Notes under the pieces: generated by a model | Databases searched by the model: none | Told to the model about the DNA's origin: nothing | Seen by the model: only the letters and a program-made list of their open reading frames with translations | Made by a program: the position numbers and the translations under genes | Source of the DNA: Xiphophorus maculatus | Taxonomy: Eukaryota > Chordata > Actinopteri > Cyprinodontiformes > Poeciliidae | NCBI RefSeq assembly: GCF_002775205.1 | Contig: NC_036446.1 | Coordinates: 12,648,565-12,712,564, forward strand | Length of the DNA stretch: 64,000 nt | Reading direction: 5' to 3' | Part shown: in pieces, positions 1 to 64,000 of the stretch | Layout: every line of letters begins with the position of its first letter | Numbering within the stretch: position 1 is the stretch's first letter

Positions 1-78
1 AAAAAATTAAAGCTTTTAAGAAAAAATTATAATAATTCTTAATTTCTTTTAAACTGAATAACTATCTCTGTATTTTAG

Positions 79-532
79 TCTCCACTCCAAATAGAAAAAA
101 GTGCTTCAACTGTGATGAAGAAAACTGCATGAAAAACCCTTAAATGTGCAGGGATGAAAACTACTGCATTGATGTAACAGGTAAGAGGCCAACATTTTGC
201 ATGCTTCATATTATCATCACAAGAACATTAAGACCAGATACAAATGTGTTTATGACATCATAACTATTTTCATTTTCACAGGATATACACAAGGAGAACG
301 TTTCATGATGAAGGGATGTGCCTCTGAGTTGGTGTGCTCAGATCATTTTTCTTTAGTGGTGAGTCAGTTTACTACACGGCCCCCTGTAGCAAAGGTTAGC
401 TGCTGCCGGGGCAACTACTGCAACAGCGCTAGCAGCACCATCAGCCCAGAAAGGAAAAGCAGCGCCAGCAGCACCAGTCCCACCCTGCTGCTCCTGTTGG
501 TGCCTCTGTTGTTTTCTAACTTATTTTCTTAG
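79..532 (+). CDS. LU1: two-domain Ly6/uPAR protein, 3' part only (alpha type)
   Basis: Only exons 4 (79-180) and 5 (282-532, stop TAG) lie in the window; exons 1-3 are to the left. They encode the second LU domain, ending in the LU signature CCRGNYCN, then a Ser/Thr-rich stalk and a hydrophobic tail (LLLLLVPLLFS) typical of a GPI-anchor signal. Exon 5 is almost the same as in LU4. Exon 4 has five A at 132-136 where all other copies have four, and three G at 151-153 where others have four. Between these two offsetting shifts the frame meets a TAA. Many other one-base homopolymer losses in this unit make a consensus error likely, so I would not call the gene dead on this alone. A polyadenylation signal AATAAA lies at 696-701. 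Confidence 0.8.
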
Positions 533-1200
533 CTCACAGAAGCTACTGAATCGCTGCCATGTTTTCTTTTTAATCACAATTCATTTTCTAAACCTGTTCT
601 TTTTATTTGATTCTATAGCTTAGTTAGCTAAGCAGCATGTTATAATCAACAACATCCTCTATACTTTGTTGTTCTATACTAAAATAATCTTCCTCAATAA
701 ACACAATTTTTTTTAATTCTGGGTCCAGTACCGATCTGATTCTAAATGTTTAGTTTTGAAAAGATAAAATGATTTGAAGTTACAGATGTGGAATAAACAT
801 GTTTCATTTTCTTTGATTAATATTAAAACTTGTTTTAATCAAAGTTAAAAGCTTTCAGAGCCCAAGATTGTAGAGTTTGAATGGAAAACTAACCAACATG
901 AATGTAAAATTCAACCTGGAGAGACTCAGAGAGAAAGTAGCTGTCTTACTTTCTTAGCTGGTAGAAATAATTGTATTGCTACCAGGTTTTCGTTTTATGC
1001 ATAATTCATTTAATAAATCTGTTTTTTTCTTTTCATTGATTCTCTATAAATTCACTAAGATAAGACCAAGCAAAATTCTGTAAACATCCTCAATACTTCA
1101 CTGCTGTTGTTCTTTAAAAACAAATCCTGCTGAATAAATGCATTAAAAAATAATTCTGTGTACTTTTCTGATTCTAAATGTTTATTTTGAAACTGATGCA
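533..1200 (+). other. 3' UTR and a second, decayed 3'-UTR copy (present in every unit)
   Basis: After the LU1 stop, a 3' UTR runs to the polyadenylation signal AATAAA at 696-701. About 400 bases further on, a similar stretch (about 920-1190) repeats the landmarks: GAAATAATTG…GCTACCAGGTTTTC, ATTCATTTAATAAA, AACATCCTC, CTGCTGAATAAATGCATT, then CTGATTCTAAATGTTTA. This looks like a tandemly duplicated terminal-exon tail whose coding part is gone. The same arrangement follows LU2-LU7. Confidence 0.55.
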
Positions 1201-1948
1201 ACTGAGGAAGATTGACTGAAATGATTTAAAACATGAACTGAAAGGCTGGGGGTAAAAGGAGAGAGGGAATAAAATTAGGTGTGAGTGAAGGATTTTTTTA
1301 AGATAACTGAATGGCTGTTGCCACATGAATAATTTGCTTTGTCAAAAAATGCGTCCCTCCTCAAACATGAAGAAATAAAGAGTTAAGAGTGAAATAGCTT
1401 TTTCTACATAATCACCTGTTCTCTGAGCTAAAGGTATGAGTTTCATACCAACAGGACAATATTTGGGGAATATCGTCCAGCTTTAACCTTTTACAATCTA
1501 AAACTCTCACCACTTTCAAATACATAATGTTTTGCATTACTCAATTTAAATAGATTAATTTATCAAACATGTTTTATCCAAATGTTCAGAGGATCTTTGG
1601 ACACTAATCCTGTCATTAGTGCATAAGTCCTCTATTTGTGCCAGACATAATCTAATTCAATGCAAACTTGTTTATTGCACTTATTATATAAACACGTCTG
1701 GCCAAGTTTTACACCAACGTTTCTCCTGCCTGTGATAGAGGCCAACATTCTCCAGGCAAGTTGATCCACACTATCTGGCTTGTCCTCAGCTTATTGGTCC
1801 AAAGCTTCTGATGATGCACATTTATTTAATTTTGAAGCATTTTATGTTAAAATGTGTAAAAACTATTATCATTTCTGTTTGATCTCTTTAATTAAACAGA
1901 ATATTGAATAACTTGCTGTTTCTATATGTTTTGGTTAATTCAAGGTTC

Positions 1949-1984
1949 AAACTACTAACCTTGAGCTATCAAGGTTAGTAGTTT
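1949..1984. repeat. 36-bp hairpin of each unit (unit 1 copy)
   Basis: Arms AAACTACTAACCTTGA and their exact complement are separated by GCTA: a 16-bp perfect stem with a 4-base loop. The same hairpin occurs in each unit, for example at 23557-23592 in unit 4. Units 2, 5 and 6 have a GCTGGC centre instead of GCTATC. Confidence 0.8.
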
Positions 1985-2410
1985 GTTATAAACAACCAGA
2001 CTACATGGCAAGATGTAATCATGGAACTGTGCTAATAAATATTCAAACTATATCAGTTTTTCCTGTAAAATCAGATCGTTTTGTTATTTTGGGGATCAAA
2101 CAGATTATTTGTGCTTAAAGTCACAAATGTCTTGAAATGGCTCTTGGCTCACACCTCTGCTTTATTCTCTAACTGCAGCAAAGTGCTGGAAACTGGTTTC
2201 ACTGGACACAAGATTTCCTCTTCTGCAAGACTAAAGGACCAACAATGAATCATGTTCATTTAAAAATCTGTGAGCTGTAATCATCAGTCTTTAAAATTAA
2301 AGCATAAAGCATAAAATGCACTGTGATGAACCTTGGTGTAAATTCAAACTGGAAGATGCTTTTCTTTTCATCTGCTCAGTCAATCACCTCATCATGCGCC
2401 TCCTTCCCAT

Positions 2411-2490
2411 CTACGCCGATCTCGTCTGGGTCGGGCCTGGTTAATACTTGAATGGGAGACTGCCTGGGAATACCAGGTGCTGGAAGCTTT
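2411..2490 (+). pseudogene. 5S rRNA pseudogene, unit 1
   Basis: Matches the 3' two thirds of vertebrate 5S rRNA (GATCTCGTCTG, GGGTCGGGCCTGGTTA, then TACTTGAATGGGAGAC and CCTGGGAATACCAGGTGCTG). The first ~30 bases are missing, and about 17 bases (normally ATCTCGGAAGCTAAGCA) are deleted, removing most of the box A control region. It is probably a 5S-derived SINE head or plain pseudogene rather than a working gene. Confidence 0.85.
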
Positions 2491-2501
2491 TACTGGCTCT
2501 T

Positions 2502-2815
2502 CGCTAAATGTGAAAGATGATACTAAAGCAAAAATGTATCACAGCAGAGGTAAGAATACATGTAGAAGTGGTCAGTGGTGAGTTAAAGAGTGTGAAAATG
2601 CAAAAGTCTTTAGTGCCCCCTGGTGGTGACAAAAGCACCTGATATAGTAATACCAGGTGCGGTAAGATGTAGCCACCATCAGGGGCACTAACAACTCTTT
2701 AACTCCACATTTTCACACTTTATAAATTCGGCACAGATCAAAAACTTCTGCATTTATTCATACCTCTGACACATGTTGCTTCAATGTTATCTTTCACAAA
2801 ATATATTTTTGCTAA
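2502..2815. repeat. Foldback repeat with paired CTCF-like motifs, unit 1
   Basis: Two imperfect inverted arms of roughly 130 bases, both containing GTGTGAAAATG and GTGAAAGAT, face each other. At the centre the arms hold AGTGCCCCCTGGTGGTG (minus-strand CTCF core at 2614-2626) and its inverted partner near 2676 (here one G short, in line with other homopolymer losses in this unit). It directly follows the 5S pseudogene, so it may be an inverted pair of 5S-SINE bodies. Confidence 0.7.
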
Positions 2816-2878
2816 TAAACATTTAGAATCAGATTTTTTTATATATATTTGGTCTTTGTTTACTAAATTTATAGAGAA

Positions 2879-3307
2879 TCAGCTCAAAGAAAAGAGCAGA
2901 CTTATTAAATGAAATTTGCTTAAACAGAAAAACATGGCAGCAATGCTGTTGTTTCTATAAGCTACGAACATGAGACAGAAAATAACAGTGACAGCAACAG
3001 GACCAGCAGGGGGCGTACTGGCACTGCTGGTCCTGTTGCAGTAGTCGCCCTGGCAACAGCTAAACTGTTCTGCATCTAATAGATCCATCTCCTGCTTGCA
3101 TTCACTGTGAAGATGAAAATAAAGTTATGTGTCAGTAACATGTTTGTTTCTGGTCTTAGTAGGATAATACTCATTATGTAAAAACATGATATTCTCTTTC
3201 CTGATACTGTGATGCAGGAGTTTTCATTCCCTTCACAGTTGAGGGATTTCATGCAGTTTTCTCCTTCACAGCTGAAGACTTTTTTCCATTTGGGTTGAAC
3301 TTCTAGT
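2879..3307 (-). pseudogene. Inverted LU second-domain pseudogene, unit 1
   Basis: On the minus strand, 3307-3201 corresponds to LU exon 4 (…FSCEGENCMKSLNCEGNENSC) and 3104-2879 to exon 5 (FSCCQGDYCN followed by a hydrophobic tail). Upstream minus-strand sequence matches intron 3 of the LU genes (GAAACAAG(C/T)TGGTGACAA), so this is an inverted partial copy of the gene. It looks dead: the first cysteine of the domain is replaced, the exon 4 donor reads GA instead of GT, exon 5 lacks the segment before CCxxxYCN, and no first LU domain is present. A CTCF-like core CCAGCAGGGGGCG lies inside it on the plus strand at 3003-3015. Confidence 0.75.
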
Positions 3308-3552
3308 CTAAAGAACTGCAGAATCATAACATTTTTTTCTTCAAGCTCTCACTTTTTTTTATTGTCACCAGCTTGTTCACTTCCAAAATATCTGCATAGG
3401 TATGGAGCTAAATTGGGACCACAAAGGTTCTTCAGAAGAAAAAATATTGAAACTGGGAAAAACGTTGAAATTAAAAAATAACATTTGAAACGAAGAACAT
3501 GTTCAAAACTACTTTTCAGATTTAAGATATTTTTGAGCTTCAGATATGTCCA

Positions 3553-5049
3553 TTTTTTCAGATTCAAACTTCTGGCCCTGTTTTGGCATGGGTGGCTGGA
3601 CCTCGGATGACAAGGACATGGACTCATGACTGACAGCTGGACAACTGCATCAGTGTGTTTGAATCTGTAAAAAATAATAATAATAAATTTCTGGAATAAA
3701 AAAAAACTTTTAAATCTGAAAAGTAGTTTTGAGTATTTCTGTCAGGTTCAAATCTTTTTCTCCTATTGAACAAACTTTATGGCCCCAATTTAACTTCAAA
3801 TTAGAATCACTGGATGCTAACAGTGGAGCATAGCTTATGATTTTGAAGCTTACGAAGACTAGTGAGATTTGTTGAGTATCAGTGACGTTAACGTCTGATG
3901 AACACGGCCTTTAAGATTCAGGTCACATTTGAAAAGATCGGATACGAATCAAATACACAAGTTGCCTGGGTCGCTTTCGAAAAAATGCGACCTGTATTCA
4001 GACTATCAGCTATAGGTCGCATTACAGCAAAAAAAAAAAAACAGGAAGTGGAAACTGCAGTGCTTATGATAAGCGTAATATGCTTCACTTAGCTCCTTGA
4101 TATGAAAAATAGGAAGTTGAATTTTGGGTTTAAATTCAAGTTTCCTATCGCTATGCAAACCCTCCACACCTTCTGACCTCCTGTATGCAAAATCTACATA
4201 TGCTTTGAATTATACTATTATACTCAATAGCAATCATTGCATGTACACATGCACATAATCACACAAAGAACCGTTGTTCACTTGGAGTTTTCAGGATTTC
4301 AACCGGTGATTGTTTTAACTGCAGTTAAATATGAACAAACTGTCTTCAAAACTCAATAAAGTTCACAGTTTCCTAACGTTGAAGTCCAGAATGAACGTGT
4401 TCAAAGCATCCAAGTTTATAGAAAGCCATCAAGCTCACATATACATAAAATGACTTTTAGCACCTAAACAGCTCTTTATCTGTGAGCGGCACATGTGGTT
4501 TTGTGTTCAACGTCTGCAGGCTGTTCTTGAGAAAACTCTCAACTCATTATCGTTTCTTCCCCGTGTGAAGAACTACAGCTAAGCTCCCTCAGCACATTCA
4601 GGCTAGCTTGGCTCCGCTTAACCGATCCTAGGAAGACGCCGCTGACCGCAGTACCAGGACAGGCCTGCGCTGTGCTCGGTAAGTGCTTGGAAAGAAACAT
4701 TTCTTCAGTTAAACAGGCGTTTGAAGCAGCTACCGCGTAAAGGCGGGCTGCTTTTATAGCTACTTTGTTTTAATTAACGGAGCAACTAGCATTTGTGTTG
4801 GCTAAGCTAACGCGTTAAGGCGGGCTTGGGCACTTTTAATATTTTTTGCTGCAATAATTAAATACTCAGACTTATAAAAAACAATCTAGACAAACATCAA
4901 GATTTTACCAGATAATTATTTTTTGAGAAGAGCTCATATCATCAGCATTTTCCTTGTATTCATTAGAGCGCTGTGATTGGATAAAAAAATGGCCTGTTTT
5001 TCATTGTGCTTCTTTTTGCATCCACTACAAATCTGCCAGTCACAAACAG
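3553..5049. other. Upstream region of LU2: hairpin with A-run, presumed promoter and untranslated exon
   Basis: No protein gene is seen here. A block at about 3900-4032 holds arms AATGCGACCT and AGGTCGCATT (10-bp perfect stem, 20-base loop) followed by an A-run whose length varies between units. From about 4570 comes a presumed untranslated first exon ending at 4678 before GTAAGT. Downstream, in the presumed first intron, two near copies of CGCGTAAAGGCGGGCT lie about 75 bases apart. No clear TATA box. Other units hold the same features at the matching positions. Confidence 0.5.
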
Positions 5050-5126
5050 GAGGATCTGCTTATTTAGGCGAGGTGTAAAACTGGGAGTAGATCCCCTCCA
5101 AGGAAATCCTGTGATCCACCAGCAAA

Positions 5127-6504
5127 ATGTTCCTCTTCACTTTGGTGCTGATGGTGCTGTTTCTACCGGAAGGCAAGTTTTTGATTACGATTAATTTATC
5201 CTAACATTGCATTATTTAGTGTGATTTCATTATATTTAGATTTTCTCCCATTAAAAATTACAATAATAATCTCTTTTCTACTTTTCTTGTTAAACTTTCA
5301 AACTTTTTCTTTCCCCTCTCTATTTTGTGCTGATGTGATTCAGCCATTTTGTCTTGGTTAAGAAAAGGATTTTGGCATTTAGAAATAATTTTATATAATA
5401 GTTTCCTTCATACTTTTGTTGACAATAATTGTTCATTTTCTCTTTGTTTTAATTAGCTGACAACCTGAAATGTAAATGTGAACCTGGCCAATATGGAACT
5501 TGCGCTAAGGAAATAACTGAATGTCCCTCAAAGTACGATTGTTGTTCAGTAACATCACAACTCTATTATTTAGGTACGTATTTGTGAGGTTTCCTGTTGA
5601 TGATTCTTAGTTTGGGAACTCATCAGTTTAAAATTTGTGTTCTTTAATTACAGGTGGTGCAAAGTCTAAGCGGAACTCCAAAGATTGCATTATGTCTGAA
5701 CTGTGTGTTAATTACTCTATCAGCTATGGAGCTTACAGAATTGTACAAAACACCAAGTGCTGCAGTGAAGATCTCTGCAACGCCCAGATTAACTACACAA
5801 AACTTGGTAATTAATTCATTGATTATGTTTTTCAATACTTTGCACAATTTGAATTTGCAGTGCTCACAAACGTTTTTTAACTAACTATAGATTTGGATTA
5901 AAAAACAGAATACACTTAGTTTTGTAATTCCAGCTTCATATACATGTTTTAGGAGAAACAAGTTGGTGACAAAAAATTAAAGCTTTTAAGAAAAAATTAT
6001 AATAATTCTTAATTTCTTTTAAACTGAATAACTATCTCTGTATTTTAGTCTCCACTCCAAATAGAAAAAAGTGCTTCAGCTGTGATGAAGAAAACTGCAT
6101 GAAAACCCTTAAATGTGCACGGGATGAAAACTACTGCGTTGATGTAAAAGGTAAGAGGCCAACATGTTTGCATGCTTCATATTTATCATCACAAGAACAT
6201 TAAGACCAGATCCAAATGTGTTACTTGCATCATAACTATTTTCATTTTCACAGGATATACACAAGGAGAACGTTTCATGATGAAGGGATGTGCCTCTAAG
6301 TCGGTGTGCTCAGATAATTTTTCTTTAGTGATGAGTCAGTTAACTTCACGGCCCCCTGTAGCAAAGATTAGCTGCTGCCGGGGCAACTACTGCAACAGCG
6401 CTAGCAGCACCATCAGCCCAGGAAGCAAAAGCAGCGCCAGCAGCACCAGTCCCACCCTGCTGCTCCTGTTGGTGCCTCTGTTGTTTTCTAACTTATTTTC
6501 TTAG
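5127..6504 (+). CDS. LU2: two-domain Ly6/uPAR GPI-type surface protein (beta type)
   Basis: Coding exons 5127-5172, 5457-5573, 5654-5806, 6049-6150 and 6254-6504 join in frame (all introns phase 1) to 222 residues. Residues 1-16 form a signal peptide (MFLFTLVLMVLFLPEA). The first LU domain (about 18-100, exons 2-3) ends in CCSEDLCN; the second (about 114-187, exons 4-5) ends in CCRGNYCN. A Ser-rich stalk and hydrophobic C-terminus suggest GPI anchoring. N-glycosylation sequons NYS and NYT lie in exon 3. The first intron has a GC donor (AG|GCAAGT); the others are GT-AG. A probable untranslated exon ends at 4678 before GTAAGT, and the start-codon exon begins at 5050 after an AG. Domain layout resembles teleost uPAR-like and phospholipase-A2-inhibitor/LYPD-like proteins; ligand and function cannot be told. 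The first domain has 11 cysteines, one more than an even LU set (CC at the end of exon 2). Confidence 0.88.
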
Positions 6505-8376
6505 CTCACAGAAGCTACTGAATTGCTGCCATGTTTTCTTTTTAATCACAATTCATTTTATAAACCTGTTCTTTTTAATTGATTCTATAGCTTGGTTAGC
6601 TAAGCAGCATGTTATAATCAACAACATCCTCTATACTTTGTTGTTCTATACTAAATAATCTTCCTCAATAAACACAATTTTTTTTAATTCTGGGTCCAGT
6701 ACCGATCTGATTCTAAATGTTTAGTTTTGAAAAATAAAATGACTTGATGTTATAGATGTGGAATAAACATGTTTCATTTTCTTTGATTTAATATTAAAAC
6801 TTGTTTTAATCAAAGTTAAAAGCTTTCAGAGCCCAAGATTGTAGAGTTTGAATGGAAAACTAACCAACATGAATGTAAAATTCAACCTGGAGAGACTCAG
6901 AGAGAAAGTAGCTGTCTTACTTTCTTAGCTGGTAGAAATAATTGTATTGCTACCAGGTTTTCTTTTTATGCATAATTCATTTAATAAATCTGTTTTTTTC
7001 TTTTCATTGATTCTCTATAAATTCACTAAGATAAGACCAAGCAAAATTCTGTAAACATCCTCAATACTTCACTGCTGTTGTTCTCTAAAAACAAATCCTG
7101 CTGAATAAATGCATTAAAAAATAATTCTGTGTACTTTTCTGATTCTAAATGTTTATTTTTGAAACTGATGCAACTGAGGAAGATTGACTGAAATGATTTA
7201 AAAACATGAACTGAAAGGCTGGGGGTAAAAGGAGAGAGGGAATAAAATTAGGTGTGAGTGAAGGATTTTTTTAAGATAACTGAATGGCTGTTGCCACATG
7301 AATAATTTGCTTTGTCAAAAAATGCGTCCCTCCTCAAACATGAAGAAATAAAGAGTTAAGAGTGAAATAGCTTTTTCTACATAATCACCTGTTCTCTGAG
7401 CTAAAGGTATGAGTTTCATACCAACAGGACAATATTTGGGGAATATCGTCCAGCTTTAACCTTTTACAATCTAAAACTCTCACCACTTTCAAATACATAA
7501 TGTTTTACATTTACTCAATTTAAATAGATTAATTTATCAAACATGTTTTATCCAAATGTTCAGAGGATCTTTGGACACTAATCCTGTCATTAGTGCATAA
7601 GTCCTCTATTTGTGCCAGACATAATCTAATTCAATGCAAACTTGTTTATTGCACTTATTATATAAACACGTCTGGCCAAGTTTTACACCAACGTTTCTCC
7701 TGCCTGTGATAGAGGCCAACATTCTCCAGGCAAGTTGATCCACACTATCTGGCTTTGTCCTCAGCTTATTGGTCCAAAGCTTCTGATGATGCACATTTAT
7801 TTAATTTTGAAGCATTTTATGTTAAAATGTGTAAAAACTATTATCATTTTCTGTTTGATCTCTTTAATTAAACAGAATATTGAATAACTTGCTGTTTCTA
7901 TACGTTTTGGTTAATTCAAGGTTCAAACTACTAACCTTGAGCTGGCAAGGTTAGTAGTTTGTTATAAACAACCAGACTACATGGCAAGATGTAATCATGG
8001 AACTCTGCTAATAAATATTCAAACTATATCAGTTTTTCCTGTAAAATCAGATCGTTTTGTTATTTTGGGGATCAAACAGATTATTTGTGCTTAAAGTCAC
8101 AAATGTCTTGAAATGGCTCTTGGCTCACACCTCTGCTTTATTCTCTAACTGCAGCAAAGTGCTGGAAACTGGTTTCACTGGACACAAGATTTCCTCTTCT
8201 GCAAGACTAAAGGACCAACAATGAATCATGTTCATGTAAAAATCTGTGAGCTGTAATCATCAGTCTTTAAAATTAAAGCATAAATGCACTGTGATGAACC
8301 TTGGTGTAAATTCAACTGGAAGATGCTTTTCTTTTCATCTGCTCAGTCAATCACCTCATCATGCGCCTCCTTCCAT

Positions 8377-8456
8377 CTACGCCGATCTCGTCTGGGTCGG
8401 GCCTGGTTAATACTTGAATGGGAGACTGCCTGGGAATACCAGGTGCTGGAAGCTTT
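8377..8456 (+). pseudogene. 5S rRNA pseudogene, unit 2
   Basis: Same truncated 5S copy with the same internal deletion as unit 1. Confidence 0.85.
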
Positions 8457-8469
8457 TACTGGCTCTTTT

Positions 8470-8786
8470 ACTAAAATGTGAAAGATGATACTAAAGCAAA
8501 AATGTATCACAGCAGAGGTAAGAATACATGTAGAATGGTCAGTGGTGAGTTAAAGAGTGTGAAAATGCAAAAGTCTTTAGTGCCCCCCTGGTGGTGACAA
8601 AAGCACCTGATATAGTAATACCAGGTGCGGTAAGAGTGTAGTCACCACCAGGGGGCACTAACAACTCTTTAACTCCACATTTTCACACCTTTATAAATTC
8701 GGCACAGATCAAAAACTTCTGCCATTTATCATACCTCTGACACATGTTGCTTCAATGTTATCTTTCACAAAATATATTTTTGCTAA
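8470..8786. repeat. Foldback repeat with paired CTCF-like motifs, unit 2
   Basis: Same foldback. The right motif is the exact core CCACCAGGGGGCA; the left motif has one extra C. Confidence 0.7.
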
Positions 8787-8890
8787 TAAACATTTAGAAT
8801 CAGAATTTTTATATATATTTTGGTCTTTGTTTACTAAATTTATAGAGAATCAGCTCAAGAAAAAGAGCAGACTTATTAAATGAAATTTGC

Positions 8891-9279
8891 TTAAACAGAA
8901 AACATGGCAGCATTGCTGTTGTTTCTATAAGCTACGAACATGAGACAGAAAATAACAGTGACAGCAACAGGACCAGCAGGGGGCGTACTGACACTGCTGG
9001 TCCTGTTGCAGTAGTCGTCCTGGCAACAGCTAAACTGTTCTGCATCTAATAGATCCATCTCCTGCTGCATTCACTGTGAAGATGAAAATAAAGTTATGTT
9101 GTCAGTAACATGTTTGTTTCTGGTCTTAGCAGGATAAATACTCATTATGTAAAAACATGATATTCTTTTTCCTGATACTGTGATGCAGGAGTTTTCATTC
9201 CCTTCACAGTTGAGGGATTTCATGCAGTTTTCTCCTTCACAGCTGAAGAACTTTTTTCCATTTGGGTTGAACTTCTAGT
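8891..9279 (-). pseudogene. Inverted LU second-domain pseudogene, unit 2
   Basis: Same two relic exons as in unit 1, with the GA donor and the shortened exon 5. CCQDDYCN replaces CCQGDYCN here. The 3' end resembles the LU 3' UTR (GCTGCCATGTTTTCT). Confidence 0.75.
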
Positions 9280-11117
9280 CTAAAGAACTGCAGAATCATA
9301 ACATTTTTTTCTTCACAGCTCTCACTTTTTTTATTGTCACCAGCTCCTTTCACCCAAAATATCTGCATAGGTATGGAGCTAAATTGGGACCACAAAGGTT
9401 CTTCAGAAGAAAAAAAAATGAAACTGGGAAAAACGTTTGAAATTAAAAAATAACATTTGAAACTAAGAAAATGTTCAAAACTACTTTTTAGATTTAAGAT
9501 ATTTTTGAGCTTCAGATATGTCCATTTTTCAGATTCAAACTTCTGGCCCTGTTTTGGCCTGGGTGGCTGGACCTCGGATGACAAGGACATGGACTCATGA
9601 CTGACAGCTGGACAACTGCAGTCATTGTGTTTGAATCTGTAAAAAATAATAATAATAAATCTCTGGAATCAAAAAAACCTTTAAATCTGAAAAGTAGTTT
9701 GGAGTATTTCTGTCAGGTTCAAATCTTTTTCTCCTATTGAACAAACTTTATGGCCCCAATTTAACTTCAAATTAGAATCACGTGGATGCTAACAGTGGAG
9801 CATAGATTATGATTTTGAAGCTTACGAAGACTAGTGAGATTTGTTGAGTATCAGTGACGTTAACGTCTGATGAACACGGCCTTTAAGATTCAGGTCACAT
9901 TTGAAAAGATCGGATACGAATCAAATACACAAGTTGCCTGGGTCGCTTTCGAAAAAATGCGACCTGTATTCAGACTATCAGCTATAGGTCGCATTACAGC
10001 AAAAAAAAAAAAAAAAAAAACAGGAAGCGGAAACTGCAGTGCTTATGATGAGCGTAATATGCTTCACTTAGCTCCTTGATATGAAAAATAGGAAGTTGAA
10101 TTTTGGGTTTAAATTCAAGTTCCTATCGCTATGCAAACCCTCCACACCTTCTGACCTCCTGAATGCAAAAATCTACATATAATTGCTTTGAATTATACTA
10201 TTATACTCAATAGCAATCATTGCATGTACACATGCACATAATCACACAAAGAACCGTTGTTCACTTGGAGTTTTCAGGATTTCAACAGGTGATTGTTTTA
10301 ACTGCAGTTAAATATGAACAAACTGTCTTCAAAAACTCAATAAAGTTCACAGTTTCCTAACGTTGAAGTCCAGAATGAACGTGTTCAAAGCATCCAAGTT
10401 TATAGAAAGCCATCAAGCTCACATATACATAAAATATGACTTTTAGCACCTAAACAGCTCTTTATCTGTGAGCGGCACATGTGGTTTTTGTGTTCAACGT
10501 CTGCAGGCTGTTCTTGAGAAAACATCTCAACTCATTATCGTTTCTTCCCGTGTGAAGAACTACAGCTAAGCTCCCTCAGCACATTCAGGCTAGCTTGGCT
10601 CCGCTTAACCGATCCTAGGAAGACGCCGCTGACCGCAGTACCAGGACAGGCCTGCGCTGTGCTCGGTAAGTGCTTGGAAAGAAACATTTCTTCAGTTAAA
10701 CAGGCGTTTGAAGCAGCTACCGCGTAAAGGCGGGCTGCTTTTATAGCTACTTTGTTTTAATTAACGGAGCAACTAGCATTTGTGTTGGCTAAGCTAACGC
10801 GTTAAGGCGGGCTTGGGCACTTTTAATATTTTTTGCTGCAATAATTAAATACTCAGACTTATAAAAAACAATCTAGACAAACATCAAGGATTTTACCAGA
10901 TAATTATTTTTTCAGAAGAGCTCATATCATACAGCATTTTCCTTGTATTCAATTAGAGCGCTGTGATTGGATAAAAAAAATGGCCTGTTTTTCATTGTGG
11001 TTCTTTTTGCATCCACTACAAATCTGCCAGTCACAAACAGGAGGATCTGCTTATTTAGGCGAGGTGTAAAACTGGGAGTAGATCCCCTCCAAGGAAATCC
11101 TGTGATCCACCAGCAAA

Positions 11118-12496
11118 ATGTTCCTCTTCACTTTGGTGCTGATGGTGCTGTTTCTACCGGAAGGCAAGTTTTTGATTACGATTAATATTATCCTAACATT
11201 GCATTATTTAGTGTGATTTCATTATATTTAGATTTTCTCCCATTAAAAATTACAATAATAATCTCTTTTCTACTTTTCTTGTTAAACCTTTCAAACTTTT
11301 TCTTTCCTCTCTCTATTTTGTGCTGATGTGATTCAGCCATTTTGTCTTGGTTAAGAAAAGGATTTGGCATTTTGAAATAATTCTATATAATAGTTTCCTT
11401 CATACTTTTGTTGACAATAAATGTTCATTTTCTCCTTGTTTTAATTAGCTGACAACCTGAAATGTAAATGTGAACCTAGCCGCTACGGAACATGCGCTAA
11501 GGAAACAACTGAATGTTCCTCAGAGGACGATAGTTGTTCAGTAAGAACACAAGTCTATTATTTAGGTACGTATTTGTGAGGTTTCCTGTTGATGATTCTT
11601 AGTTTGGGAACTCATCAGTTTAAAATTGGTGTTCTTTAATTACAGGTGGTGCAAAGTCTGAGCACAATTCCAAAGGTTGCATTACGTCTGATCTGTGTCT
11701 TAATTACTCTATCAGCTATGGAGCTTACAGAATTGTACAAAACACCAAGTGCTGCAGTGAAGATCTCTGCAACGCCCAGATTAACTACACAAAACCTGGT
11801 AATTAATTCATTGATTATGTTTTTCAATACTTTGTACAATTTGAATTTGCAGTGCTCACAAACGTTTTTTAACTAACTATAGATTTGGATTAAAAAACAG
11901 AATACACGTAGTTTTGTAATTCCAGCTTCATATACATGTTTTAGAAGAAACAAGTTGGTGACAAAAAATTAAAGCTTTTAAGAAAAAATTATAATAATTC
12001 TTAATTTCTTTTAAACTGAATAACTATCTCTGTATTTTAGTCTCCACTCCAAATAGAAAAAAGTGCTTCAACTGTGATGAAGAAAACTGCATGAAAACCC
12101 TTAAATGTGCAGGGGATGAAAACTACTGCATTAATGTAACAGGTAAGAGGCCAACATGTTTGCATGCTTCATATTTATCATCACAAGAACATTAAGACCA
12201 GATCCAAATGTGTTACTTGCATCATAACTATTTTCATTTTCACAGGATATACACAAGGAGAACGTTTCATGATGAAGGGATGTGCCTCTGAGTTGGTGTG
12301 CTCAGATCATTTTTCTTCAGTGATGAGTCAGTTTACTACACGGCCCCCTGGAGCAAAGGTTAGCTGCTGCCGGGGCAACTACTGCAACAGCGCTAGCAGC
12401 ACCATCAGCCCAGGAAGCAAAAGCAGCGCCAGCAGCACCAGTCCCACCCTGCTGCTCCTGTTGGTGCCTCTGTTGTTTTCTATCTTATTTTCTTAG
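11118..12496 (+). CDS. LU3: two-domain Ly6/uPAR GPI-type surface protein (gamma type)
   Basis: Exons 11118-11163, 11449-11565, 11646-11798, 12041-12142 and 12246-12496 give 222 residues with the LU2 architecture and the same GC donor after exon 1. A probable untranslated exon ends at 10665. The mature protein differs from LU2 at roughly 30 positions, for example EPSRYGTC for EPGQYGTC, SSEDDSCSV for PSKYDCCSV, and SEHNSKGCITSDLCLN for SKRNSKDCIMSELCVN. The extra cysteine of LU2's first domain is serine here, leaving 10 cysteines. Exon 4 gains a sequon (NVT). Introns differ from those of LU2 by only a few bases. Reading frame and splice sites are intact. Confidence 0.88.
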
Positions 12497-14367
12497 CTCA
12501 CAGAAGCTACTGAATTGCTGCCATGTTTTCTTTTTAATCACAATTCATTTTATAAACCTGTTCTTTTTATTTGATTCTATAGCTTGGTTAGCTAAGCAGC
12601 ATGTTATAATCAACAACATCCTCTATACTTTGTTGTTCTATACTAAAATAATCTTCCTCAATAAACACAATTTTTTTTAATTCTGGGTCCAGTACCGATC
12701 TGATTCTAAATGTTTAGTTTTGAAAAGATAAAATGATTTGAAGTTACAGATGTGGAATAAACATGTTTCATTTTCTTTGATTTAAAACTTGTTTTAATCA
12801 AAGTTAAAAGCTTTCAGAGCCCAAGATTGTAGAGTTTGAATGGAAAACTAACCAACATGAATGTAAAATTCAACCTGGAGAGACTCAGAGAGAAAGTAGC
12901 TGTCTTACTTTCTTAGCTGATAGAAATAATTGCATTGCTACCAGGTTTTCTTTTTATGCATAATTCATTTAATAAATCTGTTTTTTTCTTTTCATTGATT
13001 CTCTATAAATTCACTAAGATAAGACCAAGCAAAATTCTGTAAACATCCTCAATACTTCACTGCTGTTGTTCTTTAAAAACAATTTTTGCTGAATAAATGC
13101 ATTAAAAAATAATTCTGTGTACTTTTCTGATTCTAAATGTTTATTTTTGAAACTGATGCAACTGAGGAAGATTGACTGAAATGATTTAAACACATGAACT
13201 GAAAGGCTGGGGGTAAAAGGAGAGAGGGAATAAAATTAGGTGTGAGTGAAGGATTTTTTTAAGATAACTGAATGGCTGTTGCCACATGAATAATTTGCTT
13301 TGTCAAAAAAATGCGTCCCTCCTCAAACATGAAGAAATAAAGAGTTAAGAGTGAAATAGCTTTTTCTACATAATCACCTGTTCTCTGAGCTAAAGGTATG
13401 AGTTTCATACCAACAGGACAATATTTGGGGAATATCGTCCAGCTTTAACCTTTTACAATCTAAAATTCTCACCACTTTCAAATACATAATGTTTTACATT
13501 TACTCAATTTAAATAGATTAATTTATCAAACATGTCTTATCCAAATGTTCAGAGGATCTTTGGACACTAATCCTGTCATTAGTGCATAAGTCCTCTATTT
13601 GTGCCAGACATAATCTAATTCAATGCAAACTTGTTTATTGCACTTATTATATAAACACGTCTGGCCAAGTTTTACACCAACGTTTCTCCTGCCTGTGATA
13701 GAGGCCAACATTCTCCAGGCAAGTTGATCCACACTATCTGGCTTTGTCCTCAGCTTATTGGTCCAAAGCTTCTGATGATGCACATTTATTTAATTTTGAA
13801 GCATTTTATGTTAAAATGTGTAAAAACTATTATCATTTTCTGTTTGATCTCTTTAATTAAACAGAATATTGAATAACTTGCTGTTTCTATACGTTTTGGT
13901 TAATTCAAGGTTCAAACTACTAACCTTGAGCTATCAAGGGTAGTAGTTTGTTATAAGCAACCAGACTACATGGCAAGATGTAATCATGGAACTCTGCTAA
14001 TAAATATTCAAACTATATCAGTTTTTCCTGTAAAATCAGATCGTTTTGTTTTTTGGGGATCAAACAGATTATTTGTGCTTAAAGTCACAAATGTCTTGAA
14101 ATGGCTCTTGGCTCACACCTCTGCTTTATTCTCTAACTGCAGCAAAGTGCTGGAAACTGGTTTCACTGGACACAAGATTTCCTCTTCTGCAAGACTAAAG
14201 GACCAACAATGAATCATGTTCATTTAAAAATCTGTGAGCTGTAATCATCAGTCTTTAAAATTAAAGCATAAAATGCACTGTGATGAACCTTGGTGTAAAT
14301 TCAAACTGGAAGATGCTTTTCTTTTCATCTGCTCAGTCAATCACCTCATCATGCGCCTCCTTCCCAT

Positions 14368-14447
14368 CTACGCCGATCTCGTCTGGGTCGGGCCTGGTTA
14401 ATACTTGAATGGGAGACTGCCTGGGAATACCAGGTGCTGGAAGCTTT
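14368..14447 (+). pseudogene. 5S rRNA pseudogene, unit 3
   Basis: Same truncated 5S copy with the same internal deletion. Confidence 0.85.
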
Positions 14448-14460
14448 TACTGGCTCTTTT

Positions 14461-14775
14461 ACTAAAATGTGAAAGATGATACTAAAGCAAAAATGTATCA
14501 CAGCAGAGGTAAGAATACATGTAGAAGTGGTCAGTGGTGAGTTAAACAGTGTGAAAATGCAAAAGTCTTTAGTGCCCCCTGGTGGTGACAAAAGCACCTG
14601 ATATAGTAATACCAGGTGCGGTAAGATGTAGCCACCACCAGGGGGCACTAACAACTCTTTAACTCCACATTTTCACACTTTATAAATTCGGCACAGATCA
14701 AAAACCTCTGCGTTTATTCATACCTCTGACACATGTTGCTTCAATGTTATCTTTCACAAAATATATTTTTGCTAA
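14461..14775. repeat. Foldback repeat with paired CTCF-like motifs, unit 3
   Basis: Same foldback. Both motifs carry the intact core (TGCCCCCTGGTGG on the left, CCACCAGGGGGCA on the right). Confidence 0.7.
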
Positions 14776-15334
14776 TAAACATTTAGAATCAGATTTTTTT
14801 ATATATTTTGGTCTTTGTTTACTAAATTTATAGAGAATCAGCTCAACGAAAAAGAGCAGACTTATTAAATGAAATATGCTTAAACATAAAACATGGCAGC
14901 AATGCTGTTGTTTCTATAAGCTACGAACATGAGACAGAAAATAACAGTGACAGCAACAGGACCAGCAGGGGGCGTACTGGCACTGCTGGTCCTGTTGCAG
15001 TAGTCGCCCTGGCAACAGCTAAACTGTTCTGCATCTAATACACATGTGTCAAACTCAAGGCCCGCGGGCCACATGTGGCCCGCTACGTCATTGTATGTGG
15101 CCCTCTCCCCCCACCACCGTTTTACAACCCCATTGATTGACTTAAAATAGGTTTTGAGCTAGAATTGACTACAAACTACATCTCCCATAATGCCTTCCGA
15201 TGGTTACCAGCCAACATTACGGCTTCTCGCCACTAGAGTGCAACAGAGTCACCTCAAGCTGATTATTTATTTTCCCAGCGAATAAAACATCGACAAGCTA
15301 ACAAGCTGAAGAGCGAAGTTCCCGTGATGTTTCA

Positions 15335-15630
15335 ATCGAGGACTTTTACCGTCTCCTGCCCCCTGATTTGATGCCGCAGCTTCGACTCCATGCAGCTCGT
15401 GTGTTTTGTCCATGTTTGGAAGCACCTATCTGTGCGAACAGATGTTTTCAATAATGAATTTAATCAAGACCAAGACCAGATCGCGCATTACTGACGAAAA
15501 CCTACATGCCGTTTTGCGGATCGCCACAGCACAAGAACTAAAACCAGACATGACAACTGACCAGGGGAAAACGGTGCCAGACATCCGGCCAGAAAACATT
15601 GGTAAGCACAAACAAACTAAATTTAAATAG
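15335..15630 (+). pseudogene. hAT transposase C-terminal fragment
   Basis: The 15406-15630 frame begins [15 protein letters not shown] and contains [20 protein letters not shown], the hATC dimerisation segment common to Charlie-type and GTF2IRD2/ZBED-like proteins. Just upstream another frame reads [20 protein letters not shown], the expected preceding residues, so a frameshift lies between them at about 15400. The BED finger and most of the catalytic RNase H-like domain are absent. No function expected. Confidence 0.85.
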
Positions 15631-15666
15631 AATTAATGTAAAACCAAAACTCAGTATACTGGAATA

Positions 15667-16805
15667 TAGTGATGGTGAGATGAAGCCTCATGAGGCATTG
15701 AACCACTTGAGCCAACTGGTTCGAGAAAGGGTTCATTTCTTGAGGCTTCATGTGCACACGAAACCACCTACTGGCCAGGTGTATAATCACAGCCAGCTGT
15801 ATCTTAACACGTGTGATCCATTGAATTTTTGTCTGTTATGGCTCTTGGGAATGACTTCACAAAAGGTGTAGGACGAAATCATTTGTCTACATAAATTATG
15901 TATACACATATGTGTATAATAAAATATTGTTTGAATGTATCCTCTGTGTGTAATTATTCCCAAAATAGTCATGTGTCATGTGATGTGGCATGTTGTGTAA
16001 TAAAGTTTTTCTGTGACTCTAGAAAAATGGCCTGGGCTTAATCAGGCAGAGGACAGTGAAAGTGCTTGTGGAACTAGGGAGGGGTAGTGAATAGGCTAAT
16101 GCTTGTGTAACTTGGATGATTTCATGCATTTTTATTAAGAAACAACAATTTCTCCACAGATTTTGGTTTCAAACGACTTCTCTTTTTTGACACTACATGG
16201 ATGAGGTGTTATTATTGTACCCCAACTCCTTGGAGCACAATAAACACCTCACCTTTACAGAAAATAAGAAACAGTGAAAAATACAGTTCCTCATAAGCAA
16301 ACCTAATGCATCTGCAAATGTTCAGTTCACCTTACCTTGTTAGGGCTTATCAAATCAAAATGTTCCCACATAGGGGAAATCCTCCTCTTTCTCGCCGGCT
16401 CCATCCTACTCCTATCCTGTCCTCCTGCTCCTAAATCTCCTATCTACCTATCTATCTCTCTCCTAAACTCTCCAAACACCAAACTAACTGTCTCAAACTA
16501 AATAACCACTATCCAAACTCTGCTATCCAAACTATCAAAACTCTATCCACTCTCTCAACTGACCGCAACTCGCCTACAACAACCCACATTTTGAATGGAG
16601 CCTGTGGGGTTTCTAAAGCTGTCAAAACCCGCGCCAACATCTGAGCCACTTCCCGAAGCAGTCACGTGGTACAGCCGGGCAGCGAGGCTTCGGACGTCAT
16701 CGTTTTCGGCTCCTCCCCTAAATGAAGCAAGCCTCGATACGCGCTTTACGGAAACGCCCCCTCCATTACTCGACACACGCCTCGGCACATCACGTAACAT
16801 CACTA
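15667..16805. mobile_element. Non-autonomous hAT-type element nested in the larger hAT
   Basis: Ends TAGTGATG and CATCACTA are perfect inverted repeats fitting the YARNG hAT end rule. The flanking 8-bp duplication CTGGAATA is exact (15659-15666 and 16806-16813). Both ends carry a motif around AAGCCTC (about 15680 and 16728). The inside has a CTAT-rich microsatellite near 16441 and no convincing transposase. Confidence 0.85.
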
Positions 16806-17341
16806 CTGGAATATGTTTAATAGTTTATTGATTTTGCTTGTGTTTTGTTTTGTGTTTATTTACAGAACACAACACAATAGGATGTGTGTGAGTTGGTGAC
16901 AGGGTGAAAAGGATCAGCTTTGTGTTCAAGGACAGGCAGCATCACCTCATTGTTTTGTTCTTATGTGAAATACATGTTCGTTGTGTAATAAATAACGAAA
17001 AAGTTTTGTGAATGAAGTTGAGAGTTAATATCGAAACTTGTTTTTAGTCTTTGTCTGCTTATCTTTAAAGCAGACAAAGATTAATTTTCCCAGCGAATAA
17101 AACTGAAACATCGACAAGCTAACAAGCTAAAGGGCGAAGTTTAGCTGAGCAGTTTAAAAATACTGAGCATATTTTTAAAGTGCTCAGTTTAAAAATATTG
17201 TAATTTTTAAACTAAGCAGTAATTTTACATCCATGCAAACTCAAATGTAATATTTAAAACTTGAATACATAAAATCAGTTATTTAACAATATGAGGTGTT
17301 GTTTAATTTATTTTTAACATTGTATTTTCATACATTTATGC

Positions 17342-17551
17342 TAGGGTTGCCCAAGTCTAGTTTTCCAGACCTATCACTCTGCAACTTTAGATGCGTTCTT
17401 TCTCTAACGCACCTGGATCATTGACTCATTCATAGGGCTCTACAGAACTGAGTTGCTGCTAATGAGGGAAGTCAACTTTTTGTCCGGCAAATGTTTTAGC
17501 AGGGACGCATCTAAAAGTTGCAGTCTGGAGGACTGCACTTGGGCATTCCTG
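17342..17551. mobile_element. Small hAT MITE nested in the larger hAT
   Basis: About 210 bp with inverted ends near TAGGGTTGCCCAAGTCTAGT and, on the other strand, CAGGAATGCCCAAGTGCAGT. Flanking 8-mers ATTTATGC and ATTTATAC differ at one base. Such MITEs are common in teleosts. Confidence 0.75.
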
Positions 17552-18659
17552 ATTTATACCGTCAATGTCGCCCGTTGAGGGTGGCCAATATGCTGAAGTG
17601 GCCCTTGGTGAAATTGAGTTTGACACCCCTGATCTAATAGATCCATCTCCTGCTGCATTCACTGTGAAGATGAAAATAAAGTTATGTTGTCAGTAACATG
17701 TTTGTTTCTGGTCTTAGCAGGATAAATACTCATTATGTAAAAACATGATATTCTCTTTCCTGATACTGTGATGCAGGAGTTTTCATTCCCTTCACAGTTG
17801 AGGGATTTCATGCAGTTTTCTCCTTCACAGCTGAAGAACTTTTTTCCATTTGGGTTGAACTTCTAGTCTAAAGAACTGCAGAATCATAACATTTTTTTCT
17901 TCAAAGCTCTCACTTTTTTTTATTGTCACCAGCTCCTTTCACCCAAAATATCTGCATAGGTATGGAGCTAAATTGGGACCACAAAGGTTCTTCAGAAGAA
18001 AAAAAAAATGAAACTGGGAAAAACGTTTGAAATTAAAAAATAGCATTTGAAACTAAGAACATGTTCAAAACTACTTTTTAGATTTAAGATATTTTTGAGC
18101 TTCAGATATGTCCATTTTTTCAGATTCAAACTTCTGGCCCTGTTTTGGCCTGGGTGGCTGGACCTCGGATGACAAGGACATGGACTCATGACTGACAGCT
18201 GGACAACTGCAGTCATTGTGTTTGAATCTGTAAAAAATAATAATAATAAATCTCTGGAATCAAAAAAACCTTTAAATCTGAAAAGTAGTTTGGAGTATTT
18301 CTGTCAGGTTCAAATCTTTTTCTCCTATTGAACAAACTTTATGGCCCCAATTTAACTTCAAATTAGAATCACGTGGATGCTAACAGTGGAGCATAGCTTA
18401 TGATTTTGAAGCTTACGAAGACTAGTGAGATTTGTTGAGTATCAGTGACGTTAACGTCTGATGAACACGGCCTTTAAGATTCAGGTCACATTTGAAAAGA
18501 TCGGATACGAATCAAATACACAAGTTGCCTGGGTCGCTTTCGAAAAAATGCGACCTGTATTCAGACTATCAGCTATAGGTCGCATTACAGCAAAAAACAA
18601 AAAACAGGAAGTGGAAACTGCAGTGCTTATGATAAGCGTAATATGCTTCACTTAGCTCC

Positions 18660-19707
18660 TGTTAAGGAATCATGGCTATTTTTGATGGTTTAATATAGTT
18701 AAGCTAATGCCATGTGCGTATAAGTAGACCAACATTCCATTTGGACAAAAGCAGATGCAAGGCAGGAGTTCACAGATAAACATTCTTTTGGCAAGGCTGT
18801 AATTTAGACCAGCCATAAAACACAAAGCTCTTGAAAGGTTTTAAATTAGGAGGCCATAAAGAATATCTTCCCCGGCTCGCAGGTCAGAGGTCGGGGGTTT
18901 CTCAGGAGCTCAGAGTTGCATCTGGAGTTGACCACAACTTAGGAATCTTGGAAAACACTTAGTTTAATTTCTGATATACCTTTTAATATTAATAGCAATA
19001 GTGTGTTAGATTAAAATATATTACCCAAGTTACAAGTACTAATCTAGTTAAATTAAATGTATTTGAAAATGTACTAACTATGACAATATCGGAAACCAAA
19101 AGGGAATGGTTTGAATGTTATGTTTTACAGGATGAAAAAGACTTCTATCTCATTATTGTTTGTGATAAGGTAAAGATTCAAATCTTTGGAGAAGCTGACT
19201 GCAGAGGAGCAAGATAGGTTTTGTGAAAATAACTTATAATTTTAATAACTAAAATGACTCTTGATATTTGTCATTAAAACTCAGGGGAAGGTCTAAGTAT
19301 TTGCCAAGGTAGCTCTTGGTTGGTCAAAACAGAGGTACGCCCTATTTGCATATATTAACAAAGAGAAACGCCTTCACTAGAAAAGGGAATGCTCAGTAAT
19401 AAGAATTCAGACAACTGCCCTGTTTTGCTTTTAAGCATCAGCTGTCTCCAAAAGCGCTTTTGTTCTTTTTCTTTTAATTCTTTTGTCTCAGGTAAAGAAT
19501 GTACTTCTGTGTACTCTGAAGTTTTCTTGTTAAATTCATACGGTGTTTTCTATTGAATTAAACTCTGCATTTCTGTGACATCATTGTGCCTCGCCGTCTC
19601 CTTGCCAGCCGTGACGACATCCGCTCGCGACCCGGCGAACAGGAGGGAAAGCAGAGCCATGCTGTTTCCAAAACTTAAGCTAACCAAATAACTTTCCTTC
19701 CTTAATA
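18660..19707. mobile_element. Solo LTR of an endogenous retrovirus-like element, in unit 4
   Basis: A 1048-bp insertion absent from the other six units interrupts a sequence that reads CTTAGCTCCTTGATATG elsewhere. It is flanked by CTCC on both sides and bounded by TGTTAAGGAA and TTCCTTAATA, close to the inverted TG…CA ends of LTRs. An ATTAAA signal lies near 19557, followed by a GC-rich stretch like an R-U5 region. No internal coding region remains, so it is a lone LTR fossil, younger than the array units around it. Retroviral class is uncertain. Confidence 0.7.
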
Positions 19708-20754
19708 CTCCTTGATATGAAAAATAGGAAGTTGAATTTTGGGTTTAAATTCAAGTTCCTATCGCTATGCAAACCCTCCACACCTTCTGACCTCCTGTAT
19801 GCAAAAATCTACATATAATTGCTTTGAATTATACTATTATACTCAATAGCAATCATTGCATGTACACATGCACATAATCACACAAAGAACCGTTGTTCAC
19901 TTGGAGTTTTCAGGATTTCAACCGGTGATTGTTTTAACTGCAGTTAAATATGAACAAACTGTCTTCAAAAACTCAATAAAGTTCACAGTTTCCTAACGTT
20001 GAAGTCCAGAATGAACGTGTTCAAAGCATCCAAGTTTATAGAAAGCCATCAAGCTCACATATACATAAAATATGACTTTTAGCACCTAAACAGCTCTTTA
20101 TCTGTGAGCGGCACATGTGGTTTTTGTGTTCAACGTCTGCAGGCTGTTCTTGAGAAAACATCTCAACTCATTATCGTTTCTTCCCGTGTGAAGAACTACA
20201 GCTAAGCTCCCTCAGCACATTCAGGCTAGCTTGGCTCCGCTTAACCGATCCTAGGAAGACGCCGCTGACCGCAGTACCAGGACAGGCCTGCGCTGTGCTC
20301 GGTAAGTGCTTGGAAAGAAACATTTCTTCAGTTAAACAGGCGTTTGAAGCAGCTACCGCGTAAAGGCGGGCTGCTTTTATAGCTACTTTGTTTTAATTAA
20401 CGGAGCAACTAGCATTTGTGTTGGCTAAGCTAACGCGTTAAGGCGGGCTTGGGCACTTTTAATATTTTTTGCTGCAATAATTAAATACTCAGACTTATAA
20501 AAAACAATCTAGACAAACATCAAGGATTTTACCAGATAATTATTTTTTTGAGAAGAGCTCATATCATACAGCATTTTCCTTGTATTCAATTAGAGCGCTG
20601 TGATTGGATAAAAAAAATGGCCTGTTTTTCATTGTGCTTCTTTTTGCATCCACTACAAATCTGCCAGTCACAAACAGGAGGATCTGCTTATTTAGGCGAG
20701 GTGTAAAACTGGGAGTAGATCCCCTCCAAGGAAATCCTGTGATCCACCAGCAAA

Positions 20755-22133
20755 ATGTTCCTCTTCACTTTGGTGCTGATGGTGCTGTTTCTACCGGAAG
20801 GCAAGTTTTTGATTACGATTAATATTATCCTAACATTGCATTATTTAGTGTGATTTCATTATATTTAGATTTTCTCCCATTAAAAATTACAATAATAATC
20901 TCTTTTCTACTTTTCTTGTTAAACTTTCAAACTTTTTCTTTCCCCTCTCTATTTTGTGCTGATGTGATTCAGCCATTTTGTCTTGGTTAAGAAAAGGATT
21001 TTGGCATTTAGAAATAATTTTATATAATAGTTTCCTTCATACTTTTGTTGACAATAATTGTTCATTTTCTCTTTGTTTTAATTAGCTGACAACCTGAAAT
21101 GTAAATGTGAACCTGGCCAATATGGAACTTGCGCTAAGGAAATAACTGAATGTCCCTCAAAGTACGATTGTTGTTCAGTAACATCACAACTCTATTATTT
21201 AGGTACGTATTTGTGAGGTTTCCTGTTGATGATTCTTAGTTTGGGAACTCATCAGTTTAAAATTTGTGTTCTTTAATTACAGGTGGTGCAAAGTCTGAGC
21301 GGAACTCCAAAGATTGCTTTATGTTTGATCTGTGTCTTAATTACTCTATCAGCTATGGAGCTTACAGAATTGTACAAAACAGCAAGTGCTGCAGTGAAGA
21401 TCTCTGCAACGCCCAGATTAACTACACAAAACTTGGTAATTAATTCATTGATTATGTTTTTCAATACTTTGCACAATTTGAATTTGCAGTGCTCACAAAC
21501 GTTTTTTAACTAACTATAGATTTGGATTAAAAAACAGAATACACTTAGTTTTGTAATTCCAGCTTCATATACATGTTTTAGAAGAAACAAGTTGGTGACA
21601 AAAAATTAAAGCTTTTAAGAAAAAATTATAATAATTCTTAATTTCTTTTAAACTGAATAACTATCTCTGTATTTTAGTCTCCACTCCAAATAGAAAAAAG
21701 TGCTTCAACTGTGATGAAGAAAACTGCATGAAAACCCTTAAATGTGCAGGGGATGAAAACTACTGCATTGATGTAACAGGTAAGAGGCCAACATTTTTGC
21801 ATGCTTCATATTTATCATCACAAGAACATTAAGACCAGATACAAATGTGTTTATGACATCATAACTATTTTCATTTTCACAGGATATACACAAGGAGAAC
21901 GTTTCATGATGAAGGGATGTGCCTCTGAGTTGGTGTGCTCAGATCATTTTTCTTTAGTGGTGAGTCAGTTTACTACACGGCCCCCTGTAGCAAAGGTTAG
22001 CTGCTGCCGGGGCAACTACTGCAACAGCGCTAGCAGCACCATCAGCCCAGAAAGGAAAAGCAGCGCCAGCAGCACCAGTCCCACCCTGCTGCTCCTGTTG
22101 GTGCCTCTGTTGTTTTCTAACTTATTTTCTTAG
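20755..22133 (+). CDS. LU4: two-domain Ly6/uPAR GPI-type surface protein (alpha type)
   Basis: Exons 20755-20800, 21086-21202, 21283-21435, 21678-21779 and 21883-22133 give an intact 222-residue frame. A probable untranslated exon ends at 20301. Exon 2 encodes the same protein as in LU2. Exon 3 is its own version (SERNSKDCFMFDLCLN, and QNSKCC for QNTKCC). Exon 4 is close to gamma (AGDENYCIDVT). Exon 5 matches LU1 (ELVCSDHFSLVVSQFTTRPP, SPERKSS). The gene is therefore an exon mosaic relative to the beta and gamma types. The solo LTR of unit 4 lies about 1 kb upstream of the start-codon exon (18660-19707), before the presumed untranslated exon, so it could affect this gene's promoter; that is inference. 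Confidence 0.88.
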
Positions 22134-24018
22134 CTCACAGAAGCTACTGAATCGCTGCCATGTTTTCTTTTTAATCACAATTCATTTTCTAAACCTGTTC
22201 TTTTTATTTGATTCTATAGCTTAGTTAGCTAAGCAGCATGTTATAATCAACAACATCCTCTATACTTTGTTGTTCTATACTAAAATAATCTTCCTCAATA
22301 AACACAATTTTTTTTAATTCTGGGTCCAGTACCGATCTGATTCTAAATGTTTAGTTTTGAAAAGATAAAATGATTTGAAGTTACAGATGTGGAATAAACA
22401 TGTTTCATTTTCTTTGATTTAATATTAAAACTTGTTTTAATCAAAGTTAAAAGCTTTCAGAGCCCAAGATTGTAGAGTTTGAATGGAAAACTAACCAACA
22501 TGAATGTAAAATTCAACCTGGAGAGACTCAGAGAGAAAGTAGCTGTCTTACTTTCTTAGCTGGTAGAAATAATTGTATTGCTACCAGGTTTTCGTTTTAT
22601 GCATAATTCATTTAATAAATCTGTTTTTTTCTTTTCATTGATTCTCTATAAATTCACTAAGATAAGACCAAGCAAAATTCTGTAAACATCCTCAATACTT
22701 CACTGCTGTTGTTCTTTAAAAACAAATCCTGCTGAATAAATGCATTAAAAAATAATTCTGTGTACTTTTCTGATTCTAAATGTTTATTTTTGAAACTGAT
22801 GCAACTGAGGAAGATTGACTGAAATGATTTAAAAACATGAACTGAAAGGCTGGGGGTAAAAGGAGAGAGGGAATAAAATTAGGTGTGAGTGAAGGATTTT
22901 TTTAAGATAACTGAATGGCTGTTGCCACATGAATAATTTGCTTTGTCAAAAAAATGCGTCCCTCCTCAAACATGAAGAAATAAAGAGTTAAGAGTGAAAT
23001 AGCTTTTTCTACATAATCACCTGTTCTCTGAGCTAAAGGTATGAGTTTCATACCAACAGGACAATATTTGGGGAATATCGTCCAGCTTTAACCTTTTACA
23101 ATCTAAAACTCTCACCACTTTCAAATACATAATGTTTTGCATTTACTCAATTTAAATAGATTAATTTATCAAACATGTTTTATCCAAATGTTCAGAGGAT
23201 CTTTGGACACTAATCCTGTCATTAGTGCATAAGTCCTCTATTTGTGCCAGACATAATCTAATTCAATGCAAACTTGTTTATTGCACTTATTATATAAACA
23301 CGTCTGGCCAAGTTTTACACCAACGTTTCTCCTGCCTGTGATAGAGGCCAACATTCTCCAGGCAAGTTGATCCACACTATCTGGCTTTGTCCTCAGCTTA
23401 TTGGTCCAAAGCTTCTGATGATGCACATTTATTTAATTTTGAAGCATTTTATGTTAAAATGTGTAAAAACTATTATCATTTTCTGTTTGATCTCTTTAAT
23501 TAAACAGAATATTGAATAACTTGCTGTTTCTATATGTTTTGGTTAATTCAAGGTTCAAACTACTAACCTTGAGCTATCAAGGTTAGTAGTTTGTTATAAA
23601 CAACCAGACTACATGGCAAGATGTAATCATGGAACTGTGCTAATAAATATTCAAACTATATCAGTTTTTCCTGTAAAATCAGATCGTTTTGTTATTTTGG
23701 GGATCAAACAGATTATTTGTGCTTAAAGTCACAAATGTCTTGAAATGGCTCTTGGCTCACACCTCTGCTTTATTCTCTAACTGCAGCAAAGTGCTGGAAA
23801 CTGGTTTCACTGGACACAAGATTTCCTCTTCTGCAAGACTAAAGGACCAACAATGAATCATGTTCATTTAAAAATCTGTGAGCTGTAATCATCAGTCTTT
23901 AAAATTAAAGCATAAAGCATAAAATGCACTGTGATGAACCTTGGTGTAAATTCAAACTGGAAGATGCTTTTCTTTTCATCTGCTCAGTCAATCACCTCAT
24001 CATGCGCCTCCTTCCCAT

Positions 24019-24098
24019 CTACGCCGATCTCGTCTGGGTCGGGCCTGGTTAATACTTGAATGGGAGACTGCCTGGGAATACCAGGTGCTGGAAGCTTT
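24019..24098 (+). pseudogene. 5S rRNA pseudogene, unit 4
   Basis: Same truncated 5S copy with the same internal deletion. Confidence 0.85.
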
Positions 24099-24112
24099 TA
24101 CTGGCTCTTTCG

Positions 24113-24425
24113 CTAAAATGTGAAAGATGATACTAAAGCAAAAATGTATCACAGCAGAGGTAAGAATACATGTAGAAGTGGTCAGTGGTGAGTTAAAGAG
24201 TGTGAAAATGCAAAAGTCTTTAGTGCCCCCTGGTGGTGACAAAAGCACCTGATATAGTAATACCAGGTGCGGTAAGATGTAGCCACCATCAGGGGGCACT
24301 AACAACTCTTTAACTCCACATTTTCACACTTTATAAATTCGGCACAGATCAAAAACTTCTGCATTTATTCATACCTCTGACACATGTTGCTTCAATGTTA
24401 TCTTTCACAAAATATATTTTTGCTA
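24113..24425. repeat. Foldback repeat with paired CTCF-like motifs, unit 4
   Basis: Same foldback. Left motif at 24224-24236 (minus), right motif CCATCAGGGGGCA at 24286-24298 (plus). Confidence 0.7.
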
Positions 24426-24532
24426 ATAAACATTTAGAATCAGATTTTTTTATATATATTTTGGTCTTTGTTTACTAAATTTATAGAGAATCAGCTCAAA
24501 GAAAAAGAGCAGACTTATTAAATGAAATTTGC

Positions 24533-24921
24533 TTAAACAGAAAACATGGCAGCAATGCTGTTGTTTCTATAAGCTACGAACATGAGACAGAAAATAACAG
24601 TGACAGCAACAGGACCAGCAGGGGGCGTACTGGCACTGCTGGTCCTGTTGCAGTAGTCGCCCTGGCAACAGCTAAACTGTTCTGCATCTAATAGATCCAT
24701 CTCCTGCTGCATTCACTGTGAAGATGAAAATAAAGTTATGTTGTCAGTAACATGTTTGTTTCTGGTCTTAGTAGGATAAATACTCATTATGTAAAAACAT
24801 GATATTCTCTTTCCTGATACTGTGATGCAGGAGTTTTCATTCCCTTCACAGTTGAGGGATTTCATGCAGTTTTCTCCTTCACAGCTGAAGAACTTTTTTC
24901 CATTTGGGTTGAACTTCTAGT
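24533..24921 (-). pseudogene. Inverted LU second-domain pseudogene, unit 4
   Basis: Relic exons 4 and 5 as in unit 1, with the same missing donor and lost cysteine. The plus-strand CTCF-like core is at 24615-24627. Confidence 0.75.
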
Positions 24922-26755
24922 CTAAAGAACTGCAGAATCATAACATTTTTTTCTTCAAAGCTCTCACTTTTTTTTATTGTCACCAGCTTGTTTCACCCAA
25001 AATATCTGCATAGGTATGGAGCTAAATTGGGACCACAAAGGTTCTTCAGAAGAAAAAATATTGAAACTGGGAAAAACGTTTGAAATTAAAAAATAACATT
25101 TGAAACTAAGAACATGTTCAAAACTACTTTTCAGATTTAAGATATTTTTGAGCTTCAGATATGTCCATTTTTTCAGATTCAAACTTCTGGCCCTGTTTTG
25201 GCCTGGGTGGCTGGACCTCGGATGACAAGGACATGGACTCATGACTGACAGCTGGACAACTGCAGTCATTGTGTTTGAATCTGTAAAAAATAATAATAAT
25301 AAATTTCTGGAATAAAAAAAAACTTTTAAATCTGAAAAGTAGTTTTGAGTATTTCTGTCAGGTTCAAATCTTTTTCTCCTATTGAACAAACTTTATGGCC
25401 CCAATTTAACTTCAAATTAGAATCACATGGATGCTAACAGTGGAGCATAGCTTATGATTTTGAAGCTTACGAAGACTAGTGAGATTTGTTGAGTATCAGT
25501 GACGTTAACGTCTGATGAACACGGCCTTTAAGATTCAGGTCACATTTGAAAAGATCGGATACGAATCAAATACACAAGTTGCCTGGGTCGCTTTCGAAAA
25601 AATGCGACCTGTATTCAGACTATCAGCTATAGGTCGCATTACAGCAAAAAAAAAAAAACAGGAAGTGGAAACTGCAGTGCTTATGATAAGCGTAATATGC
25701 TTCACTTAGCTCCTTGATATGAAAAATAGGAAGTTGAATTTTGGGTTTAAATTCAAGTTCCTATCGCTATGCAAACCCTCCACACCTTCTGACCTCCTGT
25801 ATGCAAAAATCTACATATAATTGCTTTGAATTATACTATTATACTCAATAGCAATCATTGCATGTACACATGCACATAATCACACAAAGAACCGTTGTTC
25901 ACTTGGAGTTTTCAGGATTTCAACCGGTGATTGTTTTAACTGCAGTTAAATATGAACAAACTGTCTTCAAAAACTCAATAAAGTTCACAGTTTCCTAACG
26001 TTGAAGTCCAGAATGAACGTGTTCAAAGCATCCAAGTTTATAGAAAGCCATCAAGCTCACATATACATAAAATATGACTTTTAGCACCTAAACAGCTCTT
26101 TATCTGTGAGCGGCACATGTGGTTTTTGTGTTCAACGTCTGCAGGCTGTTCTTGAGAAAACATCTCAACTCATTATCGTTTCTTCCCGTGTGAAGAACTA
26201 CAGCTAAGCTCCCTCAGCACATTCAGGCTAGCTTGGCTCCGCTTAACCGATCCTAGGAAGACGCCGCTGACCGCAGTACCAGGACAGGCCTGCGCTGTGC
26301 TCGGTAAGTGCTTGGAAAGAAACATTTCTTCAGTTAAACAGGCGTTTGAAGCAGCTACCGCGTAAAGGCGGGCTGCTTTTATAGCTACTTTGTTTTAATT
26401 AACGGAGCAACTAGCATTTGTGTTGGCTAAGCTAACGCGTTAAGGCGGGCTTGGGCACTTTTAATATTTTTTGCTGCAATAATTAAATACTCAGACTTAT
26501 AAAAAACAATCTAGACAAACATCAAGGATTTTACCAGATAATTATTTTTTTGAGAAGAGCTCATATCATACAGCATTTTCCTTGTATTCAATTAGAGCGC
26601 TGTGATTGGATAAAAAAATGGCCTGTTTTTCATTGTGCTTCTTTTTGCATCCACTACAAATCTGCCAGTCACAAACAGGAGGATCTGCTTATTTAGGCGA
26701 GGTGTAAAACTGGGAGTAGATCCCCTCCAAGGAAATCCTGTGATCCACCAGCAAA

Positions 26756-28134
26756 ATGTTCCTCTTCACTTTGGTGCTGATGGTGCTGTTTCTACCGGAA
26801 GGCAAGTTTTTGATTACGATTAATATTATCCTAACATTGCATTATTTAGTGTGATTTCATTATATTTAGATTTTCTCCCATTAAAAATTACAATAATAAT
26901 CTCTTTTCTACTTTTCTTGTTAAACTTTCAAACTTTTTCTTTCCCCTCTCTATTTTGTGCTGATGTGATTCAGCCATTTTGTCTTGGTTAAGAAAAGGAT
27001 TTTGGCATTTAGAAATAATTTTATATAATAGTTTCCTTCATACTTTTGTTGACAATAATTGTTCATTTTCTCTTTGTTTTAATTAGCTGACAACCTGAAA
27101 TGTAAATGTGAACCTGGCCAATATGGAACTTGCGCTAAGGAAATAACTGAATGTCCCTCAAAGTACGATTGTTGTTCAGTAACATCACAACTCTATTATT
27201 TAGGTACGTATTTGTGAGGTTTCCTGTTGATGATTCTTAGTTTGGGAACTCATCAGTTTAAAATTTGTGTTCTTTAATTACAGGTGGTGCAAAGTCTAAG
27301 CGGAACTCCAAAGATTGCATTATGTCTGAACTGTGTGTTAATTACTCTATCAGCTATGGAGCTTACAGAATTGTACAAAACACCAAGTGCTGCAGTGAAG
27401 ATCTCTGCAACGCCCAGATTAACTACACAAAACTTGGTAATTAATTCATTGATTATGTTTTTCAATACTTTGCACAATTTGAATTTGCAGTGCTCACAAA
27501 CGTTTTTTAACTAACTATAGATTTGGATTAAAAAACAGAATACACTTAGTTTTGTAATTCCAGCTTCATATACATGTTTTAGGAGAAACAAGTTGGTGAC
27601 AAAAAATTAAAGCTTTTAAGAAAAAATTATAATAATTCTTAATTTCTTTTAAACTGAATAACTATCTCTGTATTTTAGTCTCCACTCCAAATAGAAAAAA
27701 GTGCTTCAGCTGTGATGAAGAAAACTGCATGAAAACCCTTAAATGTGCACGGGATGAAAACTACTGCGTTGATGTAAAAGGTAAGAGGCCAACATGTTTG
27801 CATGCTTCATATTTATCATCACAAGAACATTAAGACCAGATCCAAATGTGTTACTTGCATCATAACTATTTTCATTTTCACAGGATATACACAAGGAGAA
27901 CGTTTCATGATGAAGGGATGTGCCTCTAAGTCGGTGTGCTCAGATAATTTTTCTTTAGTGATGAGTCAGTTAACTTCACGGCCCCCTGTAGCAAAGATTA
28001 GCTGCTGCCGGGGCAACTACTGCAACAGCGCTAGCAGCACCATCAGCCCAGGAAGCAAAAGCAGCGCCAGCAGCACCAGTCCCACCCTGCTGCTCCTGTT
28101 GGTGCCTCTGTTGTTTTCTAACTTATTTTCTTAG
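26756..28134 (+). CDS. LU5: two-domain Ly6/uPAR GPI-type surface protein (beta type)
   Basis: Exons 26756-26801, 27087-27203, 27284-27436, 27679-27780 and 27884-28134 give 222 residues. By eye every coding exon is the same as in LU2 (KSVCSDNFSLVMSQLTSRPP in exon 5, ARDENYCVDVK in exon 4, SNLFS at the C-terminus). A probable untranslated exon ends at 26303. Near identity to LU2, three units away, places the duplication very recently. No defects seen. Confidence 0.88.
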
Positions 28135-30012
28135 CTCACAGAAGCTACTGAATTGCTGCCATGTTTTCTTTTTAATCACAATTCATTTTATAAACCTGTT
28201 CTTTTTAATTGATTCTATAGCTTGGTTAGCTAAGCAGCATGTTATAATCAACAACATCCTCTATACTTTGTTGTTCTATACTAAAATAATCTTCCTCAAT
28301 AAACACAATTTTTTTTAATTCTGGGTCCAGTACCGATCTGATTCTAAATGTTTAGTTTTGAAAAAATAAAATGACTTGATGTTATAGATGTGGAATAAAC
28401 ATGTTTCATTTTCTTTGATTTAATATTAAAACTTGTTTTAATCAAAGTTAAAAGCTTTCAGAGCCCAAGATTGTAGAGTTTGAATGGAAAACTAACCAAC
28501 ATGAATGTAAAATTCAACCTGGAGAGACTCAGAGAGAAAGTAGCTGTCTTACTTTCTTAGCTGGTAGAAATAATTGTATTGCTACCAGGTTTTCTTTTTA
28601 TGCATAATTCATTTAATAAATCTGTTTTTTTCTTTTCATTGATTCTCTATAAATTCACTAAGATAAGACCAAGCAAAATTCTGTAAACATCCTCAATACT
28701 TCACTGCTGTTGTTCTCTAAAAACAAATCCTGCTGAATAAATGCATTAAAAAATAATTCTGTGTACTTTTCTGATTCTAAATGTTTATTTTTTGAAACTG
28801 ATGCAACTGAGGAAGATTGACTGAAATGATTTAAAAACATGAACTGAAAGGCTGGGGGTAAAAGGAGAGAGGGAATAAAATTAGGTGTGAGTGAAGGATT
28901 TTTTTAAGATAACTGAATGGCTGTTGCCACATGAATAATTTGCTTTGTCAAAAAATGCGTCCCTCCTCAAACATGAAGAAATAAAGAGTTAAGAGTGAAA
29001 TAGCTTTTTCTACATAATCACCTGTTCTCTGAGCTAAAGGTATGAGTTTCATACCAACAGGACAATATTTGGGGAATATCGTCCAGCTTTAACCTTTTAC
29101 AATCTAAAACTCTCACCACTTTCAAATACATAATGTTTTACATTTACTCAATTTAAATAGATTAATTTATCAAACATGTTTTATCCAAATGTTCAGAGGA
29201 TCTTTGGACACTAATCCTGTCATTAGTGCATAAGTCCTCTATTTGTGCCAGACATAATCTAATTCAATGCAAACTTGTTTATTGCACTTATTATATAAAC
29301 ACGTCTGGCCAAGTTTTACACCAACGTTTCTCCTGCCTGTGATAGAGGCCAACATTCTCCAGGCAAGTTGATCCACACTATCTGGCTTTGTCCTCAGCTT
29401 ATTGGTCCAAAGCTTCTGATGATGCACATTTATTTAATTTTGAAGCATTTTATGTTAAAATGTGTAAAAACTATTATCATTTTCTGTTTGATCTCTTTAA
29501 TTAAACAGAATATTGAATAACTTGCTGTTTCTATACGTTTTGGTTAATTCAAGGTTCAAACTACTAACCTTGAGCTGGCAAGGTTAGTAGTTTGTTATAA
29601 ACAACCAGACTACATGGCAAGATGTAATCATGGAACTCTGCTAATAAATATTCAAACTATATCAGTTTTTCCTGTAAAATCAGATCGTTTTGTTATTTTG
29701 GGGATCAAACAGATTATTTGTGCTTAAAGTCACAAATGTCTTGAAATGGCTCTTGGCTCACACCTCTGCTTTATTCTCTAACTGCAGCAAAGTGCTGGAA
29801 ACTGGTTTCACTGGACACAAGATTTCCTCTTCTGCAAGACTAAAGGACCAACAATGAATCATGTTCATTTAAAAATCTGTGAGCTGTAATCATCAGTCTT
29901 TAAAATTAAAGCATAAAATGCACTGTGATGAACCTTGGTGTAAATTCAAACTGGAAGATGCTTTTCTTTTCATCTGCTCAGTCAATCACCTCATCATGCG
30001 CCTCCTTCCCAT

Positions 30013-30092
30013 CTACGCCGATCTCGTCTGGGTCGGGCCTGGTTAATACTTGAATGGGAGACTGCCTGGGAATACCAGGTGCTGGAAGCTTT
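30013..30092 (+). pseudogene. 5S rRNA pseudogene, unit 5
   Basis: Same truncated 5S copy with the same internal deletion. Confidence 0.85.
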
Positions 30093-30104
30093 TACTGGCT
30101 CTTT

Positions 30105-30420
30105 CGCTAAAATGTGAAAGATGATACTAAAGCAAAAATGTATCACAGCAGAGGTAAGAATACATGTAGAAGTGGTCAGTGGTGAGTTAAAGAGTGTGAA
30201 AATCCAAAAGTCTTTAGTGCCCCCTGGTGGTGACAAAAGCACCTGATATAGTAATACCAGGTGCGGTAAGATGTAGCCACCATCAGGGGGCACTAACAAC
30301 TCTTTAACTCCACATTTTCACACTTTATAAATTCGGCACAGATCAAAAACTTCTGCATTTATTCATACCTCTGACACATGTTGCTTCAATGTTATCTTTC
30401 ACAAAATATATTTTTGCTAA
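30105..30420. repeat. Foldback repeat with paired CTCF-like motifs, unit 5
   Basis: Same foldback. The right motif is the CCATCAGGGGGCA variant. Confidence 0.7.
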
Positions 30421-30526
30421 TAAACATTTAGAATCAGAATTTTTTATATATATTTTGGTCTTTGTTTACTAAATTTATAGAGAATCAGCTCAACGAAAAA
30501 GAGCAGACTTATTAAATGAAATTTGC

Positions 30527-30915
30527 TTAAACAGAAAACATGGCAGCAATGCTGTTGTTTCTATAAGCTACGAACATGAGACAGAAAATAACAGTGACAG
30601 CAACAGGACCAGCAGGGGGCGTACTGGCACTGCTGGTCCTGTTGCAGTAGTCGCCCTGGCAACAGCTAAACTGTTCTGCATCTAATAGATCCATCTCCTG
30701 CTGAATTCACTGTGAAGATGAAAATAAAGTTATGTTGTCAGTAACATGTTTGTTTCTGGTCTTAGCAGGATAAATACTCATTATGTAAAAACATGATATT
30801 CTCTTTCCTGATACTGTGATGCAGGAGTTTTCATTCCCTTCACAGTTGAGGGATTTCATGCAGTTTTCTCCTTCACAGCTGAAGAACTTTTTTCCATTTG
30901 GGTTGAACTTCTAGT
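30527..30915 (-). pseudogene. Inverted LU second-domain pseudogene, unit 5
   Basis: Relic exons 4 and 5 with the shared defects. The exon 5 border reads CTGAATTCAC here and in units 6 and 7, against CTGCATTCAC in units 2-4, a marker joining the last three units. Confidence 0.75.
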
Positions 30916-32758
30916 CTAAAGAACTGCAGAATCATAACATTTTTTTCTTCACAGCTCTCACTTTTTTTATTGTCACCAGCTTGTTTCACCCAAAATATCT
31001 GCATAGGTATGGAGCTAAATTGGGACCACAAAGGTTCTTCAGAAGAAAAAAAAATGAAACTGGGAAAAACGTTTGAAATTAAAAAATAGCATTTGAAACT
31101 AAGAACATGTTCAAAACTACTTTTTAGATTTAAGATATTTTTGAGCTTCAGATATGTCCATTTTTTCAGATTCAAACTTCTGGCCCTGTTTTGGCCTGGG
31201 TGGCTGGACCTCGGATGACAAGGACATGGACTCATGACTGACAGCTGGACAACTGCAGTCATTGTGTTTGAATCTGTAAAAAATAATAATAATAAATCTC
31301 TGGAATCAAAAAAAACTTTAAATCTGAAAAGTAGTTTGGAGTATTTCTGTCAGGTTCAAATCTTTTTCTCCTATTGAACAAACTTTATGGCCCCAATTTA
31401 ACTTCAAATTAGAATCACGTGGATGCTAACAGTGGAGCATAGATTATGATTTTGAAGCTTACGAAGACTAGTGAGATTTGTTGAGTATCAGTGACGTTAA
31501 CGTCTGATGAACACGGCCTTTAAGATTCAGGTCACATTTGAAAAGATCGGATACGAATCAAATACACAAGTTGCCTGGGTCGCTTTCGAAAAAATGCGAC
31601 CTGTATTCAGACTATCAGCTATAGGTCGCATTACAGCAAAAAAAAAAAAAAAAAAAAAAAACAGTAAGTGGAAACTGCAGTGCTTATGATGAGCGTAATA
31701 TGCTTCACTTAGCTCCTTGATATGAAAAATAGGAAGTTGAATTTTGGGTTTAAATTCAAGTTCCTATCGCTATGCAAACCCTCCACACCTTCTGACCTCC
31801 TGTATGCAAAAATCTACATATAATTGCTTTGAATTATACTATTATACTCAATAGCAATCATTGCATGTACACATGCACATAATCACACAAAGAACCGTTG
31901 TTCACTTGGAGTTTTCAGGATTTCAACAGGTGATTGTTTTAACTGCAGTTAAATATGAACAAACTGTCTTCAAAAACTCAATAAAGTTCACAGTTTCCTA
32001 ACGTTGAAGTCCAGAATGAACGTGTTCAAAGCATCCAAGTTTATAGAAAGCCATCAAGCTCACATATACATAAAATATGACTTTTAGCACCTAAACAGCT
32101 CTTTATCTGTGAGCGGCACATGTGGTTTTTGTGTTCAACGTCTGCAGGCTGTTCTTGAGAAAACATCTCAACTCATTATCGTTTCTTCCCGTGTGAAGAA
32201 CTACAGCTAAGCTCCCTCAGCACATTCAGGCTAGCTTGGCTCCGCTTAACCGATCCTAGGAAGACGCCGCTGACCGCAGTACCAGGACAGGCCTGCGCTG
32301 TGCTCGGTAAGTGCTTGGAAAGAAACATTTCTTCAGTTAAACAGGCGTTTGAAGCAGCTACCGCGTAAAGGCGGGCTGCTTTTATAGCTACTTTGTTTTA
32401 ATTAACGGAGCAACTAGCATTTGTGTTGGCTAAGCTAACGCGTTAAGGCGGGCTTGGGCACTTTTAATATTTTTTGCTGCAATAATTAAATACTCAGACT
32501 TATAAAAAACAATCTAGACAAACATCAAGGATTTTACCAGATAATTATTTTTTCAGAAGAGCTCATATCATACAGCATTTTCCTTGTATTCAATTAGAGC
32601 GCTGTGATTGGATAAAAAAAATGGCCTGTTTTTCATTGTGCTTCTTTTTGCATCCACTACAAATCTGCCAGTCACAAACAGGAGGATCTGCTTATTTAGG
32701 GGAGGTGTAAAACTGGGAGTAGATCCCCTCCAAGGAAATCCTGTGATCCATCAGCAAA

Positions 32759-34138
32759 ATGTTCCTCTTCACTTTGGTGCTGGTGGTGCTGTTTCTACCG
32801 GAAGGCAAGTTTTTGATTACGATTAATATTATTCTAACATTGCATTATTTAGTGTGATTTCATTATATTTAGATTTTCTCCCATTAAAAATTACAATAAT
32901 AATCTCTTTTCTACTTTTCTTGTTAAACCTTTCAAACTTTTTCTTTCCTCTCTCTATTTTGTGCTGATGTGATTCAGCCATTTTGTCTTGGTTAAGAAAA
33001 GGATTTTGGCATTTTGAAATAATTTTATATAATAGTTTCCTTCATACTTTTGTTGACAATAAATGTTCATTTTCTCTTTGTTTTAATTAGCTGACAACCT
33101 GAAATGTAAATGTGAACCTAGCCGCTACGGAACATGCGCTAAGGAAACAACTGAATGTTCCTCAGAGGACGATAGTTGTTCAGTAAGAACACAAGTCTAT
33201 TATTTAGGTACGTATTTGTGAGGTTTCCTGTTGATGATTCTTAGTTTGGGAACTCATCAGTTTAAAATTGGTGTTCTTTAATTACAGGTGGTGCAAAGTC
33301 TGAGCACAACTCCAAAGGTTGCATTACGTCTGATCTGTGTCTTAATTACTCTATCAGCTATGGAGCTTACAGAATTGTACAAAACACCAAGTGCTGCAGT
33401 GAAGATCTCTGCAACGCCCAGATTAACTACACAAAACCTGGTAATTAATTCATTGATTATGTTTTTCAATACTTTGTACAATTTGAATTTGCAGTGCTCA
33501 CAAACGTTTTTTAACTAACTATAGATTTGGATTAAAAAACAGAATACACTTAGTTTTGTAATTCCAGCTTCATATACATGTTTTAGAAGAAACAAGTTGG
33601 TGACAAAAAATTAAAGCTTTTAAGAAAAAATTATAATAATTCTTAATTTCTTTTAAACTGAATAACTATCTCTGTATTTTAGTCTCCACTCCAAATAGAA
33701 AAAAGTGCTTCAACTGTGATGAAGAAAACTGCATGAAAACCGTTAAATGTGCAGGGGATGAAAACTACTGCATTAATGTAACAGGTAAGAGGCCAACATG
33801 TTTGCATGCTTCATATTTATCATCACAAGAACATTAAGACCAGATCCAAATGTGTTACTTGCATCATAACTATTTTCATTTTCACAGGATATACACAAGG
33901 AGAACGTTTCATGATGAAGGGATGTGCCTCTGAGTTGGTGTGCTCAGATCATTTTTCTTCAGTGATGAGTCAGTTTACTACACGGCCCCCTGGAGCAAAG
34001 GTTAGCTGCTGCCGGGGCAACTACTGCAACAGCGCTAGCAGCACCATCAGCCCAGGAAGCAAAAGCAGCGCCAGCAGCACCAGTCCCACCCTGCTGCTCC
34101 TGTTGGTGCCTCTGTTGTTTTCTATCTTATTTTCTTAG
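32759..34138 (+). CDS. LU6: two-domain Ly6/uPAR GPI-type surface protein (gamma type)
   Basis: Exons 32759-32804, 33091-33207, 33288-33440, 33683-33784 and 33888-34138 give 222 residues. It is the partner of LU3: exons 2, 3 and 5 encode the same protein, with one silent change in exon 3 and KTVK for KTLK in exon 4. The signal peptide reads LVLVVLF where LU2-LU5 have LVLMVLF, shared only with LU7. A probable untranslated exon ends at 32306. First-domain cysteine count is 10, as in LU3, and the exon 4 sequon NVT is kept. Confidence 0.88.
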
Positions 34139-36012
34139 CTCACAGAAGCTACTGAATTGCTGCCATGTTTTCTTTTTAATCACAATTCATTTTATAAACC
34201 TGTTCTTTTTATTTGATTCTATAGCTTGGTTAGCTAAGCAGCATGTTATAATCAACAACATCCTCTATACTTTGTTGTTCTATACTAAAATAATATTCCT
34301 CAATAAACACTTTTTTTTAGTTCTGGGTCCAGTACCAATCTGATTCTAAATGTTTAGTTTTGAAAAGATAAAATGATTTGAAGTTACAGATGTGGAATAA
34401 ACATGTTTCATTTTCTTTGATTTAATATTAAAACTTGTTTTAATCAAAGTTAAAAGCTTTCAGAGCCCAAGATTGTAGAGTTTGAATGGAAAACTAACCA
34501 ACATGAATGTAAAATTCAACCTGGAGAGACTCAGAGAGAAAGTAGCTGTCTTACCTTCTTAGCTGATAGAAATAATTGCATTGCTACCAGGTTTTCTTTT
34601 TATGCATAATTCATTTAATAAATCTGTTTTTTCTTTTCATTGATTCTCTATAAATTCACTAAGATAAGACCAAGCAAAATTCTGTAAACATCCTCAATAC
34701 TTCACTGCTGTTGTTCTTTAAAAACAAATTTTGCTGAATAAATGCATTAAAAAATAATTCTGTGTACTTTTCTGATTCTAAATGTTTATTTTTGAAACTG
34801 ATGCAACTGAGGAAGATTGACTGAAATGATTTAAAAACATGAACTGAAAGGCTGGGGGTAAAAGGAGAGAGGGAATAAAATTAGGTGTGAGTGAAGGATT
34901 TTTTTAAGATAACTGAATGGCTGTTGCCACATGAATAATTTGCTCTGTCAAAAAAATGCGTCCCTCCTCACACATGAAGAAATAAAGAGTTAAGAGTGAA
35001 ATAGCTTTTTCTACATAATCACCTGTTCTCTGAGCTAAAGGTATGAGTTTCATACCAACAGGACAATATTTGGGGAATATCGTCCAGCTTTAACCTTTTA
35101 CAATCTAAAATTCTCACCACTTTCAAATACATAATGTTTTGCATTTACTCAATTTAAATAGATTAATTTATCAAACATGTTTTATCCAAATGTTCAGAGG
35201 ATCTTTGGACACTAATCCTGTCATTAGTGCATAAGTCCTCTATTTGTGCCAGACATAATCTAATTCAATGCAAACTTGTTTATTGCACTTATTATATAAA
35301 CACGTCTGGCCAAGTTTTACACCAACGTTTCTCCTGCCTGTGATAGAGGCCAACATTCTCCAGGCAAGTTGATCCACACTATCTGGCTTTGTCCTCAGCT
35401 TATTGGTCCAAAGCTTCTGATGATGCACATTTATTTAATTTTGAAGCATTTTATGTTAAAATGTGTAAAAACTATTATCATTTTCTGTTTGATCTCTTTA
35501 ATTAAACAGAATATTGAATAACTTGCTGTTTCTATACGTTTTGGTTAATTCAAGGTTCAAACTACTAACCTTGAGCTGGCAAGGTTAGTAGTTTGTTATA
35601 AACAACCAGACTACATGGCAAGATGTAATCATGGAACTGTGCTAATAAATATTCAAACTATATCAGTTTTTCCTGTAAAATCAGATCGTTTTGTTTTTTG
35701 GGGACCAAACAGATTATTTGTGCTTAAAGTCACAAATGTCTTGAAATGGCTCTTGGCTCACACCTCTGCTTTATTCTCTAACTGCAGCAAAGTGCTGGAA
35801 ACTGGTTTCACTGGACACAAGATTTCCTCTTCTGCAAGACTAAAGGACCAACAATGAATCATGTTCATTTAAAAATCTGTGAGCTGTAATCATCAGTCTT
35901 TAAAATTAAAGCATAAAATGCACTGTGATGAACCTTGGTGTAAATTCAAACTGGAAGATGCTTTTCTTTTCATCTGCTCAGTCAATCACCTCATCATGCG
36001 CCTCCTTCCCAT

Positions 36013-36092
36013 CTACGCCGATCTCGTCTGGGTCGGGCCTGGTTAATACTTGAATGGTAGACTGCCTGGGAATACCAGGTGCTGGAAGCTTT
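36013..36092 (+). pseudogene. 5S rRNA pseudogene, unit 6
   Basis: Same truncated 5S copy; GAATGGTAGAC replaces GAATGGGAGAC, a change shared with unit 7. Confidence 0.85.
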
Positions 36093-36104
36093 TACTGGCT
36101 CTTT

Positions 36105-36420
36105 CGCTAAAATGTGAAAGATGATACTAAAGCAAAAATGTATCACAGCAGAGGTAAGAATACATGTAGAAGTGGTCAGTGGTGAGTTAAACAGTGTGAA
36201 AATGCAAAAGTCTTTAGTGCCCCCTGGTGGTGACAAAAGCACCTGATATAGTAATACCAGGTGCGGTAAGATGTAGCCACCATCAGGGGGCACTAACAAC
36301 TCTTTAACTCCACATTTTCACACTTTATAAATTCGGCACAGATCAAAAACTTCTGCGTTTATTCATACCTCTGACACATGTTGCTTCAATGTTATCTTTC
36401 ACAAAATATATTTTTGCTAA
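36105..36420. repeat. Foldback repeat with paired CTCF-like motifs, unit 6
   Basis: Same foldback. The right motif is the CCATCAGGGGGCA variant. Confidence 0.7.
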
Positions 36421-36524
36421 TAAACATTTAGAATCAGATTTTTTTATATATTTTGGTCTTTGTTTACTAAATTTATAGAGAATCAGCTCAACGAAAAAGA
36501 GCAGACTTATTAAATGAAATATGC

Positions 36525-36913
36525 TTAAACAGAAAACATGGCAGCAATGCTGTTGTTTCTATAAGCTACGAACATGAGACAGAAAATAACAGTGACAGCA
36601 ACAGGACCAGCAGGGGGCGTACTGGCACTGCTGGTCCTGTTGCAGTAGTCGCCCTGGCAACAGCTAAACTGTTCTGCATCTAATAGATCCATCTCCTGCT
36701 GAATTCACTGTGAAGATGAAAATAAAGTTATGTTGTCAGTAACATGTTTGTTTCTGGTCTTAGCAGGATAAATACTCATTATGTAAAAACATGATATTCT
36801 CTTTCCTGATACTGTGATGCAGGAGTTTTCATTCCCTTCACAGTTGAGGGATTTCATGCAGTTTTCTCCTTCACAGCTGAAGAACTTTTTTCCATTTGGG
36901 TTGAACTTCTAGT
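36525..36913 (-). pseudogene. Inverted LU second-domain pseudogene, unit 6
   Basis: Relic exons 4 and 5 with the shared defects and the GAATTC border marker of units 5-7. Confidence 0.75.
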
Positions 36914-38745
36914 CTAAAGAACTGCAGAATCATAACATTTTTTTCTTCAAAGCTCTCACTTTTTTTATTGTCACCAGCTCCTTTCACCCAAAATATCTGC
37001 ATAGGTATGGAGCTAAATTGGGACCACAAAGGTTCTTCAGAAGAAAAAATATTGAAACTGGGAAAAACGTTTGAAATTAAAAAATAACATTTGAAACTAA
37101 GAACATGTTCAAAACTACTTTTCAGATTTAAGATATTTTTGAGCTTCAGATATGTCCATTTTTTCAGATTCAAACTTCTGGCCCTGTTTTGGCCTGGGTG
37201 GCTGGACCTCGGATGACAAGGACATGGACTCATGACTGACAGCTGGACAACTGCAGTCATTGTGTTTGAATCTGTAAAAAATAATAATAATAAATCTCTG
37301 GAATCAAAAAAACCTTTAAATCTGAAAAGTAGTTTGGAGTATTTCTGTCAGGTTCAAATCTTTTTCTCCTATTGAACAAACTTTATGGCCCCAATTTAAC
37401 TTCAAATTAGAATCACGTGGATGCTAACAGTGGAGCATAGCTTATGATTTTGAAGCTTACGAAGACTAGTGAGATTTGTTGAGTATCAGTGACGTTAACG
37501 TCTGATGAACACGGCCTTTAAGATTCAGGTCACATTTGAAAAGATCGGATACGAATCAAATACACAAGTTGCCTGGGTCGCTTTCGAAAAAATGCGACCT
37601 GTATTCAGAATATCAGCTATAGGTCGCATTACAGCAAAAAAAAAAAAACAGGAAGTGGAAACTGCAGTGCTTATGATAAGCGTAATATGCTTCACTTAGC
37701 TCCTTGATATGAAAAATAGGAAGTTGAATTTTGGGTTTAAATTCAAGTTCCTATCGCTATGCAAACCCTCCACACCTTCTGACCTCCTGTATGCAAAAAT
37801 CTACATATAATTGCTTTGAATTATACTATTATACTCAATAGCAATCATTGCATGTACACATGCACATAATCACACAAAGAACCGTTGTTCACTTGGAGTT
37901 TTCAGGATTTCAACCGGTGATTGTTTTAACTGCAGTTAAATATGAACAAACTGTCTTCAAAAATTCAATAAAGTTCACAGTTTCCTAACGTTGAAGTCCA
38001 GAATGAACGTGTTCAAAGCATCCAAGTTTATAGAAAGCCATCAAGCTCACATATACATAAAATATGACTTTTAGCACCTAAACAGCTCTTTATCTGTGAG
38101 CGGCACATGTGGTTTTTGTGTTCAACGTCTGCAGGCTGTTCTTGAGAAAACATCTCAACTCATTATCGTTTCTTCCCGTGTGAAGAACTACAGCTAAGCT
38201 CCCTCAGCACATTCAGGCTAGCTTGGCTCCGCTTAACCGATCCTAGGAAGACGCCGCTGACCGCAGTACCAGGACAGGCCTGCGCTGTGCTCGGTAAGTG
38301 CTTGGAAAGAAACATTTCTTCAGTTAAACAGGCGTTTGAAGCAGCTACCGCGTAAAGGCGGGCTGCTTTTATAGCTACTTTGTTTTAATTAACGGAGCAA
38401 CTAGCATTTGTGTTGGCTAAGCTAACGCGTTAAGGCGGGCTTGGGCACTTTTAATATTTTTTGCTGCAATAATTAAATACTCAGACTTATAAAAAACAAT
38501 CTAGACAAACATCAAGGATTTTACCAGATAATTATTTTTTTGAGAAGAGCTCATATCATACAGCATTTTCCTTGTATTCAATTAGAGCGCTGTGATTGGA
38601 TAAAAAAATGGCCTGTTTTTCATTGTGCTTCTTTTTGCATCCACTACAAATCTGCCAGTCACAAACAGGAGGATCTGCTTATTTAGGGGAGGTGTAAAAC
38701 TGGGAGTAGATCCCCTCCAAGGAAATCCTGTGATCCACCAGCAAA

Positions 38746-40124
38746 ATGTTCCTCTTCACTTTGGTGCTGGTGGTGCTGTTTCTACCGGAAGGCAAGTTTT
38801 TGATTACGATTAATATTATCCTAACATTGCATTATTTAGTGTGATTTCATTATATTTAGATTTTCTCCCATTAAAAATTACAATAATAATCTCTTTTCTA
38901 CTTTTCTTGTTAAACTTTCAAACTTTTTCTTTCCCCTCTCTATTTTGTGCTGATGTGATTCAGCCATTTTGTCTTGGTTAAGAAAAGGATTTTGGCATTT
39001 AGAAATAATTTTATATAATAGTTTCCTTCATACTTTTGTTGACAATAATTGTTCATTTTCTCTTTGTTTTAATTAGCTGACAACCTGAAATGTAAATGTG
39101 AACCTGGCCAATATGGAACTTGCGCTAAGGAAATAACTGAATGTCCCTCAAAGTACGATTGTTGTTCAGTAACATCACAACTCTATTATTTAGGTACGTA
39201 TTTGTGAGGTTTCCTGTTGATGATTCTTAGTTTGGGAACTCATCAGTTTAAAATTTGTGTTCTTTAATTACAGGTGGTGCAAAGTCTAAGCGGAACTCCA
39301 AAGATTGCATTATGTCTGAACTGTGTGTTAATTACTCTATCAGCTATGGAGCTTACAGAATTGTACAAAACACCAAGTGCTGCAGTGAAGATCTCTGCAA
39401 CGCCCAGATTAACTACACAAAACTTGGTAATTAATTCATTGATTATGTTTTTCAATACTTTGCACAATTTGAATTTGCAGTGCTCACAAACGTTTTTTAA
39501 CTAACTATAGATTTGGATTAAAAAACAGAATACACTTAGTTTTGTAATTCCAGCTTCATATACATGTTTTAGGAGAAACAAGTTGGTGACAAAAAATTAA
39601 AGCTTTTAAGAAAAAATTATAATAATTCTTAATTTCTTTTAAACTGAATAACTATCTCTGTATTTTAGTCTCCACTCCAAATAGAAAAAAGTGCTTCAGC
39701 TGTGATGAAGAAAACTGCATGAAAACCCTTAAATGTGCACGGGATGAAAACTACTGCGTTGATGTAAAAGGTAAGAGGCCAACATGTTTGCATGCTTCAT
39801 ATTTATCATCACAAGAACATTAAGACCAGATCCAAATGTGTTACTTGCATCATAACTATTTTCATTTTCACAGGATATACACAAGGAGAACGTTTCATGA
39901 TGAAGGGATGTGCCTCTAAGTCGGTGTGCTCAGATAATTTTTCTTTAGTGATGAGTCAGTTAACTTCACGGCCCCCTGTAGCAAAGATTAGCTGCTGCCG
40001 GGGCAACTACTGCAACAGCGCTAGCAGCACCATCAGCCCAGGAAGCAAAAGCAGCGCCAGCAGCACCAGTCCCACCCTGCTGCTCCTGTTGGTGCCTCTG
40101 TTGTTTTCTATCTTATTTTCTTAG
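38746..40124 (+). CDS. LU7: two-domain Ly6/uPAR GPI-type surface protein (beta-type mosaic), last gene of the array
   Basis: Exons 38746-38791, 39077-39193, 39274-39426, 39669-39770 and 39874-40124 give 222 residues. Exons 2-4 and most of exon 5 match the beta genes LU2 and LU5. The signal peptide (LVLVVLF) matches LU6, and the C-terminus (SILFS, against SNLFS in beta) matches the gamma genes. The gene is therefore a patchwork most easily explained by gene conversion or unequal exchange between units. A probable untranslated exon ends at 38293. Beyond its unit the array stops at 43151. Confidence 0.88.
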
Positions 40125-42002
40125 CTCACAGAAGCTACTGAATTGCTGCCATGTTTTCTTTTTAATCACAATTCATTTTATAAACCTGTTCTTTTTAATT
40201 GATTCTATAGCTTGGTTAGCTAAGCAGCATGTTATAATCAACAACATCCTCTATACTTTGTTGTTCTATACTAAAATAATCTTCCTCAATAAACACAATT
40301 TTTTTTAATTCTGGGTCCAGTACCGATCTGATTCTAAATGTTTAGTTTTGAAAAAATAAAATGACTTGATGTTATAGATGTGGAATAAACATGTTTCATT
40401 TTCTTTGATTTAATATTAAAACTTGTTTTAATCAAAGTTAAAAGCTTTCAGAGCCCAAGATTGTAGAGTTTGAATGGAAAACTAACCAACATGAATGTAA
40501 AACTCAACCTGGAGAGACTCAGAGAGAAAGTAGCTGTCTTACTTTCTTAGCTGGTAGAAATAATTGTATTGCTACCAGGTTTTCTTTTTATGCATAATTC
40601 ATTTAATAAATCTGTTTTTTTCTTTTCATTGATTCTCTATAAATTCACTAAGATAAGACCAAGCAAAATTCTGTAAACATCCTCAATACTTCACTGCTGT
40701 TGTTCTCTAAAAACAAATCCTGCTGAATAAATGCATTAAAAAATAATTCTGTGTACTTTTCTGATTCTAAATGTTTATTTTTTGAAACTGATGCAACTGA
40801 GGAAGATTGACTGAAATGATTTAAAAACATGAACTGAAAGGCTGGGGGTAAAAGGAGAGAGGGAATAAAATTAGGTGTGAGTGAAGGATTTTTTTAAGAT
40901 AACTGAATGGCTGTTGCCACATGAATAATTTGCTTTGTCAAAAAATGCGTCCCTCCTCAAACATGAAGAAATAAAGAGTTAAGAGTGAAATAGCTTTTTC
41001 TACATAATCACCTGTTCTCTGAGCTAAAGGTATGAGTTTCATACCAACAGGACAATATTTGGGGAATATCGTCCAGCTTTAACCTTTTACAATCTAAAAC
41101 TCTCACCACTTTCAAATACATAATGTTTTACATTTACTCAATTTAAATAGATTAATTTATCAAACATGTTTTATCCAAATGTTCAGAGGATCTTTGGACA
41201 CTAATCCTGTCATTAGTGCATAAGTCCTCTATTTGTGCCAGACATAATCTAATTCAATGCAAACTTGTTTATTGCACTTATTATATAAACACGTCTGGCC
41301 AAGTTTTACACCAACGTTTCTCCTGCCTGTGATAGAGGCCAACATTCTCCAGGCAAGTTGATCCACACTATCTGGCTTTGTCCTCAGCTTATTGGTCCAA
41401 AGCTTCTGATGATGCACATTTATTTAATTTTGAAGCATTTTATGTTAAAATGTGTAAAAACTATTATCATTTTCTGTTTGATCTCTTTAATTAAACAGAA
41501 TATTGAATAACTTGCTGTTTCTATACGTTTTGGTTAATTCAAGGTTCAAACTACTAACCTTGAGCTATCAAGGTTAGTAGTTTGTTATAAACAACCAGAC
41601 TACATGGCAAGATGTAATCATGGAACTCTGCTAATAAATATTCAAACTATATCAGTTTTTCCTGTAAAATCAGATCGTTTTGTTATTTTGGGGATCAAAC
41701 AGATTATTTGTGCTTAAAGTCACAAATGTCTTGAAATGGCTCTTGGCTCACACCTCTGCTTTATTCTCTAACTGCAGCAAAGTGCTGGAAACTGGTTTCA
41801 CTGGACACAAGATTTCCTCTTCTGCAAGACTAAAGGACCAACAATGAATCATGTTCATTTAAAAATCTGTGAGCTGTAATCATCAGTCTTTAAAATTAAA
41901 GCATAAAATGCACTGTGATGAACCTTGGTGTAAATTCAAACTGGAAGATGCTTTTCTTTTCATCTGCTCAGTCAATCACCTCATCATGCGCCTCCTTCCC
42001 AT

Positions 42003-42082
42003 CTACGCCGATCTCGTCTGGGTCGGGCCTGGTTAATACTTGAATGGTAGACTGCCTGGGAATACCAGGTGCTGGAAGCTTT
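42003..42082 (+). pseudogene. 5S rRNA pseudogene, unit 7
   Basis: Same truncated 5S copy with the GGTAGAC variant of unit 6. Confidence 0.85.
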
Positions 42083-42095
42083 TACTGGCTCTTTT

Positions 42096-42410
42096 ACTAA
42101 AATGTGAAAGATGATACTAAAGCAAAAATGTATCACAGCAGAGGTAAGAATACATGTAGAAGTGGTCAGTGGTGAGTTAAACAGTGTGAAAATGCAAAAG
42201 TCTTTAGTGCCCCCTGGTGGTGGCAAAAGCACCTGATATAGTAATACCAGGTGCGGTAAGATGTAGCCACCACCAGGGGGCACTAACAACTCTTTAACTC
42301 CACATTTTCACACTTTATAAATTCGGCACAGATCAAAAACTTCTGCGTTTATTCATACCTCTGACACATGTTGCTTCAATGTTATCTTTCACAAAATATA
42401 TTTTTGCTAA
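42096..42410. repeat. Foldback repeat with paired CTCF-like motifs, unit 7
   Basis: Same foldback. The right motif is the exact CCACCAGGGGGCA core. Confidence 0.7.
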
Positions 42411-42517
42411 TAAACATTTAGAATCAGATTTTTTATATATATATTTTGGTTTTTGTTTACTAAATTTATAGAGAATCAGCTCAAAGAAAAAGAGCAGACT
42501 TATTAAATGAAATTTGC

Positions 42518-42906
42518 TTAAACAGAAAACATGGCAGCAATGCTGTTGTTTCTATAAGCTACGAACATGAGACAGAAAATAACAGTGACAGCAACTGGAC
42601 CAGCAGGGGGCGTACTGGCACTGCTGGTCCTGTTGCAGTAGTCGCCCTGGCAACAGCTAAACTGTTCTGCATCTAATAGATCCATCTCCTGCTGAATTCA
42701 CTGTGAAGATGAAAATAAAGTTATGTTGTCAGTAACATGTTTGTTTCTGGTCTTAGCAGGATAAATACTCATTATGTAAAAACATGATATTCTCTTTCCT
42801 GATACTGTGATGCAGGAGTTTTCATTCCCTTCACAGTTGAGGGATTTCATGCAGTTTTCTCCTTCACAGCTGAAGAACTTTTTTCCATTTGGGTTGAACT
42901 TCTAGT
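42518..42906 (-). pseudogene. Inverted LU second-domain pseudogene, unit 7
   Basis: Relic exons 4 and 5 with the shared defects. This is the last recognisable LU sequence before the array edge at 43151. Confidence 0.75.
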
Positions 42907-43151
42907 CTAAAGAACTGCAGAATCATAACATTTTTTTCTTCAAAGCTCTCACTTTTTTTATTGTCACCAGCTTGTTTCACCCAAAATATCTGCATAGGTA
43001 TGGACCTAAATTGGGACCGCAAAGGTTCTTCAGAAGAAAAAATATTGAAACTGGGAAAAACGTTTGAAATTAAAAAATAACATTTGAAACTAAGAAAATA
43101 TTCAAAACTACTTTTTAGATTTAAGATATTTTTGAGCTTCAGATATGTCCA

Positions 43152-43830
43152 AGGGCCTTTCTTCTGTTCACAGCTTGTTCTCAAATTACTTGACAACACT
43201 CAGATTATTTGTGTCCATTTTCTCTATTTGTTCTGATCTGGTTTTTGTGGATACTGGATTTTGTTTGGGGGGGAAATGGACCATCCCCATATGCTGTCTC
43301 CCATCCAAGTACTAACCAGGTCCGACCCTGGTCAGTTTCCGAGATCAGACGTGTTCAGGGTGGTATGGCCGTAAACGATGAACCAACAGCCACACAATTT
43401 GTCTGTCACAAAGCAGCGATAGAAATGTGCTTTGATAAATGGTTGTTTCTTTTGATTATCTTCATCACGTAATCTTGGGTCAAAGCTGAATCGGTACATA
43501 CACGTGTATGTACATACATGTATGTGTATGTACCGATGCCACATGTGGTTAAAATGCCTAAAATAATGAAACAGTTTGGGCTAAGCTGCTCCATTTTAAA
43601 CTACACGCGGAACTAAACACTATAGACCAGGTGCAGAAATTCAACACGTGAATATTTTCTAAATTACTTCCGATGTACCTTTTGCTAGACAGACTAAACC
43701 TTTATGGTGTGAGCAAATAATTGCAAAATATAGACAAAAATATGAAAAACAATGTAAGGGAACCGCACCAAAATAAACATCTGGGCACAAGCACAACATA
43801 TTTTTCAGGAAATAAACAGCAGTGAGCTTT
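43152..43830. other. Array edge and start of the intergenic region
   Basis: Unit similarity stops at 43151. About 60 bases of unrelated sequence follow, then TGTCCATTTT recurs at about 43212 and similarity fades. The stretch holds the reverse 5S pseudogene and a hairpin at 43491-43536 (13-bp stem TCGGTACATACAC, 20-base loop). No protein gene seen. Confidence 0.6.
43294..43376 (-). pseudogene. 5S rRNA pseudogene outside the array, reverse strand
   Basis: On the minus strand this reads TTACGGCCATACCACCCTGA, then TCTGATCTCGGAA, AGGGTCGGACCTGGTTAGTA and CTTGGATGGGAGAC. It keeps the 5' end and the middle of 5S rRNA that the array copies lack, but has lost about 10 bases near the start and the normal 3' end after GGGAGAC. 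It is not a plain copy of the array's 5S. Confidence 0.85.
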
Positions 43831-43990
43831 TACCCACCAGCAGGGGGCACTAACCACTTTTACTCTGCATTTTCACACTTCTCTTAGCTAAGCATGCACA
43901 AAACACACTCACACACACACACACACCGATAAATTACACATACTTCTGGCACATTTTGCTTCTCTGTCATCTTTCATTCACCAACATTTT
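43830..43990. repeat. Diverged single arm of the array foldback repeat
   Basis: Matches the right arm of the foldback: CCAGCAGGGGGCACTAAC, GCATTTTCACACTT, TCTGGCACATTTTGCTTC and GTCATCTTTCA appear in the same order. The CTCF-like core is at 43837-43849. A CA microsatellite (about 43905-43926) is inserted. An older relic than the array copies. Confidence 0.7.
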
Positions 43991-45160
43991 TAAGATGCTG
44001 TAAACCGAGTTATGTCTTCCACCAAGCCAGCAGACCTCATCGTGGCATTCCCTCTCTCATAAAAGAAAGGCCATGAGAAAATCTTCAACTTTTAACTATT
44101 TAAATGAATAATTGTTTTAACTCCATTTGCATCAAACAGTTTTTAAGAACTGAAATATGGAAGTTCACTGTTCCTTGCACGTCTGTCACTTCCGTAACAG
44201 CAGGTGTGAGCAGACAAAACATTCCCGGGGGAAATAAGCAGGAGTGAAGGCTTTTAGGGCCTAAAAGATGCCAGCCAGAGAGGGGAGTGGCTGTCTGCTG
44301 TAAAAAATCAATGGGTGCACTGTGCACCCACTTATCAGCCGTGACTGATAGTTTTTCGAGAACAATCTAAAACACGACTTAATCAGTTGATAAATAGCCT
44401 TTTTCCCCAATTTCACATTGTTTCTGAACTGCTCGAGCTTTGTTCTTTAGAGCAGGAATGCTCAATACGTCGATCCGGGAAGGTTTAGAGTCGGTCTCGG
44501 CATCAGGTGACAAACTGGACACCGCCAGGACGCTGAGAGCAGCACGTCCACCTCTGACCCGCTTAACGAAACGTTCATAACTTTATTAAAGAACAACGAC
44601 AACAACAACAAAAATCAACAAAACGTGTTCAAATTAATGACCCGACAAAAATAATAATCTCAGTAATTATTGTGTCAACAAGGTGTTGCACGTGCAGAGG
44701 GGGCAAAAGGGGCTTGAACTCCTGCCCCTTCATCCTTGATGCCTCTAGTGTCCTTTTTTATCTGTATGTCAGAAGGCCTGCTTGTGTCCCTCAGCAATAA
44801 TATTTAGGTAAATATAATAATTTAGCTAAATAAACTAGTCTGGCTGCCTTCAGTCTAATGACTCTCAGTTTCTCTGCCTCCATGTTGTTCAGAACCGGAT
44901 CCATTCGGAGGAGGAGGGCGGATCTGTGCCCTCTAACTATCAAATTATGGGCAAGAATATTTTTTCATACACTGGTTTGTGAATAAAAACGTAGGTCTGA
45001 TGTTGACGTTAGAAAAACTGTTTCTATTTTCGTAATTGTCCTTGCAGTAGTGGAGAAAAAACCCGCCTCGCCCCTAAACACAGAAATGCTTCGGCTGCAG
45101 AGAAACTTCTGACTTTAACTTAATTATTCTGCTAAAGGCCCGGTTCACTACAGGCAGTCT
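43991..45160. other. Intergenic DNA, nothing recognised
   Basis: No gene, RNA or full mobile element seen. Sequence near 44455 (GGAATGCTCAATACGTCGATC) has the look of a dispersed teleost repeat end. Confidence 0.4.
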
Positions 45161-45172
45161 GAGTTCCAGGTA

Positions 45173-45202
45173 GATTCCAGGTAGATTCCAGGTAGATTCC
45201 AG
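45173..45202. repeat. Short 12-bp tandem repeat
   Basis: About three tandem copies of ATTCCAGGTAG(A/T)-type units. Confidence 0.8.
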
Positions 45203-45399
45203 AGATGAACAAAGCAGTGGCTGTTCATGCAGGGCCGGCCCAAGGTAATATAGGGCCAGAAACTCCCCGCCCTCTGAAACCCTTAATAAGAATCTCAGCG
45301 TCACTAACATGTTTAAATATACATATATGTATATATACTGTATATCCTAAATATATATATACATAATTTTGTACAATTATGTCATAATTTGTAAAAAAT

Positions 45400-45401
<2 letters not shown>

Positions 45402-45476
<75 letters not shown>
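45402..45476. repeat. (AT)n microsatellite
   Basis: An uninterrupted AT dinucleotide run of about 72 bases, preceded by shorter AT-rich runs from about 45317. Confidence 0.97.
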
Positions 45477-45477
<1 letters not shown>

Positions 45478-46589
45478 CTGAAGAATTTAGTTTTAAGAAA
45501 TTTTAAAACTGAATTTGTTCTGGGAAAGTACCATAGTAACGAATGTATTGTTTTATTTACTCATTATTTAGTACAAATACTCTTTTTTCATTTCAGGTAT
45601 TTTTAATGTTAAAGTTTTGTTAATGTTGTCTATTTATCTTGTCCAGTTTTCTGAGCAGTGCTAGAAATGCGCTGCGATTCTAGCCGGTTCTCATTTTGAG
45701 ACCAAAAATAAGTCTGGCAGATTTAGATATGTCATTATTTTACATTCAACCAAGAAGATGGAAACTAAAGACAATTTTGGACAGAAAACTATTGAACTTT
45801 TTAATTTACTTTCATTCCAAAAATGGCATGAAGAAAAATAAATATTCACACCCTTCTCAAAAATCAATGGAAAAGTTTTTACTGGCATTTCAGCAGTCAG
45901 TCTCATGGTTTCTGAGTTGCATGTTTTCACAGGTGTGGAATAAAAACTGTCTCTCTTGCTCCTGAGCACCTGCTCTTCTGACAAAAATCACTGAGTTCAT
46001 TGTGTTTTTTTGTCAGTTTCATAAGCCTGATAGTCAGGTGACAGAGCCATAAAAAGGAAGAGAAAGTGTACAAGCAGTCAGCATGTTCTCTGTGGTTTGC
46101 AGTGATTATTACTGCAAAATGACTATTGAATAAAAGTCATAACCATGTGAGCTTAGATAAAATGAAAGAAAAAAATTAACTTTGTAACCATCTGCCTATT
46201 AACCAATGATAAAAAATATGCAACGAAATGACCAAAGAAATGAGCCGAAAACTGCTGTATTTGTGGCTACATCAGCTTAGCACAATTCAAATTGTTGTTC
46301 TTTAAATTGCATTTAACACTTTTTTAAAAAAAATGTATTTAACTTCAAATCAAGGTATGTCGTTTTTGACTGGCCCGTTTCATTAATTTATTTTTAATTA
46401 TTCTGTTGAACCATATTTCAAAAGCGATGTCTGCTTTTCATTGGTTCATCTTCATTAATTCCGTATTATTATTATTATTACTTTCATTAATTTAAAATTA
46501 CTTCAGTAACCATTGTGGGTCATTAAAAGAGGGGCATCAACAATTTTGTTCTCATGTGTAAATTTTGTTTGTTTTTTATTGCACAAGGC

Positions 46590-46965
46590 TTTGAGACACT
46601 TGTCAGGAAATCAAGCTAAATCAAGCAGAGACTGCAGTTTTGCTTATTGACCAATTAGGTTTAAATTTAGTCTCACCTGACCGGATGACTTTCTTCCACA
46701 TGTTCACTGTCCCTTACAGCTTGCAAGCGACTTATTTGACTTTCTTCTTCCTACTTCTTTATGTAGTGAATGACTAACAATGTCTTGAGATTCTGAGCTG
46801 TGAATTTCCATGTATCTAAAAATATTCCTGGCATCAAATAGTTCTTAATTCCAGCTGGTTGCACAGTTTTTTTTTATTCAGTGGATTTAGGGGGGAAAGA
46901 GGTGAATGCAAATGCACACCACACCTTTCACATTTTTATTTTGTAAAAGGAATATAAATATCCTT
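46590..46965. repeat. Decayed Tc1/mariner-like element
   Basis: Blocks resemble the reverse strand of fish Tc1 transposons: TTCTTCCACATGTTCACTGT, then AATGCAAATGCACACCACAC and CACATTTTTATTTTGTAAAA in the expected order. Heavily diverged and internally shortened, with no open frame. Confidence 0.55.
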
Positions 46966-47414
46966 TAATTGCCACATCGTGGGTAAATTCAAAAGTAAAT
47001 ACAAGCATGCATATTCAAACTAAGGTATGAAATATAAAGACAGAAAAGAAGAATAAGAGAATTTACATCACAAGAAAAATAACACTATATTGTTATTACA
47101 AAGACAATACTCCAATTAAAAGAAATGTGCAACTGAGTAGGGACTTTAAAAAAAAAATACTAAATGTTCTTAAAAATCAACTGGGAAAAATGCTAATAGA
47201 GCAGTGAAGTGAACACATCAAACATTTTGGCACCATGATTTCCCCCTGTTTTTCACAGCTACATGCTACTTTATGTTGCTTTAAAGTCGGGGGTTATAGC
47301 AAAGTATTAAAAAAAATTTTGAATAGTGAAAAAATTTGCAAAGAATTGTACGTTTATGAAGGTTTATGCCTGGTTTTCATAACCAGACATAAAAACTACT
47401 GATGGTTGATTTTT

Positions 47415-47429
47415 GGCGCCCTCTGGTGG
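47415..47429 (-). promoter_or_regulatory. CTCF-like motif between the LU array and ctsb
   Basis: The minus strand reads CCACCAGAGGGCGCC, a full match to the CTCF core consensus. It lies about 360 bases before the presumed ctsb first exon. Motif match only; binding is inferred. Confidence 0.55.
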
Positions 47430-47624
47430 TTAAATCCAAGTTGTTCGGATAGATTGAGAAAAGCCGACTTTGGTCAATTTTACATATTTCTATTTCATTA
47501 CCAAGATAAAGATTCACGTTATTGTTTAACGTCCGTTAAATCAGCGAGGATGACAAGAACAATGAAGGGAACCTCATTTCATTTTAAAGCGGAAGGAGCG
47601 GAAAGCCACAGTTAGTCAGCAGGA

Positions 47625-47660
47625 TCACATGAGCTCCGTTCATGTGACCGATTCACGTGT
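47625..47660 (+). promoter_or_regulatory. Cluster of CLEAR/E-box-like sites in the ctsb promoter
   Basis: Three E-boxes within 36 bases: TCACATGA (47625), TCATGTGACC (47640) and TCACGTGT (47653). TFEB/TFE3 bind CLEAR elements (GTCACGTGAC and close variants) in lysosomal gene promoters, and cathepsin B is a known member of that network. An AT-rich AATAAATAAG follows at about 47668. Confidence 0.5.
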
Positions 47661-47679
47661 TCACAGCAATAAATAAGAC

Positions 47680-47774
47680 CAGACCAGCCGTAAAACAGCA
47701 GGCAGAGACTGGAGGGTCGAACTGGGCCGACCCGCAGAGTAAGGTGACACCAAAAACCCATCAATAAGCGACAG
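47680..47774 (+). other. ctsb: Probable untranslated first exon of ctsb
   Basis: Donor GCGACAG|GTAGGT at 47774/47775 ends a GC-richer stretch downstream of the E-box cluster. Vertebrate ctsb genes have a 5' untranslated exon, and the coding exon at 50882 starts only one base before ATG, so one is required. The transcription start is a guess. Confidence 0.5.
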
Positions 47775-48775
47775 GTAGGTTGTTGTTTTCTTACATTGAA
47801 GCTCCTAAGGAAATAAGTGGTTAGAAAAACCACATTTCACAAAAATAGTTGCTAAACTACACAGCTAACTTAGTTACTCTTCTTGTTTTTAAAATTAAAA
47901 TTAAAGATCGAGTGAAAAGACACGATAAAGACAGGCTATGCTTTCTTTGGATTTATTTTATTTTTGTCTTGATTTGCACGTTTTTAGCCGCAGTTCCTTG
48001 ATGGCTGCAGTCTTCGGGGTAAACATGAAGCAGGTGGTGCAAATTAGTTCAAACATGGGCCCTGATGTATACAGATGTAATGATATGGATTTAAACAAAC
48101 AAAAAACGAAAGAAAGGTGGTGCCGAAAAACGGCGATCCCTTCACACACAAAGGAGTCCAGCAGCAATACGGTTATGAAATATGACACTGAAGTCAGTTA
48201 GACAGGAAATGGAAACTGAAACCGTTTTTTGTAAGAAGGCCCAAACAAAATGGCTTATGTCAAATCTAAATGTTACAAAAGGGGATCAAAACACCCGAGA
48301 GACTTCAGCTAAATAACCATCAGTTTAAAATAAAAACCTTTACTGTAGCATGAAATAAATAAATCTTTAAGTTTGAAACGAGGAAAGACTTGCTCGGTTG
48401 ATTACGCAACGGCTGTTTTCCCTGTTATCAGGTTTTATTGTCGGTGAGTTTCCAATCAGAGCCTGCGGTGTTTTTGTCAATCTTTGTCACCTCGTTTGCT
48501 CTCACAGAGAGGGAATGTTGTAAAACATTAATTTACTCCACCTATTCATCACCATAAAAGCTGGTACAGCCCTAAATTACCCAGTTAAAGGAACCAGCTG
48601 AACTTTACTGTAAAAACAAACTCGTACTAGACTTACCGTAGTTTATCCCCTTTAGAACAACATGCCATGGTCTGTTTTTTGATTTTTCAGTTTGGTTGTT
48701 TTACTGTGCTAAAATTAACGCACACTCAAAAAAAAAAGTTTGACATGCATAAGCCTCTGATGACCTCACATAAGG

Positions 48776-49200
48776 CCAGGGCTGGACAATAAATCAGTAT
48801 CTATGTGCTCCGATAGATATCAATAGATAGAACAACTGATAAAATATTAATTGAACTCTGATCCAGAACCGCACAGCATTCTGGGGGATGTAGGCAAAGG
48901 AAAGGCTTCTCACAGCCAGCTGAGAAAAGTTGAATCATCTACCTTAACGCAATCACTCTTTGGTAACCTAGCAACAACCTTCAGAGTAACTGGCACAGCA
49001 GCAGTTTAAGGTTTGCCACTGTGTCTCGTAAACAACTGCTTGGAGTAAAAATGGTGGCTAAGAGGAAAGGTCACGGTGGCTAAGAGGAAAGGTCACACCA
49101 CTAGTTTGACAGCATTTCAGAAGATTAAAACAAAGAACTAATCAATAACTATCTATTGACTGCTATGAAAGTCATATCATGAAAGGTTTTGAAGCCCTGC
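48776..49200. repeat. Dispersed repeat in ctsb intron 1
   Basis: Begins CAGGGCTGGACAATAAATC and ends GAAGCCCTG, short inverted ends, with degraded ATCGATAG-type sequence near both. It contains a 22-bp direct duplication at about 49053-49096 (GGTGGCTAAGAGGAAAGGTC plus AC). The rest of intron 1 shows no gene. Confidence 0.5.
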
Positions 49201-50169
49201 TCTAAACTGAGATCGGTTAGCTAGATTTTCCGTTTAGTCAGCATCTAACTGAAAAACCTTACTGAGTATCGAGGGCTTGAGAGACCCTGTTTGAGGTTAT
49301 CTGGAAAGATTAACGGAAAGGTCATCAGTCATTTCTGGGGCCTGATCTGCTGCTGACTCATTAAGTTATGATGTCATCTTAAACCTCTTAATGGAAAAAA
49401 AAAACAAACTCAGCCCTCTTCTAAGAGTTCGCTTCCAGCTTGTGACTGAGTGGAGGTTGTTTGTGCATTGTCCAGTGACTCAGCAGCTTTTTCTCAGTCG
49501 TACCGTCTGGAGCTTTGAAAGCAAGCTGTGAAGTTTTAATTGCTGTGAAGAAGTGAGAAATGCAGATGGGCAGAGTTGGTGTTTCACTTCCCCAAGTCGC
49601 ACTGGAAACGTGTTTTTAATTAAACCATTTCTTCAAATAAATCAGAAGATTCCTCATTAGGAGTCAAAGGCAAGCACGTACACCTGTATACAAAATGTAT
49701 TTAAAACAAATAACTAAATAAGATTTATAATATTCTTTGCCTATTCCTTATTAATATGCTAGGCTCTGTTTTTTATGATGACTAGCAGTTCTTGAAACAT
49801 CAACTTAGTGCTAACACCCTTTTAGAAAGGGGAAACTATTTTTCCTGCTTCTGTTTTGCTGACGGTAACCCATGATCATCTGTCATGTGATTCATTACTA
49901 ATTTCTCAAGAATTTCTAGGTTTAAAACTTGCTGGAAGGATTCATGCCCAAACAGGTGTTTGTGGTGAGAGGAAGAGACTTTCCAAAAGGAACAAAGTTT
50001 AAAAACCAAAATAAAAGGAGTCTGCTTTTATTTTGTACCACAATGCTCATCATTTACTATACTTTTGTTTTTTAGCTGGACTTCCTTCATCTTCTAGTTG
50101 CCTTTAATAAACAATAGCTATGATCCATTTCTCAAAACATTTGTATTTGCGCAATATGAACAGTATCTA

Positions 50170-50520
50170 CAGACTTGAGTTGGGATGGGCATTTATAGTA
50201 CTGTTTATCATAGATATTTTCTTGTAATACTTATTGTCTCGATAAATTTCAGTTAATGATGATAAATCCGAAACTGACAGTATTATTGGAAATATTATTT
50301 GTACCATTTTCTCCACTGTTCGTTTTACGAGGGCATCAAAAGTATCAGGAAATATGATTGAATACAGTTCAATATAAATCACATTCCTTTTAGTAGGTGG
50401 CATCCTCAAGCGCAATATTTGTGACTGTTTTTTTGTTTTTAATCACATTATTACCACAAAATAATGGTGGTAATATTTTAAGATATGGACTTAAAATATT
50501 AAGTCCATATCACCCAGCCC
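50170..50520. repeat. Second dispersed repeat in ctsb intron 1, with a perfect hairpin
   Basis: Bounded by GGGATGGGC and CACCCAGCCCC. At 50482-50511, GATATGGACTTAA and its exact complement flank AATA (13-bp stem, 4-base loop). Confidence 0.5.
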
Positions 50521-50882
50521 CTAGACTTGAATTTACCCCTCCAAGTGTTCTGGTTTGTATTTTCCATGTCTTGCATTAGGTTTCGATTATGTTTAGTGAT
50601 GCGGTTTGTTAACATTGTAGGAGACTTGACTGAGAACAGTTGCTACTTTATCTTTGAACTTGTATCTCCACCAGGCGTGGAAATGTCTAATCTGCTGTAA
50701 CATTTTGCTGGTCTAGCAGCTTTAGGAGTGTATCCAAGAGGGAAACATTGTTCATTCAGGTGCAACATTTTCATGGGAATTTCACCAAAAAATGCAAACA
50801 CTTTAGTCATGGAGCAAAAAACGTGAAAATTTTATTTTTTCCCCTTTTTAATTAATTTTTTTTCTTGTGTGTGTTGGGCAGA

Positions 50883-53800
50883 ATGTTGTGTGTAACTCTA
50901 TTGGCGCTGGCTGCCAGCTTGACTGTGAGCCTGGCCAGACCCAACATCCATCCTCTGTCCAGTGAAATGGTCAACTACATCAATAAGCTCAATACAACCT
51001 GGAAGGTGAGTTTATTCTTGTTTTTCCTCCAGAATCCTGTGAATGTTTTACTAATTCATATTTCCACTCTGCAGGCTGGCCACAACTTCCGTGATGTTGA
51101 CTTCGGCTATGTCAAAAACCTCTGCGGCACTTTGCTTAAGGGACCTAAGCTGCCTATCATGTAAGCCTCACAAGATCAATAGAAATGTAATATTTCTAGA
51201 TGCATTTTCAACTTCTACTTTCAATATGTTTGAAGGTAGATGCTTTTTATGAGCCAAAACAAGCCAGTTCATCCTTGAGAATTGGAAGGAAAATGATTTA
51301 TGGCTTAAGAAAAAAATCTTCTTGGATACCCCCAAATAAAATCCAGTTAAACCAGTTGTGTTTAGAGGTACAGCTATATGTAATCTATGTTTAAACTGAG
51401 CTTGAATACAAGAGACCAAATCTCAACCGTTTTTGATGTAGATTCAAAACACTGTTTATATCAAAACTGTCATGTTGTGGGGATGCTTTTGATAGGAACG
51501 CTGGTGAGCTTATTGTGCAAAATTCAAATTTTTTTACTCTCCCATTTTGGTCTCGACTGCCTCTGAAAACAACTCAAGCATTTAGAAAAAGCACCAAGCC
51601 GTTTTTGGCAATAAATTAATGTTTTGTTGTCTGGAAAACGAGCCGTTTCAAAAATTGTTTCAAAATTCAATTTAATTCAAAAATTAATTTGAATGTTAAG
51701 TCACATTCAACGGGCAGTCCGTCGTTCCCTAGCAACACAAGCTGAGCTCCAGCATGTTTGGTCAGCTGGTTTTACTGCTGTATGGTCTGTACAATGGCTG
51801 CTGGAAAAGACAAGTGTTTTGTTGTTGATTAACCAACCAGAATCCACTTGCCACATTCCTGCAGGTTGTGCAGGAGGCTCTACGTCTGCTTTTCAAAGAT
51901 GTGCAGTTGTGTAATTACGCATCTGTTTGCAGTCATTTTCCCAAGAGTGTAAACGTTGAGTGTAAGCGTTGAGCAGCAGCTTATTTGGATTTAAAGTGAC
52001 AGGAGGCCCTAAAACAGGGGTGTCAAACTCTAGTCCTCCAGGGCCGCAGTCCTGCAACTTTTAGATGTGCCTCTGCTGCATCACCTGAATAGAATAATTA
52101 GGTCATTAGCAAGGCTCTGGAGAACTGATCTACACAAGAAGGAGGTAATTAAGATATTTCATTCCAGTGTTTTGTACCTGTGGCACATCTAAAAACTTCA
52201 GGACAGCGGCCCTTGAGGACTGGAGTTTGACACCTGAGTCCTAAAAAATCTCTAGGAGCTCAAAACAGGCAGAACTGAGCAGACTAACATCTCATTATCT
52301 AAGAATGATTTTGTCCAAAAAAAATAGATGGAACATGTCTTTCGTAAACCTGTCCTAGCCTTTTCAAGGAAGCATAATAATTCACCTTTAAGTCCGAGGC
52401 TTAGGCTCACCTTGTAGAAGAACAAACAACCGTAGAAACAATGGAGTAGTTATTAAAAAAAGCATATTTAAATATTGAAATCGACTATTTAAGCTACGTT
52501 CAGTTCAGAGTCTGTGGTGAGATTTAAATTCAGATGCTCTCCATCCTGTCTGAAGTGGCTTGAGCCATTTTGCCAAAAATAGGTCAACATTTCTCGATAT
52601 TAATGGCTCCAGTTTCTCAAAATTATATGTTGCAGCTTCTGCTGATTTAAAAATGTGTAAAGTAAATAGTTTCATGGGGTAACACTGTCTCTTCAGGGTC
52701 CAGTATGCAGAAAGCATGAAGCTGCCAGCAGAATTTGATTCCAGAGAGCAGTGGCCCAACTGTCCCACCCTGAGGGAGATCAGAGACCAGGGCTCCTGTG
52801 GATCCTGCTGGGTGAGGGAAACTCATCGCTAAATTATAAATGCAAATTCAGCTTTCAGCTTTTTTTTAAATAAAACTTTGAACACTTTTATTTTAGTAAT
52901 TCTCATGCCATGTGGTTGTTCTGCCTGTAGGCGTTTGGTGCAGCAGAGGCTATCTCTGACCGTATCTGCATTCACACCAACGGGAAGGTCAGTGTGGAGA
53001 TCTCCCCTCAGGATCTGCTCACCTGCTGCGACGAGTGTGGAATGGGGTAGGTCCTTCAAAGTTTGTCTTCCTTTGGACATAATTCTGACTTTTATTAGCT
53101 TGGTCAGTGACTAAACTCGTGATTTAACACTTGGTTAGCGTTGTGCTTGTACAAAGTATTTGCTACACAGCTAACCTTAAGTGGATAGTATAAATAATCC
53201 TTTAAAAACATTTTTTGTCAAAGTAACTTGTGTTTAAAGTTTATATGACTCCAAAATGAGTTCCAGTTTTTGAATGTGATGCAGGATAATTGCATCATCC
53301 TGCATCACGTCTACAGAGATGGTGATTCATTTATATTTTGTTTCTTAAGATGTGGTGGTGGCTATCCTCCTCAAGCTTGGGAATTCTGGACCACAGATGG
53401 ACTGGTGACTGGAGGGCTCTATAACTCTCATATTGGTAAGTTCATTTACACAAGTGTTCATCTTAAAAGTGAAAATAAGTCAAGATGAGAATATAACAAT
53501 ATCTCACAACGCAGTGTTGAATGCTGGCGTAATGATTCAAATTATTATGATTTTGAATGGCTATATGCAAACTATCTTGTTTTTGGCTGAGAATGGCATA
53601 TATGCATCAAAGTCCATTGTTTTTTATTTTAAATATATATTTTGAATTGGTGTCAGTGGTACAGAAATTCCATCTTGAAGGGGGGAAAAAAAGAACTTTC
53701 TCAAAAATACATGGTCTAGTCAAATTTTATTCAGTTTGTGTCAACACTAAGATTTACCAAATAAATACCGAAGGATGCAGATGGTTTACACTTTCTTGAT

Positions 53801-55854
53801 GAAATCTTCTTCTAAAAAGTATTTTTTTTCTTTTAAAGTTTTCAAAATAATAGCAGATTCTTTATTTATGAAGGAATTTAAGTTTCAGAATTTATAAACA
53901 GGCTCTCACCTTTTCACAAGGTATGTATAGGTCTATTTTATGCCCTGCATTGTTTTTCCAACTAAATTATACTTTGGTGTGCAATCGGTGTAAAATATTT
54001 GTCTAATTAAAATCTCTATTCAGTGTTTCTCAGTTTTTGGATGCTAAAATGACTGATTAGTCCGTGGTAACACTTGAGTCGTTGTGTTTCTTGCAGGTTG
54101 CAGGCCGTACACAATCGAACCCTGTGAGCACCACACCAACGGCAGCAGACCTCCCTGCACTGGGGAGGGCGGCAACACGCCAGACTGTGTTAAACAGTGT
54201 GAGACTGGATACACACCAAGCTATGAAAAGGACAAATACTATGGTAAGAATGCTGCCGAGCAGTTCAGATGAGCGTAACTGAGCTGTATGTTTACATACT
54301 TGCTGCTCATTGTTTAGCAAAAATCAAAATACAAACATAGTCTTGTAGAAATAACAAAATCAGTCATTCAAGACACATTTAATGACGATAAGATGTGAAG
54401 ATTTAATTCTGCTGCAGTTTAAAAATGGCTTGTTTGAAAGAAGTATTTGAAGGGAACATATTATGCAAAATTCTCTTTTTACTTGTTTTTATATTTTTAT
54501 TTGGGTCTTGACTGTTTCTAAAAACAACCCAAGTGCTTAAAACACTCGGCTGTTTTCTTTTTCGACAAAAACGTTAATGTTCTTTAACATCTGGAAAATG
54601 CAATCTTTCAAAAACCTCCCAACTGTTAAGTCACATTAGACAAGCAATTACCTAGCAACCCAAGCTCAGCCTCGTTACCTAGCAACCGAAGCTGACCGCC
54701 TGCATGTTAGGTCGGTTCTTATTACTGCTGTACGAGTTGTACAATGGCTGCTGGAAAAGACAAGTGTTTTGTTGTTGACTTGCCATCCAGAAACCATTTG
54801 ATGCATTCTTGTTGGTTATGCAGGAGGCTCCACTTCCGCTTTTCAAAGACATACAGTAGTGTAATTGCCCATCAGTTTGCAACCATTTTCACGTGTGAGT
54901 GGCCAGCAGCAGCTTATTCAGATTTAAAGAGACAGGAGGCCCTAAAACAGCTCATTTTGAAAGCAATCAAAGTAGGCAGAACTAACCTCAATAAAATCTG
55001 ATTATCTAAGAATATGTGCAAAAATGTAATGTATTATATAGCCCATCGAACTTTTCTAACCTGTTCAAGGAAGCATAATAGGTGACCTTTAAGAATCATC
55101 ACTATTGGACACATACAGGATTTTAACCTGAAGTTTGTTGCAGGTAAAACGGCTTACAATGTACCACCAGAAGAAGATCAGATCAAATCAGAGATCTACA
55201 AGAATGGACCTGTAGAGGGAGCGTTTAAAGTCTACTCAGATTTCCCTTCCTACAAGTCTGGTAAGAAGAGCAGCATAAAATACTCTTACAAATATAATCT
55301 CAGCAGACCACGGACGGGTGAAATGATAACTGCTCCTGATTTGCTTACTGTATTTCTTCTGTCCTCATCAGGTGTGTATCAGCATGTGTCAGGAAGTTAT
55401 GTGGGAGGCCATGCCATTAAGATCCTGGGCTGGGGAGAGGAAAATGGTGTTCCTTACTGGCTCTGTGCAAACTCCTGGAACACTGACTGGGGTGATAATG
55501 GTGAGCAGGAATTTACTAGCATTAACTAAATTGCACTAGGCTCCAGTGTTGGCACATTTCGATAATGCGTCAAACTGAAAACACACCAAACCTAATCTGG
55601 ACACCAGTTTTATAGATATAAGCAGGCTTATAGATGTGTGTCTATTCTAATTAACCCTCATATCGCCCACACAAAGCTGTGACCTATGTATGCTTTCACT
55701 CAGTCAAGAGCCTCCATTCATTTCTTGTTTTATACTGAACATTAAATATACTAAGTTCACTTTATTGCTTTAATTTTCAGGATACTTTAAAATCCTCCGT
55801 GGATCAGATCACTGTGGCATTGAGTCTGAGATCGTGGCTGGAATTCCCAAGTAA
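50883..55854 (+). CDS. ctsb: Cathepsin B (lysosomal cysteine protease)
   Basis: Nine coding exons (50883-51005, 51075-51160, 52697-52811, 52931-53046, 53350-53435, 54097-54243, 55144-55260, 55372-55500, 55781-55854) join in frame to 330 residues, the normal family length. Residues 1-18 are a signal peptide, then a propeptide; the mature chain starts at about Leu79 ([14 protein letters not shown]). Papain-family catalytic residues are Cys107 (QGSCGSCW), His277 ([11 protein letters not shown]) and Asn297 (NSWNTDWG). The occluding loop with paired His187-His188 (CEHHTNGS) identifies cathepsin B and its dipeptidyl carboxypeptidase activity. Sequons at N38 and N190 fit mannose-6-phosphate routing to lysosomes. 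All introns are GT-AG. Introns hold dispersed repeats. The gene looks intact. Confidence 0.97.
51500..52392. repeat. Dispersed ~0.65-kb repeat, copy 1 (ctsb intron after exon 51075-51160), with a MITE inside
   Basis: Matches 54450-55091 over its length: ACAATGGCTGCTGGAAAAGA, CAAGTGTTTTGTTGTTGA, GACAGGAGGCCCTAAAA and CAAGGAAGCATAATA occur in the same order. The second copy ends in imperfect inverted repeats (AAGGGAACATATTATGC and AAAGGTCACCTATTATGC), like a MITE; superfamily uncertain, piggyBac-like possible. Confidence 0.75.
52015..52238. mobile_element. hAT MITE nested in the repeat above
   Basis: About 224 bp, starting CAGGGGTGTCAAACTC and ending GAGTTTGACACCTGAG, with CCCTAAAA before and TCCTAAAA after. 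The other repeat copy (54450-55091) has a single CCCTAAAA here, the empty site. A very common teleost MITE type. Confidence 0.85.
54450..55091. repeat. Dispersed ~0.65-kb repeat, copy 2 (ctsb intron after exon 54097-54243)
   Basis: Partner of 51500-52392 without the hAT MITE. Contains a short local duplication of CCTAGCAACC(C/G)AAGCT at about 54651-54692. Confidence 0.75.
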
Positions 55855-56560
55855 AACCCAAGGTAAGCTCAGTAATGACTGACTATTTAAAAAGGAAATA
55901 TTACTTTAAATATGACTTCATGAAGTTTGTTTCTACTTCCAGGTTTTATGCTGCATCACCGCCAGAGGGCGTCACACTCCACTGTCATTGAACAAAGTAT
56001 ACTTCTGCACAGCATGGCATTTGAGGAGGGGAATTCAAACTCCCGTAGTTTTTAAGTGAATTTCAGATTGGAGACAAACTGTTGTTGCACACAATTAATT
56101 TTTTTTTTCTATGTTGGTCTGTTTTAGGACACTCTCATATTTCCCTTCATTTTTTTTCCTCTTTTTTTTTAATTGCTTGGAAAAAAGATGTCTCGTTATA
56201 AAGATGAAGCAATTCTTGTGTTGCACCGATGAAAATTGAGGACCATTTTTGGATCCATGCAGCATCAAACTGAATGGCGTTTTTAAAAACACTCCAATGA
56301 GCAGAGATGTTTCTCAGAACATATTTCATCATGCAATGACCCTTGATACTTTTTCTTTTCTTTTCATTTTTAGATAACAAATTATACTCTGTACTACCGA
56401 ATGTCATAATGTACTGCCTGTAATGGGAGCCTGTTATTTTTAAGCATTTTAAAAGTAGCTTACAAGGAGATGGAGTGAGATTTTTACTGCCAATATAATC
56501 AGATGCTGGGAATTGTTCATTTGAATTTATTAAATGAATCTTTGGTTGCCAGTATTGTGG
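55855..56560 (+). other. ctsb: ctsb 3' UTR, probably with one intron
   Basis: Just after the stop, CCCAAG|GTAAGC (donor at 55863) and TACTTCCAG (acceptor, exon from 55943) suggest a small UTR intron. ATTAAA at 56529-56534 is a plausible polyadenylation signal. A CTCF-like CCGCCAGAGGGCG lies at 55959-55971. Confidence 0.45.
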
Positions 56561-57600
56561 TTCTCATTTTGTCTCGCTCTCTCAGAAAAATCTTTTAAAC
56601 CCTTGTAAGACTGTTTACTAGAAAGAAATGTACTCTTTAGAGACGTGTATGTCTTTCACTTAATCAACAAGAACATTTAAAGTGATATGCATTAGACATC
56701 AAGTTAGTCTTTATTTATTGCATATTTGGCTCATTATAGCTCTTTCATAATGAACTTGACTAAAACAATGGATTTCATTAAAGCGTTGAGTTGTTTGAAA
56801 CAGAGATCATGTGTACAAATTGGCACCAAAATTGATTTGATGTCCAAGGAGGGAGAAATTTTGCCTGTACTTGAGGGAAAATATCCCTGAACTTCTTTTT
56901 AATGTGTTTATTCTATCTGGTTGATCTCCAAATGTTACAGCAGGCTCTGTAGTTAGAAGATAACATTAAAACACCAAAGATTGTGTACAAACAAGAAGTT
57001 TCCCTTTAATAATGTAGGTTTATTTCCATGTTTGGTGCCTATTTGGCTAAAACGTGTTTGTTCAAGTGAAGCTCAGTGGGTCGAGAATCCAGAAATGTTA
57101 CTCAAGAGTAGAGTTACTGAAGAAAAAAACAAAACTTTTTTTTAAAAAGTTACTCAAGTAAATGTAAGTTGTTACTACCCACATAAACATTTAACAATAT
57201 TCAGTAAATGTACATTTTTAAGTATAGTATGTACAATGAGAACATACACTTCTAAATTTGTTTTAACATTTTATTTATTTATTGCCATGACTTTTGTTTC
57301 TTGTTTGGTAAACAAGAAGATAAATTGTCCAATTAAAATAAGCCTTTATCGTTTTGTTCACCGTGATCAGTCAGTTTTACTGCCAGGACGGCGGTGCTAC
57401 CTACATAAAATGTAAACGAGAGTATGTATGACTTACGAAGTGACGCTGGAAATGAAATCATTCTAAAAGTTGATACAAAAGTATTTTTCTATTTTCATAA
57501 TCTTACACCCCGGAAGCTTGTGCTAATCTCCGCATAGCGAAGCCACGCCCGGGACACTCCCAGTTTAAAAACAAACACACAAGCGACAGTGGGCTGTCTG
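56561..57600. other. Spacer between ctsb and adpgk2
   Basis: No gene seen. Around 57095-57185, GTTACTCAAG(A/T)A occurs in both orientations' neighbourhood, like the ends of Tol2/Ac-type hAT MITEs, probably a remnant. GC content rises from about 57500 toward the next gene, which fits a promoter. Confidence 0.4.
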
Positions 57601-57670
57601 CTCTTCCGGAGGGCGGGGTGTGTTTGTTCAGTCAGCCAGCCAGCGCCGCCGCAGGCAGCAGGAGCGGGCG

Positions 57671-60600
57671 ATGATGGAGGGGGGAAGCAGGCTTCCGTTG
57701 ATGAAGTATGGATCTGTTCTGTCCCTTTTCGTGGTTCTGTTAGCCATCTGGTTCCGTTCACCGCAGAACACGGTGCTTGACGACCGGCTGGACACGGTGC
57801 TTTCGTCTCTGCTCCGGGCTGAGAGGAAAGTCGGGGTTAATGACGCCAGACCCAGAGTGGCAGTTGGTAGGTGCGGAGCGCTAGCGGCACTAGCTAGGCT
57901 GCTGGGGGTTGGAGTGGACACTGGTCATTAATTAACGCTCAGTTTTAAACATAGAAAATACCTGACGTCACAGTCAGTTTGTTTGAAATAACTGACACAA
58001 GTTTTACTTACAGTTTCTGTTAAACCCCAAACAGGAAATTGAGTTAAACTGAATTATTGTAACCTGTCTAAAATTTACTCTAGTTATGCGATATTTATTT
58101 AATAATAAAATATAAATCAAGCGAGAATTCTTGAAGTTTTGACCAGTGAAATACTGACGATGACCTAAAGTTAGATGTTGAGGATTACCATATTGTGGTG
58201 GAGTGAAGTTTGACATGCTGTGCCTTATAAAAACGATTTATATGAACATTTTCTTTAAAAACATAAAAATTTAAATAGTGAAAGTGTGGCCTAAATTTAC
58301 TTCTTATGCAAAACAGCTTCAAGTGTGAAGACTGTTGTTCTTGCTTATTGTTGTTAGCAGAATAGCTCAAGCAGAATTAGATGATATCAACTGGATTGAG
58401 GTCTGGACTTTAACTGGGCCATTCTGATCCATTAATATGCTTTGATTTAATCCAGATGTGTCTAAAGTGCAGCTTGTGGTCCACTGATGTTCCAGTTTTA
58501 CTGTCTCTGCTGTTTATCATTGTATCCTCAATGTTTGGCTGCCTGTGTAAATATTTCTATGCAGTACTTTGTCAAACTGGTGTTTTCTTAAATGTGCGAC
58601 CTAAATAAGATTGAATGAAATGCCACTCTTCCATTAAGAACAAAAAAACCATCAAAAAAAGAAACAGATTTATGGTATCCACAACAGACGGTTGTGATGC
58701 TGGCAGATTACCTGAGCAGTTCATCTTCTACAGCTCCTCCAGTTACCATGAGCCACTTGGCTGCTTCTCAGGTTAATGCTATTACACCATTTTTAAGTTC
58801 ATGCCACTTTAGAAATATGCTTTGCATTGATCTATTACAGAACACTTCACTGAAATTCATAAAAACTTGTGGTTTCAGCATGACAAAATGACAATAAAAA
58901 TAAAACCTCAGTGGGCGTGAATGTATACTCCAAGGCTCTGTGGTAGCGAAGGACATGCGAAGGGAGAAGACAGATGATCACAAATGTTCAGTCACCAGAT
59001 CCCAGACTGGATCAGCAGCTGGGACAGTTTGTTCTCCCCTCCTCAAACCATATGGACAGAAACTTTCTGTGGCTGTCCTCAAGCCTCGTGTCTTTACGTC
59101 AATATTGCCCTTTATTTACATTTATTTATTTATTTATTTATTTATTTTAGTTTGAACATGATAGAAGTATAAAATCACACGCATGAACAAGGAATGCCAA
59201 GGACACACATTTTTGTACTACAGTAATCATAACATGCTCTGAAAGGAGTAGGAAGTAAGAAACTTATGAACTCCTACCCCATAAACTCATATATTTTCAC
59301 ATGGACCCTCATTGTTAAATAAATAAACATGGATTCATTCATTTTCCATTTTATCAGGGTTTACATGTCTAAATATAATCATCCATACCCACACACTCAT
59401 ATGCATTAGCCTCAATTTATATACACATTAGTTCTATCTCTCACCCATATTTCTATACCTTGTGAAAATTGCCTCCTTATATTTCCTTTCAAATTGTATT
59501 AAATTTTGAATTTGTTTTAAATCCTCACTTAACTTGAGGAGTTAAATGGGGTAAAATTCATGGGGTCTCGTTGTGTGTATACTATCGATCCTTTATAAAT
59601 CCCATGCACTTAAAACACATAAATCGTTGAAAAAGTTACTTTAAAAAGAAGAACCGAGACTTCTAGCACATTAGTTTGAAACTTAGTTTAGTTTCCTGTA
59701 AATATGCTGAAAAATGTCAGCCTGGATGTCGTGACCTAGTCCCAAAAATCCAGTTTTTTAGACTTTGATCAAACTGACTTTATAATCTGTATCTGATCAA
59801 CCTTTAACCCTGTTTGACAGCAGACTCAGCCGGTTATCGTTTCACACTGACTTTAGGTGACACGTATTGCTTCCTAATCTCATGGAGGGTAAACTAATTT
59901 CAGATTAAACAACAACTTTGGCCTTATTTAGGACTGAAACAATTAATCGTGATGAATTGATTAATTGTTAACTGGAGTATACAAAGTCAACAAAGGCGAT
60001 TTGCTGAAAGAAAAAACTATCCAGAGCAGTAATTAAGCCAAAACTGTAAATAAGATCAAATAAAAAAGATTTGTGAATATGTTCTACTCAAAACTCTAGT
60101 GGCATAGTTTTGACAGTGCAAATTATGTATAAGGAGGCTTCTATTAATAACCTTTTGCTATCTAATTATTAAAAGGTTAATCGAAAAAATAGCCAATATA
60201 TCAGCCTTACATTGTATTCATGTTAAAGGGCTGAACTTTTCACATTTGGATGTTAGAAAAAGTTTATTTTTTGCTGTTGTTGTCATTTGCTACAAGAGAC
60301 CAAATGTACACTAACATAATTTTATGCTTCTGCATTTTAGGCAATGAAATGTTTAGTTTCTTACTTCAAAAAGGAATTGAATTACTAATTAGCATTTTTT
60401 AAAAATGTATTTCTAATGTTGTATAAAAAGGCTTAAATGAAAACTATGCAGAATTTTCCCATTTTTTAAAATCTGATTAATTGTCAAAATAATTGATTAA
60501 TCAATAACTAAAATAATCTTGCAGCATAATAAGGGCAAAAAAATATAAATTAGTTACTGTGATTTTTTTAATGCATAACAAACTGTCATGTTTTAGCAGA

Positions 60601-63600
60601 AAGCAGTAGAAAACTTAGATGTGACGAAGCAGAATGACTTTAGAATTGATATTTTAATCTAATTGAAAGATGATCTGACATTTAGGTTTTTTCATTCACT
60701 CAGCAGCTTTTCTGTAAAACCTACAATTTGCACGACTTTGCTTTTGTTCTTCTTCTCCTCAGTTTCCTTCAGTGTTTTTCTCTTCTTCTCTTTTGGACTC
60801 CGATATGGACCTGTGTGGCTGCAGCAGGGAGAAACGTTGGTGTGTAATTGCATTTCTTCTTCTGTGTCTCCTCCCTCCTCAGGTTTTGGTGGCTGCGTCG
60901 ACCTTATAGTAGACGGCGTGTCGTTCCTAAATAAGATAGGCCTCTCTCACACAGACCAGCCATTGCATTATGACTATCTGGAAAATGCTGAACAACTGGC
61001 TCAGAGCTTTGCCTACTTCTTTGCGCCAGGAGCTGCTGCAGAGTAAGTAATGTTGGATGGAGAGCAGCATGTTTACAGTAAAAGTTGTGAGCTTTTAACA
61101 GTATATGAGGAGAAAGGCTTAACATCAGAACGACTGAAACGATGAATCAATTACTGAAATAATTGTCAACTAAATTAGTAATTGATTAATCATTAACTGG
61201 AATATACAGACTCTAAATAAATATCAATTTCCTGAAAGAGCAACAATAAGAGCAGTAATTAATCCAAAAATATATGCAAATATACACATTTCCCATTTAA
61301 GATAAAAAAAAAATCTTCTTTTTCTGTTAATATGTTCAAACCAGAACTAATCCAGTAGCAGGTTTAGCTTCACCTGGTTCAAATTATGTAAAAAACAAGC
61401 AAACCTCTAACTAAGCACCTTTTACTATCCAATCATTAATTGGTTAATAAAAAAAGAATATATTAATCACCAGGTCAGCTCTACTAGTCAAGCAGACAGA
61501 GCTGAACTTTTCACATGTTGATATTAGACGTATTTTTAGCTGCATTATTTGCTACAAATGATCAGTAAAGAAATTCTGTTATTACACTTTGGGGAAGAAA
61601 ATGTTTATTTTGTTATACAGAATGAATTTGAATGATTTGTTTATTTGCATCTTTTAATTCAGTCCCAATATTGTATTACAACCAAAAAAAATAATGATAT
61701 AAACTCTTTTAAGTCTTTATGGTCTATTATTGTCTTTTTACTGTCTTTTCCTGCTCCTACAGGCGTTTTATGATTAATGAAACCCTCTTCAGTGAGCTGG
61801 TGGACGGCGCCCGTGACTTACCTGGAAACAGGTGGTCCATAGGTGGCAATGCTCCTGTGATGGCTGGTCGCATGGCAACAGAGGGATGCGACGTGTTGTT
61901 AGGGGGAAGTTTCAGCACCGATTTCACTGAAGTTTTGTCCCAGCACATTACAGGTAATCTAGATTAAACATGACCTCTCTTTTATGCTTAATTGTCTTTT
62001 AACTCCATGTTTGTTTTTCTTGCCAGTGGCTGGTAAAGTGATAGAAGAGCCAGACATACATCTGATCCTTGAATATTCATCTGGTTCCAGCTGGGGGACG
62101 TACACCTCACGTAGAGCAAACAGGTATATTTAACATTTTAAACTAAAACTAAAAAAGTCTTTAGCATCTTTATATTGGTGATTATCTCAGTTAACTTTGC
62201 TCACCGTCTTCATGGCCTCATGTCAGCTCCAGTTCAATTTGCTCATTCAAAAATGCAACGACCAAAAAATTCCTCACCAAATTACCAAAACTGGAAAAGC
62301 AAGACGTACCAAAGGGTTGCAATAATAACGTAAAGCTGTTGTTCCTAATATGTGCCTAAATAGTTCCTTACAACCTTTAACTTTATATCTAATCACCTCA
62401 GTGATACTGAAAATATGTAACTTTGAGATGACTTCTCTCAATAGCAACTTGCGCACTAAAGAGAGTTGTTAGTAACAATAGCAAAGTACTGGAAAATTAA
62501 GAAAAATGTCTGGTTGATTTTTCTGGTGCATCTCTAAGCTTTTATTTTCTCTGTTTTTCTTAAAATCAGATCATGTGCAGGTTTGAATTGAGATGCATGC
62601 TATAATTATACATCTGTTAGTAAACACCAGGTTTTCTGCTGTGAACAGCAGAGACTTTGACGCTTATATTTTATTGTTGTTAAATCCATTTCATTGCATC
62701 TTTGTGTTTTAAGTTGACCTCGAACTATTTGGGTCAAACTGGATTGTTTTTAAATGTGCTTTGTAAGTAAACGTTGCATGTTTTGTTTGTAGATATATCA
62801 TTCACAGTGATGCTCATAACCCGTACTTGGACTCTTTGGAAGAGTTTGCTGAGAAACTGGAAGACTTCAAACCTGATCTGGTGGTGGTGGGAGGGCTTCA
62901 GATGATGGACAACTTCCCCTTTAATACAGGTAGGAAAACATGACTTAGTTTGATGATAGCTATTCAGATAATCAACTGCTTTGATTTACTAAGAAGACTA
63001 GATTCAGATTTGTTTTTGCCAAATTTGGGTTTCAGGTTAGCAGTAGAGTTACTGGGGAATTACAGCTCTGGAAAAACTGAGAGCCCACTGCACTGAGCCC
63101 CATTGAAACCTCCTGGTTTTTCCACTAAATACTGATTTCTAATGTCTTCCTGAGTTAAAACATTAATATTGTTGTTTCTAAATGAACATGAACTTGTTTT
63201 CTTTGCATTATTTGAGGTCTGAAAGCTCTGCATCTTTTTCGGTATTTTGACCATTTCTCATTTTCTGCAAATAAATACTAAATTTTTGCTTTGAATTTCA
63301 GAGACATGTTGTCAGTAGTTCATAGAATAGAAGAACGATGTTCATTTTACTCAAACATAAACCTATAAAGAGTAAAATCAGAGAAGTGATCATTTTAAGT
63401 GGACTCTTAATTTTTTACAGAACTGTATTTGTCATGACAGCTAAAAAAGCAGAAGTTCAAATAGCTAGAAGGACAGGTTAAACCGAACTTTCCTCTCTGA
63501 ACTGGACGATTTGTACAACTAAACTAGACCCACATCCTGTTTGACCTTTTGACTGCCTTCATTTTCTTTCGGTCCATCACTTAAAACAAATTCACATCAC

Positions 63601-63828
63601 AATTTTTTGCTTCCTTCCTTCATCTCCACTCCTTGTTGCTTGAAGTGCCTTTGAGTCCTCCATGTTGTTTTTGTTCCTGTTTTCCTTCCAGGTGAGCGAG
63701 AGGCGGTCCTCTCCCGGTTGGCTGACCTGCTGACCTCCTCGTCGCCTCAGATCGGCATCCATTTTGAGATGGCAAGTTTTGTGGACGAGAATATAGTAGA
63801 CGACCTTCTTCACCATGTCATCCCTCAT
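57671..63828 (+). CDS. adpgk2: ADP-dependent glucokinase, adpgk2-like (5' part; continues past the window)
   Basis: Six coding exons (57671-57866, 60883-61042, 61763-61953, 62027-62123, 62793-62929, 63692-63828) join in frame to 241 residues, about half of the ~490-residue family length. A hydrophobic N-terminus (SVLSLFVVLLAIWF) suggests an ER signal or anchor. Family hallmarks follow: RVAVGFGGCVDLIVDG, GAAAERF, WSIGGNAPVMAGRMA, DIHLILEYSSGSSWG, ANRYIIHSDAHN, LEDFKPDLVVVGGLQMM and GIHFEMASF. These enzymes phosphorylate glucose with ADP; the C-terminal catalytic aspartate motif would lie beyond the window. Similarity to mammalian ADPGK is partial, which fits the fish adpgk2 paralogue better than adpgk; that choice is inference. 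All introns are GT-AG. The start could also be the second ATG at 57674. Confidence 0.88.
58380..58945. repeat. Internally deleted Tc1/mariner remnant in adpgk2 intron 1
   Basis: Blocks in the order of a reverse-strand fish Tc1 element: GGTCTGGACTTTAACTGGGC, AGCTCCTCCAGTTACCATGA, TTGGCTGCTTCTCAGGTTAA, GCATGACAAAATG and GGGCGTGAATGTATACT. No open transposase frame. Confidence 0.7.
59105..59600. repeat. (TTTA)n run and adjoining non-LTR-like repeat
   Basis: A TTTA tetranucleotide run at about 59112-59148 is followed by sequence typical of dispersed fish repeats (AAAGGAGTAGGAAGTAAG, CTTATGAACTCCTACCCC). A tetranucleotide tail beside such sequence suggests a reverse-strand LINE 3' end; family not certain. 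Confidence 0.45.
59930..60530. repeat. Dispersed repeat copy A, adpgk2 intron 1
   Basis: Starts GACTGAAACAATTAATCGTG and shares a series of blocks with 61128-61680: AACTGGA(G/A)TATACA, GAGCAGTAATTAA(G/T)CCAAAA, GCTGAACTTTTCACAT and TTTGCTACAA. AT-rich, no gene. Confidence 0.65.
61128..61680. repeat. Dispersed repeat copy B, adpgk2 intron 2
   Basis: Second copy of the repeat at 59930-60530, same orientation, starting GACTGAAACGATGAATCAAT. Diverged by many indels. Confidence 0.65.
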
Positions 63829-64000
63829 GTATGTATGACTGAATATTTAAATGAATGTGTCCATGTTGGCATTTTCAAATACATTATCCAAACACGGAAA
63901 TCAGAAGGGCCAGTGTGTAGAAAACACCGAGGTGGACGTTAGATTTGTTTATTTAAATTTCCTGATTTAAATCTGCAAGCAAAATGGTCTGAATACTTTT

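What the first reader, a model, noticed from the sequence alone, without database searches (positions are those of the whole stretch)
5127..12496. Coding exons diverge far faster than introns between LU genes
Comparing LU2 with LU3 by eye: exon 2 (117 bp) has about 13 differences, 11 of them amino-acid-changing, while the next 80-bp intron has one. Exon 3 has about 8 changing and 1 silent; exons 4 and 5 have about 13 changing and none silent. The ~240-bp third intron has about three differences. Introns cannot normally be more conserved than exons, so either strong diversifying selection acts on the exons, or conversion homogenises everything except the exons. Snake three-finger toxins show the same accelerated-exon pattern. 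Roles in mate/gamete recognition or defence would fit but are speculation.
Basis: partly seen in the sequence, partly recalled or inferred. Interest (0 to 1): 0.88.

Follow-up and report, generated by a model that had tools for sequence, protein, structure and literature searches.

The report
Fast-evolving exons in platyfish Ly6 array
In a platyfish, a row of nearly identical cell-surface protein genes differs mainly in the parts that change the protein, a mark of selection for new recognition surfaces like that seen in snake toxins, though what these proteins bind is unknown.

Summary
Observation confirmed almost to the base. The window holds a ~6-kb tandem array of two-LU-domain (Ly6/uPAR) genes beside ctsb; one copy's protein equals a Xiphophorus maculatus record. 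The seven copies are three gene types in order C-A-B-C-A-B-A, so the evidence is one three-way comparison, not six genes. Among A, B and C, replacement sites differ at 39/514, silent sites 3/152, introns 15/708, intergenic DNA 52/4395; dead LU exons inside the repeat 0/232. Silent exon sites evolve like introns; only replacements are in excess (omega about 4, p=0.0065; CMH against local silent sites p=8e-5). This favours diversifying selection over conversion that merely spares exons. Conversion is active too: variant patterns form blocks, and 22 of 37 derived residues recur in other Xiphophorus paralogues (8.8 expected), so much of the difference may be reshuffled old variation. The 15 private residues alone would not prove selection, and copies of one type show no excess. 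Ligand and tissue are unknown. The pattern is known from snake toxins; I saw no account of it for platyfish in the papers searched.

The parts
79..532 (+). LU1, 3' end only (exons 4-5), type C; exon 4 carries two 1-bp indels that break the frame
5127..6504 (+). LU2 gene, type A; exons 5127-5172, 5457-5573, 5654-5806, 6049-6150, 6254-6504; 222 aa
11118..12496 (+). LU3 gene, type B; exons 11118-11163, 11449-11565, 11646-11798, 12041-12142, 12246-12496
20755..22133 (+). LU4 gene, type C; protein identical to X. maculatus P0001
26756..28134 (+). LU5 gene, type A; coding sequence and introns without a substitution against LU2
32759..34138 (+). LU6 gene, type B; 2 replacement and 1 silent difference from LU3
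38746..40124 (+). LU7 gene, type A; 2 replacement differences from LU2
5457..5573 (+). Exon 2 of LU2: densest block of replacements (13/117 variable among A,B,C)
5654..5713 (+). First 60 bp of exon 3 of LU2: 10/60 variable among A,B,C
8936..9274 (-). Dead LU gene fragment (exon 4-like 9168-9274, exon 5-like 8936-9060) inside the repeat unit; 0/232 variable among A,B,C; internal control. A copy lies in each of the seven units
50883..55854 (+). ctsb (cathepsin B), 9 exons, 330 aa; conserved neighbour

Best explanation
This is a young tandem array of two-LU-domain, apparently GPI-anchored surface proteins of the teleost PINLYP/uPAR-like type. Unequal crossing-over and gene conversion keep the 6-kb units 98-99% alike. 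Shown: amino-acid-changing differences between the three types far exceed the silent and intron background, which are equal to each other, and nearly all sit in the mature domains while signal peptide and tail are conserved. Inferred: diversifying selection keeps new replacements, and keeps conversion tracts that bring in other replacements, chiefly in fingers I-II of LU domain 1 and finger III of LU domain 2; so a pool of surface variants is shuffled among copies while silent DNA is homogenised. Inferred further: the proteins bind a changing partner (a pathogen molecule, or a mating or gamete partner), and A, B and C differ in charge and in N-glycosylation motifs to that end.
For: Among A,B,C: N 39/514, S 3/152, introns 15/708, intergenic 52/4395; N v intron p=7e-6, N v S p=0.006 (one-sided), S v intron p=1. 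Dead LU exons 0/232. ML codon model omega 3.98, LRT p=0.0065; 3.57, p=0.014 for codons 18-190. The N rate exceeds both the S rate and the flanking-intron rate in each of exons 2-5; CMH p=7.6e-5. Substitution spectrum alike in coding (22 ts/20 tv) and non-coding (35/36), against an exon-targeted mutator. Mosaic blocks: 49 pattern switches v 71.7 expected, 0 of 20,000 shuffles as low. LU2 and LU5 units without a substitution over 4926-8235. Across ten chosen Xiphophorus paralogues the signal peptide (mean entropy 0.08) and tail (0.22) are conserved and LU1 residues 18-73 variable (0.92). The neighbour ctsb differs from the X. hellerii record at 3/330 residues.
Against: Only three types, sharing blocks, so sites are not fully independent and p-values are optimistic. 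The B-C pair alone is not significant (omega 2.55, p=0.096; N v S p=0.072); A-C against local silent sites gives p=0.056. Within a type there is no excess: LU3 v LU6 N 2, S 1, introns 4/708; LU2 v LU5 none at all. 22 of 37 derived residues also occur in other paralogues; the 15 private ones (15/514) are close to the intron rate. Selection may thus lie mostly in the past of the donors. Only 3 silent changes carry the S estimate; exon 2 alone has 2/28. No coding DNA of related fish could be reached, so no codon-site test across species.
Confidence: 0.75

Rival explanations
1. Conversion homogenises introns and flanks but not exons; exons simply keep old, near-neutral differences and no positive selection is needed.
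For: Conversion is real. 22 of 37 derived residues are shared with other paralogues. The exon 2 silent rate of 2/28 is above its flank rate of 5/160, though with tiny numbers.
Against: Old neutral exon tracts would carry silent differences in proportion; S is 3/152 against N 39/514 and equals introns. Variant blocks run across exon-intron borders. The conserved signal exon and tail are not explained.
Confidence: 0.14
2. Relaxed constraint: redundant copies drift, some becoming pseudogenes.
For: LU1 has a broken frame; a dead LU gene fragment lies in each unit.
Against: Replacements exceed, not merely equal, the silent rate. LU2-LU7 all have intact frames and splice sites and keep the ten-cysteine pattern of each domain. 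LU1's indels look like consensus noise (26 of 31 indels against U4 are missing bases in U1).
Confidence: 0.06
3. Assembly artefact: collapsed haplotypes or polishing errors produce the exon differences or the C-A-B duplication.
For: Units 1-2 carry many 1-bp missing bases; U1-U3 and U4-U6 are 0.5-0.7% apart, so that duplication could be haplotypic.
Against: Exon differences are substitutions that mostly change amino acids, recur in separate units, and are found in public X. maculatus proteins (P0001 = LU4; P0004 = LU3 apart from two stretches at exon borders). U3 alone carries two insertions. A, B and C differ within either triplet. The public records may stem from the same assembly.
Confidence: 0.05

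Closest known systems
Teleost two-LU-domain PINLYP/uPAR-like proteins (2D-TFPs)
   Same: Two canonical ten-cysteine LU domains with hydrophobic tail; 89 relatives at E<=1e-3, fish wherever a species or genus name is shown. Tandem PLA2-inhibitor/Ly6-PLAUR clusters are reported in five cichlids (PMC8831618, passages read). Teleosts investigated, other than Lates, have only two-LU proteins and no three-domain uPAR (PMC6337849, passages read).
   Different: Platyfish array with an accelerated-exon signature; PMC8831618 lists X. maculatus as lacking its 'complete' repeat model, and the passages I saw mention a selection test only for another gene family.
Snake three-finger toxins (accelerated exons, ASSET)
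   Same: Three-finger fold, conserved introns and signal exon, divergent mature exons (PMC2474615, PMC2711939, passages read).
   Different: Two domains plus tail, not a one-domain secreted venom toxin; scattered substitutions without indels, not wholesale segment replacement.
Amphibian sodefrin precursor-like factor (SPF)
   Same: Two TFP domains, repeated duplication, fast evolution; fish 2D-TFPs are placed as the outgroup with the ancestral cysteine pattern (PMC8904931, passages read).
   Different: SPF has altered cysteines; the fish proteins keep 10+10. Courtship function unknown here.
TEX101, C4.4A, uPAR, CD177 (mammalian multi-LU proteins)
   Same: Foldseek matches to uPAR 5e-9, C4.4A 6e-7, TEX101 1e-4, CD177 2e-4.
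   Different: 13-22% identity in the 33 matches at E<=0.001, TM-scores 0.24-0.54 by query length; uPAR has three domains.

Membership tests
Ly6/uPAR (LU, three-finger) superfamily | UPAR_LY6 profile match | tested here: met
   PF00021 above cut-off with two stretches in types A and B
Ly6/uPAR (LU, three-finger) superfamily | Ten cysteines per domain ending CCxxxxCN | tested here: met
   Alignment A2 (66 proteins): C21,23,31,38,45,66,72,90,91,96-N97 and C114,117,122,128,135,152,158,180,181,186-N187, all invariant or at least 90%
Ly6/uPAR (LU, three-finger) superfamily | Three-finger fold | tested here: met
uPAR proper | Three LU domains | tested here: not met
   Two domains only
Snake three-finger toxin | Single-domain secreted protein | tested here: not met
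   Two LU domains and hydrophobic C-terminal tail
SPF pheromones | Altered cysteine spacing in at least one domain | tested here: not met
   10+10 canonical pattern
SPF pheromones | Expression in courtship gland or sperm and effect on mates | not testable with these tools
   No expression data at hand
PLA2 inhibitor (PINLYP) | Binds or inhibits phospholipase A2 | not testable with these tools
   The name on P0001 is a database label
GPI-anchored protein | C-terminal GPI signal | tested here: inconclusive
   Hydrophobic tail, model helix 209-220; no dedicated predictor run
Accelerated-exon multigene family | Replacement rate above silent and intron rate, silent = intron | tested here: met
   for the three types together; single pairs are weaker
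ASSET-type segment switching | Exon segments replaced by unrelated sequence | tested here: not met
   No exon indels; type differences are scattered substitutions

The most novel reading that the evidence does not exclude
Swordtails and platyfish carry a hypervariable LU-domain recognition system at the ctsb locus, in which a shared pool of finger residues is shuffled among tandem copies by short conversion tracts and kept by selection, while introns, flanks, signal exon and anchor are homogenised. It would be a cassette-like repertoire for pathogen or mate recognition in a classic hybridisation model.
Probability: 0.25. Interest if true: 0.75.

Novelty: new member of a known kind. Interest (0 to 1): 0.45.

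Why it matters
If true, a gene cluster in Xiphophorus, a model for hybrid incompatibility, melanoma and sexual selection (background recalled), is diversifying in the manner of venom genes beside a nearly frozen housekeeping gene. The dead LU exons inside each repeat give an unusually clean built-in control. Knowing where the proteins are expressed would tell quickly whether this is immunity or mating.

Tried and rejected
Conversion sparing exons as sole cause: rejected because exon silent sites are not raised. Exon-directed mutation: rejected because the ts/tv spectrum is the same in and out of exons. Relaxed constraint: disfavoured. Counting six genes as independent: rejected after unit distances showed a C-A-B repeat. 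Using LU divergence from X. hellerii as a strict rate control: dropped, because the protein database is clustered at 90% identity and closer X. hellerii members may sit inside clusters whose representative is another species.

Led nowhere: the window's own assembly could not be searched (genome search did not complete), so no further LU copies and no codon data from other fish. The PDB sequence search gave one match at E=0.37, taken as chance. Rfam at gathering score found nothing. In the listings of the paper searches I saw only PMC8831618 naming this gene cluster in fishes. VIA-align rows for proteins other than uPAR align 62-85 residues, about one domain, and were not used.

Full report
What is there. 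The window contains seven copies of a ~6-kb unit. LU2-LU7 are complete five-exon genes with intact 222-residue frames and conserved splice sites, the first intron being GC-AG; LU1 is a 3' end at the window start. Each protein starts with a signal-like peptide and ends in a hydrophobic tail; types A and B were scanned and show two UPAR_LY6 stretches. [quoted passage not shown] Downstream lie ctsb (330 aa; Peptidase_C1) and a gene with an ADP_PFK_GK exon. P0001, P0008 and P0027 of X. maculatus are listed on a contig of one length, and X. hellerii ctsb (P0157) on a contig of the same length as X. hellerii LU proteins P0009, P0010 and P0024, which suggests linkage but does not show it.

The array has three types. 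Whole-unit distances are 0.46% (U1-U4), 0.47% (U2-U5) and 0.67% (U3-U6); U7 joins U5 and U2 at 0.52% and 0.72%; the other 16 pairs are 1.0-1.8%.

A v B (LU2-LU3): exon 2 13/117, intron 2 1/80, exon 3 9/154, intron 3 3/241, exon 4 5/103, intron 4 0/103, exon 5 9/250, intron 1 5/286, with no exon indels. Site effects: 33 replacement and 3 silent for U5-U3. NG86 with path averaging gives 32 and 4 for LU2-LU3, dN 0.065, dS 0.027. The densest 117-bp window holds 13 differences; 5000 random placements never exceeded 11.

Which sites are in excess. Among A, B and C: replacement 39/514, silent 3/152, introns 15/708, intergenic 52/4395. Six of the 15 intron differences lie in intron 4 of type C, four of them within 5 bp, perhaps one event. 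N v introns p=7e-6, N v S one-sided p=0.006, S v introns p=1. With LU6 as type B the figures are N 41, S 2, introns 13/709. The dead LU exons on the minus strand of each unit, a built-in control, vary at 0/232 among A,B,C and 2/232 among five units. A GY94 likelihood fit gives omega 3.98 (p=0.0065), 3.99 with separate branch lengths per exon, 6.26 (p=0.001) with LU6 as type B, A-B 3.33 (p=0.024), B-C 2.55 (p=0.096, not significant), A-C no silent change (p=0.0012). With exons 2-5 each set against their own 80-bp intron flanks and silent sites, CMH p=7.6e-5 for A,B,C, and silent v intron p=0.62; the A-C pair alone gives p=0.056. Within types there is no excess: LU3 v LU6 shows N 2, S 1, introns 4/708, and LU2 v LU5 no substitution in the gene. 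The weak point is that only three silent changes underlie S.

Conversion is nonetheless at work. Along the unit the odd-one-out type changes 49 times among 113 variable sites, against 71.7 in shuffles (0 of 20,000 as low). B is the odd one from 4925 through exon 2, C through intron 4. LU2 and LU5 units have no substitution from 4926 to 8235, yet 28 over the whole unit. Of 37 residues variable among A,B,C, 22 derived states also occur in ten chosen Xiphophorus paralogues, 8.8 expected for random one-step replacements; the ancestral state was taken as the one commonest in those ten, a proxy. Either conversion from those paralogues or repeated selection of the same residues explains this. The 15 private residues (15/514) by themselves are near the intron rate, so this data set does not prove selection on new point mutations; it shows that what distinguishes the types is overwhelmingly replacement change.

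Where the changes are. Residues 18-73 (fingers I-II and start of III of domain 1) hold 18 of 37, 105-139 hold 6, 155-190 hold 9, the tail 3, 74-104 only 1, 140-154 none, and the signal peptide none (secondary structure); LU6 and LU7 share one further change at residue 9 of the signal peptide. The same regions vary across the ten paralogues: mean entropy 0.08 in the signal, 0.92 in 18-73, 0.22 in the tail; residues 140-154 vary there (1.10) though not among A,B,C. Type A carries charge +8, B and C +2; A has an extra N-glycosylation motif at 161, B at 137, C neither; A and C have an extra cysteine at 44. Effects of these are inferred. The neighbour ctsb differs from the X. hellerii record at 3 of 330 residues, while LU types A, B and C match the nearest listed X. 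hellerii protein (P0009) at 69-74%. This contrast is only suggestive: the pairs are not known to be orthologues, and the database is clustered at 90%, so closer X. hellerii members may be hidden.

Verdict. Real, well quantified, and of a known evolutionary kind; diversifying selection with conversion is the best account, 0.75. Function is open between immune and reproductive recognition, and nothing here decides it.

Noticed in passing
window 79-182 (LU1 exon 4): Two 1-bp indels break the frame; 26 of 31 indels between U1 and U4 are missing bases in U1, and 16 of 20 between U2 and U5 are in U2, so consensus noise near the window start is likely.
   Followed up: partly
window 2966-3294, 8936-9274, 14925-15038 + 17758-17862, 24578-24916, 30572-30910, 36570-36908, 42557-42901, minus strand: A dead LU gene fragment (exon 4-like and part of exon 5) sits in each unit; no exon 1-3 match was seen in the 60 of 66 minus-strand hits printed.
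   Followed up: partly
window ~15041-17631: hAT-like insertion flanked by an 8-bp ATCTAATA duplication, with a degenerate transposase-like stretch, only in the unit between LU3 and LU4 (the hAT label is recalled from sequence features).
   Followed up: partly
window ~18660-19707: About 1.05-kb insertion with inverted TGTTAAGGAA/TTCCTTAATA ends and a CTCC duplication, resembling a solo LTR (label recalled).
   Followed up: no
window 41995-42080; similar stretches seen by eye in other units: 5S rRNA-derived stretch in the repeat unit, 26.3 bits, below the gathering score of 38 (which searched 41900-43450 only).
   Followed up: no
window 42189-42301, minus strand: Hairpin scoring 31.6 bits for mir-617 (gathering score 80), probably chance or a transposon-derived inverted repeat.
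   Followed up: no
window 4926-8235 v LU5 unit: LU2 and LU5 units have no substitution over 3.3 kb but 28 elsewhere: a recent homogenisation tract.
   Followed up: partly
LU protein residue 44: Types A and C have a 21st cysteine absent in B and in the ten other Xiphophorus paralogues looked at; an unpaired cysteine might allow dimers.
   Followed up: no
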